Source: Xenophilus sp. Marseille-Q4582
GTDB lineage: Bacteria; Pseudomonadota; Gammaproteobacteria; Burkholderiales; Burkholderiaceae_C
DNA length: 64,000 bases
Direction: 5' to 3'
Assembly (NCBI RefSeq): GCF_916700565.1
Contig: NZ_CAKAKO010000001.1
Coordinates: 434,001 to 498,000 of the forward strand
The notes under the pieces are model-generated. The model was not told the DNA's origin and did no database searches. It saw only the letters and a program-made list of their open reading frames with translations. The position numbers and the translations under genes are program-made. Shown here one piece after another: positions 1 to 64,000 of the stretch (position 1 is the stretch's first letter; each line of letters begins with the position of its first letter).

Positions 1-1
1 G

Positions 2-274
2 CCGCACAAACTGCATGCCGACAAGGGCTATGACTATGCTCGCTGCCGCTTTCACCTGCGCAAGCTGGGGATCACCGCGCGTATTGCCCGGCGCGGCATC
101 GAACGCAACGACCGGCTCGGGCGTCATCGCTGGGTGGTCGAGCGCACGCACGCCTGGCTGGCCGCCTTCGGCAAGCTGCGTACTCGTTTCGAGCGCCGCA
201 TCGACATTCATGTCGCGTTGCTCTCGCTGGCCTGCTGCGTTATCTGCATTCGCCATCTCCCACCGTTTTGTTAG
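2..274 (+). CDS. IS5-type transposase, C-terminal end (5' part lies outside window)
   Basis: Open from the first base, frame 2, ending in TAG at 272-274. The 90 visible residues contain DKGYD near the start and RWVVERTHAW about halfway, followed by LRTRFERR, which is the conserved C-terminal third of IS5-type DDE transposases; the E of VVERT would be the third catalytic acidic residue. The element is cut by the window edge, so completeness cannot be judged. Its right end must lie between the stop codon and about position 282, where a substrate-binding-protein reading frame begins in mid-domain, so it inserted into that gene or abuts its broken end. Confidence 0.85.
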   Translation, partial: PHKLHADKGYDYARCRFHLRKLGITARIARRGIERNDRLGRHRWVVERTHAWLAAFGKLRTRFERRIDIHVALLSLACCVICIRHLPPFC

Positions 275-281
275 CCGCTCT

Positions 282-1058
282 AAGCCGGGCGCTGCCGGTG
301 CCATCGGCGCGGCCGACGTGGCCCGGAGCAAACCCGATGGCTACACCTTCCTGGTCGTGTGGCCGGATCCGCTGATCTCCGTCGTCGCCACCACGAAGAC
401 GGCGTACCAGCCGGACCAAGACTTCAGGTTCATGACCAAGATCGCTGCCAACGGCTTTGTCCTGCTTGCAAGCCCCTCCATCAAGCCGAACAGCCTGCAG
501 GAGCTGATCGCCGAAGCCAGAGCAGCGAGCGCGCCTCTAGCGTACGCATCGTTCGGACCTGGGTCGCTGCCCCAGTTGGTCATGCAGACAGTGTCGCGGC
601 AAACTGGCGCGAAGTTCCTAGACGTCGCTTACAAGGGCAGCGGACCGGCCATCAACGATGTGATCAGCGGACAACTGCCGCCGTGCTTTGCCGCGCCGAT
701 GCAGGCGGGACCGCTGGTGGCGGATGGTCGCCTGAAGGCGCTAGCCGTGACGGGCCCGCAACGCTCGAAGCTGCTGCCGCAGGTTCCCACGTTCAAGGAG
801 GCGGGCGTCGACTCATTCCTCACCGGCAATGGCACCTGGATTGCGCTTGTCGCGCCCGCCGGGATGCCGCCCGGGGTCGAGGCCAAGATGTCTCAAGTTG
901 TCCGCAACGCCATCGCGGACAATGACATCATGCGCTACCTCGAGGGCTTAGGGTTTGATCCTCTGGGCAACTCCCCGGCGGAGGCGACGACCGAATTCGC
1001 CGAAGAGTATGCGCAAGTGACCAGGCAGATCCGAGAGATGGGCATCAGCTCACGCTGA
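282..1058 (+). pseudogene. Tripartite tricarboxylate transporter substrate-binding protein (Bug/TctC family), 5'-truncated
   Basis: The frame ending in TGA at 1056-1058 reads KPGAAGAIGA…KPDGYT at its start, the Bug-family segment that normally sits about 75-100 residues into a protein of roughly 325 residues. The signal peptide and first lobe are therefore missing. The rest follows the family: YASFGPGS, YKGSGPAINDVISGQ and the C-terminal TFKEAGV region. Bug proteins are periplasmic receptors for small carboxylates. The 5' part was replaced by the IS5-type element ending at about 275-281. Without a signal peptide the remnant should not work. An intact upstream half may lie beyond the element to the left. 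Confidence 0.85.
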
Positions 1059-1157
1059 TACCTGCTGTCACGGGTTCGGGCAGCGCCGTGAGGCCGACCA
1101 TTGACGATGCCTGACGCGATACGTGCCTGGCTCCATGCCCGTGACCCTGTACCCGAA

Positions 1158-1568
1158 TCAGTACCGCTCGGAAGTAAACTTTCCCGGCTCCTCTGAAATC
1201 GCCGTTGCCGCCTGCAGGCAGCAACGGCGGGCGAAATCGGCAGGTGTCGCCCACCCCAGCGCAGAGTGGGGGCGACTCTCGTTGTAGTCCTGACGCCAAG
1301 CCCCGATCTTGGCCTGTGCGTCGGCCAATGACAAGAACCAGTGCGCGTTCAGGCACTCCTGGCGCAGCCGACCATTGAAGCTTTCGACGGCGGCGTTGTC
1401 GGTGGGTTTGCCTGGCCGACTGAAGTCGAGCTCCACACCGCGCTCATAGGCCCATTTGTCCATCACCTTAGAGATGAACTCGCTGCCGTTGTCGGTCTTG
1501 ATCGTGCGCGGCAGGCCGCGCTGTGCAGTGATGCCATTGAGCGTGCGCACGACGTCTTCTCTCTTGCT
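1158..1568 (-). pseudogene. IS3-family transposase OrfB, C-terminal fragment
   Basis: The minus-strand frame ending at 1158 encodes the last part of the rve-type catalytic core: TDNGSEF, DFSRPGKPTDNA and VESFNGRLRQECLNAHWF, typical of IS3-family OrfB (DDE integrase fold). Recognisable similarity begins near EDVVRTLNG at about 1550-1568. OrfA and the first two thirds of OrfB are absent. The break lies against the 3' end of the integrase gene, so the fragment was cut when the integrase-bearing element arrived or was rearranged. A GTG at 1548-1550 could give a 130-residue product, but it would lack the first catalytic aspartate. Confidence 0.85.
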
Positions 1569-1578
1569 GTACCCGAGT

Positions 1579-2802
1579 TCACGCTGCGGGTTGCGAGTTC
1601 GCCTGGGAGGGGACTTGGAAGCCAGCGAAGATCGCCCAGTCTTCCATCATTTGGCGCCGCCTCTCTACGGCAGCGCTGCGCCGATAGGCCTCTTCAGTCT
1701 TGTTTCCGATCGCATGGGCCAAGGCAAACTCGGCCAGGTCCCGGGGGTACTCCGTTCGGTCCCCTGCCCAGTCGCGGAACGTCGAGCGAAAGCCATGGGG
1801 CACTGCATCGACTTTCATGCGCCGCAGGACTGCGGACAGGCTCATGTCCGAGAGCGGTCGCCCTTTCGTGCCCGGGAAAACCAACCCGGTGTCGGGCTGG
1901 CGGGGGAGGGCTTGCAACAGGGCCACCGCCGCCTTGCTCAGTGGCACGCGATGTTCTCGTTCCGCTTTCATTCGCTGCGCAGGGATGATCCACAGCGCCG
2001 CGCCGAGATCAATCTCTTCCCAGACCGCCCCCCGAACCTCACCAGACCGTGCAGCTGTCAGGATCGCGAACTCGAGCGCTCGCGCGGACAGGCCATCTCG
2101 CTGCTGCAGCAGAGCCGTGAAGGCTGGCATGTCGTCGATCGCCAGCGCCGCGTGGTGGGCGACCTTTTGGATCTTCGAGGGGGCAGGGAGCACTTTGTCC
2201 AGATGCCCCTTCCAACGCGCCGGGTTGTCGCCCTTTCTGTGACCTCGCACGGTGGCCCAGTCCAGGACGGACTCGATCCGGCCGCGCAAGCGCGACGCCG
2301 TTTCGTTCTTCGTCTTCCAGATCGGCTCCAGGCACTTCAGCACATGTTGCAGTTCAACATCTTGGACTAGCAGGCTACCAATGTGCGGGGTTGCGTATGC
2401 CTTGAGGGTGTTCTCCCACTGCTGCCGATGTTTGGGGTTCTTCCACTCGTCCGACTTGGACGCGATGTACTCAGTCACGCAGTCGTCGAAGGTCTTTTCC
2501 AGGGCTTGTCGCGCTGCCAGAGCGCTGCGCTGAGCGCGCTTGCTGAGCAACGGGTCAACCCCTTGACGCACCGCCTTGTGCATCTCACGCGCCTTCTCTC
2601 GCGCCTCGGCCAGGCCAACCTCCGAAAATGGACCCAAGCCGATATCGCGTCGTTGTTCGCCGACCGTGATGCGCAACACCCAGCCTTTGTGGCCGTTGGC
2701 TATCCGTAGGTGCAGGCCGGGTACGCCTCCCACGGCATGCCGACCTTCGGTTTTCAGCGCGGCTACGGCGCGGGAAGAGAGTTCAGCAAGGACCTTGGGC
2801 AT
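1579..2802 (-). CDS. P4-type tyrosine recombinase/integrase
   Basis: About 407 residues from the ATG at 2802; a GTG at 2829 would add nine residues and cannot be excluded. The N-terminal DUF4102 arm-binding domain (GLHLRIANG…WVLRITVG) is followed by a core-binding domain and the catalytic domain. Catalytic residues are visible: R in LTAARSGEVR, HxxR as HGFRSTFRDW, a histidine in ALAHAIGN and the nucleophile Y in EEAYRR. Such integrases insert islands, usually at tRNA genes, but no tRNA lies nearby. The gene ends next to an IS3 fragment, so one boundary of its island is rearranged. It probably belongs to a different element from the island at the right edge. Confidence 0.9.
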   Translation of the reverse strand: MPKVLAELSSRAVAALKTEGRHAVGGVPGLHLRIANGHKGWVLRITVGEQRRDIGLGPFSEVGLAEAREKAREMHKAVRQGVDPLLSKRAQRSALAARQALEKTFDDCVTEYIASKSDEWKNPKHRQQWENTLKAYATPHIGSLLVQDVELQHVLKCLEPIWKTKNETASRLRGRIESVLDWATVRGHRKGDNPARWKGHLDKVLPAPSKIQKVAHHAALAIDDMPAFTALLQQRDGLSARALEFAILTAARSGEVRGAVWEEIDLGAALWIIPAQRMKAEREHRVPLSKAAVALLQALPRQPDTGLVFPGTKGRPLSDMSLSAVLRRMKVDAVPHGFRSTFRDWAGDRTEYPRDLAEFALAHAIGNKTEEAYRRSAAVERRRQMMEDWAIFAGFQVPSQANSQPAA

Positions 2803-3000
2803 GGGCGGCAGTGGAGATTCCTGTCCCACATTGTGCCCACAAAAAACATCGGCTGTTGCCGGACATCGATGGATGCCGCTGGATGGATTTGTTTAAAAAA
2901 TTCAATAATATCAATGACTTGTGGGCTATCTTGGAACTCGCCGGACGTCAGTTATGCGGACACAGTCTCCGCCAGCACAGGCGAGGGTCAACAGAAAGCG

Positions 3001-3014
3001 GGGCCTCTTGGCCC
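3001..3014 (-). terminator. Possible terminator downstream of the EamA gene
   Basis: GGGCC-TCTT-GGCCC forms a short perfect hairpin 64 bp beyond the EamA stop. On the minus strand it is followed by CGCTTTCTG, a weak T-rich tract. Position fits the end of the EamA transcript, but the tract is poor. Confidence 0.35.
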
Positions 3015-3077
3015 TTCGGTTTAGCCTTGAAAATGCGGCCCGTCATTCGGCCGCGGTGCGCGCCGAACCCGCGCCTG

Positions 3078-3974
3078 TCAGCGCCGACTGACCAGGAACA
3101 GCCCGCCCATCACCATCGACGCGCCGAGCGCATGAAAGCCATGCAACTGCTCGCCCAGCAGTGCCCATGCCAGCGCGGCGGAATAGAGCGGCGTCAGGTA
3201 GAGCACCAGCCCGGCGCGGGCGGCGCCTAGCTCGCGCTGCAGCAGCGCGTTCATGAAGAAGGCCGCATAGCCGGGCAGCAGCGCGGCGAGCACGGCCAGG
3301 CCCAGGCCGCGGCTCGTCATCGCCGGGCCCTCGGCCGCCCACAGCTCGTAGGCAGCGAAGGGCGCGATCACCAGGCAGCCGGCACCGCAGATCGCGGCCA
3401 GGCGGGCCGCGACCGACAACGGGCTCTGCCAGCGCCGCAGCAGCACCGAAAACAGGGCCCATGCGCACGCGCAAGCGACGATCCAGGCATCGCCTGTGAC
3501 CCAGACCACCGAGGACAGCGCGCTCCAGTGGCCCTGGATGGCCACGTGCGTCACGCCCGCCAGCGCGATCACGATGCCCAGTCCTTGCCGCGCATTCAGG
3601 CGCTCGCGCAGCCACAGCACCGACATCAGCGCGATCAGCACCGGGGAGGCGGTGTAGATCAGCGTGATGTTCACGGCCGAGGTGGTGCGCCCCGCGATGT
3701 AGACCCAGGCGCCGCAGATCCACATGGACAGCGCACCCAGCAGCAGGTAGCGCCAGGCGTGCGCGCGCAAATGGGTTCGATGCGCCCACAGTTCGGCCCG
3801 CGTGGGCAGCGCGAACAGCAGGCCCGCGATGGCCCAGCGCAGCAGGGCCAGCAGGTTCGGCTCGATATGGCCCGGCGCGGCGCGCGCCACGAGGGCGTTC
3901 ACGGCCCAGAAGGCGGGCGCCGTGAGCAGCAGCACCAGCGCCAGGCGGTGATGGCCGGAAGAGGGAGAGGTCAT
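3078..3974 (-). CDS. EamA/DMT-superfamily inner-membrane transporter
   Basis: 298 residues from the ATG at 3974 (MTSPSSGHHRLAL…); an upstream in-frame ATG at 4040 is less likely because it adds an arginine-rich stretch before the first membrane helix. About ten hydrophobic segments arranged as two EamA repeats are visible, starting with LALVLLLTAPAFWAVNALVAR. The family exports or takes up metabolites (amino acids, nucleosides, sugars); the substrate cannot be told. The gene is divergent from aroK with about 195 bp between the starts, which should contain both promoters. Confidence 0.85.
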   Translation of the reverse strand: MTSPSSGHHRLALVLLLTAPAFWAVNALVARAAPGHIEPNLLALLRWAIAGLLFALPTRAELWAHRTHLRAHAWRYLLLGALSMWICGAWVYIAGRTTSAVNITLIYTASPVLIALMSVLWLRERLNARQGLGIVIALAGVTHVAIQGHWSALSSVVWVTGDAWIVACACAWALFSVLLRRWQSPLSVAARLAAICGAGCLVIAPFAAYELWAAEGPAMTSRGLGLAVLAALLPGYAAFFMNALLQRELGAARAGLVLYLTPLYSAALAWALLGEQLHGFHALGASMVMGGLFLVSRR

Positions 3975-4169
3975 GAAGGAAGCAAGGGCCGCCGCGCCGC
4001 GCGGGATCTGCTTTCGGCGACGCCCGCGGAATGCGCGCAAAGCGCGCGAGCCTATCAGCGATCGCGACCCGCTGCCGGGCGTTGGACATGGGCCGGCCGT
4101 CGCAAAGGTCGCCGGTCCGCCATGCCCCGCTTGTTACCATCCGGCGAGTACTCCAGAGACCTGCCTCCG

Positions 4170-4763
4170 ATGCCCGAACTTTCCACGCCCCCAGTCTCCG
4201 TTGCGCTGGTCGGGATGCCGGGCAGCGGCAAGTCGGCGCTGGGGCGACGGCTGGCGCAGCGCCTGGGCTGGCCTTTCGTCGACCTGGACCAGGTGATCGA
4301 GGAGCGCGCCGGCTGCACGATCCGCGAACTCTTCGAGCGCGAGGGCGAGGCCTATTTCCGCGACATGGAGCAGCGCGTGATCGCCGAGTACTCGTGCGGC
4401 GCGGTGGCGTCGGTGATCGCCACCGGCGGCGGTGCGGTGCTGCGGCCCGAGAACCGCGACATGCTGCGCGCCGGCCCGCAGGTGATCTACCTGTGGTCGT
4501 CGCCCGAAGCCCTGTACCGGCGCCTGCGCCACGACGTGAAGCGCCCGCTGCTGCAGGTGGCCGACCCGCTGGCGCGCCTGCGCAGCCTCTACGACGCGCG
4601 CGATCCGCTCTACCGCGAAGTGGCGGGCGCGGTGGTAGACACCGGCCATGCCTCGGTGACGGTGCTGACGCGCATCCTGCACGACCTGCTGGTGGAGCTG
4701 GGCGTGGTGCGCGCTCCGGCGCCGCCCGCTGCCGAAGCGCCTGTCCCGGCCCCGCGCGGCTGA
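4170..4763 (+). CDS. aroK: Shikimate kinase
   Basis: 197 residues. It phosphorylates shikimate at the 3-hydroxyl with ATP, the fifth step towards chorismate, in the cytoplasm. Walker A is GMPGSGKS (about residues 15-22), the shikimate-binding aspartate lies in VDLDQVIE, the conserved arginine in YFRDMEQ, and the GGG loop in ATGGGAV. The ATG at 4170 was chosen because it places the P-loop at the usual distance; the frame stays open far upstream. A 20-residue proline/alanine-rich tail follows the normal end of the kinase. aroB follows after 47 bp, the classical aroKB order. Confidence 0.95.
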
Positions 4764-4810
4764 ATCGCCTCGCCCCGGCGCGGCCAGGGGCCGGCCACTA
4801 CACTTCCCGC

Positions 4811-5917
4811 ATGGCTTCGCCTTCTCTTGCCGTTTCTTCCCTGCACATCGACCTGGGCGAGCGCAGTTACCCCATCCTCATCGGCAGCGGCGTGCTGGCC
4901 GACCCCGCCAGTTATGCCGGTCTGCCGGCCGCCAGCACCGCGCTGGTGGTGAGCAACACCGTGGTCGCCCCGCTGTACGCACAGGCGCTGGTGCAGGCGC
5001 TGCAGGGGCGCTTCAAGGCCGTGCACGTTCTCGAACTGCCGGACGGCGAGGCGCACAAGGACTGGCCCACGCTCAACCGGATCTTCGACCAGCTGCTGTC
5101 GCGCGGCGCCGACCGCAAGACCGTGCTGTTCGCGCTCGGCGGCGGCGTGGTGGGCGACATGACCGGCTTTGCCGCCGCCAGCTACATGCGCGGCGTGCCT
5201 TTCGTGCAGGTGCCGACCACGCTGCTGGCGCAGGTGGATTCGTCGGTGGGCGGCAAGACCGCCATCAACCACCCGCTGGGCAAGAACATGATCGGCGCCT
5301 TCTACCAGCCGCAGCGCGTGCTGTGCGACCTGGACACGCTGCGCACGCTGCCGCAGCGCGAGGTGGCGGCCGGCCTGGCGGAGGTCATCAAGTACGGCCC
5401 GATCGCCGACATGGCCTTCTTCGACTGGATCGAGGCGAACATCGACGCGCTGGTGGCCCGCGAGCCGGCCGCGCTGGCCCATGCGGTGCGCCGCAGCTGC
5501 GAGATCAAGGCCGCCGTGGTGGGCCAGGACGAGCGCGAAGCGGGCCTGCGCGCGATCCTCAACTTCGGCCACACCTTCGGCCATGCCATCGAGGCGGGCC
5601 TGGGCTATGGCGAATGGCTGCACGGCGAGGCCGTGGGCTGCGGCATGGTGATGGCCATCCGCCTGTCGCAGCGCCTGGGCGGCGTGGACGCGGCCTTCGC
5701 CGAGCGGCTGGTGCGCCTGGTCGCGCGTGCCGGCCTGCCCACCCGCGGCCCGGCCCTGGGTGCCGAGCGCTACCTGGAACTGATGCGCGTGGACAAGAAG
5801 TCCGAGGGCGGCGAAATCCGCTTCGTGCTCATCGACCGGCCCGGTTCCGCCGTGATGCGCGCGGCGCCCGACGCGCTGGTGCGCGAGGTGCTGGCCGAGT
5901 GCTGCGAGCCGGCCTGA
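4811..5917 (+). CDS. aroB: 3-dehydroquinate synthase
   Basis: 368 residues, normal length. It converts DAHP to 3-dehydroquinate, the second step of the shikimate pathway, using NAD+ and a divalent metal. The NAD-binding loop [11 protein letters not shown], the segment [13 protein letters not shown] and the metal-binding [11 protein letters not shown] motif are all present. The ATG at 4811 precedes [10 protein letters not shown]. It follows aroK and is followed 16 bp later by the dGTPase-like gene, so these are likely cotranscribed. Confidence 0.96.
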
Positions 5918-5933
5918 GCGCCGCCGCCTGGCG

Positions 5934-7064
5934 ATGAGCCGTGCCCCGTACGCCAGCGACCCGGCCGCCTCGCGCGGGCGGCGTTACGCGGAAGCCGCGG
6001 CGCCCACGCGCGACGCCTTCCAGCGCGACCGCGACCGCATCGTGCATTCCACGGCCTTCCGGCGGCTGGTCTACAAGACGCAGGTCTTCCTGAACCACGA
6101 AGGCGACCTGTTCCGCACGCGGCTCACGCATTCGCTCGAAGTGGCGCAGCTGGCGCGCTCCATTGCGCGGCCGCTCGGGCTGAACGAAGACCTGGTGGAG
6201 GCCATCGCGCTCGCGCACGACCTGGGCCACACACCCTTCGGCCATGCCGGGCAGGACGCGCTCGACGACTGCATGAAGGCGCACGGCGGCTTCGAGCACA
6301 ACCTGCAGAGCCTGCGCGTGGTCGACACGCTGGAGCGGCGCTACCCGGCCTTCGACGGCCTGAACCTGAGCTTCGAGACGCGCGAGGGCATCTTGAAGCA
6401 CTGCTCGCGCGCCAACGCCGAGAAGCTGGAGGCGCAGGAGCCCGGGGGCGTGGGCCGCCGTTTTCTGGACCGCACGCAGGCCAGCCTGGAGGCGCAGCTG
6501 TGCAACCTGGCCGACGAGATCGCCTACAACGCGCACGACATCGACGACGGCGTGCGCTCGGGCCTGCTGAGCCTCGAGGCCCTGGCCGACGTGCCGCTGT
6601 TCGAAGGCTTTCGCCGGCAGACGCTGGCCGAGCATCCGCAGCTGGATGCGCGGCGCCTGCTGTACGAAACCATCCGCCGCATGCTCAGCGCGCAGGTCTA
6701 CGACGTGATCGACAGCACGCGCGCCGCGCTGCAGGCGCACGGCATCGATGACGCGCAGGCCGTGCGCCAGGCGCCGCCGCTGGTGCAGTTCAGCGAGGGC
6801 ATGCGCGCGCAGTCCACGGCGCTCAAGCGCTTCCTGTTCGCGCACCTGTACCGGCATCCGCAGGTGGTGCAGACCACGGGCCGCGCGCAGGAGGCGGTGC
6901 GCGACCTGTTCGCGGCCTACGCGGGCGGCGAGCTGGCGCTGCCGGCCCATTACGCGATGCGCGAGGACCGCCACCGCGCCGTGGCCGACTACATCGCCGG
7001 CATGACCGACCGATTCGCCATGCGTGAGCACGACCGCCTGACGGGGGGCCGATGGCTGGCCTGA
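5934..7064 (+). CDS. Deoxyguanosinetriphosphate triphosphohydrolase-like protein (HD domain)
   Basis: 376 residues. Family members hydrolyse dNTPs to deoxynucleoside and triphosphate, adjusting the dNTP pool. The HD metal site is intact: H66 in RLTHSLEVAQ and HD at about 95-96 in LAHDLGHTPFGHAG. The length fits the shorter dGTPase-like group rather than the roughly 500-residue E. coli Dgt, so true substrate specificity is uncertain. The stop lies 13 bp inside the following MFS gene. The location after aroKB is common in related betaproteobacteria as far as I know. Confidence 0.9.
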   Translation: MSRAPYASDPAASRGRRYAEAAAPTRDAFQRDRDRIVHSTAFRRLVYKTQVFLNHEGDLFRTRLTHSLEVAQLARSIARPLGLNEDLVEAIALAHDLGHTPFGHAGQDALDDCMKAHGGFEHNLQSLRVVDTLERRYPAFDGLNLSFETREGILKHCSRANAEKLEAQEPGGVGRRFLDRTQASLEAQLCNLADEIAYNAHDIDDGVRSGLLSLEALADVPLFEGFRRQTLAEHPQLDARRLLYETIRRMLSAQVYDVIDSTRAALQAHGIDDAQAVRQAPPLVQFSEGMRAQSTALKRFLFAHLYRHPQVVQTTGRAQEAVRDLFAAYAGGELALPAHYAMREDRHRAVADYIAGMTDRFAMREHDRLTGGRWLA

Positions 7065-8263
7065 AGGCGGCGCCGGTGGGGGCCGTGGTGGCCGGCGGGG
7101 TGGCTGCGGCGCTGCACGTGGGCAAGCTGCCGCCCGCGCTGCCGGCCCTGGAACACGACCTGGGGCTGGGCCTGGTGGCCGGGGGCTTCCTGCTGTCGCT
7201 GGTGCAGGCGGCCGGCATGGCCCTCGGGCTGATGGCAGGGCTGGCGGCCGACACGCTGGGCCTGCGCCGCTGCATGCTGATCGGCCTGGCGCTGCTCACG
7301 CTGGCTGGTGCGGCCGGTGGCCTGGCCGTGCCGGCGGTCGATCCGGTGGCCTGGCTGCTGGGCTGCCGCGTGCTCGAAGGCCTGGGCTTCCTGCTGGCGG
7401 TCATGCCCGCGCCGGGCCTGATCCGCCGGCTTGCGCCCGCCGGCATGGAAAAACGGGCCCTCGGGCTATGGGGGGCCTACATGCCCGGCGGTGTGGCGCT
7501 CGGCCTGCTGCTGGGCCCGTGGCTGATCGGCGCCGCGGGCTGGCGGCCCTGGTGGTGGGGCGTGGCCGGGCTGTCGGCGCTGGCCGCCGCACTGATCGCG
7601 GCCACCGTGGCGCCCGACCCCCGGGCGCAGGCGAGGGCGGCCGCACCCGGCGCGTGGCGCGCGCGGCTCGGCGCCACGCTGGGCGCCGCCGGCCCCTGGA
7701 GCGCGGCGCTGGCCTTCGGGCTCTATTCGGCGCAATGGATGTCGGTGATCGGCTTCCTGCCCACCATCTACGTGCAGGCGGGGCTGGCCGCCGGGGCCAC
7801 CGCGGCGCTCACCGCGCTGGCCGCCGCCCTGAACATGGTCGGCAACGTGGTGGGCGGCCGCATGCTGCAGGCCGGCTGGCCGCCGCTGCGCCTGCTGTGC
7901 CTGGGTTTCGGCTGCATGGTGCTGGGCAGCGCGGCGGCCTTCGCGCAGGGGCAGGGCGGCGGCCTGCCGCCGGGGCTGCGCTACCTGGCCGTGTGCCTGT
8001 TCTCGATGGGCGGCGGTGCGGTGCCCGCCACCTTGTTCATGCTGTCGGTGCGCGTGGCGCCCGGGCCGCAGACGGTGTCGACCACCGTGGGGCTGATGCA
8101 GCAGATCTCGTCGCTGGGCCAGTTTGCCGCGCCGCCCGTGGTGGGCTGGATCGCGCACCGCACGGGCGGCTGGCAGTGGACCTGGCTGTTCACGCTCGCC
8201 TGCTCCGCGCTGGGCGTGCTGGCCGCGCTGCGGCTGTGCCGCGCCGACCGGGAGGCTGCATGA
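7052..8263 (+). CDS. MFS transporter
   Basis: 403 residues, about 12 hydrophobic segments. The loop between helices 2 and 3 reads GLAADTLGLRRCM, a version of the MFS signature GxLaDrxGrRxxL. Resembles CynX/NimT-like or general MFS permeases; the substrate cannot be assigned. The start ATG overlaps the dGTPase-like gene by 13 bp and the stop overlaps the DUF1415 gene by 4 bp (ATGA), indicating translational coupling in one operon. Confidence 0.87.
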   Translation: MAGLKAAPVGAVVAGGVAAALHVGKLPPALPALEHDLGLGLVAGGFLLSLVQAAGMALGLMAGLAADTLGLRRCMLIGLALLTLAGAAGGLAVPAVDPVAWLLGCRVLEGLGFLLAVMPAPGLIRRLAPAGMEKRALGLWGAYMPGGVALGLLLGPWLIGAAGWRPWWWGVAGLSALAAALIAATVAPDPRAQARAAAPGAWRARLGATLGAAGPWSAALAFGLYSAQWMSVIGFLPTIYVQAGLAAGATAALTALAAALNMVGNVVGGRMLQAGWPPLRLLCLGFGCMVLGSAAAFAQGQGGGLPPGLRYLAVCLFSMGGGAVPATLFMLSVRVAPGPQTVSTTVGLMQQISSLGQFAAPPVVGWIAHRTGGWQWTWLFTLACSALGVLAALRLCRADREAA

Positions 8264-8841
8264 CGCCGCTGGATGCGCAGGCCATCGCCGACACCGTGCG
8301 CTGGCTGGAACGGGCCGTGATCGGCCTGAACCTGTGCCCCTTCGCCAAGGCCGTGCATGTGAAGGGGCAGGTGCATTGCCGCGTCTGGCCCGGCGACGAT
8401 GCCGACGGGCTGATGCAGGCCTTGCTCGACGAGGCGCAGGCGCTGCGCGAGCTGCCGGCGGATGTGCGCGACACCACCTTGCTGATCGCTCCGCAGGCGC
8501 TGGCCGACTTCCTGACTTTCCACGATTTCACGGCCCGCGCCGAACGCCGCCTGCGCAAGGCCGGGCATGAAGGCGAACTGCAGCTGGCCAGCTTTCACCC
8601 GCGCTTCCAGTTCGCGGGCACGGAGCCCGACGACATGGGCAATGCGACCAACCAGTCCCCCTATCCCACGCTGCACCTGCTGCGCGAGGCCAGCATCGAA
8701 CGCGCCGTGGCCGCGGTGCCTGACGCAGCCGACATCTACGAACGCAACATCCGCATGCTCGAAGCCCTGGGCCCCGAAGGCTGGCGCGCGCTGGACGTCG
8801 GGCCGCATGCCGGCGGCATCGAACCCGGAGACCGCACATGA
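8260..8841 (+). CDS. DUF1415 family protein
   Basis: 193 residues. The family signature near the N-terminus is clear: WLERAVIGLNLCPFAKAV, then LLIAPQALADF and the FQFAGT-EPDD…NATNQSPYPTLHLLRE region. Function is unknown; the conserved cysteine in NLCPFA suggests a metal or redox role, but this is only a guess. The ATG overlaps the MFS stop (ATGA) and the gene itself ends 4 bp inside the methyltransferase gene, so it is an internal member of a tightly packed operon. Confidence 0.88.
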   Translation: MTPLDAQAIADTVRWLERAVIGLNLCPFAKAVHVKGQVHCRVWPGDDADGLMQALLDEAQALRELPADVRDTTLLIAPQALADFLTFHDFTARAERRLRKAGHEGELQLASFHPRFQFAGTEPDDMGNATNQSPYPTLHLLREASIERAVAAVPDAADIYERNIRMLEALGPEGWRALDVGPHAGGIEPGDRT

Positions 8842-9761
8842 GCCGTCCGACCCCGAACGCTGACGCGCCGCGCACCCGCAAGGGCGGCGCAGCCGAATCC
8901 GCCACCGCCGCGCTGGCCGACGTGCTGCAACCGGGCCAGTCGGTGGAACTGCTCCAGGAACTGCACATCCTCACGCGCGACGGGCGCCTGAACCAGGACT
9001 CGCGCCGCAAGCTCAAGCAGGTGCAGCACCTCTACCAGTTCATCGAGAAGCTTCTGGCCGAGCTGCCGGAGGGCGGCGCCGCGGCCACGGTGGCCGACCA
9101 CGGCGCCGGCAAGTCGTACCTGGGCTTCATCCTCTACGACCTGTTCCTGCGCCACCGCGCGAACGCCTTCGTCTACGGCATCGAGACGCGCGAGGAACTG
9201 GTGCAGCGCTCGCGCGCACTGGCGCAGCGCCTGGGCTTCGAGCGCATGCGCTTTTTGCCGCTGTCGGTGGCCGAGTCCACGCAGTCCGACGCGCTGCCCG
9301 CGCGCATCGACATGGTCACGGCCCTGCATGCCTGCGACACTGCGACCGACGACGCCATCGCCTTCGGCCTGGCCAAAGCGGCGCGCTTCATGGTGCTCGT
9401 GCCCTGCTGCCAGGCCGAGGTGGCGGCCAGCCTGCGCCAGCACAAGGCGCTGGCCCTGGCGCGCACGCCGCTGGCCGAGTTGTGGCGCCACCCGCTGCAC
9501 ACGCGCGAGGTGGGCAGCCAGCTGACCAACGTGCTGCGCTGCCTGTACCTGGAAGCGCAGGGCTACCAGGTGACGGTGACCGAGCTGGTGGGCTGGGAGC
9601 ACAGCATGAAGAACGAGCTGATCATCGCCCGCCGCACCGGCCACCGGAAGGCGAGCGCGGCCCAGCGCCTGCAGGCGCTGCTGGCGGAGTTCGGGCTGGA
9701 GTCGCTGGCGCAGACGCGCTTTCCCCTGGGCAGCCCGCCCGAGCGTCCGGCGAGCGCCTGA
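8838..9761 (+). CDS. Class I SAM-dependent methyltransferase (Methyltransf_32-like)
   Basis: 307 residues. A Rossmann-type SAM site is seen as VADHGAGKSYLGF (motif I-like) around residues 95-107, then VTALHACDTATDDAIAFG and the characteristic PCCQAEV motif. These features occur in the Methyltransf_32 group, related to the GSTCD-type methyltransferases, whose substrate is not established; RNA is a possibility. The N-terminal 30 residues are low in structure. It is the last gene of the run that started at aroK, with a 4-bp overlap upstream and about 150 bp of noncoding DNA after it. Confidence 0.82.
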   Translation: MSRPTPNADAPRTRKGGAAESATAALADVLQPGQSVELLQELHILTRDGRLNQDSRRKLKQVQHLYQFIEKLLAELPEGGAAATVADHGAGKSYLGFILYDLFLRHRANAFVYGIETREELVQRSRALAQRLGFERMRFLPLSVAESTQSDALPARIDMVTALHACDTATDDAIAFGLAKAARFMVLVPCCQAEVAASLRQHKALALARTPLAELWRHPLHTREVGSQLTNVLRCLYLEAQGYQVTVTELVGWEHSMKNELIIARRTGHRKASAAQRLQALLAEFGLESLAQTRFPLGSPPERPASA

Positions 9762-9911
9762 GCCTGGCCGCGCCCAGGCGCCCCGGAGCCGGCCGCTGGG
9801 GCGGACGGCCGCGGCCGGCTGCCCGGCGCCGTCAACGAGGCGGCCCACGCGATTGGCAATGGCTGTGTGCTCAGTCCGGCGCCACCGCCCGCGGCCGCGC
9901 GCGGCGCAGCC

Positions 9912-10412
9912 TTACCGGCGGCGTCGGACCGATGGCGAGGGCGGCACTTCCAGCGTGACCAGTCGTGGCGTGACCCGTGCGCCCTCGATGCGCAGCTCGC
10001 CGACCGAGATCGGCAGCGTGAAGCGCCGCGGCCCCGCGCTGCCGGGGTTGACGAACAGCACGCCGCCTTGCTCGGCGATGGCGGGCTTGTGCGAGTGGCC
10101 CGACACCACCACGCGCACGTGCGTGTCGCGCGTGGCCAGATCGGCCTGGCGAAGGTCGGCGATGTCATGCACCATGTGCACGGCCACGCCGCCCAGCATG
10201 ACCGTCCGGGCCAGCGGAAGATCCCGCGCCCAGGGCGCCTGGTCGTTGTTGCCGCGCACCGCGTCCAGCGGGGCAATGGCCGCCAGTTGCGCCAGGATCT
10301 CCGGCCCGCCGATGTCGCCGGCATGCAGGATGTGGTCGCTGCCGGCCAGGAAGGCAAGCGCCTGCGGCCGCAGGAGGCCATGGGTGTCGGCAATGAGGGC
10401 GATGCGCGTCAT
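9912..10412 (-). CDS. YfcE/MJ0936-type metallophosphoesterase
   Basis: 166 residues. The dinuclear metal site of the calcineurin-like family is visible in order: IADTHG (D-x-H), LHAGDIGG (GD), RGNND (GNND), and GHSHKP (GHSH) with NPGSA near the end. Such proteins are phosphodiesterases acting on small phosphodiesters in vitro; the physiological substrate is unknown. It is transcribed towards the preceding methyltransferase gene (convergent) and divergently from the RAYT transposase gene, with about 100 bp between their starts. Confidence 0.9.
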   Translation of the reverse strand: MTRIALIADTHGLLRPQALAFLAGSDHILHAGDIGGPEILAQLAAIAPLDAVRGNNDQAPWARDLPLARTVMLGGVAVHMVHDIADLRQADLATRDTHVRVVVSGHSHKPAIAEQGGVLFVNPGSAGPRRFTLPISVGELRIEGARVTPRLVTLEVPPSPSVRRRR

Positions 10413-10510
10413 GGGGCGGCGAAGCGGCGGTGCGCAGCGGTGGCTGCGGCATCCCGGCCCGCAGCATACGGCGGCCGGCCGTGGCCGCGCCGAGGCAGGA
10501 CAATGCGCCC

Positions 10511-11224
10511 ATGGCCCGATTGCCCCGCCTCCGCCTTGCCGGCATGCCGCACCACGTCATCCTGCGTGGCAACAACCGGCAGCCCATCTTTGCCGGCGCG
10601 GCCGACCACGAGCGGCTGCTGGCCCTGCTGGCCGGGCACGCGGCGGCCGAGCAGGTGGCGGTGCATGCGTACGTGCTGATGCCGGACCACTTCCATCTGC
10701 TGCTCACGCCCGCCACCGTGGACGGGCTGCCGCGGCTGATGCAGGCGCTGGGCCGGCGCTACGTGCGCTATTTCAATGATGCGCAGGGCCGCACCGGCAC
10801 GCTCTGGGAAGGGCGCTACCGCGCCACCGTGGTGCAGCCCGACCCCTGGCTGCTGCACTGCATGGCCTATCTCGACCTGAATCCGGTCCATGCGGGGCTG
10901 GTCGGCCGGCCCGAAGACTATCCCTGGTCCAGCCATGGCCACTACATCGGCCAGCAGGCCCAGCGCTTCATCACGCCCCCGCCTGCCGTCTGGACCCTGG
11001 GCAACACGCCCTTCGCGCGGGAGGCCGCCTACGCCGACAGGGTGCGTGCCGGCCTCACGCTGGCGCAGCAGATGGCCATCGTGGACGCCACGCTGGCCGG
11101 CTGGGCGCTGGGCGAGCCGGCGTTCGTGGCCGAATTGCAGGGCGCGACGCCCCGCCGGCTGACCAAGGCCCGGGCCGGGCGGCCGCCGCGCGCGCCCCGG
11201 CCGGCACTGCCGTCCGCTTCCTGA
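10511..11224 (+). CDS. REP-associated tyrosine transposase (RAYT, Y1_Tnp)
   Basis: 237 residues. It is a single-domain HUH transposase relative. The HUH pair is in [10 protein letters not shown] (about residues 56-65) and the candidate catalytic tyrosine lies in RRYVRYFN; the segments [12 protein letters not shown] and [10 protein letters not shown] are typical of the IS200-like/RAYT group. RAYTs are normally single-copy chromosomal genes that act on REP palindromes rather than self-transposing insertion sequences. Just downstream is an AT-rich stretch with a degenerate 16-bp direct repeat (11272-11287 and 11321-11336) that may be its associated DNA element. gltB starts 182 bp downstream. Confidence 0.88.
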
Positions 11225-11271
11225 GGCGGGGCGCCACGAGGGCAGCGGGCGTGATCGTCCGTCTGCCATTG

Positions 11272-11336
11272 ATCTGTCCCCAATTAATATTTGAGAATTT
11301 TTCTCATCATCTAAATTGGATTCTGACCCCTATTAA
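11272..11336. repeat. Degenerate direct repeat next to the RAYT gene
   Basis: ATCTGTCCCCAATTAA (11272-11287) and TTCTGACCCCTATTAA (11321-11336) match at 13 of 16 positions. They enclose a strikingly AT-rich 33 bp in a very GC-rich genome. I infer a RAYT-related end sequence. Confidence 0.5.
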
Positions 11337-11341
11337 ATCGA

Positions 11342-11370
11342 TTGGCATCGTTGTTGCAATGCCCTATGCT
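11342..11370 (+). promoter_or_regulatory. Candidate sigma-70 promoter for gltBD
   Basis: TTGGCA (11342-11347), a 17-bp spacer and TATGCT (11365-11370) give a near-consensus promoter. Transcription would start near 11377, leaving a leader of about 30 nt with AGGAA at about 11394 before the gltB ATG at 11407. Sequence match only. Confidence 0.55.
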
Positions 11371-11406
11371 CCGCTTCCCCGTGAAAACCCCATAGGAACT
11401 GGCCCC

Positions 11407-16143
<4,737 letters not shown>

Positions 16144-16178
16144 GACGCCCCACGCACGAGAAAGAGCAGGAACACACG

Positions 16179-17657
<1,479 letters not shown>

Positions 17658-17667
17658 AAAGGCCGGG

Positions 17668-17708
17668 GGCTCCCGGAGCGCGGCCGGTCTGGCCGGCGTC
17701 CGGGAGCC
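17668..17708 (+). terminator. Hairpin after gltD, no U-tract
   Basis: Perfect 10-bp stem GGCTCCCGGA (17668-17677) with TCCGGGAGCC (17699-17708) and an inner GGCC/GGCC pairing. There is no T-run after it, so it may protect the mRNA end or help Rho-dependent termination. Confidence 0.5.
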
Positions 17709-17777
17709 TGCGAAGCGGCTACTCCAAAGGGGGGAAGCGAGTCAGGGGGGCATCCCTTATCATCCGTTCAACCGCCG

Positions 17778-17813
17778 AGCCGGGATGCTGTCCATCAGCC
17801 GCCCGGCTTTTTT
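17778..17813 (+). terminator. Intrinsic terminator immediately before mlaF
   Basis: Stem AGCCGGG (17778-17784) with CCCGGCT (17802-17808) followed by six Ts (17808-17813). It sits only 21 bp before the mlaF start, inside what would be the mla leader if transcription starts upstream at the TATCAT at 17758-17763. It may end gltBD read-through or act as an attenuator. Confidence 0.7.
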
Positions 17814-17834
17814 GTTGATCCGGAGTACAACGGC

Positions 17835-18656
17835 TTGTCTGCAGCCCTGATCGAATTCCGTGACGTGCGCTTCGCGTACGACCAGCGCGCCATCCTCGAT
17901 GGCGTGTCCTTTGCCGCGCCGCGCGGCAAGGTGACGGCGCTCATGGGGGCTTCGGGCGGCGGCAAGACGACCGTGCTGCGGCTGATCGGCGGCCAGGTGC
18001 GCGCGCAGGCCGGGCAGGTGCTCTTCGACGGACAGGACGTGGGCCTGATGGACATGGCCGGGCTCTACGCTGCGCGGCGGCGCATGGGCATGCTGTTCCA
18101 GTTCGGCGCCCTGTTCACCGACATGAGCGTGTTCGACAACGTCGCCTTCCCGCTGCGCGAGCACACGGCGCTTCCCGAGGCGCTGGTGCGCGACATCGTG
18201 CTGATGAAGCTCGACGCCGTGGGCCTGCGCGGCGCGCGCGACCTGATGCCCAGCGAAGTCTCCGGCGGCATGGCCCGGCGGGTGGCGCTGGCCCGCGCCA
18301 TCGCGCTCGATCCCGAGCTGGTCATGTACGACGAGCCCTTCGCGGGGCTGGATCCGATCTCGCTGGGCACCGCCGCGCGGCTGATCCGGCAGCTCAACGA
18401 CATGCTGGGGCTGACCAGCCTGATCGTGTCGCACGACTTGGACGAAACCTTCCGCATCGCGGACCACGTGGTGATCCTGGCCAATGGCGGCGTGGCGGCG
18501 CAGGGCACGCCCGACGAAGTGCGCGCCAGCACCGATCCGCTGATCCACCAGTTCGTCCATGCACAGGCCGAAGGGCCGGTGCGCTTCCATCATCCCGGGC
18601 CGAGCATCGAGGACGATTTCGGTGTCGCGCCCGTCGCCCGCGGAGGCCAGCCATGA
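17835..18656 (+). CDS. mlaF: Phospholipid transport ABC ATPase MlaF
   Basis: 273 residues, started at a TTG (17835) because CGGAG at 17821-17825 lies at the right distance and no ATG is better placed. It is the ATPase of the MlaFEDB complex, which moves phospholipids between the inner membrane and the periplasmic carrier MlaC to keep outer-membrane asymmetry. Walker A is GASGGGKT (about 38-45), the signature is SGGMARR, and Walker B is LVMYDEPFAGLDP. It overlaps mlaE by 4 bp (ATGA). It begins the order mlaF-E-D-A-C-B. Confidence 0.95.
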   Translation: MSAALIEFRDVRFAYDQRAILDGVSFAAPRGKVTALMGASGGGKTTVLRLIGGQVRAQAGQVLFDGQDVGLMDMAGLYAARRRMGMLFQFGALFTDMSVFDNVAFPLREHTALPEALVRDIVLMKLDAVGLRGARDLMPSEVSGGMARRVALARAIALDPELVMYDEPFAGLDPISLGTAARLIRQLNDMLGLTSLIVSHDLDETFRIADHVVILANGGVAAQGTPDEVRASTDPLIHQFVHAQAEGPVRFHHPGPSIEDDFGVAPVARGGQP

Positions 18657-19435
18657 GCTGGTACAAGCCCGCCGACGTCGGCTTTGCCGTGCGCTGCAAG
18701 CTGGCCGACATCGGCCATGCGGCCCGCCTGTTCGCGCGCCTGCTGGCGCTGGGCGGCACGGCGCTGCGCCGCTTCTCGCTGGTGCGCGACCAGATCCATT
18801 TCCTGGGCAACTACTCGCTGGCCATCATCGCGGTGTCGGGCCTGTTCGTGGGCTTCGTGCTGGGGCTGCAGATCTACTACACGCTGGCGCAGTTCGGCTC
18901 CACCGACACGCTGGGCCAGGTGGTCACGCTGGTGCTGGTGCGCGAACTCGGGCCGGTGGTGGCGGCGCTGCTTTTCGCCGGGCGCGCCGGCACCTCGCTG
19001 ACGGCCGAGGTGGGGCTGATGAAGGCCGGCGAGCAGCTGGCGGCCATGGAAATCATGGCCGTCGATCCGGTGCGCCGCGTGCTGGCGCCGCGCTTCTGGG
19101 GCGGCGTCATCACCATGCCGCTGCTGGCGGCGGTGTTCAGCGCCGTGGGCGTGATCGGCAGCTACATCGTGGGCGTGCTCATGCTGGGCGTGGACGCCGG
19201 CACTTTCTGGGGCCGCATGCAAAGCGGCGTGGATGTGTGGTCGGATGTCGGCAACGGCCTGATCAAGAGCGTGGTCTTCGGCGTGGCCGTGAGCTTCATC
19301 GCACTGCTGCAGGGCTATGAGGCCAAGCCCACGCCCGAGGGCGTCTCGCGCGCCACCACCCGCACCGTCGTCATGGCTTCGCTGTCGGTGCTGGGGCTGG
19401 ACTTCCTGCTCACGGCCATGATGTTCAGCACCTAG
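18653..19435 (+). CDS. mlaE: Phospholipid transport permease MlaE
   Basis: 260 residues, normal length for MlaE, the inner-membrane permease dimer of the Mla complex. Several hydrophobic segments are visible (YSLAIIAVSGLFVGFVLGLQ, MPLLAAVFSAVGVIGSYIVG, VLGLDFLLTAMMF), with the conserved VRELGPVVAALLFAGRAG region between them. It overlaps mlaF by 4 bp and is followed after 13 bp by mlaD, whose ribosome site GGAAAGGG spans the mlaE stop. Confidence 0.95.
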   Translation: MSWYKPADVGFAVRCKLADIGHAARLFARLLALGGTALRRFSLVRDQIHFLGNYSLAIIAVSGLFVGFVLGLQIYYTLAQFGSTDTLGQVVTLVLVRELGPVVAALLFAGRAGTSLTAEVGLMKAGEQLAAMEIMAVDPVRRVLAPRFWGGVITMPLLAAVFSAVGVIGSYIVGVLMLGVDAGTFWGRMQSGVDVWSDVGNGLIKSVVFGVAVSFIALLQGYEAKPTPEGVSRATTRTVVMASLSVLGLDFLLTAMMFST

Positions 19436-19448
19436 GAAAGGGATAGAC

Positions 19449-19937
19449 ATGCAACGATCGAACAAGGACATCTGGGTCGGGCTGTTCGTGCTCATCGGCG
19501 CGGCGGCGCTGCTCTTTCTGGCGCTGCAGTCGGCCAACCTTCTGAGCCTGAGCTTCCAGAAGACCTATCCGGTCACGGCGCGCTTCCAGAACATCGGCGG
19601 GCTCAAGCCGCAGACGGCGGTGCGCAGCGCCGGCGTGGTGGTGGGCCGCGTGGAGTCGATCACGTTCAACGACAAGACCTTCCAGGCCGATGTCGTGCTC
19701 TCCATGCAGAGCCGCTATGCTTTCCCGAAGGACAGTTCCTTCAAGATCCTCACCAGCGGCCTGCTGGGTGACCAGTACATCGGCGTGGAGCCGGGCGCCG
19801 ACGAGCACAACCTGCAGGCCGGCGACGTGGTGACCGATACGCAGTCCGCCGTGGTCCTGGAAAATCTGATCAGCCAGTTCCTGTTCAATTCGGCCGCGGA
19901 CGGCGCGGGCGGGTCAGGGGGGGCCAAACCAAAATGA
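19449..19937 (+). CDS. mlaD: Phospholipid-binding MCE protein MlaD
   Basis: 162 residues. One N-terminal membrane anchor (VGLFVLIGAAALLFLALQ) is followed by a single MCE domain (residues about 38-120: TARFQNIGGLKPQTAVRSAG, LTSGLLGDQYIGVEPG). MlaD forms the periplasmic hexamer that channels lipid to MlaC. The C-terminal tail is rich in Gly and Ala. The stop overlaps the mlaA start by 4 bp. Confidence 0.95.
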   Translation: MQRSNKDIWVGLFVLIGAAALLFLALQSANLLSLSFQKTYPVTARFQNIGGLKPQTAVRSAGVVVGRVESITFNDKTFQADVVLSMQSRYAFPKDSSFKILTSGLLGDQYIGVEPGADEHNLQAGDVVTDTQSAVVLENLISQFLFNSAADGAGGSGGAKPK

Positions 19938-20743
19938 CAAGCGATCGTTTCAAGTGGCGGGGCCGGGCCCTGCGGGAGTGGCGGCTGGCCGCAGCGGGCC
20001 TGCTGCTGGCCGCCGGCAGCGTGGGGGCCTGGGCGCAGGCCGGGCAGCAGCCCGGCGCCGTGGTGGCCGGGCCGGCCGCGGGGCAGCCGGCGCCCTCGGC
20101 CGGCGACAACGACCCGTTCGAGCCCTTCAACCGCACCATGTACCGGTTCAACGACGGGCTGGACCGCGCCGTGCTCAAGCCGGTCGCGACCACCTACCGC
20201 GACGTGCTGCCGAGCTTCGTGCGCACGGGCGTGGGCAATTTCTTCAGCAACGTCGGCGACGTCTGGAACCTGGCCAACAACGTCATGCAGCTCAAGTTGC
20301 AGGGCAGCGCCGAAACCGTGATGCGCCTGGGCGTGAACACCGTGTTCGGCCTCGGCGGGCTGCTGGACATCGCGAGCGAGGCCGGCATCAGCCGCCACAG
20401 CGAGGACTTCGGCCAGACCCTGGGCTACTGGGGCGTGCCTGCCGGTCCGTACGTGGTGCTGCCGCTCTTCGGGCCGTCCACCGTGCGCGACACCGCGGCC
20501 CTGCCCGTGGACCGCTGGGGCAATCCGCTGGGCGAGGTGAGCGACATTCCGGTGCGCAATTCGCTGACGGCGCTTGGCCTGGTCGATACGCGCGCGCGCC
20601 TGCTGGGCGTGAGCCAGCTGCTGGAGCAGGCTGCGCTGGATCCGTACACCTTCATGCGTGATTCGCACCTGCAGCGGCGTGCCATCGACGTGCGTGACGG
20701 CGCCGCCGGCGGCGAGGCCGAAGAGCGCTACGACCTGGAGTGA
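19934..20743 (+). CDS. mlaA: MlaA/VacJ family outer-membrane protein, lipobox not visible
   Basis: 269 residues. The VacJ domain is unmistakable: DPFEPFNRTMYRFND (about residues 57-71), LPSFVRTGVGNFFSN, LGVNTVFGLGGLLDIASE and a QTLGYWGVPAGPY stretch. MlaA removes mislaid phospholipid from the outer leaflet. Unusually, the N-terminus has a hydrophobic signal segment ending AWAQ but no cysteine in the first 80 residues, so the usual lipoprotein acylation site is missing. Between signal and domain lies a Pro/Ala/Gly-rich linker. It is placed inside the mla operon between mlaD and mlaC. Confidence 0.93.
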   Translation: MTSDRFKWRGRALREWRLAAAGLLLAAGSVGAWAQAGQQPGAVVAGPAAGQPAPSAGDNDPFEPFNRTMYRFNDGLDRAVLKPVATTYRDVLPSFVRTGVGNFFSNVGDVWNLANNVMQLKLQGSAETVMRLGVNTVFGLGGLLDIASEAGISRHSEDFGQTLGYWGVPAGPYVVLPLFGPSTVRDTAALPVDRWGNPLGEVSDIPVRNSLTALGLVDTRARLLGVSQLLEQAALDPYTFMRDSHLQRRAIDVRDGAAGGEAEERYDLE

Positions 20744-20756
20744 GCGCGCCGGCGCG

Positions 20757-20775
20757 GGCCGGGCGAGGCCCGGCC
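20757..20775 (+). terminator. GC hairpin between mlaA and mlaC
   Basis: Perfect 8-bp arms GGCCGGGC and GCCCGGCC around GAG, followed by GTGTTGC. There is no proper T-run. It may be a partial terminator or processing site within the mla operon. Confidence 0.35.
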
Positions 20776-20869
20776 GTGTTGCAGATGGTGACCAAGACGC
20801 GGAACCGTCCGCACGGCGGGGTGCTCCAAAACGCCGGGACTGACTACGAAATCAAGGAAGGCTAGAACC

Positions 20870-21529
20870 ATGACGACCCCTTCGATCCAACGCCGCACCC
20901 TGGCCCGCTGGGCCGTTTCTGCCACGCTGGCCGTCGCGGGCGCGGGCGCCATGCTGCCCGCCTGGGCCGCCGACGAGGCGCCGGACGCGCTGGTCAAGCG
21001 CCTGTCGACCGAGGTGCTCAACACCATCAAGGCCGACGCCTCCATCAAGGCCGGGGACGTCAACAAGATCATGGCGCTGGTCGACTCTCAGATCATGCCC
21101 AACGTGAACTTCCAGCGCATGACGGCCTCGGCCGTGGGCCCGGCCTGGCGCCAGGCCACGCCGGAGCAGCGCACGCGCCTGCAGCAGGAGTTCAAGAGCC
21201 TGCTGGTGCGCACCTATGCGGGCGCGCTCGACCAGGTGTCCGACCAGGAGGTGGCGATCCGCCCCTTCCGCGGCAGCGCCGACGACAAGGAAGTGCTGGT
21301 GCAAAGCGAGATCCGCGGCCGCGGCGACCCGATCCAGCTCGACTACCGCCTGGAAAAGACCCCCGGCCAGGGCTACGGCTGGAAGGTCTACAACCTGAAC
21401 GTGATGGGCGTGTGGCTGGTCGAGACCTACCGCACGCAGTTCTCGCAGGAAATCAGCAGCAAGGGCATCGACGGCCTGATCGCCTCGCTGGCCGCGCGCA
21501 ACAAGGCCAACGCCGACACGAAGGGCTGA
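20870..21529 (+). CDS. mlaC: Periplasmic phospholipid carrier MlaC
   Basis: 219 residues. A signal peptide (basic start, WAVSATLAVAGAGAMLPAWA, cleavage after AWA) is followed by the MlaC (Tol_Tol_Ttg2) domain, seen in MPNVNFQRMTASAVGPAWR, LVRTYAGALDQ and the YNLNVMGVWLVETYR strand. It ferries phospholipids between MlaA and MlaFEDB. The ATG at 20870 is preceded by AAGGAAGG. mlaB follows after 7 bp. Confidence 0.95.
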   Translation: MTTPSIQRRTLARWAVSATLAVAGAGAMLPAWAADEAPDALVKRLSTEVLNTIKADASIKAGDVNKIMALVDSQIMPNVNFQRMTASAVGPAWRQATPEQRTRLQQEFKSLLVRTYAGALDQVSDQEVAIRPFRGSADDKEVLVQSEIRGRGDPIQLDYRLEKTPGQGYGWKVYNLNVMGVWLVETYRTQFSQEISSKGIDGLIASLAARNKANADTKG

Positions 21530-21536
21530 GGCGGCC

Positions 21537-21836
21537 ATGGCGGACCGGGCCCCTGACGCCACCGTGCTCGTGCTGCCCGTGCGCCTGACGCACGACGAGG
21601 CCCCGGCCTGCGCACGCATGCTGCAGCAGGGGCTGGAGGCGCAGCGCGGCTCCGTGGCCATCGTGGATGCGAGCGCGCTGGCGCAGTTCGACTCGTCGGC
21701 GCTGGCCGTGCTGCTCGAATGCCGGCGCGAAGCGGGCGTGCAGGGCCGCGGCTTCGCCGTCAAGGGGCTGCCGCAGCGGCTGCGCGAACTGGCAGCGCTC
21801 TATGGCGTTGCCGGGCTGCTGCCGGCCGCCCCCTGA
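21537..21836 (+). CDS. mlaB: STAS-domain protein MlaB
   Basis: 99 residues, a single STAS domain. The central strand-turn VDASALAQFDSSALAVLLECRREA carries the conserved SSALAVLL region (DSS in place of the D-S-T of anti-sigma antagonists). MlaB binds MlaF and is needed for assembly and activity of the complex. Short but full length for MlaB. It closes the mla gene set; about 120 bp separate it from the next ABC transporter genes. Confidence 0.9.
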   Translation: MADRAPDATVLVLPVRLTHDEAPACARMLQQGLEAQRGSVAIVDASALAQFDSSALAVLLECRREAGVQGRGFAVKGLPQRLRELAALYGVAGLLPAAP

Positions 21837-21956
21837 CCGTCTTCTTCCCTTCTTGATGCCCCGCGCACGCCTGCCGGGGCCGGCAGCGCCGCCCGCTGCG
21901 CGGCGCATGCCCCCATGCCGGCGGGCCTGGCGGCGGCGTCCTAGAATGCCCGCCCC

Positions 21957-22904
21957 ATGCCCGCGATCTCCTTTCAATCGGTCTCGAAGACCTATGCCGC
22001 CACGCGCCAGCAGCGGTCCTCGGGCGCAAGCGGGCTGCGCGCCCTCGACAACGTCAGCTTCGAAATCGAGGAGGGCGAGTTCTTCGGCCTGCTCGGCCCC
22101 AACGGGGCCGGCAAGACGTCCCTGATCAGCATCCTGGCCGGGCTTTCGCGGCCCACGGCCGGCAGCATCAGCGTGCGCGGCTTCGATGTGCAGACGCATT
22201 ACGCCCAGGCGCGCCGCCAGTTGGGCATCGTGCCGCAGGAACTGGTCTTCGACCCCTTCTTCAACGTGCGCGAAACGCTGCGCATCCAGTCCGGCTATTT
22301 CGGCATCGCCCACAACGACGCCTGGATCGACGAACTGCTCGAAAGCCTGGGCCTGGCCGACAAGGCCACGGCCAACATGCGGCAGCTCTCGGGCGGCATG
22401 AAGCGCCGCGTGCTGGTGGCGCAGGCGCTGGTGCACAAGCCGCCGGTCATCGTGCTGGACGAGCCCACGGCCGGCGTGGACGTGGAACTGCGCCAGGCGC
22501 TGTGGCAGTTCGTGGCCAGGCTCAACAAGCAGGGCAGCACCGTGCTGCTGACCACGCACTACCTCGAGGAAGCCGAGGCGCTGTGCAACCGCATCGCCAT
22601 GCTCAAGAAGGGCCGGCTGATCGCGCTGGACCGCACCAGCGAACTGCTGAGTGCGTCCGCCAGCAACGTGCTGCGCTTCAAGACCGACGCGAGCCTGCCC
22701 TGGTCGCTGGCGCAGCATGCGCGCATCACCGGCCGGATCGTGCAGTTGCCGGCCAAGGATGCGCGCGAAGTGGAACAGGTGCTGGCCAGCCTGCGCGAAG
22801 CGGGCGTGGCCATCGAGGACGTGGAAATGCGCAAGGCCGACCTGGAAGACGTGTTCATCGACCTGATGGCCGGCGAGCAGACCCCGCTGGAGGTGGCGCG
22901 ATGA
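21957..22904 (+). CDS. ABC transporter ATP-binding protein (YadG-like)
   Basis: 315 residues. Walker A GPNGAGKTS (about 48-56), a Q-loop in VPQELVFDPFF, signature LSGGMKRR and Walker B VIVLDEPTAGVD are all present. It resembles the ATPases of ABC-2 type exporters (YadG or NodI/CcmA-like). An insert with basic residues (ATRQQRSSGASG) follows the first strand. The stop overlaps the permease start by 4 bp, so the two form one transporter. The substrate is unknown; the position after mla suggests an envelope role, which is inference. Confidence 0.9.
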   Translation: MPAISFQSVSKTYAATRQQRSSGASGLRALDNVSFEIEEGEFFGLLGPNGAGKTSLISILAGLSRPTAGSISVRGFDVQTHYAQARRQLGIVPQELVFDPFFNVRETLRIQSGYFGIAHNDAWIDELLESLGLADKATANMRQLSGGMKRRVLVAQALVHKPPVIVLDEPTAGVDVELRQALWQFVARLNKQGSTVLLTTHYLEEAEALCNRIAMLKKGRLIALDRTSELLSASASNVLRFKTDASLPWSLAQHARITGRIVQLPAKDAREVEQVLASLREAGVAIEDVEMRKADLEDVFIDLMAGEQTPLEVAR

Positions 22905-23692
22905 GCGGCACGGCCTCTTCGGCGGCCCGCCTGGCGCCGCTGGGCTGGCGCGCGCTGCTCTACAAGGAGGTGCTGCGCTTCTGGAAGGTGGGCGCGCAGA
23001 CCATCGGCGCGCCGGTGCTCACCGCCGTGCTGTACCTGATGGTCTTCGGCCACGTGCTGGAAGACCACGTGAAGGTCTACGGCAGCATCAGCTACACCGC
23101 CTTCCTGATTCCGGGCCTGGTGATGATGAGCGTGCTGCAGAACGCCTTCGCCAACAGCTCGTCGTCCATCATCCAGAGCAAGATCATGGGCAGCCTGGTG
23201 TTCGTGCTGCTCACGCCGCTGTCGCACTGGGGCTGGTTCTTCGCCTACGTGGGCTCGTCCGTGCTGCGCGGCCTGATCGTGGGCCTGGGCGTGCTGCTGG
23301 TCACGCTCTTCTTCGCCGTGCCGCCCTTTGCCGCGCCGCTGTGGATCCTGGTCTTCGCCGTGCTGGGCGCGGCGCTGCTGGGCACGCTGGGCCTCATCGC
23401 CGGGCTGTGGGCCGAGAAGTTCGACCAGATGGCCGTGTTCCAGAACTTCCTGATCATGCCCATGACCTTCCTGTCGGGCGTGTTCTATTCCATCCACTCG
23501 CTGCCGGCCTTCTGGCAGGGCGTTAGCCATGCGAATCCGTTCTTCTACATGATCGACGGTTTCCGCTACGGCTTCTTCGGCATCTCGGACGTCTCGCCCT
23601 GGCTCAGCCTGGGCATCGTCGGCGGCGCATGGCTGATCGTGAGTGCGCTGGCCGTGCACCTGCTGCGTATCGGCTACAAGATCAGAGGTTGA
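22901..23692 (+). CDS. ABC-2 type permease (YadH-like)
   Basis: 263 residues, six predicted membrane helices. The family block FLIPGLVMMSVLQNAFANSS is present, as are NFLIMPMTFLSGVFYSI and GVSHANPFFYMIDGFRYG, as in YadH and other ABC-2 permeases. The ATG at 22901 overlaps the ATPase stop. A palindromic intergenic repeat follows the stop. Confidence 0.9.
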   Translation: MSGTASSAARLAPLGWRALLYKEVLRFWKVGAQTIGAPVLTAVLYLMVFGHVLEDHVKVYGSISYTAFLIPGLVMMSVLQNAFANSSSSIIQSKIMGSLVFVLLTPLSHWGWFFAYVGSSVLRGLIVGLGVLLVTLFFAVPPFAAPLWILVFAVLGAALLGTLGLIAGLWAEKFDQMAVFQNFLIMPMTFLSGVFYSIHSLPAFWQGVSHANPFFYMIDGFRYGFFGISDVSPWLSLGIVGGAWLIVSALAVHLLRIGYKIRG

Positions 23693-23694
23693 GC

Positions 23695-23783
23695 GTTTTG
23701 CGTTGGGCGTCTGCGAGGCAATCTGACTGCGAGGCAATCTGACGTCCTCTTTCGCGCTCATCGCCCAACGCTCGACGCAAAAC
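23695..23783. repeat. Intergenic palindromic repeat with internal tandem duplication
   Basis: Outer arms GTTTTGCG and CGCAAAAC, inner arms CGTTGGGCG and CGCCCAACG, forming a long hairpin that spans nearly the whole gap between two genes. Inside, CTGCGAGGCAATCTGA is repeated twice head to tail (23711-23726, 23727-23742). Similar CGCCCAACG blocks occur at 30241-30323. Confidence 0.6.
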
Positions 23784-23794
23784 CCTCCCCACCC

Positions 23795-24037
23795 ATGACC
23801 GCTGAAGAACTGCAATCCATCATCGAAGCCGGCCTGGCCTGCGAGCACATCGCACTCGAAGGCGATGGCCGCCACTGGTACGCGACCATCGTCTCGGCCG
23901 AATTCGAGGGCAAGCGCGCCATCCAGCGCCACCAGCGGGTCTACGCGACCCTCGGTGCGAAAATGCACACCGACGAAGTGCATGCGCTGTCGATGAAGAC
24001 CTTCACGCCGGCCGAGTGGGCCGCGCAGGGGCACTGA
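23795..24037 (+). CDS. BolA family protein (IbaG/YrbA-like)
   Basis: 80 residues, one BolA domain. [31 protein letters not shown] is the N-terminal half, with the conserved H ([10 protein letters not shown]) and [11 protein letters not shown] at the C-terminus. IbaG-type proteins pair with monothiol glutaredoxins in Fe-S handling. An ibaG-murA order next to mla genes is also known in enterobacteria (mlaFEDCB-ibaG-murA), and the same arrangement is seen here with an extra ABC transporter in between. murA starts 53 bp later. Confidence 0.92.
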
Positions 24038-24090
24038 CACCTTTCCTGCCGGCGCCTGCCGCCGGCTCCCTGATCTCGCTGGACTTCCAG

Positions 24091-25364
<1,274 letters not shown>

Positions 25365-25368
<4 letters not shown>

Positions 25369-26006
25369 TCACCCTGGCGCTTTCCAAGGGCCGCATCTTC
25401 GAGGAGACGATGCCCCTGCTGGCCGCGGCCGGCATCGAGGTGACCGAAGACCCAGACAAGTCGCGCAAGCTGATCCTGCCGACCACGCGGCCCGACGTGC
25501 GCGTGGTGCTGGTGCGTGCCTCCGACGTGCCCACCTACGTGCAGTACGGCGGCGCCGACCTGGGCGTGACGGGGCTGGACGTGCTGCTGGAGCACGGCAA
25601 CCAGGGCCTGTACCAGCCGCTGGACCTGAAGATCGCCGCCTGCCGCCTGAGCGTGGCGGTGCGTGCCGAGTACGACTACGCCAATGCCGTGAAGCAGGGC
25701 GCGCGCCTGAAGGTGGCCACCAAGTACGTGAACCTGGCGCGCGAGTTCTTCGCCCGCAAGGGCGTGCACGTGGACCTGATCAAGCTCTACGGCAGCATGG
25801 AGCTGGCGCCCCTCACGGGCCTGGCCGACGCCATCGTCGACCTGGTGTCCACGGGCAACACGCTCAAGGCCAACCAGCTCGTCGAGGTGGAGCGCATCAT
25901 GGACATCAGCGCCCGCCTGGTCGTCAACCAGGCCGCGCTCAAGCTCAAGCGCGAGCCCATCCGCCGCATCGTCGACGCCTTCGCGTCGGCCGTTCCCCAG
26001 ACCTGA
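25365..26006 (+). CDS. hisG: ATP phosphoribosyltransferase, short catalytic form
   Basis: 213 residues. It joins ATP and PRPP, the first step of histidine synthesis. The short form lacks the C-terminal regulatory domain and works in a complex with HisZ, which is not in this window. [35 protein letters not shown] and the PRPP loop [16 protein letters not shown] are visible. The ATG overlaps the murA stop (ATGA), so histidine synthesis is translationally tied to murA. Confidence 0.96.
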
Positions 26007-26040
26007 CCTCCTTTTTCCTCCACTCCTGCCAAGACCGCCC

Positions 26041-27438
26041 ATGAGCCTGCAAGCCCAGCCCCTGCGCCTCGCCACCACCGCGCCCGATTTCGAGGCCGCG
26101 TTCAAGGCGCGGCTGCATTGGTCGGCCGACCAGGACGCGGCCATCGAGCAGCGCGTGGCCGACATCCTGGCCGACGTGCGCGCACGCGGCGACGCGGCGG
26201 TGCTGGCATACACGCGCCGCTTCGACGGGCTGGCCGCCGAATCGATGGCCCAGCTCGAGCTGACGCAGGCCGATTTCAAGCAGGCCTTCGACTCGCTGCC
26301 CGCCGCGCAGCGCGACGCCCTGCGCGATGCGGCCCAGCGCGTGCGCAGCTACCACGAGGCGCAGAAGAAGGCCTGCGGCGAAAGCTGGAGCTACCGCGAC
26401 GCCGACGGCACGCTGCTGGGCCAGAAGGTCACGCCGCTGGACCGGGTGGGCATCTACGTGCCCGGCGGCAAGGCGGCGTACCCGTCCAGCCTGCTGATGA
26501 ACGCCATCCCGGCCCATGTGGCGGGCGTGGGCGAGATCATCATGGTGGTGCCCACGCCGGCCAGGGGCAGCGTGGCCACGGGCGGCACCGGTGCCGAGCC
26601 TGCGACGACCGGAGAGCGCAACGTGCTGGTGCTGGCGGCGGCCCACGTGGCCGGCGTCACCCGCGCCTTCACCATCGGCGGCGCGCAGGCCGTGGCCGCC
26701 CTGGCCTACGGCACGGCCACCGTGCCGGCCGTGGACAAGATCACCGGCCCCGGCAACGCCTATGTCGCCAGCGCCAAGCGCCGCGTGTTCGGCACGGTGG
26801 GCATCGACATGATCGCGGGCCCGAGCGAGATCCTCGTGCTGGCCGACGGCACGACGCCGCCCGAATGGGTGGCCATGGACCTGTTCAGCCAGGCCGAGCA
26901 TGACGAGCTGGCGCAGAGCATCCTGCTGTGCCCCGACGCCGCCTACATCGCCGCCGTGCAGCGCGAGATCGACCGCCTGCTGCCCACGATGCCGCGCGCC
27001 GGGATCATCGCCGCCAGCCTGAGCGGCCGCGGCGCGCTGATCCACACGCGCGACATGGCAGAGGCCTGCGCCATCAGCAACCGCATCGCGCCCGAGCACC
27101 TGGAAGTCTCCAGCCGCGAGCCGCACCGCTGGGAGCCGCTGCTGCGCCACGCCGGCGCGATCTTCCTCGGGGCCTACACCAGCGAAAGCCTGGGCGACTA
27201 CTGCGCCGGCCCGAACCACGTGCTGCCCACCAGCGGCACCGCGCGTTTCTCGTCGCCGCTGGGCGTGTACGACTTCCAGAAGCGCAGCAGCCTGATCGAG
27301 GTGAGCGAGGCCGGCGCGCAGGTGCTGGGCCCGGTGGCGGCCGAGCTGGCCTATGGCGAAGGCCTGCAGGCCCACGCGCGCGCCGCCGAGCTGCGCCTGG
27401 CCCAGGTGCCGCCGATGCGAAACCCGGCGCAGCCATGA
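26041..27438 (+). CDS. hisD: Histidinol dehydrogenase
   Basis: 465 residues, slightly longer than usual. It oxidises histidinol to histidine in two NAD-dependent steps with zinc. [14 protein letters not shown], the [12 protein letters not shown] segment, [11 protein letters not shown] and [11 protein letters not shown] (zinc and catalytic region) are all visible, with PEHLEV towards the C-terminus. A short insert in the VVPTPARGS…[13 protein letters not shown] segment is not typical of the family. The stop overlaps the next gene by 4 bp. Confidence 0.96.
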
Positions 27439-27794
27439 GTGCTGCCCTGCGCCTGCTGGGGGGCGGGCTGGCGCTGGCGCTGCTGGCCGCCCCGGCGCAG
27501 GCCATGAGCATCCGCGAGCTGCGCACGCTGGAGGCGCACGACGCCGAGGGCCGCAACCGCGCGACCTACTACCTCGTCGGCGTGCTCGAAGGCCTGCGCG
27601 AAGCGGCCGATGCCACGCAGCGCGCCGGCGGCAAGCCCGCCTTCTGCGTCGACGGCCGGCGCCTGGAGCCCGCCATGGCGCGCAGCCTCTACGAAGGCGA
27701 AATGCGGCGCAACGCCGATCTGTACGAAGCCGACATGCCGGTGCCGCTGGTGCTGGCCGCTGCCCTGCAGGGCAGCTTCCGTTGCAAGGATTGA
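27435..27794 (+). CDS. Small exported protein, Rap1a/Tai-like
   Basis: 119 residues. A signal peptide ([16 protein letters not shown]) is followed by a short helical domain with one internal cysteine (AFCVDGRRL) and a C-terminal [13 protein letters not shown]. The pattern [13 protein letters not shown] … FCVD … ALxxxFxC resembles the Rap1a/Tai immunity-protein fold family; this is a weak recognition from pattern only. The ATG overlaps hisD by 4 bp, and hisC starts 6 bp after its stop, so it is a passenger inside the histidine operon with a periplasmic location. Confidence 0.65.
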
Positions 27795-27800
27795 AGAACC

Positions 27801-28955
27801 ATGACTGCCGCCTCTGTTTCCGTTGCCGCCTCCTCTTCCGACCTGAGCCGCGCCGCGCTGGCGCGCGTGCGCCCCGACGTGCGGGCCATGCATGCCTACG
27901 CCGTGCAGGACGCGCGCGGCCTGCTCAAGCTCGACGCGATGGAGAACCCCTACGGTCTGCCGCCCGCGCTGCAGGCCGAACTGGGGGCCCGCCTGGGCGC
28001 GTTGGCGCTCAACCGCTACCCCGGCGAGCGCGGCGAAGACCTCAAGCGCGCGCTGGCCGCGTATGCGCAGCTGCCCGAAGGCCACGCGCTGATGCTGGGC
28101 AACGGCTCCGACGAACTGATCGGCCTGCTGGCCATGGCCTGCGACCTGCCGGGCGCGACCATCCTCGCGCCCGCGCCGGGCTTCGTGATGTACGCGATGA
28201 GTGCGCAGATGCAGGGCCTGCGCTACGTGGGCGTGCCTCTGACGGCCGACTTCGAACTCGACGAGGCCGCCATGCTGGCCGCCATCGCGAAGGAGAAGCC
28301 GGCGATCCTGTACCTGGCCTACCCCAACAACCCCACGGCCAATGCCTGGGACCCGGCAGTCATCCGCCGGCTGGTCGCGGCCCAGGGCGCGCAAGGCGGC
28401 CTGGTGGTCATCGACGAGGCCTACCAGCCCTTCGCCAACCACAGCTGGATCGAGGAGATCCGCAAGGACCTGGCGGCGCACGCCCATGTGCTGCTGATGC
28501 GCACCTTGAGCAAGTTCGGCCTGGCCGGCGTGCGCCTGGGCTACCTGATCGGCCCGGCCGCACTGGTGGCCGAGATCGACAAGGTGCGCCCGCCCTACAA
28601 CGTCAGCGTGCTGAACTGCGAATGCGCGCTGTTCGCGCTGGAGCATGCCGAGGTCTTCGCGCAACAGGCGGCCGCCATCCGCGCCGAGCGCACGCAGCTG
28701 CTCGCGCAACTGGCCGGACTGTCCGGCGTGAAGGTCTGGCCCAGCGACGCCAACATGGTGCTGATCCGCGTGCTGGGGGGCGCCGAAGGCGCGCACGACC
28801 GCGCCGATGCCGTGTTCGCCGGCATGAAGCAGCGCGGCGTGCTGGTGAAGAACGTTTCTAGAATGCACCCCTTGCTGGCCCAGTGCCTGCGGCTGACCGT
28901 CGGCACCGCCGACGACAACGCGCGCATGGTCGAGGCCCTGCGCCAATCCCTATGA
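27801..28955 (+). CDS. hisC: Histidinol-phosphate aminotransferase
   Basis: 384 residues. A PLP enzyme (fold type I) that transfers an amino group from glutamate to imidazole acetol phosphate. [12 protein letters not shown] is the N-terminal substrate loop, [10 protein letters not shown] and VIDEAYQPF are PLP-contact segments, and the Schiff-base lysine is in [15 protein letters not shown]. It starts with an ATG 6 bp after the small exported protein gene and overlaps hisB by 4 bp. Confidence 0.95.
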
Positions 28956-29575
28956 CTGCCCCCACGACCCCTCCCAGCGATGCGGTGGACCGCACGGCCG
29001 AGGTCTCGCGCCACACGGCCGAGACGAAGATCCGCGTGCGCGTGAACCTCGACGGCACCGGCCAGGCCCGGCTGGCCAGCGGCATCGGCTTCTTCGACCA
29101 CATGCTCGACCAGATCGCCCGGCATGGCCTGATCGACCTGGACGTGCAATGCGACGGTGACCTGCACATCGACGGCCACCACACGGTGGAGGACGTGGGC
29201 ATCACGCTCGGCCAGGCCGTCGCCAGGGCCGTGGGCGACAAGAAGGGCATCCGCCGCTACGGCCATGCCTACGTGCCGCTGGACGAGGCGCTGTCGCGCG
29301 TGGTGGTCGACTTCTCGGGCCGTCCGGGCCTGCACATGGACGTGAAGTTCACCAGCGGCATGGTCGGCGGCTTCGACACGCAGCTGGCCTTCGAGTTCTT
29401 CCAGGGCTTCGTCAACCATGCCGGCGCCACGCTGCACATCGACAACCTGAAGGGCGTGAACGCGCACCACCAGTGCGAGACGATCTTCAAGGCCTTCGCG
29501 CGCGCCGTGCGCGCGGCGCTCGAGCGTGATCCGCGCTCGGCCGGCGTCATTCCTTCCACCAAAGGCTCTCTCTGA
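28952..29575 (+). CDS. hisB: Imidazoleglycerol-phosphate dehydratase
   Basis: 207 residues, monofunctional (no histidinol phosphatase domain). Two metal-binding repeats are visible: [14 protein letters not shown] with [11 protein letters not shown], and [16 protein letters not shown] with [16 protein letters not shown]. The N-terminal 18 residues are a variable Thr/Pro-rich extension. The ATG at 28952 overlaps the hisC stop. Confidence 0.96.
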
Positions 29576-29590
29576 GCCAGGCCTGCCGCC

Positions 29591-30238
29591 ATGAGCAATT
29601 CCGTCGCCGTCGTCGACTACGGCATGGGCAATCTGTGGTCCGTCTCCCAGGCGGTGCGCCATGCCGCGGATGCGGCTGGCGTGGAGGTGTTCGTCACCGC
29701 CGACCCGGACGTGGTGCGCCGCGCCACGCGCGTGGTGCTGCCGGGGCAGGGCGCCATGCCCGACTGCATGCGCGAGCTGCGTGACTCGGGTCTGCTGCAG
29801 TCCGTGCTGGAGGCCGCCGCGAGCAAGCCGCTGTTCGGCGTGTGCGTGGGCATGCAGATGATGCTGTCGCGCAGCGAGGAGGGGCCCACCGACGGCCTGG
29901 GCCTGATCCCGGGCCAGGTGCAGCGCTTCCAGCTGGAAGGCCAGCGCCAGGCCGATGGCAGCCGCTTCAAGGTGCCGCAGATGGGCTGGAACCAGGTCTG
30001 GCAGAGCCAGCCGCACGCGCTGTGGGCCGAGGTGCCCGACGGCAGCCACTTCTATTTCGTCCACAGCTTCTACGCGCGGCCCGACGAGGCCCTGCACAGC
30101 GTGGGCGAGGCCGATTACGGCGCGCGCTTTACCGCTGCCGTGGCCCGCGATAACATTTTTGCCACTCAGTTCCACCCTGAGAAAAGCGCCGACCGCGGCC
30201 TGCAGCTGTACCGCAATTTCCTGCACTGGAATCCCTGA
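29591..30238 (+). CDS. hisH: Imidazole glycerol phosphate synthase, glutaminase subunit
   Basis: 215 residues. It hydrolyses glutamine and channels ammonia to HisF. The nucleophile cysteine is in GVCVGMQMM, and the His-Glu partners are in [23 protein letters not shown] marks the N-terminus. It starts 15 bp after hisB. Its partner hisF is about 3 kb downstream, separated by hisA and two unrelated genes. Confidence 0.96.
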
Positions 30239-30240
30239 CG

Positions 30241-30323
30241 AGGCGTGGGGTGTTGAGCGTCGTACGTTCAGCGCCTCTCTTCTTCGCTCAGCGCCAACGC
30301 CAACGCCCAACGTTTCCCCTTCC
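30241..30323. repeat. Intergenic repeat resembling that at 23695-23783
   Basis: The hisH-hisA gap holds TGAGCG…CGCTCA arms and a CGCCAACGCCAACGCCCAACG run, echoing the CGCCCAACG arm and the CTCTTTCGCGCTCA block of the repeat after the ABC permease. Seen by eye; not a close copy. Confidence 0.4.
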
Positions 30324-31070
30324 ATGCTTCTCATTCCCGCCATCGACCTCAAGGACGGCCACTGCGTTCGACTGAAGCAGGGCGACATGGACCAGTCCAC
30401 CGTCTTCAGCGACGACCCGGCCGCCATGGCGCGCCAGTGGGTGGACCAGGGCGCGCGCCGCCTGCACCTGGTGGACCTGAACGGCGCCTTCGCCGGCAAG
30501 CCGCAGAACCACGCGGCGATCAAGGCCATCTTGCGCGAAGTGGGCGAGGACATCCCGGTGCAGCTGGGCGGCGGCATCCGCGACCTGGACACCATCGAGC
30601 GCTACATCGACGACGGCCTGCGCTACGTGATCATCGGCACGGCTGCCGTGAAGAACCCCGGCTTCCTCAAGGACGCCTGCGCGGCCTTCGGTGGCCACAT
30701 CATCGTGGGCCTGGACGCCAAGGACGGCAAGGTCGCCACCGACGGCTGGAGCAAGCTCACGGGCCACGAGGTGGTGGACCTGGGCAAGAAGTTCGAGGAC
30801 TACGGCGTCGAATCCATCATCTACACCGACATCGGCCGCGACGGCATGCTCTCGGGCATCAACATCGACGCCACGGTCAAGCTCGCGCAGTCGCTGAGCA
30901 TCCCGGTCATCGCCTCGGGCGGCCTGTCCAACATCGCCGACATCGAGCAGCTGTGCGCGGTGGAAAAAGAAGGCGTGGAAGGCGTGATCTGCGGCCGCGC
31001 CATCTATTCGGGCGACCTGGATTTCGCCGCCGCGCAGACGCGCGCCGACGAACTGGCCGACGCGGCCTGA
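30324..31070 (+). CDS. hisA: Phosphoribosylformimino-5-aminoimidazole carboxamide ribotide isomerase
   Basis: 248 residues, (βα)8 barrel. It isomerises ProFAR to PRFAR. The catalytic aspartates lie in [16 protein letters not shown] (first strand) and [13 protein letters not shown] (fifth strand), with phosphate-binding glycines in [10 protein letters not shown] and VIASGGLSN. The ATG at 30324 was chosen for MLLIPAIDL. It is preceded by the intergenic repeat and may have its own promoter. Confidence 0.96.
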
Positions 31071-31120
31071 TCCTTGCGCGGGCCCGCGCCCTTCAAGCGG
31101 GCGGGCGGCCCCCGGCGGCG

Positions 31121-32308
31121 ATGCTCTCCACCCTCGCCATCGCCCACTACCGCTCGCTGCGCGAGCTGGTGCTGCCCCTGGGGCGGCTCACGGTCATCAC
31201 CGGTGCCAACGGCAGCGGCAAGTCCAGCGTCTACCGCGCCATGCGCCTGCTGGCCGAGGTGGCGCAGGGCGGCGTGGTGCGTTCGCTGGCACGCGAAGGC
31301 GGGCTGCCGTCCACGCTGTGGGCAGGCCCCGAGCACATCTCGGCCGCCATGCGGCGCGGCGAGGCGCCCGTGCAGGGCACGGTGCGCAGCGCCCCGGTGA
31401 GCCTGCGCCTGGGCTTCGGGGGCGCAGACGCCGAAGACTTCGGCTATGCCATCGACATCGGCCTGCCGCCGCCCGTGCCGCCCTCGCCCTTCTCGCTGGA
31501 CCCGGAGATCAAGATCGAGAGCCTCTGGAGCGGCCCGCTGCTGCGGCCGTCCACGCTGCTGGTCGAGCGCCGCGGAGCGGCCCTGCGCGGGCGCCAGGAT
31601 GCGGGCGGCTGGCAATCGCTGGGCCGGCCCGTGCCCGCCTGGGCCAGCATGCTGACCGAGTTTGCCGACCCGCGCAGTGCGCCCGAGATGCTCACCTTGC
31701 GCGAGCAACTGCGCTCCTGGCGCTTCTACGACCATTTCCGCACCGATGCCGAGGCGCCCGCTCGCCAGCCGCAGCTGGGCACGCGCACGCCCGTGCTGGC
31801 CGCGGACGGTGCCGATCTGGCGGCCGCCATCGCCACGATCCGCGAAATCGGCGATGGCGAAGCGCTGGATGCGGCCGTGGAGGACGCCTTCCCCGGCGCG
31901 CGCGTCGAGGTGCAGGCGCTGGCCGACGGCCGCCTGCGCACCGGCATGCACCAGCATGGCCTGCTGCGCGCGCTGTCGGCCGCGGAGCTGTCCGATGGCA
32001 CGCTGCGCTACCTGCTGTGGGTGGCGGCCTTGCTCTCGCCGCGCCCGCCGGCGCTGCTGGTGCTCAACGAGCCCGAGACCAGCCTGCACCCGGACCTGCT
32101 GCCCGCGCTGGGGCGGCTCATCGTGCGCGCGGCGCGCGACACGCAGCTGATCGTGGTCTCGCATGCGAACCGCCTGATTGCCGCGCTCGATGACGCGGCC
32201 GATGAAGGCGCGCTGCAGCGCATCGAGCTGAAAAAGGACTTCGGCGAGACCCGCATCGCCAACCTGGACATGGACTCGATCCCGCGCTGGCAGTGGCCGG
32301 CGCGCTGA
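31121..32308 (+). CDS. AAA-family ATPase (AAA_21/SMC-like, OLD-like)
   Basis: 395 residues. Walker [17 protein letters not shown] (about 26-41) follows a typical [19 protein letters not shown] start; Walker B is [19 protein letters not shown] with a following VVSHANRLI (H-loop). This is the ABC/SMC-like ATPase core seen in OLD-type and other conflict-system proteins, without a TOPRIM nuclease domain visible. It sits between hisA and hisF, an unusual passenger. The function is unknown; DNA metabolism or defence are guesses. Confidence 0.8.
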
Positions 32309-32323
32309 GCGGTCTCCAATCGC

Positions 32324-33196
32324 ATGGACAATCGCGGCATGGCGTTCACCGAATCCCTGGAATTCCGCGGCCAGCCCGCCGTCGCCGTGCGCTTGCCGCA
32401 GGGCGACCGCGTGATGGTGGCGCTGCATGGCGCCCATGTGCTGTCGTGGCAGACGGCCGACGGCACCGAGCGGCTGTACCTGAGCCCGCAGGCGCTGTTC
32501 GACGGCCGCAGCGCGATCCGCGGCGGCGTGCCGGTGTGCTGGCCGCAGTTCAACATGCGCGGCCCGCTGATCAAGCATGGCTTCGTGCGCAACCTGCCTT
32601 GGCAGGTGGTGGTGACTCCAGATGCGGCCGAAACCGACACTTTGCGTCTGCGCCTGTCCGACAGCGCCGCGACGCGCGCCTTCTGGCCCGAGCGCTTCGA
32701 GGCCGAGCTGGCCGTGCACCTGGCGCCGCAGCGCCTGCGCCTGACGCTGACCGTGCGCAACACGGGCCACACGCAGGACAGGCCCTGGCCCTTCACCGCC
32801 GCGCTGCACAGCTACCTGCGCGTGCAGGATGCGACCACCGCGCGCCTGGAGGGACTGGAAGGCGCCGCCCGCTGGGACGCCGTGCGCGATGTGCGCGGCA
32901 CCGAGACGGCGTCTGCGCTGCGCTTCGGCGAGGAGTTCGACAGCGTGTACGCCGCACCCGGCACGCCGCTGCATCTGCTGGACGGCCATCGCCGCCTGCA
33001 GATCGCGCAAAGCGCCAGTTGCCCCGAAACCGTGGTCTGGAACCCGGGCCCGGCGCTGAGCGCCCGCCTCACCGACCTGCCCGACGACGGCTGGCGCCAC
33101 ATGCTCTGCGTGGAGGCCGCCTGCATCGACACTCCCGTGCTGCTCGCGCCCGGCGCGCAGTGGCAAGCCTGGCAAGAGCTTCTCGTGCAGGCCTGA
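32324..33196 (+). CDS. D-hexose-6-phosphate mutarotase-like (aldose 1-epimerase family)
   Basis: 290 residues, beta-rich. [11 protein letters not shown] (about 66-76) is the signature of the YeaD-type glucose-6-phosphate 1-epimerases; [10 protein letters not shown] follows, and [12 protein letters not shown] carries the catalytic histidine region. [16 protein letters not shown] is near the C-terminus, as in YeaD. It lies 15 bp after the ATPase gene and 23 bp before hisF. Its role in this operon is not obvious. Confidence 0.88.
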
Positions 33197-33219
33197 ACCG
33201 TTTTTCTTCTGACTTTCCC

Positions 33220-33999
33220 ATGCTTGCCAAACGCATCATTCCCTGCCTCGACGTGACGGGCGGCCGTGTCGTCAAGGGCGTCAACTTCGTCGAACTGCGC
33301 GATGCGGGCGACCCGGTGGAGATCGCCGCGCGCTACAACGCGCAGGGCGCCGACGAGCTGACCTTCCTCGACATCACGGCCACCAGCGACGGCCGCGACC
33401 TGATCCTGCCCATCATCGAAGCCGTGGCTTCGCAGGTCTTCATTCCGCTCACGGTGGGCGGCGGCGTGCGCACGGTGGACGACGTGCGGCGCCTGCTCAA
33501 TGCCGGTGCCGACAAGACCAGCTTCAATTCGGCCGCCATCGCCAATCCGCAGGTCATCGAGGACGCCTCGCGCAAGTACGGCGCGCAGTGCATCGTGGTC
33601 GCCATCGACGCCAAGCGCCGCAGCCCCGAAGAAGCTGCCACGCGCGGCGCGGGCTGGGACGTGTACAGCCACGGCGGGCGCAAGAACACTGGCCTGGACG
33701 CCGTGCAGTGGGCGGCCGAAATGGCGCGCCGCGGCGCGGGCGAGATCCTGCTGACCAGCATGGACCGCGACGGCACCAAGAGCGGCTTCGACCTGGAGCT
33801 CACGCGCGCCGTGAGCGAGGCCGTGAGCGTGCCGGTCATCGCCTCGGGCGGCGTGGGCAACCTGGACCATCTGGCCGACGGTGTGCAGCAGGGCGGCGCC
33901 GATGCCGTGCTGGCCGCCAGCATCTTCCATTACGGCGAGCACACGGTGGGCGAGGCCAAGGCGCGCATGGCGGCGCGCGGCATTCCGGTGCGCCAGTGA
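33220..33999 (+). CDS. hisF: Imidazole glycerol phosphate synthase, cyclase subunit
   Basis: 259 residues, (βα)8 barrel. It uses ammonia from HisH to close the imidazole ring. Catalytic aspartates are in [15 protein letters not shown] and [27 protein letters not shown] and [12 protein letters not shown] bind the phosphates. The ATG at 33220 was chosen for MLAKRIIPC. The stop overlaps a GTG start of the following small membrane protein. Confidence 0.96.
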
Positions 34000-34370
34000 G
34001 GGGCACGCTGTTGCGCTCTTCCGTGCTGTGGCGCGTGCTGTTCGGACTGGCCATGGCCGCGGTGATGGCGCTGAGCCTGATGCCGCCCGGCCCGGAACTG
34101 CCCTCCACCGGCTGGGACAAGAGCAACCATGCCCTGGGCTTCGCGGTGCTGGGTGTCCTGGGATTGCGGGCCTTCCCGGGCCGCTGGCTGGCGGTTCTGC
34201 CCGGCCTGTGGGCCTACGGTGCGCTGATCGAGGGGCTGCAGTCCTTCACTGCCTACCGCATGGCGGAATGGGGCGACCTGTGGGCCGACGGCGTCGGCCT
34301 GCTGCTGGGCGCGGCGCTGCATGTCGCCTGGACCTGGACCCGGGCGAAGCGGCGCCCGCGCGCGGTTTGA
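33996..34370 (+). CDS. VanZ-like small membrane protein
   Basis: About 124 residues if started at the GTG at 33996, which overlaps the hisF stop (GTGA); a TTG at 34011 is an alternative. Three or four hydrophobic helices are visible: [56 protein letters not shown] and [17 protein letters not shown]. The [13 protein letters not shown] and E-x-LQ segments match the VanZ-like family, whose general function is unknown. It is a passenger between hisF and hisI. Confidence 0.75.
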
Positions 34371-34453
34371 GGCCGGCATGCGCCGGCCCCGGCCGCCAAA
34401 GCCCTGACGCCAGGGCGGATGCCGGCCGCTGACACGGCTGTGCGACACAATGG

Positions 34454-34849
34454 ATGGCAATGAACTGGTTGGATGATGTGAAATGGGACGCCGCCGGCCT
34501 CGTGCCGGTGATTGCGCAGGAACGCGGCAGCAAGGACGTGCTGATGTTCGCGTGGATGAACCGCGAGGCGCTGGCCAAGACGGCTGAGCTGGGCCGCGCC
34601 GTGTACTTCAGCCGCTCGCGCAGCAAGCTGTGGTTCAAGGGCGAGGAATCGGGCCATGTGCAGACCGTGCACGGCATCCGGCTCGATTGCGACAACGACG
34701 TGGTGCTGCTCGAAGTGACACAGCAGGGGCACGAGCCCGGCATCGCCTGCCACACGGGGCGCCACAGCTGCTTCTTCCAGAAATACGAGAACGGCGCCTG
34801 GCAGGCCGTCGATCCGGTCTTGAAAGACCCGGAATCCATCTACAAATGA
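34454..34849 (+). CDS. hisI: Phosphoribosyl-AMP cyclohydrolase
   Basis: 131 residues. It opens the adenine ring of PR-AMP. Magnesium/zinc ligands are visible: [12 protein letters not shown] and [21 protein letters not shown] and [18 protein letters not shown] are conserved. It is monofunctional; the HisE activity is a separate gene overlapping by 4 bp. Confidence 0.96.
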
Positions 34850-35253
34850 CGCGAACGATGACTGCAGCTGCCCCTGATTCCGCCCTCGTTACGGGTGACG
34901 TGCTGGACCGGCTGGCCGCCGTGATCGACAGCCGCCTGCCGGGCCGCGGCGGCGACCCCGAGGCGAGCTACGTGGCGCGCCTGCTGCACAAGGGCCCCGA
35001 CGCCTTCCTCAAGAAGATCGGCGAGGAGGCGACCGAGGTGGTGCTGGCCGCCAAGGACGCGGACCACGGCGGCGACCGCCAGAAGATCGTCAACGAAGTG
35101 GCCGATCTGTGGTTCCACAGCATGGTGGCGCTGGCCCATTACGGCCTGGCCCCGCGCGACGTGGCGGCCGAACTGGCGCGCCGCGAAGGCACCAGCGGCA
35201 TCGAAGAAAAGGCGCTGCGCAAGGCGCAGGGGCGCGAGGCTTCGGGCGACTGA
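34846..35253 (+). CDS. hisE: Phosphoribosyl-ATP pyrophosphatase
   Basis: 135 residues, MazG-like all-helical fold. It removes pyrophosphate from PR-ATP. The motif [16 protein letters not shown] with [14 protein letters not shown] carries the ExxE…ExxD metal ligands. The ATG at 34846 overlaps hisI; an ATG at 34858 is a second possible start. It is the last histidine gene of the run. Confidence 0.95.
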
Positions 35254-35304
35254 GCGCGCCCGCCTGCCGACGACCCCTGTTGACCCCTGTTCACCAAGGA
35301 GTTC

Positions 35305-35694
35305 ATGCCCATGGCCAATGACATCGTCACCGTCACCGACAAGAACGAGGAATCGCTGCGCACCATCGGCTGGGTCAGCTACCTGCTGCACCTGGCGGTG
35401 GCCATTGGCGCCGTGGTGCCGGGCGCGCAGGTCTCCGTGCTGATCCTGCTGGCCGCGCTGCTGATCGACTTCGTCAAGCGCGACGATGCGCAGGGCACCT
35501 GGCAGGCCTCGCACTTCAGCTGGCGCATCCGCTCGGTGCTGTGGGCCGGCCTGCTGTACCTGCTGACCTCCTGGCTGTGGCTTCTGCTGCTGGTGCCGGG
35601 CTGGATCGCGTGGACACTGATCTCGCTGTGGTTCCTCTATCGCATCGTCAAGGGCATGGTGCGGCTGCATGCCGGGCGCCCCATGGACGCTTGA
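35305..35694 (+). CDS. DUF4870-type membrane protein
   Basis: 129 residues. Three hydrophobic segments are visible (SYLLHLAVAIGAVVPGAQV, SVLWAGLLYLLTSWLWLLLLVPGW, and the following WTLISLWFLYRIVKGM), with a short N-terminal soluble part and GWVSYLLHLA, typical of DUF4870-like proteins. AAGGAG at 35296-35301 decides the ATG at 35305. Function is unknown. It lies between hisE and the HIT gene. Confidence 0.72.
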   Translation: MPMANDIVTVTDKNEESLRTIGWVSYLLHLAVAIGAVVPGAQVSVLILLAALLIDFVKRDDAQGTWQASHFSWRIRSVLWAGLLYLLTSWLWLLLLVPGWIAWTLISLWFLYRIVKGMVRLHAGRPMDA

Positions 35695-35731
35695 CCTCGT
35701 GCCTCGACCGTTTCCGACCCGGAGTTCCGCC

Positions 35732-36109
35732 TTGACCGCTTCCGCCCCCGTGGCCCACGACCCGAACTGCATCTTCTGCAAGATCATCGCCGGCCAGATT
35801 CCCTCGAAGAAGGTCTACGAGGACGAAGAGCTTGTCGGCTTCCATGACATCGCGCCCTGGGCGCCCGTGCACTTCCTGCTGGTGCCCAGGAAGCACATCG
35901 CCTCCATGGCCCAGCTCACGCCGCAGGACGCAGGCCTGATGGGCAGGCTGATGACGCTTGCGCCCCGGCTGGCGCTCGAAAACGGCTGCAACCCGTACCC
36001 CGATGGGGGTTTTCGCGTGGTGGTCAACACGGGCGCCGAAGGGGGACAGGAGGTGCATCACCTGCACGTTCACGTCATGGGCGGCCCGCGCCCGTGGCTC
36101 AAGGGCTGA
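35732..36109 (+). CDS. HIT family nucleotide-binding hydrolase
   Basis: 125 residues from a TTG at 35732, chosen because GGAG at 35721-35724 fits and the domain begins soon after (CIFCKIIAGQIPSKKVYED). The histidine triad HHLHVHVMGG is near the C-terminus. Family members (HinT-like) hydrolyse purine nucleoside phosphoramidates. The hisE-(DUF4870)-HIT-tatABC order is a familiar betaproteobacterial arrangement as far as I know. tatA follows after 52 bp. Confidence 0.92.
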   Translation: MTASAPVAHDPNCIFCKIIAGQIPSKKVYEDEELVGFHDIAPWAPVHFLLVPRKHIASMAQLTPQDAGLMGRLMTLAPRLALENGCNPYPDGGFRVVVNTGAEGGQEVHHLHVHVMGGPRPWLKG

Positions 36110-36161
36110 GCCGTCGCGGCCCGCCCACTAAAATCTCACGATTCTTCAGGAGAAATCCACC

Positions 36162-36398
36162 ATGGGTACCCTTTCCATCTGGCACTGGCTCATCGTTTTG
36201 CTCGTGGTCGTCATGATCTTCGGCACCAAGAAGCTCAAGAACATGGGCTCCGACCTCGGCGGCGCCGTCAAGGGTTTCAAGGACGGCATGAAGGACGGGG
36301 CGTCCGACGCGCCCGCGGCCGCCCCGCAGCAGGTGCAGGCCAGCAACGCCAATGCCGACAAGTCGACCATCGACGTCGAAGCGCGCCAGAAGTCCTGA
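36162..36398 (+). CDS. tatA: Sec-independent translocase subunit TatA
   Basis: 78 residues. One membrane helix ([18 protein letters not shown]), the FGTKKL hinge, an amphipathic helix ([15 protein letters not shown]) and an acidic/Ala-rich tail are the hallmarks of TatA. It polymerises to form the pore for folded proteins. The ribosome site AGGAGAAA precedes the ATG. It begins tatABC. Confidence 0.95.
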
Positions 36399-36429
36399 TC
36401 CGCAGCGTGTCTTCCTGACCGACTGATCC

Positions 36430-36906
36430 GTGATCGACCTCGGCATTTCCAAGATCGCGCTGATCGGCGCGGTGGCGCTGATCGTCATCGGCCCCGAGAA
36501 GCTGCCGCGCGTGGCCCGCACCGTGGGCACGCTGCTGGGCAAGGCGCAGCGCTACGTCAACGACGTCAAGGCCGAGGTCAACCGCTCCATGGAGCTGGAT
36601 GAGCTGCGCAAGATGAAGGAAACGGTGGAGGGTGCGGCGCGCGACGTGGAAGGCAGCATCCGCAGCGGTGCCCAGGACGTGCAGGACCAGCTGAGCTTTC
36701 CGCAGGAGGGCGAGGGCAGCGGACTCGACACCGCCAGCAGCTACGAGCCGGCCCCCCTCTATCCCACCTACAAGCACCCCGGCAAGAAATGGCGCCTGAA
36801 GCAGGGCGCCGTGCCGCACTGGTACAAGGCGCGTGCCGGCGTGCGCACCAAGGCGTTGTCGGGCGCTGCGCGGGTGGCCCGCTACCGCCCGCATCGCTTC
36901 AAGTAA
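36430..36906 (+). CDS. tatB: Sec-independent translocase subunit TatB
   Basis: 158 residues from a GTG at 36430. [33 protein letters not shown] is the typical TatB membrane helix with the conserved E in GPEKLP, followed by a long amphipathic helix and a Pro/Tyr-rich C-terminus ending in RPHRFK. TatB with TatC forms the receptor for twin-arginine signals. Confidence 0.94.
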
Positions 36907-36984
36907 GGCCGCCTGCGCGGCGGTCCTTGATTTCTTTCTCCTTCCCATCCGGCGCCGCCCCCACGGCCCGGCGCCCCCTGCGTG

Positions 36985-37782
36985 ATGGCTGATTCCGACC
37001 CCAAGAACAAAGAAGACGAGCTGGCCGGCACCGAGCAGCCCTTTGTCGCCCACCTGGCCGAGCTGCGCGACCGGCTGCTCTACTGCGTCTATGGAGTGGT
37101 GGCGGCGGGCGTGCTGCTGGCGCTGTGGCCCGGCCCCGGCGGGCTGATCGACCTGATCGCCATGCCCATCCGTGCGCACATGCCGCCGGACGCCAAGCTG
37201 ATCGCGGTCGGCGTGTTCTCGCCTTTCTTCGTGCCGCTCAAGGTGCTGATGATGGCCGCCGTGCTGCTGGCGCTGCCCTGGCTGATGTACCAGGCGTGGA
37301 TGTTCGTGGCCCCTGGCCTCTACAGCCATGAAAAGCGTTTCGCACTGCCGCTGATCGTGTTCGGCAGCCTGCTGGCCTATGCGGGCATCGCCTTCGTGCA
37401 GCTCTTCGTGCTGGACAAGATGTTCGGCTTCATCCAGAAGTTCACGCCCGCCGCGGTGGCGGCCACGCCGGACATTGCCTCGTACGTGGAGGCGATCCTG
37501 TCGCTGTACCTGGCCTTCGGCCTGGCCTTCCAGGTGCCCATCGTGGTGATGCTGCTGGTGCGCTTCGACATGGTGACCATCGAGAAGCTGCGTTCCTTCC
37601 GCGGCTACTTCATCGTGGTGGCCTTCGTGGTGGCGGCCGTGGTCACGCCGCCCGACGTGATCTCCCAGCTGGCGCTGGCCGTCCCGATGTGCCTGCTCTA
37701 CGAGGTGGGCATCGTCGCGGCGCAGTACTTCTCGCGCAGCAGCCGCTCACCCGAAGAGGCGGATTCCTCGTCGCAGTCCTGA
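36985..37782 (+). CDS. tatC: Sec-independent translocase subunit TatC
   Basis: 265 residues, six membrane helices. The conserved N-terminal segment FVAHLAELRDRLLYC, FFVPLKVLMMAA, ALPWLMYQAWMFVAPGLYSHEKR and the DVISQLALAVPMCLLYEVG end are as in TatC. The ATG at 36985 was preferred over the GTG directly before it. It recognises RR signal peptides. Confidence 0.95.
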   Translation: MADSDPKNKEDELAGTEQPFVAHLAELRDRLLYCVYGVVAAGVLLALWPGPGGLIDLIAMPIRAHMPPDAKLIAVGVFSPFFVPLKVLMMAAVLLALPWLMYQAWMFVAPGLYSHEKRFALPLIVFGSLLAYAGIAFVQLFVLDKMFGFIQKFTPAAVAATPDIASYVEAILSLYLAFGLAFQVPIVVMLLVRFDMVTIEKLRSFRGYFIVVAFVVAAVVTPPDVISQLALAVPMCLLYEVGIVAAQYFSRSSRSPEEADSSSQS

Positions 37783-38036
37783 GGCGGGGCCGGGCGCTGC
37801 GGGCGCCGGTTTGGCGCGTTCGGACGCGATGCACGGCGCTCGCGGCCGCCCTCGTTGCGTGCGCTCCCTCGGATGGCCCGGCGGGCGAGGCGAGGGCCTT
37901 CCTATCTTCCAGCCAGTCAGGACACGCGCTCGGGCCGCAGCCGCCCGGACATGGCCCCGGCATGGACGGGCGGCCCATGCGCAAGGCCGCCGCCTCCTTG
38001 CTGCGCCGGCGCGGCACCTGCGCTCGACGGCCCTTG

Positions 38037-39200
<1,164 letters not shown>

Positions 39201-39555
39201 GAAAAAGGGCGGGTGGACGAGGGACGGAAGGAGCCGCGCGCAAGCGCGGGCAAGGAACGCAGCGCGCGGCGGGGCCGCGATTGTCCGTCAGCCCCCGCTT
39301 CCGGATGGCCGCGCGCGCGGGTCGGACAATGGCGTTTCGCCGCGGAATATAGGGTAAACACCTAGAATCGGATTGGCTTTATCCAGGCCCCGCCCTGCAC
39401 GCCGCTTGCCCACCCGGTGCGCCGCTGCACGCTTTTTTGCCTTCCGCCGCCCCGCTGCAGCCCGACCGGCCGCCGGCCCGGTGCGGGTCGAGGCGCCCGA
39501 CGCCTGCCCAGCCCGTCTTCGATGCGGCCGGGCCCGCGATCGATCTGTCATCGCC
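39201..39555. other. Divergent intergenic region, 355 bp
   Basis: It lies between the divergent htrA-like and MFS genes. TAGAAT at 39363-39368 resembles a -10 box for the plus strand, and AATATA at 39346-39351 (TATATT on the minus strand) for the other, but no matching -35 boxes are seen. The 39380-39550 part has an open plus-strand frame joined to the MFS gene; it is basic and proline-rich and I take it as noncoding. Confidence 0.4.
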
Positions 39556-40875
39556 ATGAATTCCACTTCCCTTCCGCTCCCGGCCGCCGAGGCGGCCCCT
39601 GCGCCACGACCGCTCGGCCGGCGCGACTACCAGACCCTGGGCCTGTCCGCGCTCGGCGGCACGCTGGAGTTCTACGACTTCGTCGTCTTCGTGTTCTTCG
39701 CCAACGTGCTGGGCGCGCTGTTCTTCCCGGCCGACATGCCGGACTGGCTGCGCCAGCTGCAGACGCTGGGCATCTTCGCGGCCGGCTACCTGGCGCGGCC
39801 GCTGGGCGGCATCGTCATCGCGCATTTCGGCGACATCCTGGGCCGCAAGCGCATGTTCACGCTGTCGATCTTCCTGATGTCGCTGCCCACGCTCGTGATC
39901 GGCCTGCTGCCCACCTACGCCTCCATCGGCATCGCGGCGCCGCTGCTGCTGCTGGCCATGCGCATCCTGCAGGGCGCGGCCATCGGCGGCGAGATGCCGG
40001 GCGCCTGGGTCTTCGTGGCCGAGCATGTGCCCAAGCGCCACTACGGCATGGCCGTGGGCACGCTCACGGCGGGCATCACGGGCGGCATCCTGCTGGGCTC
40101 GCTGATCGCCGTGGCGCTCAACACCGGCTACACGCCGGCGCAAATCCATGACTGGGCCTGGCGCATCCCCTTCCTTCTGGGTGGCGTGTTCGGCATGGTG
40201 TCCGTGTACCTGCGCCGCTTCCTGGAGGAAACGCCCGTGTTCCAGGAGCTGGCCGAGCGCAAGAAGGTGGCGCGCGAACTGCCGCTGAAGACCGTGCTGC
40301 GCGAGCACCGCACCGCCATCGTGCTGGTGGCGCTCATGACCTGGGTGCTGTCCACGGCCATCGTGGTGGTGATCCTGTTCACGCCGGCCTACCTGCAGAA
40401 GGTGTTCCAGATTCCGGCCAAGCTGTCGCTGCAGGCCAACCTGGCCGCCACCTTCACGCTGACAATCGGCTGCGCGGTGGTGGGCTGGGCTTCCGACCGG
40501 CTCGGCACGCGCACCGTGATGCTGGTGGGATGGGGCGGCCTGCTGGCGACCACCTATCTCTTCTACACCGGCCTGCCCGGCACGCCCGAGTCCCTGGTGT
40601 GGAGCTACGCGCTGATCGGCTTCTTCGTCGGCTCGATCGCCCTGCTGCCCATCGTGGGCGTGCGGGCCTTCCCGCCGGCGGTGCGCTTCAGCGGCCTGTC
40701 CTTCGCCTACAACATGGCCTATGCGGTCTTCGGCGGCCTCACGCCGGTGCTGATCAGCGTCTGGCAGAAGTACGACCTGATGGCGCCCGCGCACTACGTG
40801 GCCGCGATGGCGGCGCTGGGCTTCCTGATCGGCCTGTGGCCCTTCGCCTCGCGCGGCTGGCAGCCGCGCGCCTGA
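39556..40875 (+). CDS. MFS transporter, ProP-like metabolite:H+ symporter
   Basis: 439 residues, 12 hydrophobic segments. GTLEFYDFVVFVFFANVLGALFF is the first helix, GGIVIAHFGDILGRKRMF is the MFS loop 2-3 signature, and RILQGAAIGGEMPGAWVFVAEHVP is the metabolite:H+ symporter family signature; RRFLEETPVFQEL follows helix 6. It resembles ProP/ShiA/citrate transporters. The substrate cannot be told from sequence. Confidence 0.9.
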   Translation: MNSTSLPLPAAEAAPAPRPLGRRDYQTLGLSALGGTLEFYDFVVFVFFANVLGALFFPADMPDWLRQLQTLGIFAAGYLARPLGGIVIAHFGDILGRKRMFTLSIFLMSLPTLVIGLLPTYASIGIAAPLLLLAMRILQGAAIGGEMPGAWVFVAEHVPKRHYGMAVGTLTAGITGGILLGSLIAVALNTGYTPAQIHDWAWRIPFLLGGVFGMVSVYLRRFLEETPVFQELAERKKVARELPLKTVLREHRTAIVLVALMTWVLSTAIVVVILFTPAYLQKVFQIPAKLSLQANLAATFTLTIGCAVVGWASDRLGTRTVMLVGWGGLLATTYLFYTGLPGTPESLVWSYALIGFFVGSIALLPIVGVRAFPPAVRFSGLSFAYNMAYAVFGGLTPVLISVWQKYDLMAPAHYVAAMAALGFLIGLWPFASRGWQPRA

Positions 40876-40907
40876 GCGCGTGCGGCGCGGCCTGAGACAA
40901 TCCCCTG

Positions 40908-41687
40908 ATGCCCATGACCACGCGCGATGAACTGCTGCAAGCCTGCGACGCCCTGCTGCAGCCGACCCGTTTCAAGGATTACGGGCCCAATGGCCTGCAG
41001 GTCGAAGGCCGCTGCGACGTGCGGCGGCTGGTCAGCGGCGTCACGGCCAGCCGCGCGCTGATCGAGGCCGCCATCGAGGCGCAGGCCGATGCCATCTTCG
41101 TGCACCACGGCCTGTTCTGGCGCGGCCAGGACGGTCGCGTGACGGGCTGGATGAAGCAGCGCCTGGCCCTGCTGCTGCAGCACGACATCAACCTCTACGC
41201 CTACCACTTGCCGCTGGACGCGCACCCGCAACTGGGCAATAACGCGCAGCTGGGCCGGCACCTGGGGTTCGTCGCGCGCGAGGGCGCGGGCAGCCGCTTC
41301 GGCGACCAGGACCTGGGCTGGCTGGGCGAGCCCGGCGAAGGCCAGGGCTTCGCCGACGCGCAGGCGCTGGCCGACCATGTCGCCGCGCGCCTGGGCCGTG
41401 CCGTGCAATGCGTGCCAGGCGCGCCGGGCCGGCCGATCCGCACGCTGGCCTGGTGCACGGGAGGCGCGCAGGGTTTCTTCGAGGCGGCCATCGCGGCCGG
41501 CGCCGACGCCTTCATCACAGGCGAGATGTCCGAGCCGCAGGCGCATTACGCGCGCGAACTGGGCGTGGGCTTCATTGCCGCCGGCCACCATGCCACCGAG
41601 CGCTATGGCGCGCCGGCCGTGGCGCAGCAGGTGGCGACCCAGCTGGGCCTGTCGCACCGGTTCATCGACATCGACAACCCCGCATGA
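40908..41687 (+). CDS. NIF3-like dinuclear metal centre protein
   Basis: 259 residues. Family marks are KDYGPNGLQVEG at the start, DAIFVHHGLFWRG (metal-binding HH), YAYHLPLDAHPQLGNNAQLG, and ITGEMSEPQAHYARELGVGFIAAGHHATERYG near the end. The biological role is uncertain; some homologues are reported as GTP cyclohydrolase-like, and the yeast relative gave the name. An ATG at 40914 is a second possible start. It overlaps pdxA by 4 bp. Confidence 0.92.
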   Translation: MPMTTRDELLQACDALLQPTRFKDYGPNGLQVEGRCDVRRLVSGVTASRALIEAAIEAQADAIFVHHGLFWRGQDGRVTGWMKQRLALLLQHDINLYAYHLPLDAHPQLGNNAQLGRHLGFVAREGAGSRFGDQDLGWLGEPGEGQGFADAQALADHVAARLGRAVQCVPGAPGRPIRTLAWCTGGAQGFFEAAIAAGADAFITGEMSEPQAHYARELGVGFIAAGHHATERYGAPAVAQQVATQLGLSHRFIDIDNPA

Positions 41688-42751
41688 ACGCCGCTGCCCT
41701 GCCTGCGCGGTCTGCCGCCTTGCCCATCGCGCTGACGCAGGGCGATCCGGCCGGCATCGGGCCCGAGATCCTGGCCAAGGCCTTCCGCGAGGCGCCGGCC
41801 CTGATGCGGGGTTGCTTCGTGGCCGGCGACGTGGCGGTGATGCGCCAAGCCGTGCGGGCGCTGGCGGGCGAGGGCGACGTGCCCTGGCCGGTGGCGCAGA
41901 TCGATCAGGCCGCGCAGGCGCTTCAGGCGCCTGCGCGCTGCGTGCCCGTGCTGCAGGCCGTCACGCCTGCCGCCGCCGAGTGTGTGCTCGGCCAGGTCAG
42001 CGCCGAGGCGGGCCGCATGGCCGGCGATGCCGTCGTGTGGGCCGCGCGCGCGGCGCTGCGCGGTGAAGTGGCGGCTTTGGTCACGGCACCGCTGCACAAG
42101 GCGTCGCTGGCCGCGGCCGGCTTCCCCTTTCCGGGCCATACCGAACTGCTGCAGGCCGAAGCGGCGGCCCATGCGGGCCTGGGCATCGAGCAGGTGCCGG
42201 TGCGCATGATGCTGGCCAACGACGAGCTGCGCACGGTGCTGGTCAGCATCCACGTGGCCCTGCGCCAGGCCATCGAGAGCCTGAGCACCGAAGGCGTGCT
42301 GCAGACCTTGCGCATCACGCACCAGGCGCTCAGCGCCGTGCTGGGCGCGGCACCGCGCATTGCCGTGGCAGGCCTGAATCCGCATGCGGGCGAGGGCGGC
42401 CTGTTCGGCCGTGAGGAGCTGGACCTGATCGCGCCGGCCATCGCGGCGGCGCAGGCCGAAGGCATCCAGGCCAGCGGGCCCTGGCCTCCCGACACGGTGT
42501 TCATGCGCGCGCGTGCGCAGGGCGGGGTATTCCGGGAATTCGACGTGGTGCTGGCGATGTACCACGACCAGGGGCTGATCCCCGTCAAGTACCTGGGGGT
42601 GGAGCAGGGCGTGAACGTGACGCTGGGCCTGCCCTTCGTGCGCACGAGCCCTGACCACGGCACGGCCTTCGACATCGCGGGCCGCGGCGTGGCCGACCCG
42701 GCCAGCCTGTTGGCCGCCGTGCGCATGGCGCGTCAGCTCACGGGACTCTAA
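41684..42751 (+). CDS. pdxA: 4-hydroxythreonine-4-phosphate dehydrogenase
   Basis: 355 residues. It oxidises 4-phosphohydroxy-L-threonine with NAD(P)+ in the DXP-dependent pyridoxal phosphate pathway. ALTQGDPAGIGPEI begins the protein; APLHKASLAAAGFPFPGHTE, NPHAGEGGLFGREE and VLAMYHDQGLIPVKYLG carry the metal histidines. The ATG at 41684 overlaps the NIF3-like stop. Confidence 0.95.
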   Translation: MNAAALPARSAALPIALTQGDPAGIGPEILAKAFREAPALMRGCFVAGDVAVMRQAVRALAGEGDVPWPVAQIDQAAQALQAPARCVPVLQAVTPAAAECVLGQVSAEAGRMAGDAVVWAARAALRGEVAALVTAPLHKASLAAAGFPFPGHTELLQAEAAAHAGLGIEQVPVRMMLANDELRTVLVSIHVALRQAIESLSTEGVLQTLRITHQALSAVLGAAPRIAVAGLNPHAGEGGLFGREELDLIAPAIAAAQAEGIQASGPWPPDTVFMRARAQGGVFREFDVVLAMYHDQGLIPVKYLGVEQGVNVTLGLPFVRTSPDHGTAFDIAGRGVADPASLLAAVRMARQLTGL

Positions 42752-42758
42752 AAACAGG

Positions 42759-42794
42759 CGAGCCCGCCGACGGCCGCGGCCATCGACGGGCTCG
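42759..42794 (+). terminator. Hairpin after pdxA
   Basis: CGAGCCCG (42759-42766) pairs with CGGGCTCG (42787-42794), located between the convergent pdxA and mscL genes. No T-run on either side. Confidence 0.45.
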
Positions 42795-42823
42795 TGCCGG
42801 GCGCGCCATGCGCACCCGCGGGC

Positions 42824-43255
42824 TCAGGGGCGCTTGAGGCTGTCGCGGATCTCGCGCAGCAGCACGATGTCTTCGGCCGGTGCCTCCGGTGCGGTGGGGG
42901 CTTCTTCCTTGGTGCGGCGCAGCCGGTTGATCTGCTTGACCATCAGGAAGATCACGAAGGCCAGGATGCAGAAGTTCACCAGGATGGTGATGAAGCTGCC
43001 ATAGGCGAGCACGGGCACCCCGGCTTTCTTCAGCTCCGTCAGGTTGTCGGCCACGCCGGGCGGCACGGTGCCGAGCACGAGATAGAGATTCGAGAAATCG
43101 AGCTTGCCGAAGATCAGGCCCACCACGGGCATGATCACGTCGCTCACGAGCGAGTCGACGATCTTTCCGAACGCGCCGCCGATGATCACGCCGACGGCCA
43201 GATCCACGACGTTGCCCTTGACCGCAAACTCGCGAAACTCGGTGAAGAAACCCAT
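42824..43255 (-). CDS. mscL: Large-conductance mechanosensitive channel
   Basis: 143 residues. It opens under membrane tension to release solutes during hypo-osmotic shock. [37 protein letters not shown] is the conserved first helix and gate; the second helix is [19 protein letters not shown], followed by the basic RLRRTKEE cytoplasmic bundle. AGGAGG lies upstream of the ATG. Convergent with pdxA and divergent from petA. Confidence 0.96.
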
Positions 43256-43341
43256 GGCAAACCTTCAGGAGGTGAGAAAAACGGGCCGAGTATAGAGAGC
43301 GGTGCCTCGATGCGCGCCGTGTCGCCTACGGGCTTCCCGCG

Positions 43342-43371
43342 TTGAATCGGCTCGAAGCGCTCCGCTACAAT
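43342..43371 (+). promoter_or_regulatory. Candidate sigma-70 promoter for petABC
   Basis: TTGAAT (43342-43347), an 18-bp spacer and TACAAT (43366-43371) lie 43 bp before the petA ATG. Good match by eye. Confidence 0.6.
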
Positions 43372-43413
43372 TCTTTGTTGACCCCACAGGCCATAAGTAC
43401 TTTGAGGACCCCC

Positions 43414-44028
43414 ATGAGTGATATCCCGGTCGATCCAAAGAAGGTCGATGCCAGCAAGAGGACATGGTTGATCGCTTCCGGTTGTGCCGGCGCTGTGGGT
43501 GGTGTGGCAACGGCCATTCCCTTCGTCAGCACCTTCCAGCCGTCGGAAAGGGCCAAGGCCGCGGGGGCGCCCGTCGAAGTGGACATCGGTGCCATGCAGG
43601 AGGGCGAAAAGATCACGGTGGAATGGCGCGGCCGGCCGGTCTGGATCCTCAAGCGTTCCAAGGCGCAGATCGATGAGCTGCCCAAGCTGGACGGCCAATT
43701 GGCCGATCCGAATTCCGAGCGCAACCCGGCCGAATTCACGCCCAAGTACGCGCAGAACACGGCGCGTTCCATCAAGCCCGAAATCCTCGTCGTGGTGGGC
43801 ATCTGCACGCACCTGGGCTGCTCGCCCATCGACAAGCTGCAGCCCGGTGCGCAGCCTTCGCTGCCGGCCGACTGGCAAGGCGGCTTCCTGTGCCCCTGCC
43901 ACGGCTCGACCTTCGATCTGGCCGGCCGCGTGTTCAAGAACAAGCCCGCGCCCGACAACCTGCCCGTGCCTCCGCACAAGTACCTGTCCGACACGCGCCT
44001 CCTGATCGGCGACGACGCAGCGGCCTGA
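43414..44028 (+). CDS. petA: Ubiquinol-cytochrome c reductase iron-sulfur subunit (Rieske)
   Basis: 204 residues. The N-terminal anchor (TWLIASGCAGAVGGVATAIPFV) follows KKVDASKR, which is close to a Tat-type basic region. The 2Fe-2S site is C131-T-H133-L-G-C136 and C160-P-C162-H163. It takes electrons from ubiquinol and hands them to cytochrome c1. The ATG at 43414 is preceded by TTGAGGA. It begins petABC. Confidence 0.96.
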   Translation: MSDIPVDPKKVDASKRTWLIASGCAGAVGGVATAIPFVSTFQPSERAKAAGAPVEVDIGAMQEGEKITVEWRGRPVWILKRSKAQIDELPKLDGQLADPNSERNPAEFTPKYAQNTARSIKPEILVVVGICTHLGCSPIDKLQPGAQPSLPADWQGGFLCPCHGSTFDLAGRVFKNKPAPDNLPVPPHKYLSDTRLLIGDDAAA

Positions 44029-44039
44029 GGAGCGCACAC

Positions 44040-45443
44040 ATGGCTGAATTCAAGGAAATCTCCCCGAACGCCCCGCTGGGCGCCAAAGTGGGCAACTGGC
44101 TGCACAACCGCTTCCCCACCGCGTTCGACGCCTACCGCGTCCACATGGCGGAGTACTACGCGCCCAAGAACTTCAACTTCTGGTACATCTTCGGTTCGCT
44201 GGCGCTGCTGGTGCTGGTGATCCAGATCGTCACCGGCATCTTCCTGGTGATGCACTACAAGCCCGACGCGAACACCGCCTTCGCCTCGGTCGAGTACATC
44301 ATGCGCGACGTGCCCTGGGGCTGGCTGATCCGCTACATGCACTCCACGGGCGCCTCTGCCTTCTTCGTGGTGGTGTACCTGCACATGTTCCGCGGCCTGC
44401 TGTATGGCAGCTACCGCAAGCCGCGCGAGCTGGTCTGGATCTTCGGCTGCGCGATCTTCCTGTGCCTGATGGCCGAGGCCTTCATGGGCTACCTGCTGCC
44501 CTGGGGCCAGATGTCCTACTGGGGCGCGCAGGTGATCGTGAACCTGTTCGCGGCCGTGCCGCTGGTCGGTCCCGACCTGGCGCTGCTGATCCGCGGCGAC
44601 TACGTGGTGAGCGACGCCACGCTGAACCGCTTCTTCAGCTTCCACGTGATCGCCGTGCCGCTGGTGCTGCTGGGCCTGGTGGTGGCGCACCTGCTGGCAC
44701 TGCACGACGTGGGTTCCAACAACCCCGATGGCGTGGAGATCAAGGCCACCAAGGACGAGAACGGCAAGCCGCTGGACGGCATTCCCTTCCATCCCTACTA
44801 CACGGTGCATGACGCGCTGGGCGTGGTGATCTTCCTGCTGGTCTTCTCGGCGGTGATCTTCTTCGCGCCCGAGATGGGCGGCTACTTCCTCGAGTACAAC
44901 AACTTCATCCCGGCCGACCCGCTGAAGACGCCCAACCACATCGCGCCGGTGTGGTACTTCACGCCCTTCTATTCGATGCTGCGCGCCATCACCACCGAGA
45001 TGATGTACGTGCTCATCGCCTGCGTGGTGCTGGCGGCGCTGTTCGGCGTGCTCAAGACGCGCCTGGCCTCCGTGGCCAAGGGCGCGGTCGTGGTGGCCGC
45101 CGTGATCGCCTGTGCGCTGATGCTGGCGATCGACGCGAAGTTCTGGGGCGTGGTCGTGATGGGCGGCGCCGTCATCATCCTGTTCTTCCTGCCCTGGCTG
45201 GACCACAGCCCGGTCAAGTCGATCCGCTACCGCCCCGACTGGCACAAGTACCTGTACGGCGTGTTCGTCATCAACTTCGTGATCCTGGCCTACCTGGGCG
45301 TGCAGCCGCCGTCGCCGATCGGCGAGCGGGTGTCGCAAGTCGGCACGCTGTTCTATTTCGGTTTCTTCCTGCTCATGCCGTGGTGGACGCGACTGGGTGA
45401 GTTCAAGACCGTGCCCGACCGCGTGACCTACTCGGCGCATTGA
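44040..45443 (+). CDS. petB: Cytochrome b subunit of bc1 complex
   Basis: 467 residues, long because of the C-terminal extension usual in proteobacteria. Eight or more membrane helices. Haem b ligands lie in MHSTGASAFFVVVYLHMFRGLLYGSY and FFSFHVIAVPLVLLGLVVAHLLALH; the Qo-site PEWY equivalent reads APVWYFTPFYSMLRA, so E of PEWY is replaced by V (PVWY). It starts 11 bp after petA. Confidence 0.95.
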   Translation: MAEFKEISPNAPLGAKVGNWLHNRFPTAFDAYRVHMAEYYAPKNFNFWYIFGSLALLVLVIQIVTGIFLVMHYKPDANTAFASVEYIMRDVPWGWLIRYMHSTGASAFFVVVYLHMFRGLLYGSYRKPRELVWIFGCAIFLCLMAEAFMGYLLPWGQMSYWGAQVIVNLFAAVPLVGPDLALLIRGDYVVSDATLNRFFSFHVIAVPLVLLGLVVAHLLALHDVGSNNPDGVEIKATKDENGKPLDGIPFHPYYTVHDALGVVIFLLVFSAVIFFAPEMGGYFLEYNNFIPADPLKTPNHIAPVWYFTPFYSMLRAITTEMMYVLIACVVLAALFGVLKTRLASVAKGAVVVAAVIACALMLAIDAKFWGVVVMGGAVIILFFLPWLDHSPVKSIRYRPDWHKYLYGVFVINFVILAYLGVQPPSPIGERVSQVGTLFYFGFFLLMPWWTRLGEFKTVPDRVTYSAH

Positions 45444-45460
45444 GCCCGGAGAACACAAGA

Positions 45461-46216
45461 ATGAAGAAACTGATCCTCACCTTGGTCACGGCGCTGGGCA
45501 TGGCCGTGGGTGCGCAGGCGGCCGAAGGCGGCATCGCCTGGGACAAGGCACCCAACCGCACGAACGACCTGGCCGCGCTGCAGCATGGCGCCAAGCTGTT
45601 CGTCAACTACTGCCTCAACTGCCACTCGGCCGCCTTCATGCGCTACAACCGCCTGCAGGACATCGGCCTGACCGAACAGCAAATCAAGGACAATCTGCTG
45701 TTCACGACGGAAAAGGTCGGCGACACGATGAAGGCCAACATCGAGCCGCGTGAAGCCAAGGAATGGTTCGGCGGCGTGCCGCCGGACCTGACACTGGTGG
45801 CGCGCTCGCGTGCAGGCCACGGCGGCACGGGGGCCGATTACCTCTACACCTACCTGCGCACCTACTACCGCGACGACACGAAGGCCACGGGCTGGAACAA
45901 TCTGGCCTACCCGAGCGTCGGCATGCCGCACGTGCTGTGGGAACTGCAGGGCGAGCGCCGCCCGGTGTACGAGAAGGTCAGCCACGGCGGCCATGAATCC
46001 GAAGTCTTCAAGGGCTGGGAGCAGGTCAAGCCGGGCACCCTGACGCCCAAGCAGTACGACGAAGCCATCGGCGATCTGGTGGCGTACATGCAGTGGATGG
46101 CCGAGCCGGCCCAGAACACCCGGGTGCGCCTGGGCGTGTGGGTCATGCTGTTCCTGAGCGTGCTGCTGGTCCTGGTGTGGCGCCTGAATGCGGCGTACTG
46201 GAAAGACGTGAAGTGA
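45461..46216 (+). CDS. petC: Cytochrome c1
   Basis: 251 residues. A signal peptide (MKKLILTLVTALGMAVGAQA), the haem-binding C51-x-x-C54-H55 in NYCLNCHSAAFMRYN, an axial methionine probably in the SVGMPHVLW segment, and a C-terminal anchor (LGVWVMLFLSVLLVLVWRLN). It passes electrons to soluble cytochrome c. The MKK start at 45461 is preceded by GGAGAA; it follows petB by 17 bp. Confidence 0.95.
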   Translation: MKKLILTLVTALGMAVGAQAAEGGIAWDKAPNRTNDLAALQHGAKLFVNYCLNCHSAAFMRYNRLQDIGLTEQQIKDNLLFTTEKVGDTMKANIEPREAKEWFGGVPPDLTLVARSRAGHGGTGADYLYTYLRTYYRDDTKATGWNNLAYPSVGMPHVLWELQGERRPVYEKVSHGGHESEVFKGWEQVKPGTLTPKQYDEAIGDLVAYMQWMAEPAQNTRVRLGVWVMLFLSVLLVLVWRLNAAYWKDVK

Positions 46217-46321
46217 TCGCCGCGCCGGCGGGCGCCCGTGGGGCCCGGCCGGTCGCATGTGAACGTGGAGTGGGTTGCCGTTGGCACACCCACTCCTTTT
46301 GATTTTGAGGAGCCTTTCACC

Positions 46322-46933
46322 ATGATGGTGCTGTATTCGGGAACGACCTGTCCTTTCTCCCACCGCTGCCGCTTTGTGCTTTTCGAGAAGGGCATGGATT
46401 TCGAGATCCGCGACGTCGACCTGTACAACAAGCCCGAAGACATCAGCGTGATGAACCCGTACGGCCAGGTGCCCATCCTGGTCGAGCGCGACCTGATCCT
46501 GTACGAGTCGAACATCATCAACGAGTACATCGACGAGCGCTTCCCCCATCCGCAGCTGATGCCCGGCGACCCGGTCGACCGCGCCCGCGTGCGCCTGTTC
46601 CTCCTGAACTTCGAGAAGGAACTGTTCGTGCATGTCTCGACGCTGGAAAACCGCAGCGTGAAGGGCAACGAGAAGGCCCTGGAGAAGGCCCGCTCGCACA
46701 TCCGCGACCGTCTCACGCAACTGGCCCCCGTGTTCCTGAAGAACAAGTACATGCTGGGCGAGAACTTCTCCATGCTGGACGTGGCCATCGCGCCGCTGCT
46801 CTGGCGCCTGGACTACTACGGCATCGACCTGAGCAAGAATGCCGCACCGCTGCTCAAGTATGCCGAGCGCATCTTCTCGCGCCCGGCCTACATCGAGGCG
46901 CTGACCCCCTCCGAAAAGGTGATGCGCAAGTAA
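46322..46933 (+). CDS. sspA: Stringent starvation protein A
   Basis: 203 residues, GST-like fold. The thioredoxin-like half (VLYSGTTCPFSHRCRFVLFEKG, NPYGQVPILVERDLILYESNIINEYIDERFPHP) and the helical C-terminal half (MLGENFSMLDVAIAPLLWRLDYYG) are typical of SspA, an RNA polymerase-associated regulator in stationary phase. ATGATG at 46322-46327 gives two possible start codons. It follows petC by about 100 bp, and sspB follows after 29 bp. Confidence 0.94.
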   Translation: MMVLYSGTTCPFSHRCRFVLFEKGMDFEIRDVDLYNKPEDISVMNPYGQVPILVERDLILYESNIINEYIDERFPHPQLMPGDPVDRARVRLFLLNFEKELFVHVSTLENRSVKGNEKALEKARSHIRDRLTQLAPVFLKNKYMLGENFSMLDVAIAPLLWRLDYYGIDLSKNAAPLLKYAERIFSRPAYIEALTPSEKVMRK

Positions 46934-46962
46934 TCGCATCGCCGAGTGCCCGCTGTGTTCTC

Positions 46963-47484
46963 ATGATCAACGCGCTCGAATCGTCCTCGCTGCGGCCCTA
47001 CCTGATCCGGGCCCTCTACGAATGGTGCACCGACAACGGCTTCACGCCCTACCTGGCGGTGCAGGTCGACGAAACGGTGCAGGTGCCGCGCGAATACGTC
47101 AAGAACGGCGAAATCGTGCTCAACGTCAGCTACGACGCGACCAGCTCACTCAAGCTGGGCAATGACTACATCGAGTTCAAGGCCCGATTTGCCGGCACGG
47201 CGCGCGACATCAGCGTGCCCGTGGGCCGCGTGGTCGCGATCTATGCGCGCGAGAACGGCCAGGGCATGGCCTTCCCCTCGGTGGTGGCGCCAGTCTCTTC
47301 GGACGAGCCCGCTGCCTCACCCGCGGAGGAGCCGCGCGTGATGCAGCTGGTGGCCGACGAGGCCGAAGACCGCGCCGTGGAGCCGGGCGCGGCGGACGTC
47401 GCGCAGGCCGAGGAAGGCCCGGCCGGCGATCCGCCCAAGCCGGGCGGCAATGGCGGCCGCCCCGCCCTCAAGCGCGTCAAGTGA
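46963..47484 (+). CDS. sspB: ClpXP protease adaptor SspB
   Basis: 173 residues. It binds SsrA-tagged proteins and delivers them to ClpXP. RPYLIRALYEWCTDNGFTPYLAV and ARFAGTARDISVPVGRVVAIYARENGQGMAF form the conserved substrate-binding domain (residues 1-110). An acidic, Ala/Pro-rich linker leads to the basic end GGRPALKRVK, the ClpX-binding tail. Paired with sspA as usual. Confidence 0.95.
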   Translation: MINALESSSLRPYLIRALYEWCTDNGFTPYLAVQVDETVQVPREYVKNGEIVLNVSYDATSSLKLGNDYIEFKARFAGTARDISVPVGRVVAIYARENGQGMAFPSVVAPVSSDEPAASPAEEPRVMQLVADEAEDRAVEPGAADVAQAEEGPAGDPPKPGGNGGRPALKRVK

Positions 47485-47519
47485 GCGAGGGCAATCCGGA
47501 GCGGGCCTGCGCCTGCCAC

Positions 47520-47525
47520 TAGAAT
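47520..47525 (+). promoter_or_regulatory. Possible -10 box of tRNA-Thr
   Basis: TAGAAT lies 9 bp before the first base of the mature tRNA. No good -35 box is visible at 16-18 bp upstream. Confidence 0.35.
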
Positions 47526-47534
47526 CACCGTTTC

Positions 47535-47610
47535 GCCGTTTTAGCTCAGTTGGTAGAGCAACCGCCTTGTAAGCGGTAGGTCGTCAGTTCGATTCCGACA
47601 AGCGGCACCA
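47535..47610 (+). tRNA. tRNA-Thr, anticodon TGT
   Basis: 76 nt with encoded CCA. Acceptor arm GCCGTTT pairs with AAGCGGC (one G-U); D-arm AGCTCAGTTGGTAGAGC; anticodon stem CCGCC/GGCGGT-type with loop TTGTAAG giving TGT; T-arm GTCAGTTCGATTCCGAC. Everything downstream to the window end looks accessory, so its 3' end is the probable attachment site of the right-hand island. Confidence 0.96.
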
Positions 47611-47616
47611 TCTCAA

Positions 47617-47652
47617 AGCCCGGTAACGTCCAACGACGTCCGGGTTTTTTCT
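47617..47652 (+). terminator. Intrinsic terminator of tRNA-Thr
   Basis: CCCGG…ACGTC-CAAC-GACGT-CCGGG forms a two-part stem, followed by TTTTTTCTTTTTT from 47645. It starts only a few bases after the CCA end. Confidence 0.8.
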
Positions 47653-48003
47653 TTTTTCCCTCTTTAATCCCGGTTTGAGCGTCCAAAATCGTCCGAGAAA
47701 GTATGCCTCAATCCGGGGGCATATGGGGGCACATGTGGGGGCACAGGTTCGGAAAATGGGGGCATATCCTTGGCTCTCGACCGATGCTGAGCAATGTCGG
47801 GTTTTGTCGGGTAGCGCCGTCCGCTGCCTGTCTCGGCTGCAGCCGCTTGACTTCGCGCTCCACAGCGCGCCGCTCGGTGCGCGTCATTCCGTCCAGCGCC
47901 TGACGGCACCGGTCGCTGGGCGGGCACTACGACATTCCCATCAGGGTCAGACTGAGTGCTGCTTAGCAGCGTCGCATGCTAGACTTGAATTTGTCACGAA
48001 ATC
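47653..48003. other. Noncoding junction between tRNA-Thr and the island's first gene
   Basis: It contains four copies of GGGGGCA in the same orientation (47715, 47725, 47737 and 47758), which I read as possible integrase arm-type sites of an attachment region; similar G-rich repeats are familiar to me next to tRNA-linked integrases, but no integrase follows here. Further on, GCTGC-TTA-GCAGC (47958-47970) is a small palindrome about 35 bp before the S24-type gene and may be an operator. No SOS box of the CTGT-N8-ACAG type is seen. Confidence 0.5.
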
Positions 48004-48594
48004 ATGCAACCGCATTCATCCACGCCTCGCCATGGCGGTTCCCGACAGGGTGCCGGGCGCAAGGCTGCCTATGGCGAGCCCACCAAGACCGTTAGAGTGC
48101 CGCACAGCCTTGTGCCCGTAGTCGCGGGGTACCTGGCCGCGATGAAGCGCCCGCCTGGAGGCGTCGTTGATGGCGCCGGCCTGCAACCCATCGCGACGTT
48201 TCGCACCGCCACCGCCGTGTCCGTCCTCGGTCGCCGAGTTCGTGCCGGCAAACCCACTTCTGGCGACGATTACCAAGAAGATGCTGTCGATCTCGGCAAG
48301 CACCTGGTACGCGACCCGAGCAGCACCTTCCTCATGAAGGTCGCCGGCTGGTCCATGCGCGATGCTGGCATCGCCGATGGTGACGAGCTGGTGGTCGATC
48401 GCGGCGTGGCAGCCGAGGACGGGCGCATCGTCATCGCCGACATCGACGGCGAGTTGACCGTCAAACGCTTGAGGCGAACGGCCACTGGCTGGTTGCTGGA
48501 AGCCAGCAACCCCGAATTCGCCGATGTCCCCGTCGGCGACAAGAACGACCTGCACATCTGGGGTGTCGTCACGCACGTGCTGCGCGCGGTCTAG
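48004..48594 (+). CDS. S24-family (UmuD/LexA-like) protein with basic N-terminal segment
   Basis: 196 residues. The C-terminal half is an S24 peptidase-type domain: serine S117 in KVAGWSMRDAGI, lysine K154 in ELTVKRL, and a probable self-cleavage bond A81-G82 in RRVRAGKPTSG, followed by DLGKHLVRDPSSTF as in UmuD. The N-terminal 45 residues carry GGSRQGAGRK and EPTKTVRVPHSL, a short DNA-binding-like segment seen in mobile-element repressors. No umuC follows. It may be an RecA-responsive repressor of the genes after it; this is inference. Base composition is lower in GC than the core. Confidence 0.82.
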   Translation: MQPHSSTPRHGGSRQGAGRKAAYGEPTKTVRVPHSLVPVVAGYLAAMKRPPGGVVDGAGLQPIATFRTATAVSVLGRRVRAGKPTSGDDYQEDAVDLGKHLVRDPSSTFLMKVAGWSMRDAGIADGDELVVDRGVAAEDGRIVIADIDGELTVKRLRRTATGWLLEASNPEFADVPVGDKNDLHIWGVVTHVLRAV

Positions 48595-48631
48595 ACGCCG
48601 TGCACAGACTTTAAAGAACTAGGATGCCCTC

Positions 48632-49378
48632 ATGTCGCAAGCAAGCCGAATCGAATGGACCGAGGCAACTTGGAATCCGACTGTGGGCTGCACCAAGATT
48701 TCGCCCGGCTGCAAGCACTGCTACGCCGAGTCGATGGCCAAGCGGCTGAAGGCCATGGGCACGCCGGGCTACGAGAACGGCTTCAAGCTCACGATCCTGC
48801 CGGATCGTCTGTCCGAGCCGCTGATGAGGAAGAAGCCGACGGTGTACTTCGTCAACTCGATGTCCGACCTTTTCCACAAAGGTGTGGACGACAACTACAT
48901 CGCCCAGGTCTTCGACGTGATCAGGCAGTGTCCGCAGCACACCTTCCAGGTGCTGACCAAGCGAGCTGATCGCCTGGCTACCTTCTTCCGAACCCGCGAC
49001 GTGCCCACGAACGCTTGGATCGGCGTCTCCGTCGAGGACCGTAAGTACGGCGTGCCGCGCATCGAAGGTTTGCGCAAAGTCGACGCGCGCATCCGTTTCC
49101 TGTCCGTCGAGCCACTGCTCGAAGATGTTGGTGACCTCGACCTAACCGATATTCAGTGGGTCATTGTTGGCGGCGAGTCCGGGCCCAAGGCACGCCCGAT
49201 GAAACTGGAATGGGTTGAAAATATCCGCCAACAATGTGAGGAGCAGGGAGTGCAGTTCTTCTTCAAGCAGTGGGGCGGTTGGGGGGCCGACGGCAAACGT
49301 CGCTCCAAGAAGGCCAACGGCCGCCTGCTCGGGGGCAGAACCTGGGACGACATGCCGGTACTGTCCGCCCACGTCTGA
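48632..49378 (+). CDS. Three-Cys-motif protein (DUF5131, phage Gp37/Gp68 family)
   Basis: 248 residues. IEWTEATWNPTVGCTKISPGC begins the family; the cysteines C20, C27 and C30 (C-x6-C-x2-C, ending CKHCYAE) resemble a radical-SAM cluster site. VYFVNSMSDLFHKGV, FQVLTKRADRL, WIGVSVEDRKYGVPRI, FLSVEPLLEDVG and WVIVGGESGPKARPM follow in family order, and FFFKQWGGW closes it. The reaction is unknown. It is 37 bp after the S24-type gene and 8 bp before a TcmP gene, the partner family with which it is known to co-occur. Confidence 0.9.
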   Translation: MSQASRIEWTEATWNPTVGCTKISPGCKHCYAESMAKRLKAMGTPGYENGFKLTILPDRLSEPLMRKKPTVYFVNSMSDLFHKGVDDNYIAQVFDVIRQCPQHTFQVLTKRADRLATFFRTRDVPTNAWIGVSVEDRKYGVPRIEGLRKVDARIRFLSVEPLLEDVGDLDLTDIQWVIVGGESGPKARPMKLEWVENIRQQCEEQGVQFFFKQWGGWGADGKRRSKKANGRLLGGRTWDDMPVLSAHV

Positions 49379-49386
49379 AGGACCGC

Positions 49387-50661
49387 ATGACGCTGAAACA
49401 GTACAGCTGGAAAGACGGCCCCGACCTCATCCAGCAGCACAGCGTCGCAAAGCACCGCATCCTTGAGGCCTACCTCGCCGCGTACTTCCGCACCCTCGTC
49501 AGCTCGCCGAACCAGGATGTTCTGCGCCTGACCCTTGTCGACGGGTTTGCCGGCGGCGGACTGTACGTCCACAACGACACGCGCGAGCCCGTCAAAGGTT
49601 CGCCATTCATTTTCCTCGAAGCCACGCGCGAGGCGGAGTTCCACATCAACAAGGATCGGCGCAAGCCCGTCCAACTCCAGGTCGACTACTTCTTCTGCGA
49701 GGCCGACCGCCACGCTCAGATGCATCTCGACAAGGTGCTGCGTGAGGCTGGATACGCCGACAGGATCGGCAACGGCATCTACATCGAGCACTCGCGGTTC
49801 CAGGACAAGGCGGACGCGATCATTGGGTTCATCAAGAAGAAGAGCCCGAAGAATGGCCGCTCGATCTTCGCGCTCGATCAGTACGGCTACAAGGAAGTAC
49901 CTACGCACCTCCTGCGCAAGATCTTCGATGCGCTGCCGAGTGCGGAAGTGATCCTGACATTCGGGGTCGACTCGTTCATGAACTTCGCCAGCGACGGCGA
50001 TCAGGTTAGGGGTCTACTCGACGGACTCGGCATACCCGATATCTTCCGCGGCCGTTCGGTCGAGGAGATCAAGGCCTCCGACCGTGACTGGCGGCTCTTC
50101 CTGCAGAGCACGCTCTACCGTCGACTCGTCGAGAACTGCGGCGCCCGCCACTTCACACCGTTCTTCATCCGCAATCGCGGAGGCCACGGCGACTATTGGC
50201 TGATCCACATGTCCCAGCATCATCGCGCTCGTGACGTGATGACGGAGGTGCACTGGGCCAACAGCAATTACTTCATCCACTATGGCGGCGCCGGACTCGA
50301 CATGTTCCAGATGGTTGGCTACGACCCGAGTCATGATGCTGCTTACCTTGGTCAGTCGCTCCTCGGATTCGAGTTCGATGATGTCGCGCGGCGCACGAGC
50401 ATCGCCGCATTGACCGAGCACATTCCACGGCGCGTGTACGCCGACGACAGTGGGATCAGCTTCGGGGAATTGTTCGCCACCACGTGCAACAGTTCACCGG
50501 CGTCGGCGCGAATCTACCGTGAGTCGATCGGGAAGTTACTGGATGAGAAGGCTGTCGAGATCATCGGCGTCGACGGTACCAAGCGCCGATCTTCCGCGCA
50601 GATCATGGACAGCGATCAGATCTTGTCGCCACCGCAGCGCACGCTCTTCATGACTGGCTGA
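49387..50661 (+). CDS. Three-Cys-motif partner protein TcmP
   Basis: 424 residues. The TcmP family start HSVAKHRILEAYLAAYF is followed by LTLVDGFAGGGLY (51-60), which looks like SAM-methyltransferase motif I, and by IFALDQYGYKEVP (a D-x-x-G segment where methyltransferases have motif IV). FTPFFIRNRGGHGDYWLIHMSQH lies in the second half. TcmP proteins are named only by their link to three-Cys-motif proteins; activity is not established as far as I know. ATG at 49387; the stop is 3 bp before the next gene, so tight coupling is likely. Confidence 0.88.
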   Translation: MTLKQYSWKDGPDLIQQHSVAKHRILEAYLAAYFRTLVSSPNQDVLRLTLVDGFAGGGLYVHNDTREPVKGSPFIFLEATREAEFHINKDRRKPVQLQVDYFFCEADRHAQMHLDKVLREAGYADRIGNGIYIEHSRFQDKADAIIGFIKKKSPKNGRSIFALDQYGYKEVPTHLLRKIFDALPSAEVILTFGVDSFMNFASDGDQVRGLLDGLGIPDIFRGRSVEEIKASDRDWRLFLQSTLYRRLVENCGARHFTPFFIRNRGGHGDYWLIHMSQHHRARDVMTEVHWANSNYFIHYGGAGLDMFQMVGYDPSHDAAYLGQSLLGFEFDDVARRTSIAALTEHIPRRVYADDSGISFGELFATTCNSSPASARIYRESIGKLLDEKAVEIIGVDGTKRRSSAQIMDSDQILSPPQRTLFMTG

Positions 50662-50664
50662 GCC

Positions 50665-51885
50665 ATGCGCGGATCAACGTCATTGGGGGAGCAGCCGAAC
50701 TTGACTTCGATCATTCCGGACGCCTACGAAGGGCGCGAGCAGGCTCTGGTGAAGCATGCGCTCCTCAAGAGCTACCTTGAAAAGCTCGTGCTCATCATCG
50801 GCATGAGCGCCAAGAAGGCACGACGCGCAGAAATCTGCTATGTGGACTGCTTTGCAGGACCATGGGGCGCACCGGATGACGATCTTGATGGCACGTCGAT
50901 TTCGTTGTCGCTGAAGACGCTAGCCGCCTGCAAGAAGACGTTGGCAACGCTCGGCGTCGATGCCACGATGCGCGCCCTGTATGTCGAGAAGGACAAAGGC
51001 GCGTTCGATCGGCTCTCGGGTTTTCTTGGCTCGAAGGCGCCGCCTTCGGTCGATCAGGCATGCCTGCATGGCGACTTCGTAGACTTGCGTGGTGACATTT
51101 TGAAGTGGTGCGGGCCAGGCGCGTTCACCTTCTTCTTCGTCGATCCCAAGGGCTGGAAGGACATCATGATCGAGACGATGAGGCCTTTGCTTCAACGTCC
51201 ACGATCGGAGTTCCTGATCAACTTCGCCTACAACTTCATCAACCGCACGGCATCGATGGCCGTTTGGCAAGACGCGATGGCAAAGTTGTTGGGCGCGACG
51301 GTGAACCTCGACGGCCTTCAGCCATCCGAGCGCGAAGAGACGCTGGTCGACGCATACCGAACGAGTCTCAAGGCATGCGTTCTAAGCGGTCGTCCCGGGT
51401 ACCGTGCTCGCTCGGCCTACGTCACGGTGCTCGACCCGCTGCATCGGCGAACCAAGTACCACCTCGTGTATGTGACGAGCCATCCAACGGGGATCGTCGA
51501 GTTCATGGACATCTCCGAGCGAGTGGATCTCGTCCAACGGCGGGTTCGAGCTGCAAAGCAGATCGAGGTTCGTCAGCAAAGGACCGGCGTCACCGACTTG
51601 TTCGGCACCGAGCCGGAGATCGAGGCATCGGACGGCCGCTGCAGCCCCGACGATGTTGATGCCTTCTGGCGCCGATACCTTGCAGCGGGCGAACGGCGTA
51701 TTGGAACGGCTGAATTCGCAGACATCCTCGAGGGCACGAACTGGCTTCCAGGTGAACTGCAAAGCTCGCTCGTGCGCCTCGTCAAGGCCGGAGTCGTGCG
51801 CAATCTGGACGCCGATGCATCGAGGAGGCGATCGAAGCCGCTGCACTTCGACAAGGCGGAGCGCCTTCGACTCAGCCAGAGCTGA
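50665..51885 (+). CDS. Second, divergent TcmP-like protein
   Basis: 406 residues. It shares the TcmP plan ([22 protein letters not shown], then [17 protein letters not shown] at 57-73, and [19 protein letters not shown]) but has little obvious identity with its upstream neighbour. The D-P-K-G segment is closer to a methyltransferase-like motif IV. The C-terminal 100 residues ([20 protein letters not shown]…) look like a helical or winged extension. With only 3 bp to the previous gene, it completes a three-gene unit with the DUF5131 gene. The role is unknown; a nucleic-acid-modifying or conflict function is inference. Confidence 0.82.
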
Positions 51886-51927
51886 TCGCGAACCCACGAG
51901 ACAGCCCGCACCGCGGCCGCGACCAGG

Positions 51928-52142
51928 CAGCCGCGCGAGGTGGTGAAGGAAGCACTGGGTTGCAATGCCGCGACGGTGATTTTGGCGCAATCATCCCGTC
52001 GGGTGCCGTCGCGCCGAGCCGTGCCGACGAGTTCCTGACGCAGACGCTGAAGACGGCGCTGGCGCTCGTGGACGTGCGGGTGCTCGACCACCTGCTGGTG
52101 GCCGGCGCCGATGTCTGCTCCTTTGCCGAGCGGGGTCTGGTA
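51928..52142 (+). pseudogene. radC-type JAB-domain gene, 3' remnant with frameshift
   Basis: Two frames together give a RadC C-terminus: [19 protein letters not shown] in one (51931-51990) and [19 protein letters not shown]…[17 protein letters not shown]…SFAERGLV in the next (about 51995-52142). The H-N-H-P of the metal-binding JAMM motif is destroyed exactly at the frameshift, and the N-terminal part is absent. Intact radC genes are frequent in ICE-type islands. No natural stop is seen at the usual end. Confidence 0.8.
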
Positions 52143-52272
52143 TACACCGGTCGGGCGGAGGCGTCTGGCGGCGCCCCTTGGGTCACACCGCGATGGTCAG
52201 GCGACCGGTGCCGGTTCCATTGCGTGGCTCTGGCAAGATGGGCGGCAACGAAAAACCCAGAGGGACGCCGGG
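52143..52272. other. Spacer before the MazG-PIN gene
   Basis: Together with the radC remnant this makes a 387-bp interval without an intact gene. No convincing promoter is seen; AGAGGGACGCCGGG precedes the next ATG and may serve as ribosome site. Confidence 0.3.
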
Positions 52273-53502
52273 ATGAACCTCTCCGAGTTGCAGGCCGAGC
52301 TGCGCCACTTCGCTGCCGAGCGCGACTGGCAGCCGTTCCACACGCCCAAGAACCTGTCCACGGCCTTGATGGTCGAGGCGGCCGAACTCGTAGAGATTTT
52401 TCAGTGGATGACTCCTGAGGAGACACAGCGCGCCCACCAAGACCCGGCGACCAAGCAGCGCATCGGCGAGGAAGTCGCTGACGTGCTGCTCTACCTGCTC
52501 CAGGTGGCGGACCACAGCGAGATCAACGTCGAGGAGGCGGTCAGGGACAAGCTGGCGCGCAATGGCGTGAAGTACCCGGCCAAGCGCCAGATTACCCGCG
52601 TCTCGCCGGCCCGGGCTCCGGTGCCCGGCACCCATGTCCTGCTCGACTACGAGAACGTCCAGCCGAGCGACGAAGAGCTGCGGCTCATGGTGCCGAATGC
52701 TGGTCGGGTGTGGGTCTTTCACGGACCGCAGCAGCGCCAGGTCGAGCGGCGTTTCGCTTCCTTCGGTGCTGACGTGACGGCCGTGCCGATCAGCAAGACC
52801 GGCAAGAACGCGCTGGACTTTCATCTGTCGTTCTACATGGGCTACATCGCCTCGCGCAACCCGGCGTCGACGATGGTCGTGGTGGCCAACGACAAGGGCT
52901 ACGAACCGATGCTCGAGCACGCGAGAGGCATGGGGTTCATGGTGCGGCGGCAGTCGCACGAACAGGCCAAGCCTGCCGCGAAGAAGGCAACCGCAAGGAA
53001 GGTGGTGGCCAAGAAGGCGCCGGCGAAGAAGGCAGCCGTCAAGAAGGCGACGGCCAAGAAGGTTTCGCCCGCACCGGCAACGAAGAAGGCGCCAGCGGCC
53101 AAAGTGGTGTCGACGAAAAAGGCCGCGCCGGTGAAGACGGTGGTTGCGAAGCCATCCGCCCGGCCGGCTGCCAAGGTGGCGGCTACACCGGTCTCCGGTG
53201 TTGCGAGCAGACCGGTTCCGGCGCCGGTGATGTCACCGCCGGCACGTGCGTCGACGGTGACGGCCGACGAGATCGGAAAGATCACCGAGAACCTTCGCAA
53301 GTTGGGGGGCAATCGACCGACGAAGCCGGTGTCCTTGCGGCGCCTGCTGAAATCACTTCTCGTGGCAGAGACCGGGGACGCCTCGATCGAGGTCGCGCTC
53401 GACAAGCTGGTCGCGTCCGGCGTCGCGACGATTGGCGCGGGGAGTGAGGTGACGTACCCCGGTTTTGATCGCCCTGCCGGTTCATCTGCAGGGGGAAGCT
53501 GA
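52273..53502 (+). CDS. MazG-like pyrophosphohydrolase fused to PIN-like nuclease and basic tail
   Basis: 409 residues with three parts. Residues 1-106 are MazG/dCTPase-like: E35-x-x-E38 (VEAAELVE) and E67-x-x-D70 ([13 protein letters not shown]) are the metal ligands. Residues 118-225 match the PIN-like family with D125 ([10 protein letters not shown]), [17 protein letters not shown] and [13 protein letters not shown], all acidic residues kept. Residues 230-310 are a histone H1/AlgP-like Lys-Ala tract (repeats such as KKAPAKKA and KKATAKK), then a C-terminal domain (about 330-400) resembling a small helical/winged fold. It suggests a nucleotide-pool and RNA/DNA-cutting protein that binds nucleic acid; function is inference. 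ATG at 52273. Confidence 0.85.
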
Positions 53503-53536
53503 TGCCTTCCGGCTGGGGCGCCTTGCACCTCGCTTT

Positions 53537-54775
53537 TCAGGGATGCTGTACCTTTGACGTGGCGGGCGGGATTCCAAGCGCTCGCTGCATCCATGCCGAC
53601 ATGGGCCGGTCGGAGGCCAGTACCTGCTCGATGGTGGCCTGGGCCTGGTCGATGTGGTGGGCGGTGCGAGCGGCTTCGGTGGCGAGGCGATGGGCTTCCA
53701 CCACGTCGAGGCCCGTGAGTTCGTAGCCTTGCCCCATGGACATCCAGTGCAGTGCTGCCAGTGCGGCTTGCATGGCAAAGCCGGGTTGCTTGACCAGGTG
53801 GTCGCGCGCGGCACGCGTCAGGGTCTTGGGGTCGCAGGGCGAGGCCCAGGCCAGGGCGGTCGCCCGGTCGAACAGTTTCAGGGTCTTGGCGGTGGCGAAC
53901 CACTTGCCGGGCTCACCGGGTGTCGACGCGACGAGGTGGTCCAGCAGTCTGTCGCGTGCCAGTTCGGGGTACTTCTTCGCCAGCACCCTGAAGGTCGACA
54001 GGTTGGAGTTGGCCTGGTTGGCCAGCAGCGCGTATCGATCGAAAGCTTCTGCGCGCCGGCCCGCCTTCAGCAGCGCATCCTCGGCGAAACGCGCCACGGT
54101 TTCCTCGCCGGTGGTGCTGCCCGCTCGATCGCGCACGTAGGCGATGGCCTCGTCGACCTGGCCGCGCGCGACGAGCACGCGGGCGCCCCAGACCAGGTAT
54201 TGCCAGATCGGGCGGGGATCCATCGCCAGCAGTTCCAGCAGTTCGTCGTGGCGGCCGGCCTTGAACAGCGCGCTGTAGCACGGGGTGGTGCCGGCGAAGA
54301 AGGCGTAGCTGCCGCGATGGCGTTCGCGCAGCACGCTGCGCTGGGTGGGCAGCAACTGGTCGGCCCAGCTCGATGCGAGTTCGGGTGTCGCGCAGAGATC
54401 GCCCCAGTGGTCGCCCAGGGACTCGATGTAGGGTGGATCGTCCTCCTGGATGGCCTCGAAGAGGCGGTCGAGCCACTTCTGGCGCACGGCGGTGTCCACC
54501 GGCGCGTCGCCGATGAGGGGCACCAGTTCCTGGACGGCCGCGCAGGTGGCGTTGCCGAGGGCGCCGGTGGAACTGTCGACCTGGTTCAGGGCCGGGGAGA
54601 GTTTCTCCAGAAACAGGACGGCGCCCTCGGCCGCTGTGGCCGGATCTTGTCGGGCGACCGTACGGATTTCGGTGAGGGCTTCCTGGATGCGCTCGATCGC
54701 GAGCCGGGAACCACGCCAGCCGAACGCAGCCCGGCGAAAGCGAGCGCGGAATGCCCAGGGCCGCATCAGCGCCAT
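53537..54775 (-). CDS. Helical-repeat protein of unknown function
   Basis: 412 residues, no cofactor motif or membrane helix seen. Alternating helices with TPR/SEL1-like spacing (ALFKAGRHDELLELLAM, VLVARGQVDEAIAYVRD, ALLKAGRRAEAFDRYALLANQ) suggest a protein-protein scaffold. Conserved-looking blocks are LEKLSPALNQVDSSTGALGNATCAAV, DDPPYIESLGDHWG and HWMSMGQGYELTG. It resembles island-borne hypothetical proteins, but I cannot name a family. The ATG at 54775 overlaps the broken toxin gene by 10 bp. Convergent with the MazG-PIN gene, 34 bp apart. Confidence 0.7.
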   Translation of the reverse strand: MALMRPWAFRARFRRAAFGWRGSRLAIERIQEALTEIRTVARQDPATAAEGAVLFLEKLSPALNQVDSSTGALGNATCAAVQELVPLIGDAPVDTAVRQKWLDRLFEAIQEDDPPYIESLGDHWGDLCATPELASSWADQLLPTQRSVLRERHRGSYAFFAGTTPCYSALFKAGRHDELLELLAMDPRPIWQYLVWGARVLVARGQVDEAIAYVRDRAGSTTGEETVARFAEDALLKAGRRAEAFDRYALLANQANSNLSTFRVLAKKYPELARDRLLDHLVASTPGEPGKWFATAKTLKLFDRATALAWASPCDPKTLTRAARDHLVKQPGFAMQAALAALHWMSMGQGYELTGLDVVEAHRLATEAARTAHHIDQAQATIEQVLASDRPMSAWMQRALGIPPATSKVQHP

Positions 54776-54888
54776 CTCCTTGTCAAAGGCGCACGACTCA
54801 GCTTGTCGAGGAGGTCATCCAGGTGGATCAACAGGCCGCGGGTGGTCGCGCCGAACAGGGTGTCGGCGTCGGCGACGACAGGGATCAC
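54766..54888 (-). pseudogene. PIN-domain toxin, N-terminal 40 residues only
   Basis: From a GTG at 54888 the frame reads VIPVVADADTLFGATTRG followed by LLIHLDDLLDKLS and stops at 54766. VVADADTLFG is the first strand of a PIN nuclease with its first catalytic aspartate. A working PIN toxin needs about 130-180 residues, so the rest has been lost or replaced by the next gene. It starts 5 bp after the antitoxin stop. Confidence 0.75.
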
Positions 54889-54893
54889 GAATC

Positions 54894-55346
54894 TCAGCTC
54901 GCGAAGATTTCGCTGTCGAGGTCGGCGCCGAGCTGGCCCAGGGCCTTGCGGCGTCGGGTCTGCTCCTGGCGGTGCCAGGCCAGGACGGCGGACTTGAGGA
55001 CACGTCGCTGGTTGCCCACCTGCTGGTGCAGCGGTATGTCGCCGGCTTCGATGCGGGCCACGATGTAGGGGCGAGAGACACCGACCAGGTCGGCCGCTTC
55101 CTGGGTGGTCAGAACCGGGTCGGTCGCTGGTCCGGACCTGGCGGCGGAGGCCTTTCGGGTGCTGTCGCTGATCGCCGGGTGCTGGAAGAGCCGCGCGAAG
55201 TCGCCCTTGATCAGCCGCGTTGCCTGGGGAGTCAGCTTGACATGGCGCCGCACGACCTCGACCAAGGGATCGAGGTCGATGTTCACCGACAGCGCCGGGG
55301 CGGCGTTGCGCGGTGCGGCCTCGATGGACTTGTGGGCGGTCTTCAT
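54894..55346 (-). CDS. Antitoxin-like protein with excisionase-type helix-turn-helix
   Basis: 150 residues. The DNA-binding part is residues 78-125: LTTQEAADLVGVSRPYIVARIEAGDIPLHQ…GNQRRVLKSAVLAW, a MerR/excisionase-type wing helix. The C-terminal tail TRRRKALGQLGADLDSEIFA would neutralise the toxin. The N-terminal 60 residues (LVEVVRRHVKLTPQATRLIKGDFARLF) may dimerise. Usually paired with a PIN toxin; here the toxin is truncated, leaving an orphan. A TTCGAGT/ACTCGAA operator lies directly upstream. Confidence 0.82.
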   Translation of the reverse strand: MKTAHKSIEAAPRNAAPALSVNIDLDPLVEVVRRHVKLTPQATRLIKGDFARLFQHPAISDSTRKASAARSGPATDPVLTTQEAADLVGVSRPYIVARIEAGDIPLHQQVGNQRRVLKSAVLAWHRQEQTRRRKALGQLGADLDSEIFAS

Positions 55347-55349
55347 GGC

Positions 55350-55382
55350 TTCGAGTGTATCAGTTTACTCGAAATACTCGAA
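55350..55382 (-). promoter_or_regulatory. Operator/promoter of the antitoxin gene
   Basis: TTCGAGT (55350-55356) and ACTCGAA (55367-55373) form an inverted repeat, and a second ACTCGAA (55376-55382) follows 9 bp on. On the minus strand TACACT at 55359-55354 could be the -10 box, putting the start of transcription within a few bases of the ATG at 55346. This looks like an autoregulatory site. Confidence 0.6.
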
Positions 55383-55991
55383 CTTCGCGAAACAGCGATC
55401 CAGGTTGACGCTGGGTGAGGGATGCGTGGCGGTGCATGGTGTCATGGTGTGGTTGTGCTGATGCCAGGTCTCGGTGGGCCAGGGCGTGTCCCCGCCGTGC
55501 GGGGCCGGGCTGTTGCGCTGCGCGTCGAGCCACCGGCGATGCCGGCGTCTCGCCCCTGACGGGCTGCCATCCCTCACGCAACACGGTCGGGCCGGCGGAG
55601 CCGGCTGAAGCACGCGGCGGCCCTTTCCCGTGCCCGGGGATCGCGGGCCCTGATTCCTTCACGCTGCGCGTGAACGAGGCCCGCTTGGCGAACTGACCGG
55701 CTTGCAGGTCGCTGCGCTCGCTGCGGCGCCGGCCAGATCGCCACCCCGGTCACCCGCCACGCCCGGTGCCGGGCCGCTGAATGCCGGGTGCTTCAAAGTG
55801 CTCGCAGCGGCTCGACCGCCGCGCCAGTCGCTCGCCTTCGGCTCCCTTGGTGGCACGTCGGCCGCGGAGCCGCCGCTGCTCGTGATCGTTCGGTCGCCTT
55901 CGCTGCAACCGCTGCGCCAGGCAAGCTGGCACATCGGTCGCGACGCTGCGTCGACCACGAAGGGCAGCCCGTGCGCCGCTCGTCCCACCGC

Positions 55992-56043
55992 GATCCCCCC
56001 ACAAGCCCCCGTCAACTGGGTGAGGGGGACTTGTGGGGGGATC
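55992..56043. repeat. 23-bp near-perfect inverted repeat
   Basis: Left arm 55992-56014 starts GATCCCCCCACAAG; right arm 56021-56043 ends CTTGTGGGGGGATC. The arms match at 21 of 23 positions around a 6-base loop. No T-run follows. It is the strongest hairpin I see in the window. Confidence 0.85.
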
Positions 56044-56106
56044 TTCAAGCGGTGGGCCGGGAAACCGGCGCACTGCAACGGCTGCGAAGAAGCCCACCCA
56101 TCCCCA

Positions 56107-56157
56107 CCCCTTCCCGTGAGGGAAGGGGCCATGCCACCCCGCCCGCCCGTGGGCGGG
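56107..56157. repeat. Two adjacent perfect hairpins before ssb
   Basis: CCCCTTCCC-GTGA-GGGAAGGGG (56107-56128) and CCCGCCC-GT-GGGCGGG (56142-56157) lie 13 bp apart. They end about 80 bp before the ssb start. Confidence 0.75.
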
Positions 56158-56239
56158 AGCGAGGGAGTCCGAGCGAGAGGATCGGTTTTCAGGGAGCCTG
56201 GCTCGGGACCCGGCTGATTGCTCTCGATTGGAGAACACC

Positions 56240-56713
56240 ATGGCAAACGTCCAAGTCATCCAGCGACACGCGCACCTGGCAGGCGCCGTCAAGCTCGAAT
56301 TCGTCAACGGCCGCGAGGGCAAGATCGCCAAGGCGGTGCTGACCGCGATCAGCAACACGCGGCGCGCGAACCGTGGTGCAGGCGAGACGCGCGAGGAGGA
56401 GTCCACCGCGATCCAATGGACGCTGTGGGGCAAGCAAGCCGAGAACGCGGCCGAGTACCTGGGCAAGGGCTCGCACGTCAACATCGTGGGGCGGCTACGC
56501 AACAACAACTTCGAGAAGGACGGCGAAACCGTCTACGGCATGGCGTTCACGGCCGAGGAAATCGACTACCTCGACAGCCGTGCCGAGTCCGAGGCGCGCC
56601 GCAACGGTGGCCACGGCGCCGAAGCCGGCGCGAGCAGTGGCGAGCACGCCGCGCCGGCCGGCACCACCCGCAAGCCGCGCAACGCGCGCCAGCCGGCGCA
56701 CGCCGACGCCTGA
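56240..56713 (+). CDS. ssb: Single-stranded DNA-binding protein, island-borne
   Basis: 157 residues. The OB fold is seen in ANVQVIQRHAHLAGAVKLEF, TAIQWTLWGKQAENAAEYLGKGSHVNIVGRLRNNNFEKDG and VYGMAFTAEEIDYLDSR. The Gly/Ala/Arg-rich tail ends in ARQPAHADA and lacks the acidic DDDIPF-type tip by which chromosomal SSB recruits partners. ATG at 56240 with GGAGAA upstream. It belongs to the plasmid/ICE type of SSB. Confidence 0.87.
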   Translation: MANVQVIQRHAHLAGAVKLEFVNGREGKIAKAVLTAISNTRRANRGAGETREEESTAIQWTLWGKQAENAAEYLGKGSHVNIVGRLRNNNFEKDGETVYGMAFTAEEIDYLDSRAESEARRNGGHGAEAGASSGEHAAPAGTTRKPRNARQPAHADA

Positions 56714-56814
56714 ACCCGCACCGGGTGGGCGCCATGTTGGTCAATCGGCCACTGAGTAGGCCACTGAGCCGCGCCCGCCCTTCGAACCTCATTCAACGAT
56801 CGAAGGAAATCATC

Positions 56815-57678
56815 ATGTACTCGACCCCGACACTGGCCACCCGCTTTGCCCCCAACACCCGCGTGATGCGAGGCGACCTGCCCCTGAGCGAAGACCAGAT
56901 GCGTGTCGCGGCGCCGTCCATCTTCGCCGAGGGCAAGCACGCGAGCCGCTCCGAGCGCTACACCTACATCCCCACCATCGATGTCCTGCGCGGCCTGCGC
57001 AAGGAGGGCTTCGAGCCCTTCATGGTCGCCCAGGGCGCCAGCCGCGTGGAGGGCAAGGCGGCGTTCACCAAGCACATGATCCGCATGCGCCATGCCGGCC
57101 AGGTGCAGGCCCGGCCGGAGGCGAACGAGATCATCCTGATCAACAGCCACGACGGCGCCAGCGCGTACCAGATGCTCGCCGGCATGTTCCGCTTCGTCTG
57201 TTGCAACGGCCTGGTGGTGGGCAAGGTGGTGGAGGACATCCGCATCCCGCACAAGGGCAACATCCAGGGCGAGGTGATCGAAGGCGCCTTCCGCGTTCTG
57301 GACGAATTCGAGGCCGTGAGCCAGCATACCGAGGCGATGAAAGCGCTGCCGCTGGAGCCGCGCGAGGAGATCGCCTTCGCGACCGCCGCGCTGGCGCTGC
57401 GCTTCGGCGAGCGCGCTGTAGAGGCAACCGGTGGGCACCGGCCCGCGCCGGTCACGGCCGAGCAACTGATCGAGGCGCGCCGGCCCGAGGACCTCGGCCA
57501 CAGCCTGTGGACCACTTTCCAGCGCGTGCAGGAGAACGTGATCCGTGGCGGGCAGCCTGGTCGTAGTGCGCAGGGCCGCCGCCTGCACACGCGGCCGGTG
57601 GGCAGCATCGACCGCGGGGTGAGTCTGAACCGGGCGCTGTGGATGCTGGCCGAAGAGATGCGCAAGCTCAAGGCCTGA
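56815..57678 (+). CDS. DUF932 family protein
   Basis: 287 residues. The phage/plasmid-type DUF932 domain is clear: RYTYIPTIDVLRGLRKEGFEPFMVAQG, FTKHMIRMRHAG, EIILINSHDGASAYQMLAGMFRFVCCNGLVVG and LWTTFQRVQENVIRGG. The function is unknown; members are common in ICEs and plasmids next to ssb and radC. ATG at 56815 after GAAGGAAA. About 100 bp separate it from ssb. Confidence 0.9.
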   Translation: MYSTPTLATRFAPNTRVMRGDLPLSEDQMRVAAPSIFAEGKHASRSERYTYIPTIDVLRGLRKEGFEPFMVAQGASRVEGKAAFTKHMIRMRHAGQVQARPEANEIILINSHDGASAYQMLAGMFRFVCCNGLVVGKVVEDIRIPHKGNIQGEVIEGAFRVLDEFEAVSQHTEAMKALPLEPREEIAFATAALALRFGERAVEATGGHRPAPVTAEQLIEARRPEDLGHSLWTTFQRVQENVIRGGQPGRSAQGRRLHTRPVGSIDRGVSLNRALWMLAEEMRKLKA

Positions 57679-57684
57679 CAGGTT

Positions 57685-57714
57685 GGCGATGACTTTCCGG
57701 TGGAAGTCATCGCC
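57685..57714. repeat. Inverted repeat GGCGATGACTT…AAGTCATCGCC, copy 1
   Basis: Perfect 11-bp arms (57685-57695 and 57704-57714) directly after the DUF932 stop. A second copy with the same core follows the next gene at 58145-58174. Confidence 0.85.
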
Positions 57715-57778
57715 TCCGGTGCGACCGACCGGCCCGACCATCGGGCTGGCCTTCTCTCAAGAACCCGAGGAGCTTCAA

Positions 57779-58132
57779 ATGAACCACGACGCCATCGATG
57801 CCGAGATCGCTGTCTACGACGCGCGATCCCGTCAGGCCACGCAGAACGGCGCCCAGGCTTTCGCGCGGTTGCTGAAGCTGGCCGAGGAGCGCGACTCTGG
57901 CCAGATCCCGCGCATCGCGCGCTTCCTGGCCGCGACGTACAACGGCCAGGCCTTCCAGTTCGACCTGTTCGAGCTGCGCGCCCTCGACATCGCCATCAGC
58001 GACGACATGCTCAGTTGCCTGGACGCGCTGCGCTGGGGCCGGGCCGACCTGCACAGGCTCATCCCCGACGGTGACGCGCGCGTGCGCGCTGTGATCGAGC
58101 GCTGGGGCCTGCGCTGGCCGAACGACACCTGA
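57779..58132 (+). CDS. Small island protein, DUF7673-like
   Basis: 117 residues. Two helical parts: YDARSRQATQNGAQAFARLLKLAEERDSGQ and FLAATYNGQAFQFDLFELRALDIAISDDMLSCLDALRWGRADLHRLIPDG. It resembles a conserved plasmid/ICE family (DUF7673-type) of unknown function. ATG at 57779 after CGAGGAG. Bracketed by twin GGCGATGAC…GTCATCGCC hairpins, which suggests it moved as a cassette. Confidence 0.75.
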   Translation: MNHDAIDAEIAVYDARSRQATQNGAQAFARLLKLAEERDSGQIPRIARFLAATYNGQAFQFDLFELRALDIAISDDMLSCLDALRWGRADLHRLIPDGDARVRAVIERWGLRWPNDT

Positions 58133-58144
58133 GTGCCGAGCCGA

Positions 58145-58174
58145 GGCGATGACCTCAGCCGAGAAGTCATCGCC
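58145..58174. repeat. Inverted repeat GGCGATGAC…GTCATCGCC, copy 2
   Basis: Perfect 9-bp arms (58145-58153 and 58166-58174), 12-base loop, 12 bp after the stop of the small gene. Same core as copy 1, different loop. Confidence 0.85.
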
Positions 58175-58199
58175 GACCGCGCTGGCCGAGGCGCGCGAC

Positions 58200-58541
58200 T
58201 CAGGCCGGTCGCCCGTCCAGGCGATCGGCGATCCATGATTGAACGGCGCTCTCCGGCCAGGTCGCAGTGCGTCGTCCGGCCTTCACGGAGCGGGGGAAGA
58301 CGCCCCTTTGCATTTGCTCGTAGATCGCCGACCGGCGCAGCCCGGTGAGGCGCTCGACTTCAGGAAGTCGCAGCAGCCGGTCCGGCGCGCGCTTCGTGGT
58401 GTGTGCCACCCGCAGCGTTGAATCAGCGCGCAGCAGCGTGAGCGCTTCTTCCAGCAGATGAGCGGCTGCCTGCAGGTCGCGTTGGGCCGCATTGTCGGCG
58501 GCGAGGCGTTGGCTTGATGCGTCGACGGTAGAGGCTCGCAT
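58200..58541 (-). CDS. AlpA-like helix-turn-helix regulator
   Basis: 113 residues from the ATG at 58541; an open frame continues upstream to 58970 but lacks family features. The C-terminal AlpA/excisionase-type domain is RLLRLPEVERLTGLRRSAIYEQMQRGVFPRSVKAGRRTATWPESAVQSWI (residues about 55-104). The N-terminal 45 residues form a probable coiled helix (DLQAAAHLLEEALTLL). Likely a regulator of island excision or transfer genes. Divergent from the YhcG-type nuclease gene; the interval holds three copies of the TTCGGCATGCCGAA palindrome. Confidence 0.82.
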   Translation of the reverse strand: MRASTVDASSQRLAADNAAQRDLQAAAHLLEEALTLLRADSTLRVAHTTKRAPDRLLRLPEVERLTGLRRSAIYEQMQRGVFPRSVKAGRRTATWPESAVQSWIADRLDGRPA

Positions 58542-59116
58542 GTGACACCACCTTTTCGGTTTCCGCAGCTGCGTCCAATGCCGCTGCGTACATCCATAGC
58601 GTGCCTGGGCTGTCCGGTAGTGCCAACCTGTTGGCGCAAGGCGAGCGTGTCGAGACGTAGCACGTGCGGAAGCGTCTTGGGCTGTCGCTGACTGGCGCAG
58701 CGCTCGCGGCCGCGAGACCTTCGGCATGCCGAACACCGATCCGTTGATCGCGGTGAGCATGACGGCCGCCGGCCGGCGTGAACCTCCACGCCGATCAAGG
58801 CCTGGCATCGCTGATGGCGGGCCTCTTGGTTTTCTTCGCTCTTCACTCGGGGCACGAAAAAATCTGCGTGACCGCATCGCATTCGGCATGCCGAACACCT
58901 GGTGCTGAACCGACGAGGTGATGTCCGGCGGGAGAGGCGTGGTGCGCCGTCGAGCGGGTGAGCCTTGCATGTTCGGCGTGCCGAACGCGGATCCGTGTGC
59001 TGGATGGAGGGCCGGTAAGGTGGCCCCTTTGAAGCCGAGGTCGAGCCCGCGAAGCTCGTGCCGCGGGCTCGGCGCCCACGCGCAGACCCTGCCATCGACT
59101 GCTCTACAGTTCGCGC
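58542..59116. other. Noncoding divergent region with three palindromes
   Basis: 575 bp between the AlpA-like and nuclease genes. Palindrome copies lie at 58720-58733, 58882-58895 and 58972-58985. The region is lower in coding signal; short open frames across it (some containing G-M-P-N-T) are translations of the palindromes and are not supported. No promoter was chosen. Confidence 0.5.
58720..58985. repeat. Three copies of the TTCGGCATGCCGAA palindrome
   Basis: 58720-58733 and 58882-58895 are perfect TTCGGCATGCCGAA; 58972-58985 is TTCGGCGTGCCGAA, flanked by G and C. All are followed by C, two of them by CAC. Extended form TGTTCGGCATGCCGAACA. See also 60441-60633 and 61124-61137. Confidence 0.85.
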
Positions 59117-60277
59117 ATGACCTCCCTGCGCACCCTGCCGGCCGACTACGGAGCCTTCATCGAGAAGCTCAAGCAGCGCGTGGGCGCAGCGCGCCTGGCT
59201 GCGGCCCGATCTGTGAACCGGGAGCTGATCGCGCTGTACTGGGACATCGGGGAAGCGATCCTGCGCCATCAGCAGACGCAGGGCTGGGGTGAGGCCGTGG
59301 TGGAACGCATCGCAGCGGATTTGCGGGCGGCCTTTCCGGGCATCCAGGGCTTCTCGGCCCGCAACGTCTGGGACATGCGCCGCTTGGTCGAGGCCTATAC
59401 AAGGCCCGAATTTCTGCGACAAGCCGTCGCAGAAATGCCGCGCCCGAAGGCAAGCCGGCGCGCGCCCGCCACGCCCGCGTCGACGGAACGGGCGGCCGCG
59501 GCCTCTCTGCGACAACTTGTCGCAGAGGTTCCCTGGGGTCATCACCTGCTGATCCTGGGCCGGACCCAGGAGCCGGCGCAGAGCCTGTACTACCTGCAGG
59601 CGACGGCGGCAATGGGCTGGAGCCGCAACGTGCTGCTCAACCAGCTCAAGGCCGGCGCTTTCGAGCGCTCGCGCGCCGAAGGCAAAAGCCACAATTTCCC
59701 GCAGGTGCTCGACAGCCACCTGGCCGAACAAGCCGAGGAAGCCCTTAAGAGCAGCTACAGCCTGGAGTTCCTGGGCATTCGCCAGGCGGTCAAGGAGCGC
59801 GAGCTCGAGGACCGGTTGATCGACAGGCTTCGCGACTTCATCCTGGAGCTGGGCTATGGCTTCTGTTTCGTCGGGCGCCAGCATCGCCTCACGCTCGGAC
59901 GAAAGGAATACTTCATCGACCTGCTGTTCTATCACCGCTTCCTCAAGGCGCTGGTCGCGGTCGAACTGAAGGTCGGCCCCTTCGAGCCCGAGTACGCAGG
60001 CAAGATGGACTTCTACCTGAATCTGCTCAACGAGAAGGAACGCGCCCCGGACGACGCGCCCTCGATCGGCATCATCCTGTGCGCAGAAAAGGACAGCCTG
60101 GAGGTCGAGTTCGCGCTGCGCAGCAAGACCAACCCGATCGGCGTGGCCGAGTACCACCTGCAGCCGCGACTGCCGCACGATCTTCGTGGCAAGCTGCCGT
60201 CGCCGCGCCAGCTTCAACAGGTCGTGCGTGCGGCGCTGCCTGCGTCGCCCGTAGTCGACAAGGGATTCAAGAAGTGA
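59117..60277 (+). CDS. YhcG/DUF1016 PDDEXK nuclease
   Basis: 386 residues. The N-terminal DUF1016_N domain (VNRELIALYWDIGEAIL, FSARNVWDMRRLVEAY) and a C-terminal PD-(D/E)xK domain with D268 (YFIDLLFYHR) and E283-x-K285 (AVELKVG) are intact. Between them, residues 100-140 repeat the phrase LRQxVAExP (100-108 and 131-139); the DNA under each repeat is a palindrome. The family is found in restriction-linked and mobile islands; its target is not firmly known. ATG at 59117. Confidence 0.88.
   Translation: MTSLRTLPADYGAFIEKLKQRVGAARLAAARSVNRELIALYWDIGEAILRHQQTQGWGEAVVERIAADLRAAFPGIQGFSARNVWDMRRLVEAYTRPEFLRQAVAEMPRPKASRRAPATPASTERAAAASLRQLVAEVPWGHHLLILGRTQEPAQSLYYLQATAAMGWSRNVLLNQLKAGAFERSRAEGKSHNFPQVLDSHLAEQAEEALKSSYSLEFLGIRQAVKERELEDRLIDRLRDFILELGYGFCFVGRQHRLTLGRKEYFIDLLFYHRFLKALVAVELKVGPFEPEYAGKMDFYLNLLNEKERAPDDAPSIGIILCAEKDSLEVEFALRSKTNPIGVAEYHLQPRLPHDLRGKLPSPRQLQQVVRAALPASPVVDKGFKK
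59411..59435. repeat. Palindrome inside the nuclease gene, copy 1
   Basis: TTTCTGCGAC (59411-59420) and GTCGCAGAAA (59426-59435), perfect 10-bp arms. In frame it encodes FLRQAVAEM. Confidence 0.85.
59505..59527. repeat. Palindrome inside the nuclease gene, copy 2
   Basis: CTCTGCGACAA (59505-59515) and TTGTCGCAGAG (59517-59527), perfect 11-bp arms around one base. In frame it encodes SLRQLVAEV. Confidence 0.85.
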
Positions 60278-60279
60278 CC

Positions 60280-60396
60280 ATGACACGCGACCCGCGCGGC
60301 ATGCCGGCCGACCATCCGTGGTGCGAGCTGCTGACGAAGCTGCGCTACAGCCACATCACCATGCACGATGTCCTCACGCGATTGGCGGGATGCTGA
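60280..60396 (+). CDS. Short ORF directly after the nuclease gene
   Basis: 38 residues (MTRDPRGMPADHPWCELL…, ending LTRLAGC). It starts 2 bp after the nuclease stop, so it could be translated by re-initiation. No known domain; tryptophan and cysteine content is not random-looking, but the length prevents a firm decision. It may be a small accessory protein or a remnant. Confidence 0.3.
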   Translation: MTRDPRGMPADHPWCELLTKLRYSHITMHDVLTRLAGC

Positions 60397-60706
60397 ACGC
60401 GCCCACGCGATCGCTGCCACACTGATCCGAAAGCGACGTGTTCGGCATGTCGAACATCTGCATGGAAGGGGTAGGTGTCGGCATGCCGAACACTCTTGCG
60501 TGCGCGCCGGCGCGTGATGCCGGGGACTGTTCGGCATGACGAACAGGGGCGATGCCGAAACCTGGGTTGGCGCGTGGGCGGTTGCGATGCGAGGATGCGC
60601 GCGGGCGATCGAACGAAGTGTCGGCATGCCGAACGCGGAGTCCTTGTGCGGTGTTGAGGGCAGGATAGACTGGCGTCAGACATTGTTTACACCCCTGGTG
60701 TTCGTA
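60397..60706. other. Noncoding region with palindrome cluster upstream of mobC-like gene
   Basis: 310 bp between the short ORF and the MobC-like gene, containing four palindrome copies plus a half site. This may include oriT, which usually lies next to relaxosome genes, but no nic consensus was recognised. Confidence 0.45.
60441..60633. repeat. Four more copies of the TTCGGCATGCCGAA palindrome
   Basis: 60441-60454 TTCGGCATGTCGAA, 60477-60490 GTCGGCATGCCGAA, 60530-60543 TTCGGCATGACGAA, 60620-60633 GTCGGCATGCCGAA, plus a half site GATGCCGAA at 60551-60559. Start-to-start distances are 36, 53 and 90 bp; 90 bp also separates two copies near 58900. Confidence 0.8.
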
Positions 60707-61273
60707 ATGGCCAACGCTCCTCGATCCGCCGTGATCTCGATGCGGTTGCCTCCCGATGTGAAGGCGAGATTCGCTGCGCTGGCCGCGCGTCACCACCTCA
60801 CCGAGTCGGGCCTGCTCTCCAAACTCATCGACGAAGTGCTGCGCTCGAACGTACCAGGCGCAGTTGCTTCAGGGCTGGCTGCCGATGTGAGCGACGCCGC
60901 GACGGACGCTGCGTCGGAGGACCGCATCACGCTGCGCCTTCGTCATGGCGACCGTATGCGCGCTGCAGAGCGCGCCGGTGCGCGGGGCATGCGGACCGGT
61001 ACGTACCTGGTGCTTCTCATCCACAACCACGTGCGCGCCGCAGACGTGCTGCCGCCTCAAGAGCTGGACTTGATCAAGGCGGTGGGTGCGCAGCTGGCCG
61101 CACTGGGAAGGCAGCTGCGAATGTTCGACATGCCGAACACTTTGACCGAACCCGCAGCATCGGAGCTGCGTGATCTGCTCGCGCATGTGCGCCACGACGT
61201 TGAATCGGCGCGCGAAGCAGCGGCGGCGGTGGTGCGCCGCAACCTCATGAGCTGGGAGGCGGGTCATGCCTAG
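60707..61273 (+). CDS. MobC-like relaxosome accessory protein
   Basis: 188 residues. The N-terminus SAVISMRLPPDVKARFAALAARHHLTESGLLSKLIDEVL is a ribbon-helix-helix segment; ITLRLRHGDRMRAAERAGARGMRTGTYLVLLIHNHV looks like a second one, then LKxVGAQLAALGRQL as in plasmid mobilization proteins. It would bind oriT and help the relaxase. One TTCGACATGCCGAA palindrome is embedded in frame (MFDMPNT). The ATG at 60707 fits the domain start. Its stop lies 8 bp inside the relaxase gene. Confidence 0.78.
   Translation: MANAPRSAVISMRLPPDVKARFAALAARHHLTESGLLSKLIDEVLRSNVPGAVASGLAADVSDAATDAASEDRITLRLRHGDRMRAAERAGARGMRTGTYLVLLIHNHVRAADVLPPQELDLIKAVGAQLAALGRQLRMFDMPNTLTEPAASELRDLLAHVRHDVESAREAAAAVVRRNLMSWEAGHA
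61124..61137. repeat. Palindrome copy inside the mobC-like gene
   Basis: TTCGACATGCCGAA, the exact reverse complement of the copy at 60441-60454; read in frame as FDMPN. Confidence 0.8.
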
Positions 61274-62360
61274 GCGGATGGTGAGATCGCGCCCATTGGG
61301 TGGCGGCGATCGTGACATGGCACTGGACGTCGTGAGCCATGGCCGGCGCGGTCCTGGCGGTGTGCTGCGCTTTGGTCCGGAGCAGATCCAACAGATCAAG
61401 CGCACAGTCAGTCACACGCCCGAGGTGATGGTGAAGGTCTCGGGCGGGGGTCGCGACTTCGGCGGTGTCCGCGCCCACCTCAAGTACATCGGTCGGCACG
61501 GCAAGCTGCCGTTGGAGACGGACGAGGGCCTCATGGTTCAAGGCAAGAATGCGGCGCTGGAGATCGCGCAGGACTGGCATCTCGATCAGTGTCGCAGCCA
61601 GTACCGGTCGAAGCCCGCGGATGGTGAGAAGGACACGCGGCCAAAACTCGCGCACAACATCGTGCTGTCGATGCCCGCGGGTACACCGCCGGAGAAGGTG
61701 TTGGCGGCAGCGCGCATCTTCGCGCGCGAGAACTTCGGGCTGCAGCACCGGTACGCGATGGCGCTGCACACGGATCAGGCGCACCCGCATGTGCACCTGG
61801 TGGTCAAGTGCGAACACGAATTCGAGCCGGGCAAGCGCCTGTACATCCGCAAGGCGACGCTGCGCCAGTGGCGCGAGCAGTTCGCGGCCCTGATGCGCGA
61901 GCAGGGAGTGGCGGCCAACGCGACGCCGCGGCAGATCCGCGGCCAGGTGCACCGACCGCAGCGCGACCCCATCCACCATCGGCTGCGGGCGATGCGCGCG
62001 TTCGGGCAACTGGATGCCATGGCGCGCAGCCAGCGCGCCACGCCAAAGCCGTCGACCTTCATGCGCGACAAGGTGATGACGATGGTCAGCGCGCTCAAGA
62101 GCGGTGCGGGCGTGCTCGCGCAAGGAAAGGACACCTTGCAAGGCACGCGCGACGCGGTCCGTGACGACTGGCAGGCAACCGCACAGACGCTGCGGCGCCA
62201 GGGCTGGGGCGACCTGGCGGCGCAGATCGACCGATTCATGGCACAGATGCCGCCGGTGCAGACGGATGGAGAGCGGCTGGCCGAGCAGTGGCGGGTCTGG
62301 CAGCGCACCCCCACGCCGGAGCGCTCGCGTCCTCGTGTACCCGATGAGCGAAGTCGATAG
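61266..62360 (+). CDS. Relaxase (MobA/VirD2-like)
   Basis: 364 residues. The relaxase fold is seen in VRAHLKYIGRHGK (a tyrosine, Y74, that could be the nicking residue), LAHNIVLSMPAGTPPEKVL, and the three-histidine metal motif ALHTDQAHPHVHLVV (about 167-180). RKATLRQWREQFAALMREQGV follows. The C-terminal 130 residues are helical and basic (TFMRDKVMTMVSALKSG). It nicks oriT and pilots DNA during mobilization. Overlaps the mobC-like gene by 8 bp. No coupling protein or T4SS gene is seen in the window. Confidence 0.87.
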   Translation: MPRRMVRSRPLGGGDRDMALDVVSHGRRGPGGVLRFGPEQIQQIKRTVSHTPEVMVKVSGGGRDFGGVRAHLKYIGRHGKLPLETDEGLMVQGKNAALEIAQDWHLDQCRSQYRSKPADGEKDTRPKLAHNIVLSMPAGTPPEKVLAAARIFARENFGLQHRYAMALHTDQAHPHVHLVVKCEHEFEPGKRLYIRKATLRQWREQFAALMREQGVAANATPRQIRGQVHRPQRDPIHHRLRAMRAFGQLDAMARSQRATPKPSTFMRDKVMTMVSALKSGAGVLAQGKDTLQGTRDAVRDDWQATAQTLRRQGWGDLAAQIDRFMAQMPPVQTDGERLAEQWRVWQRTPTPERSRPRVPDERSR

Positions 62361-62452
62361 GGAGCTCGCTTTCGTGGTCGCAGGAAAGCAGTTACGGGCC
62401 GCTTTCTCGATCGGGTACGAAATCTCGTGCGTGCACGTCGACTATCTGTGAG

Positions 62453-62591
62453 GGCAAGGCCGACAAGCGCGCGGTACTGAAGTTCAACCCGATCCGGGCC
62501 CAGTACGTGTCGCTGGCTGGAGCGGTGGCACACCAAGCAGACCTTCAAGTGGCTGGACGACGGTAGCTACGTTCTTGAAGTGCCCTATTTA
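62453..62591 (+). pseudogene. WYL-domain regulator, part 1 (split by the IS630-type element)
   Basis: Reads GKADKRAVLKFNPIRAQYVSL and, after a one-base frame change near 62516, LERWHTKQTFKWLDDGSYVLEVPY up to 62591. These are the central parts of a WYL domain (AVLxFxPxRAxxV, W-H-x-x-Q, DGSYxLxVPY). The N-terminal HTH part is not present upstream. The gene continues at 63708 after the inserted element. WYL proteins are regulators often found in defence islands. Confidence 0.8.
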
Positions 62592-63705
62592 TTGATCCGG
62601 CCTCAATGAACTTGACTCAAGCCGCATAGCGTACCGTGGCGTGCTCGAAGTACTTGCGGATGCGCTCGGGCTGGCGTTGCACGCTGCGAAGGTGCTTGGC
62701 TGTGGCTTTGGCCAGTTGCAGCTTCGTTCGCGCCGGTGCCAGCTTCGTGACCGCCTGCTTGATATCCGCATTGGCCATCTCATCCGGGTTCAACTCCGGG
62801 CTATAGCTCGGTAGGTAGAACACCTCGATGGCATCGGCATGCTCGGCCAGCCAGGCCTTGACCGGTTTGGCATGATGCACCCGCAGGTTGTCCAGGATCA
62901 GGAACACCTTCTTGGTCTGTCCCTTGATCAGCCGGCGCAGGAAGTCGATCAGGATTGTGGTGTTGAGCGCCCCGTCAAAGATGCGCCAGCGCATCTGCCC
63001 TTTGTTGGTCACGGTGGAGATGACCGACAGGTTGTGGCGCTTGTTGTTGACCCGCACCACCGGCGTCTGGCCCTTGGGCGCAAAACCACGGCCGCGTACA
63101 TCGTCGCTGCGCAGTCCACTCTCGTCGCCCCAGTGAATTTCGGCTCCCTCGGCCTTGGCCCGCGCGGCAATGGCGGGGTAGTCCTCGTCGAGCCACTTCT
63201 TGACCGCCGCCGGTGACTGCTCGTAGGCCTTCTTCATCGGCTTTTGCGGCGTGAAGCCCCAGCGCGCCAGGTACTTGCCCATGGTGCGCACTTGCAGTCG
63301 CAGCCCAAAGCGCTGTTCGATGAGTTGGGCCACAGCGGCGCGGGTCCACAGCGCGTAGGGCATCTTGAGCTGATCGGGCGTCTTGTCGGCGATGAGCTTG
63401 CGCACCAGGGCCTCCTGGGCGGGGTCGAGCAAGCGGTTTTCGCCGAGCTTGCGCCCGCCAATGGCGTCGTGCAGCGCCTTGGCACCGAGCGCCTCATGGC
63501 GTTTGCAGATGTTGAAGACGCCTGTGCGACTCAGGCCGGTGAGCGCGGCGATCTTGTCGTAGGTGTTGCCGGCCTTGCGTAGCCGGATGACCTGAACCCG
63601 GCGCTCATGCCGCGCTTCGTGGCTCAACGATCTCATGTCAGTTGCTTGCATGAATCCGAGTTGGGGGCGGTGCAGATAAATTCAAGTGCACAAGGGCCGA
63701 ATCAA
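62592..63705. mobile_element. IS630-type insertion sequence, complete, 1114 bp
   Basis: Terminal inverted repeats TTGATCCGGCC (62592-62602) and GGCCGAATCAA (63695-63705) match at 10 of 11 positions, with weaker similarity further in. Target duplication TA at 62590-62591 and 63706-63707, the IS630/mariner rule. Removing the element plus one TA restores an open WYL frame exactly. One transposase gene inside. Confidence 0.9.
62617..63651 (-). CDS. IS630-family transposase
   Basis: 344 residues. An N-terminal helix-turn-helix (RVQVIRLRKAGNTYDKIAALTGLSRTGVFNICKRHE) is followed by a DDE domain: EIHWGDESGLRSDD (first D), VFLILDNLRVHHAKPV (second D) and LPSYSPELNPDEMANADIK (E or D third). LYxGVN-type overlapping OrfA/OrfB is not seen; it is a single frame and looks functional. 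It fills nearly the whole element. Confidence 0.94.
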   Translation of the reverse strand: MQATDMRSLSHEARHERRVQVIRLRKAGNTYDKIAALTGLSRTGVFNICKRHEALGAKALHDAIGGRKLGENRLLDPAQEALVRKLIADKTPDQLKMPYALWTRAAVAQLIEQRFGLRLQVRTMGKYLARWGFTPQKPMKKAYEQSPAAVKKWLDEDYPAIAARAKAEGAEIHWGDESGLRSDDVRGRGFAPKGQTPVVRVNNKRHNLSVISTVTNKGQMRWRIFDGALNTTILIDFLRRLIKGQTKKVFLILDNLRVHHAKPVKAWLAEHADAIEVFYLPSYSPELNPDEMANADIKQAVTKLAPARTKLQLAKATAKHLRSVQRQPERIRKYFEHATVRYAA

Positions 63706-63707
63706 TA

Positions 63708-63830
63708 ACGGACCAGGAACTCGTCATGGACGTGCTGCGCTTTGGCGCAGATGTTGAGGTCCTGAGACCGCCCGAGCTGCGGGATGGGGTGGCCGAACGG
63801 TTGTGCGCCGCAGCAAAACTCTACGCGTAG
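63708..63830 (+). pseudogene. WYL-domain regulator, part 2 (C-terminus)
   Basis: Reads TDQELVMDVLRFGADVEVLRPPELRDGVAERLCAAAKLYA and a TAG at 63828-63830, the usual end of WYL regulators (ELVMDxLRxGxxVEVLxPxxLR). It joins in frame with part 1 when the IS is removed. Confidence 0.87.
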
Positions 63831-63920
63831 CAGCTGGCCGATTGGTAGCTCATTCTGTGAACTACCGGCCTTTCAGAATATCCCTCACGCCTGCTGTGTA
63901 ACGTGGGCATGGAGTTGGGA

Positions 63921-64000
63921 ATGCAGATCAATTTTGCGCATCTTCGGCAACCCGCCGTCAGCGGCGGTTGGGTCAACTTCGCGGTCTTCGACGCCCGGTC
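63921..64000 (+). CDS. Start of an unknown gene, cut by window end
   Basis: ATG at 63921 with GGAG at 63911-63914; an ATG at 63909 is also possible. The visible part MQINFAHLRQPAVSGGWVNF continues AVFDARS. No motif can be named from 27 residues. It follows the WYL gene in the same orientation and could have been controlled by it. Confidence 0.55.
   Translation, partial: MQINFAHLRQPAVSGGWVNFAVFDAR

Follow-up and report, generated by a model that had tools for sequence, protein, structure and literature searches.

The window analysed here comprises 64,000 nt of Xenophilus sp. Marseille-Q4582 (NZ_CAKAKO010000001.1, positions 434,001-498,000, forward strand). It harbours a row of four genes between a tRNA gene and the remnant of a RadC gene, with the following features (positions are those of the window):

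47535..47610, + strand: tRNA-Thr(TGT) gene, left flank (ARAGORN)
47977..47985, + strand: extended -10-like element TGCTAGACT, a putative promoter element abutting the operator
47985..48005, no strand assigned: putative 21-bp operator for S24, TTGAATTTGTCACGAAATCAT, extending into the S24 start codon
48004..48594, + strand: S24 protein, predicted UmuDAb-type self-cleaving repressor, 196 aa
48632..49378, + strand: DUF5131 (Gp37/Gp68) protein, radical-SAM-like, with a three-Cys motif (PF07505)
49387..50661, + strand: TcmP1, methyltransferase domain plus C-terminal GMT-like winged helix-turn-helix (TIGR04474, PF22560, PDC-M30A)
50665..51885, + strand: TcmP2, divergent second methyltransferase, with an alternative TTG start at 50701
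51996..52139, + strand: 3' remnant of a RadC gene, right flank (PF04002 profile positions 74-121 only, 8.3e-12)

The first-pass annotation had described four consecutive genes separated by 37, 8 and 3 bp, and this is borne out by the ORF coordinates, all on the + strand. The start of TcmP1 at 49387 is the one backed by its relatives (424-aa homologues), the mechanical ORF beginning at 49270. In the case of TcmP2, the relatives listed are mostly 392-400 aa long, residue 13 corresponds here to the TTG at 50701 and residues 1-14 are of low confidence in the predicted model, so that the gap between both TcmP genes may really be 39 bp rather than 3. The tRNA gene is a possible island insertion site; no att-like direct repeat of at least 20 bases bounding the island was found in 47400-64000. 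Taken together, the four genes look as if they sit on a bacterial mobile island and resemble a damage-triggered switch placed ahead of three enzymes.

The same genes were found together again in 17 other genomes, identified through the second TcmP, so the row reflects more than chance and is a real, recurring module. At the TcmP2 locus, DUF5131 was present in all 17 genomes, TcmP1 in 16 (once truncated) and the S24 gene in 15. The linkage of S24 and of TcmP2 to the DUF5131/TcmP pair, the lack of which would have refuted the first-pass annotation, thus extends to other genomes, but that of S24 is not general: the gene adjoined the pair in only 4 of 17 genomes in a survey of the taxonomic order, was found in none of 22 further loci of a phylum survey, and was lacking in most other DUF5131/TcmP loci surveyed, which indicates that the core pair works without it. 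Nor is TcmP2 always under the S24 switch: in six of the 17 loci it and DUF5131 are encoded on opposite strands, and where TcmP2 stands apart, a search upstream of it revealed nothing resembling the operator.

The product of the first gene matches the S24 family (PF00717, 9.3e-28) and the UmuD model PRK10276 (6.1e-38). Alignment to the UmuD structures 8gmt/1umu places a predicted cleavage site at A81-G82 and predicted catalytic residues at S117 and K154, all four invariant in 41 relatives. About residues 10-45 form an N-terminal arm, for which an initial assignment as a ribbon-helix-helix domain was dropped in favour of a UmuDAb-type arm after comparison with the UmuDAb literature. According to PMC4807011 and PMC11332147, UmuDAb of Acinetobacter has an A-G cleavage site and a Ser/Lys dyad, recognizes the operator TTGA-N4-GTnAC-N4-TCAA, and represses itself, the umuDC operons and ddrR, with the help of DdrR. 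Two stretches of its arm, taken from published primers and covering about 28 comparable residues, align without gaps, as a match at the sequence level: GRKAAYGEPTK corresponds to GRKAKYQ(E24)PTK of UmuDAb, and RVPHSLVPVVAGYLAAM to RVPESQVAFI(K40)(R41)WLLDN. Both proteins share the UmuD-type S24 domain, a cleavage site and dyad with almost identical numbering (83/119/156 in UmuDAb, 81/117/154 here), the extra arm with matching residues and the operator; unlike UmuDAb, the protein studied here would serve a single locus, ahead of a radical-SAM/methyltransferase operon. The conserved cleavage site and dyad, along with the fit of arm and operator to UmuDAb, lead us to read S24 as a dedicated autorepressor, most likely RecA-triggered. 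The earlier suggestion of a cleavable repressor is therefore strongly supported at the sequence level and can be sharpened to a predicted UmuDAb-type autorepressor with its own operator; that S24 is a dedicated self-cleaving repressor is, on these grounds, very probable.

The operator was first derived by comparing upstream regions, and its match to the published UmuDAb site was noticed afterwards. It occupies the same position in the 14 loci used and also in a fifteenth (G164/L138) left out of its derivation. All 15 loci with this S24 type carry the pattern TTGA-N4-GTnAC-N4-TCA[AT] at the S24 start; elsewhere in these loci it occurs twice more, and it is absent from 1.76 Mb of other fetched sequence. 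At the S24 starts the final A of the strict form TTGA-N4-GTnAC-N4-TCAA is never present; the last base is T in all 15, because the site runs into the ATG. There is only one copy in the Xenophilus genome (up to 3 mismatches to the consensus), and it is imperfect, with three of ten arm positions unpaired. When 399 genomes were searched with up to 2 mismatches, four matches were obtained, two of them at S24 genes; as a reversed control pattern also gave four, this search by itself establishes no more than the rarity of the site. In a palindrome scan (up to 1 arm mismatch, 200 shuffles), the site of locus L003 stood out (0.5%), those of L030 (1.5%) and L139 (6%) did so less, and the window's own copy did not; in L016 and L018 the scanned stretch stopped before the site seen by eye. 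No exact LexA box (CTGT-N8-ACAG) was found in the 250 bp upstream in the 15 loci. An extended -10-like TGnTA is present in 12 of the 14 aligned loci (missing in L007 and L008), and the sequence upstream of it is unrelated among them. From this arrangement we infer that S24 would bind 47985..48005 as a dimer, repressing itself and the downstream genes.

Outside the module, UmuC lies directly 3' of arm-bearing S24 homologues in 14 of 20 fetched cases and DUF5131 in none, so the UmuDAb-type switch looks re-used here. The association with UmuC could also mean that S24 is an ordinary UmuD polymerase manager that happens to precede the operon by chance. This is highly improbable, given that the 64-kb window has no match to a Y-family polymerase, and hence no adjacent UmuC as expected of a UmuD managing pol V, and that the operator hardly occurs outside the module. 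Moreover, in L016, L018, L030 and a Comamonas plasmid the pair is preceded or adjoined by different S24 proteins, whose heads weakly resemble that of LexA; the heads of the first three, like the HTH of L139, score below Pfam cut-offs.

DUF5131 matches PF07505 above cut-off (3e-109, 364.7 bits), and the cysteines of its motif C20-X6-C27-X2-C30 are invariant in 60 sequences. Sequence and profile searches against PDB chains gave nothing useful for this protein or for TcmP1, which made fold comparison necessary. The DUF5131 model was closest to spore photoproduct lyase, which accounted for all six PDB matches with E<1e-3. The usual radical-SAM cluster motif, that of spore photoproduct lyase included, is CX3CX2C. 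The likeness to this DNA-repair enzyme thus concerns the predicted radical-SAM fold; with CX6CX2C in place of CX3CX2C, 13% identity and a shorter chain, DUF5131 was not filed as a spore photoproduct lyase proper, and we describe it as radical-SAM-like, with a predicted fold resembling that of photoproduct lyase.

Both TcmPs exceed the curated cut-off (53 bits) of TIGR04474, TcmP1 with 226.2 bits (6.8e-67) and TcmP2 with 95.8 bits (4e-27). The methyltransferase-like motif I and the D-x-x-G that had been pointed out in both are present, the latter as DQYG in TcmP1 and DPKG in TcmP2. In TcmP1, D52, G56 and D164-Q165-Y166 are invariant in 28 sequences and the motif II acid falls outside the invariant or nearly invariant columns; in TcmP2, D61/G65 (motif I), E108 (acidic motif II) and D160/G163 (motif IV) are invariant in 47. 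The C-terminal winged helix is clear in TcmP1 (PF22560, 2.2e-13, residues 311-397) and weak in TcmP2. A Rossmann SAM-methyltransferase fold, whose absence was the other refuting outcome named in the first-pass annotation, is predicted by the model of TcmP2, closest to RlmJ and then Trm1; it would extend by similarity to TcmP1, whose profile aligns with that of TcmP2 over the full length, motif by motif (E 9e-8). RlmJ modifies N6 of A2030 in 23S rRNA, and Trm1 acts on G26 of tRNA. The TcmPs differ from both in their low identity (about 10-12%), D-P-K-G or D-Q-Y-G at motif IV, the extra C-terminal winged helix and the operon context. Target specificity may lie with TcmP2, which diverges most among the components. 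It is probable that the enzymes of the operon modify nucleic acid.

Defence-type genes abound around related loci: 155 PADLOC families were matched by 116 neighbour proteins, compared with 27 by 120 control proteins. DUF5131 matches the PADLOC model M30B (4.3e-114), and TcmP1 and TcmP2 match M30A (3.7e-21 and 6.7e-12); PDC-M41 models also match both components. PDC-M30 and PDC-M41 are candidate systems made up of DUF5131 and TcmP, component types that are common to the present locus, which differs from them in its two TcmPs and its predicted self-cleaving controller. The defence reading follows from this neighbourhood and from the candidate models, and the case for an anti-phage or anti-element role is evenly balanced. 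As a whole, we lean slightly towards a mobile, DNA-damage-inducible, nucleic-acid-modifying defence operon. An S24 dimer on the operator would hold itself and the downstream genes off until RecA, assembled on single-stranded DNA arising from infection, damage or incoming DNA, triggered self-cleavage at A81-G82; this would split off the DNA-binding arm and release DUF5131 and the RlmJ/Trm1-like TcmP1 and TcmP2, which could jointly alter DNA or RNA bases, the likeliest use in this context being the inactivation or tagging of nucleic acid from invading phages or plasmids.

The DUF5131/TcmP pair is already known as a PADLOC candidate; what the present analysis adds is the predicted self-cleaving controller and its operator, the association of this controller with paired TcmPs, and the assignment of folds. 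No functional study or activity for DUF5131/TcmP was found in the open-licence literature; within it, the three-Cys-motif term occurs in PMC12445080 and PMC12429752 (tables) and in PMC7387457. As described in PMC13373217, CapW/BrxR, CapH+CapP and CapK+CapS are likewise dedicated DNA-damage-responsive repressors heading immune operons. They either bind single-stranded DNA themselves or rely on a second protein, a protease or kinase; S24, by contrast, should act as a single protein and cleave itself with RecA. LexA, UmuD and S24 did not turn up in a term search of that article's main text. A bolder proposal, which we regard as rather doubtful, is that the locus combines two things: a hitherto undescribed type of controller for immune operons, in which one self-cleaving protein of UmuDAb type senses RecA activity and serves one locus, and a two-chemistry system whose radical-SAM enzyme and paired base methyltransferases produce a new hypermodified base that inactivates invading nucleic acid. 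DUF5131 and TcmP co-occur on phages, plasmids and islands, and the present locus offers a likely switch, trigger and operator for them; together with the photoproduct-lyase-like and RlmJ/Trm1-like fold leads, this makes their function directly testable.

The neighbours found in some loci (LexA, ImuB, DnaE, UmuDC, SRAP) also fit repair and speak against the defence reading. In a DNA-repair or damage-tolerance cassette, DUF5131 would reverse a base lesion in the manner of spore photoproduct lyase, to which all six matches of its model with E<1e-3 belong, TcmP would methylate or mark the site, and S24 would couple both to damage. In L024 the pair lies, all in one direction, between a full LexA gene and SulA/ImuA-like (7.8e-07), ImuB-like (PF00817, 9.7e-11) and DnaE-type polymerase genes; UmuD-UmuC adjoin the module in L014, and in L027 they lie no more than about 4 kb from the pair (UmuC Pfam-supported). 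A Y-family polymerase was found in none of 16 control stretches, with a profile that included the proteins of L024 and L027 themselves, and SplB-like enzymes in SOS operons are reported in PMC3765255. One other genome of the same family was searched for the LexA-TcmP-DUF5131-ImuB-DnaE arrangement and gave no DUF5131 match. We consider this explanation unlikely: the patchy distribution (17/300 and 24/398 genomes), the carriage on phages and plasmids and the restriction and defence neighbours fit cargo better than a housekeeping function, and repair has no obvious need for two divergent methyltransferases.

Carriage on mobile elements is also what would be expected if the enzymes marked the element's own DNA during RecA activity (transfer, excision) so that host nucleases spare it. 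DUF5131 relatives appear in 404 plasmid and 161 phage records, and 31 of 80 viral contigs carry both DUF5131 and TcmP; in addition, TcmP1 and TcmP2 are separated by MmeI-like or Eco57I/N6-methyltransferase-like genes in four loci, of which two are nearly identical to each other. Such self-modification or anti-restriction seems less likely still than repair, and the position of related loci among defence-type genes in bacterial genomes argues mildly against it.

All four genes that the first-pass annotation had described at 48004..51885 were present as claimed:

48004-48594, + strand, S24, a UmuD/LexA-like protein heading the operon
48632-49378, + strand, DUF5131
49387-50661, + strand, TcmP1
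50665-51885, + strand, TcmP2, a divergent second TcmP

In profile searches the S24 protein matched both PF00717 and the UmuD model PRK10276, and the DUF5131 product matched PF07505 and both PADLOC candidate B models. TcmP1 and TcmP2 each exceeded the TIGR04474 cut-off; a GMT-like winged helix (PF22560) is located at the C-terminal end of TcmP1 and perhaps also in TcmP2, where the match (E 0.021) was below cut-off. The genome itself (5.54 Mb, 13 contigs) has one DUF5131 and no TcmP match elsewhere at E<=0.001. DUF5131/TcmP is already in PADLOC as a candidate defence pair, and the literature searched yielded no account of its activity or of this controller. On structural grounds, nucleic-acid-modifying chemistry would be predicted for the module.

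A search of GTDB species genomes with TcmP2 gave 17 loci, labelled as Burkholderiales-type bacteria (L013 as 'Proteobacteria'; L numbers denote fetched stretches and G numbers surveyed genomes). Within ~6 kb of TcmP2, taken as the same locus, DUF5131 was found in 17/17, TcmP1 in 16 (L017 has none, and the L012 copy is truncated) and S24 in 15 (absent from L015 and L017), so that the proposed linkage of the second TcmP and S24 to the pair does recur elsewhere. Identity of S24 to the window copy was at least 67.9% at 13 loci and 35% at two (L016, L018). Flanking genes vary between the 17 loci, except in near-copies such as L007/L008, and TcmP2 and DUF5131 are encoded on opposite strands in L005, L006 and L015-L018. 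Over the 13 loci, identities to the window were 87.5-97.2% for DUF5131, 78.4-94.1% for TcmP1, 67.9-84.7% for S24 and 58.1-89.8% for TcmP2, which is thus the most divergent part of the module. In L007-L010 a large DNA methyltransferase gene lies between TcmP1 and TcmP2:

L007:4980-7931, MmeI-like methyltransferase
L008:2975-5926, methyltransferase of the same cluster as that of L007
L010:4968-7919, methyltransferase of the same cluster as that of L007
L009:4912-7989, Eco57I/N6-methylase-like gene

Some copies of TcmP1 or DUF5131 are truncated or split (L012:7653-8012, L028:2309-3122, L033:7603-8867), which could reflect decay or sequencing error.

In wider surveys the association of S24 with the pair proved not to be general. 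TcmP exceeded cut-off in 17/300 genomes of the order, all 17 with DUF5131 (adjoining in 16, on a separate contig in G164), but S24 adjoined the pair in only four (the own genome, G046, G073 and G164), with 45 S24 matches in total in these 17 genomes. Across the phylum, TcmP was found at E<=1e-15 in 24/398 genomes, 22 of them new to the set; DUF5131 adjoined it in 22/22 of these loci and S24 was present in 0/22 of the stretches (~8 kb per side where the contig permits). Two TcmPs also occur together in L021, L026, L116 and L120. Phage records with a DUF5131 relative numbered 161 and plasmid records 404. Plasmid pCAR1 carries DUF5131-TcmP, and a Comamonas plasmid S24-DUF5131-TcmP. Of 153 viral contigs that had a relative, 80 were retained (L036-L115; some loci cut by contig ends); in these, TcmP occurred together with DUF5131 in 31/37 of the best-scoring loci and 0/43 of the rest, and the two groups may differ in function.

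In the window, a tRNA-Thr gene lies directly upstream of the module and a RadC remnant downstream; further right are:

59117-60277, YhcG-type PDDEXK nuclease
61266-62360, MobA/VirD2-like relaxase
62617-63651, DDE transposase

These three suggest a mobile element on the right side and, taken with the tRNA-Thr gene and RadC remnant, fit a module within a mobile island whose borders were not located. No integrase gene was noticed between tRNA-Thr and S24. Four GGGGGCA(C/T)A repeats right after the tRNA-Thr gene (47715-47766) resemble integrase arm sites, and a single ORF at 52111-53502 combines MazG-like and PIN7 domains with a histone-H1-like lysine/alanine-rich stretch.

The loci lie on mobile DNA and in the company of defence-type genes, which makes defence the likeliest function of the module. 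In a neighbour set of 116/120 candidate proteins from 16 loci (without L006:1-2571 and three proteins of L019, and with L008 excluded as a near-copy of L007), 155 PADLOC families were matched at 1e-15, including PglW (E=0), GajA (1.2e-236), mad2 (five proteins), type IIG restriction enzymes and DrmMI, versus 27 for 120 control ORFs drawn randomly from 206 in 16 stretches, which came from the own genome and seven of the relatives' genomes. The figures count families, not proteins, and there is overlap between related models (26 were matched by a single kinase), so they are a contrast rather than a test; the 25 control families listed had one protein each, and some were also defence-type (Cas1, reverse transcriptases, PrimPol). 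In an expression table the S. meliloti defence gene Hna is listed next to a TcmP gene (PMC12445080). The strongest rival is a repair role, and SOS-type genes do occur beside the pair: UmuDC adjoins the module in L014 and is near the pair in L027, one SRAP was among the 116 neighbours, and the L024 pair is flanked by LexA, SulA/ImuA-like, ImuB-like and DnaE-type genes. The latter looks like a pair embedded in an SOS mutagenesis operon, its order in one direction (L024:5017-13186, G073:C263) being LexA, a 117-aa ORF, TcmP, DUF5131, SulA/ImuA-like, ImuB-like and DnaE-type polymerase.

The idea that S24 is a cleavable repressor gained support from sequence comparison. A81-G82, S117 and K154 are unchanged across 41 relatives; in an alignment to UmuD they fall on its cleavage site and on its Ser (S60) and Lys (K97). 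The chief conserved block of 14 upstream regions is the final ~30 bp ahead of the S24 start codon, with a promoter-like TGnTA (12/14 loci) followed by the palindrome TTGATTTCGTCACGAAATCAT (in the window at 47985-48005), a putative operator; no exact LexA box (CTGT-N8-ACAG) was found in the 250 bp upstream of S24 at 15 loci. The palindrome's likeness to the site of Acinetobacter UmuDAb was noticed after this derivation. UmuDAb is a UmuD relative turned repressor, with operator TTGA-N4-GTWAC-N4-TCAA, cleavage at A83-G84, S119 and K156, and an extra N-terminal arm (PMC11332147, PMC4807011), pieces of which, read from published primers, align gap-free with the window S24 arm. The published pattern, with a TCA[AT] ending, occurred at the S24 start in 15/15 loci of this S24 type, including L138 (outside the derivation set), and at two extra places (L006, L009); the remaining 1.76 Mb that had been fetched contained none, and shuffled sets gave 0.0-0.2 matches each. 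At <=3 mismatches the consensus was found at the module in 11/11 whole genomes carrying it (one copy in the own genome), and outside module loci there were only two matches, both with three mismatches (G304, G306). At two mismatches it was not commoner than a reversed control in 399 order genomes (four matches each), two of the real ones being at this S24. By sequence, a repressor function of S24 is well supported. Extra operator-like sites by small genes beside the module (L006:12543-12563, L009:2068-2088, L010:1168-1188; one gene weakly DUF6874-like) suggest that its regulon sometimes extends to neighbours. The known DNA-damage controllers of immune operons are CapW/BrxR, CapH+CapP and CapK+CapS (PMC13373217); if true, a single protein that controls by cleaving itself would add another type to these.

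S24 relatives at E<=1e-30 were present in 50/399 order genomes. Of 51 matches beyond the own genome and G164, 20, mostly top-scoring, were fetched; UmuC followed in 14 (one split) and DUF5131 in none, so a UmuD-type switch appears to have been transferred from UmuC to the module operon. In L016, L018, L024 and plasmid L139 the pair has a different S24 protein in front of it or alongside, as it does, in divergent orientation, in L030. That of L024 is a full LexA (PF01726, 9.8e-26); the heads are LexA-like in L016, L018 and L030 and HTH-like in L139, all below Pfam cut-off. By eye, a palindrome, GGTGTATG-TT-CATACACC, precedes the S24-type gene in L016, and palindromes are also found ahead of it in L030 and L139.
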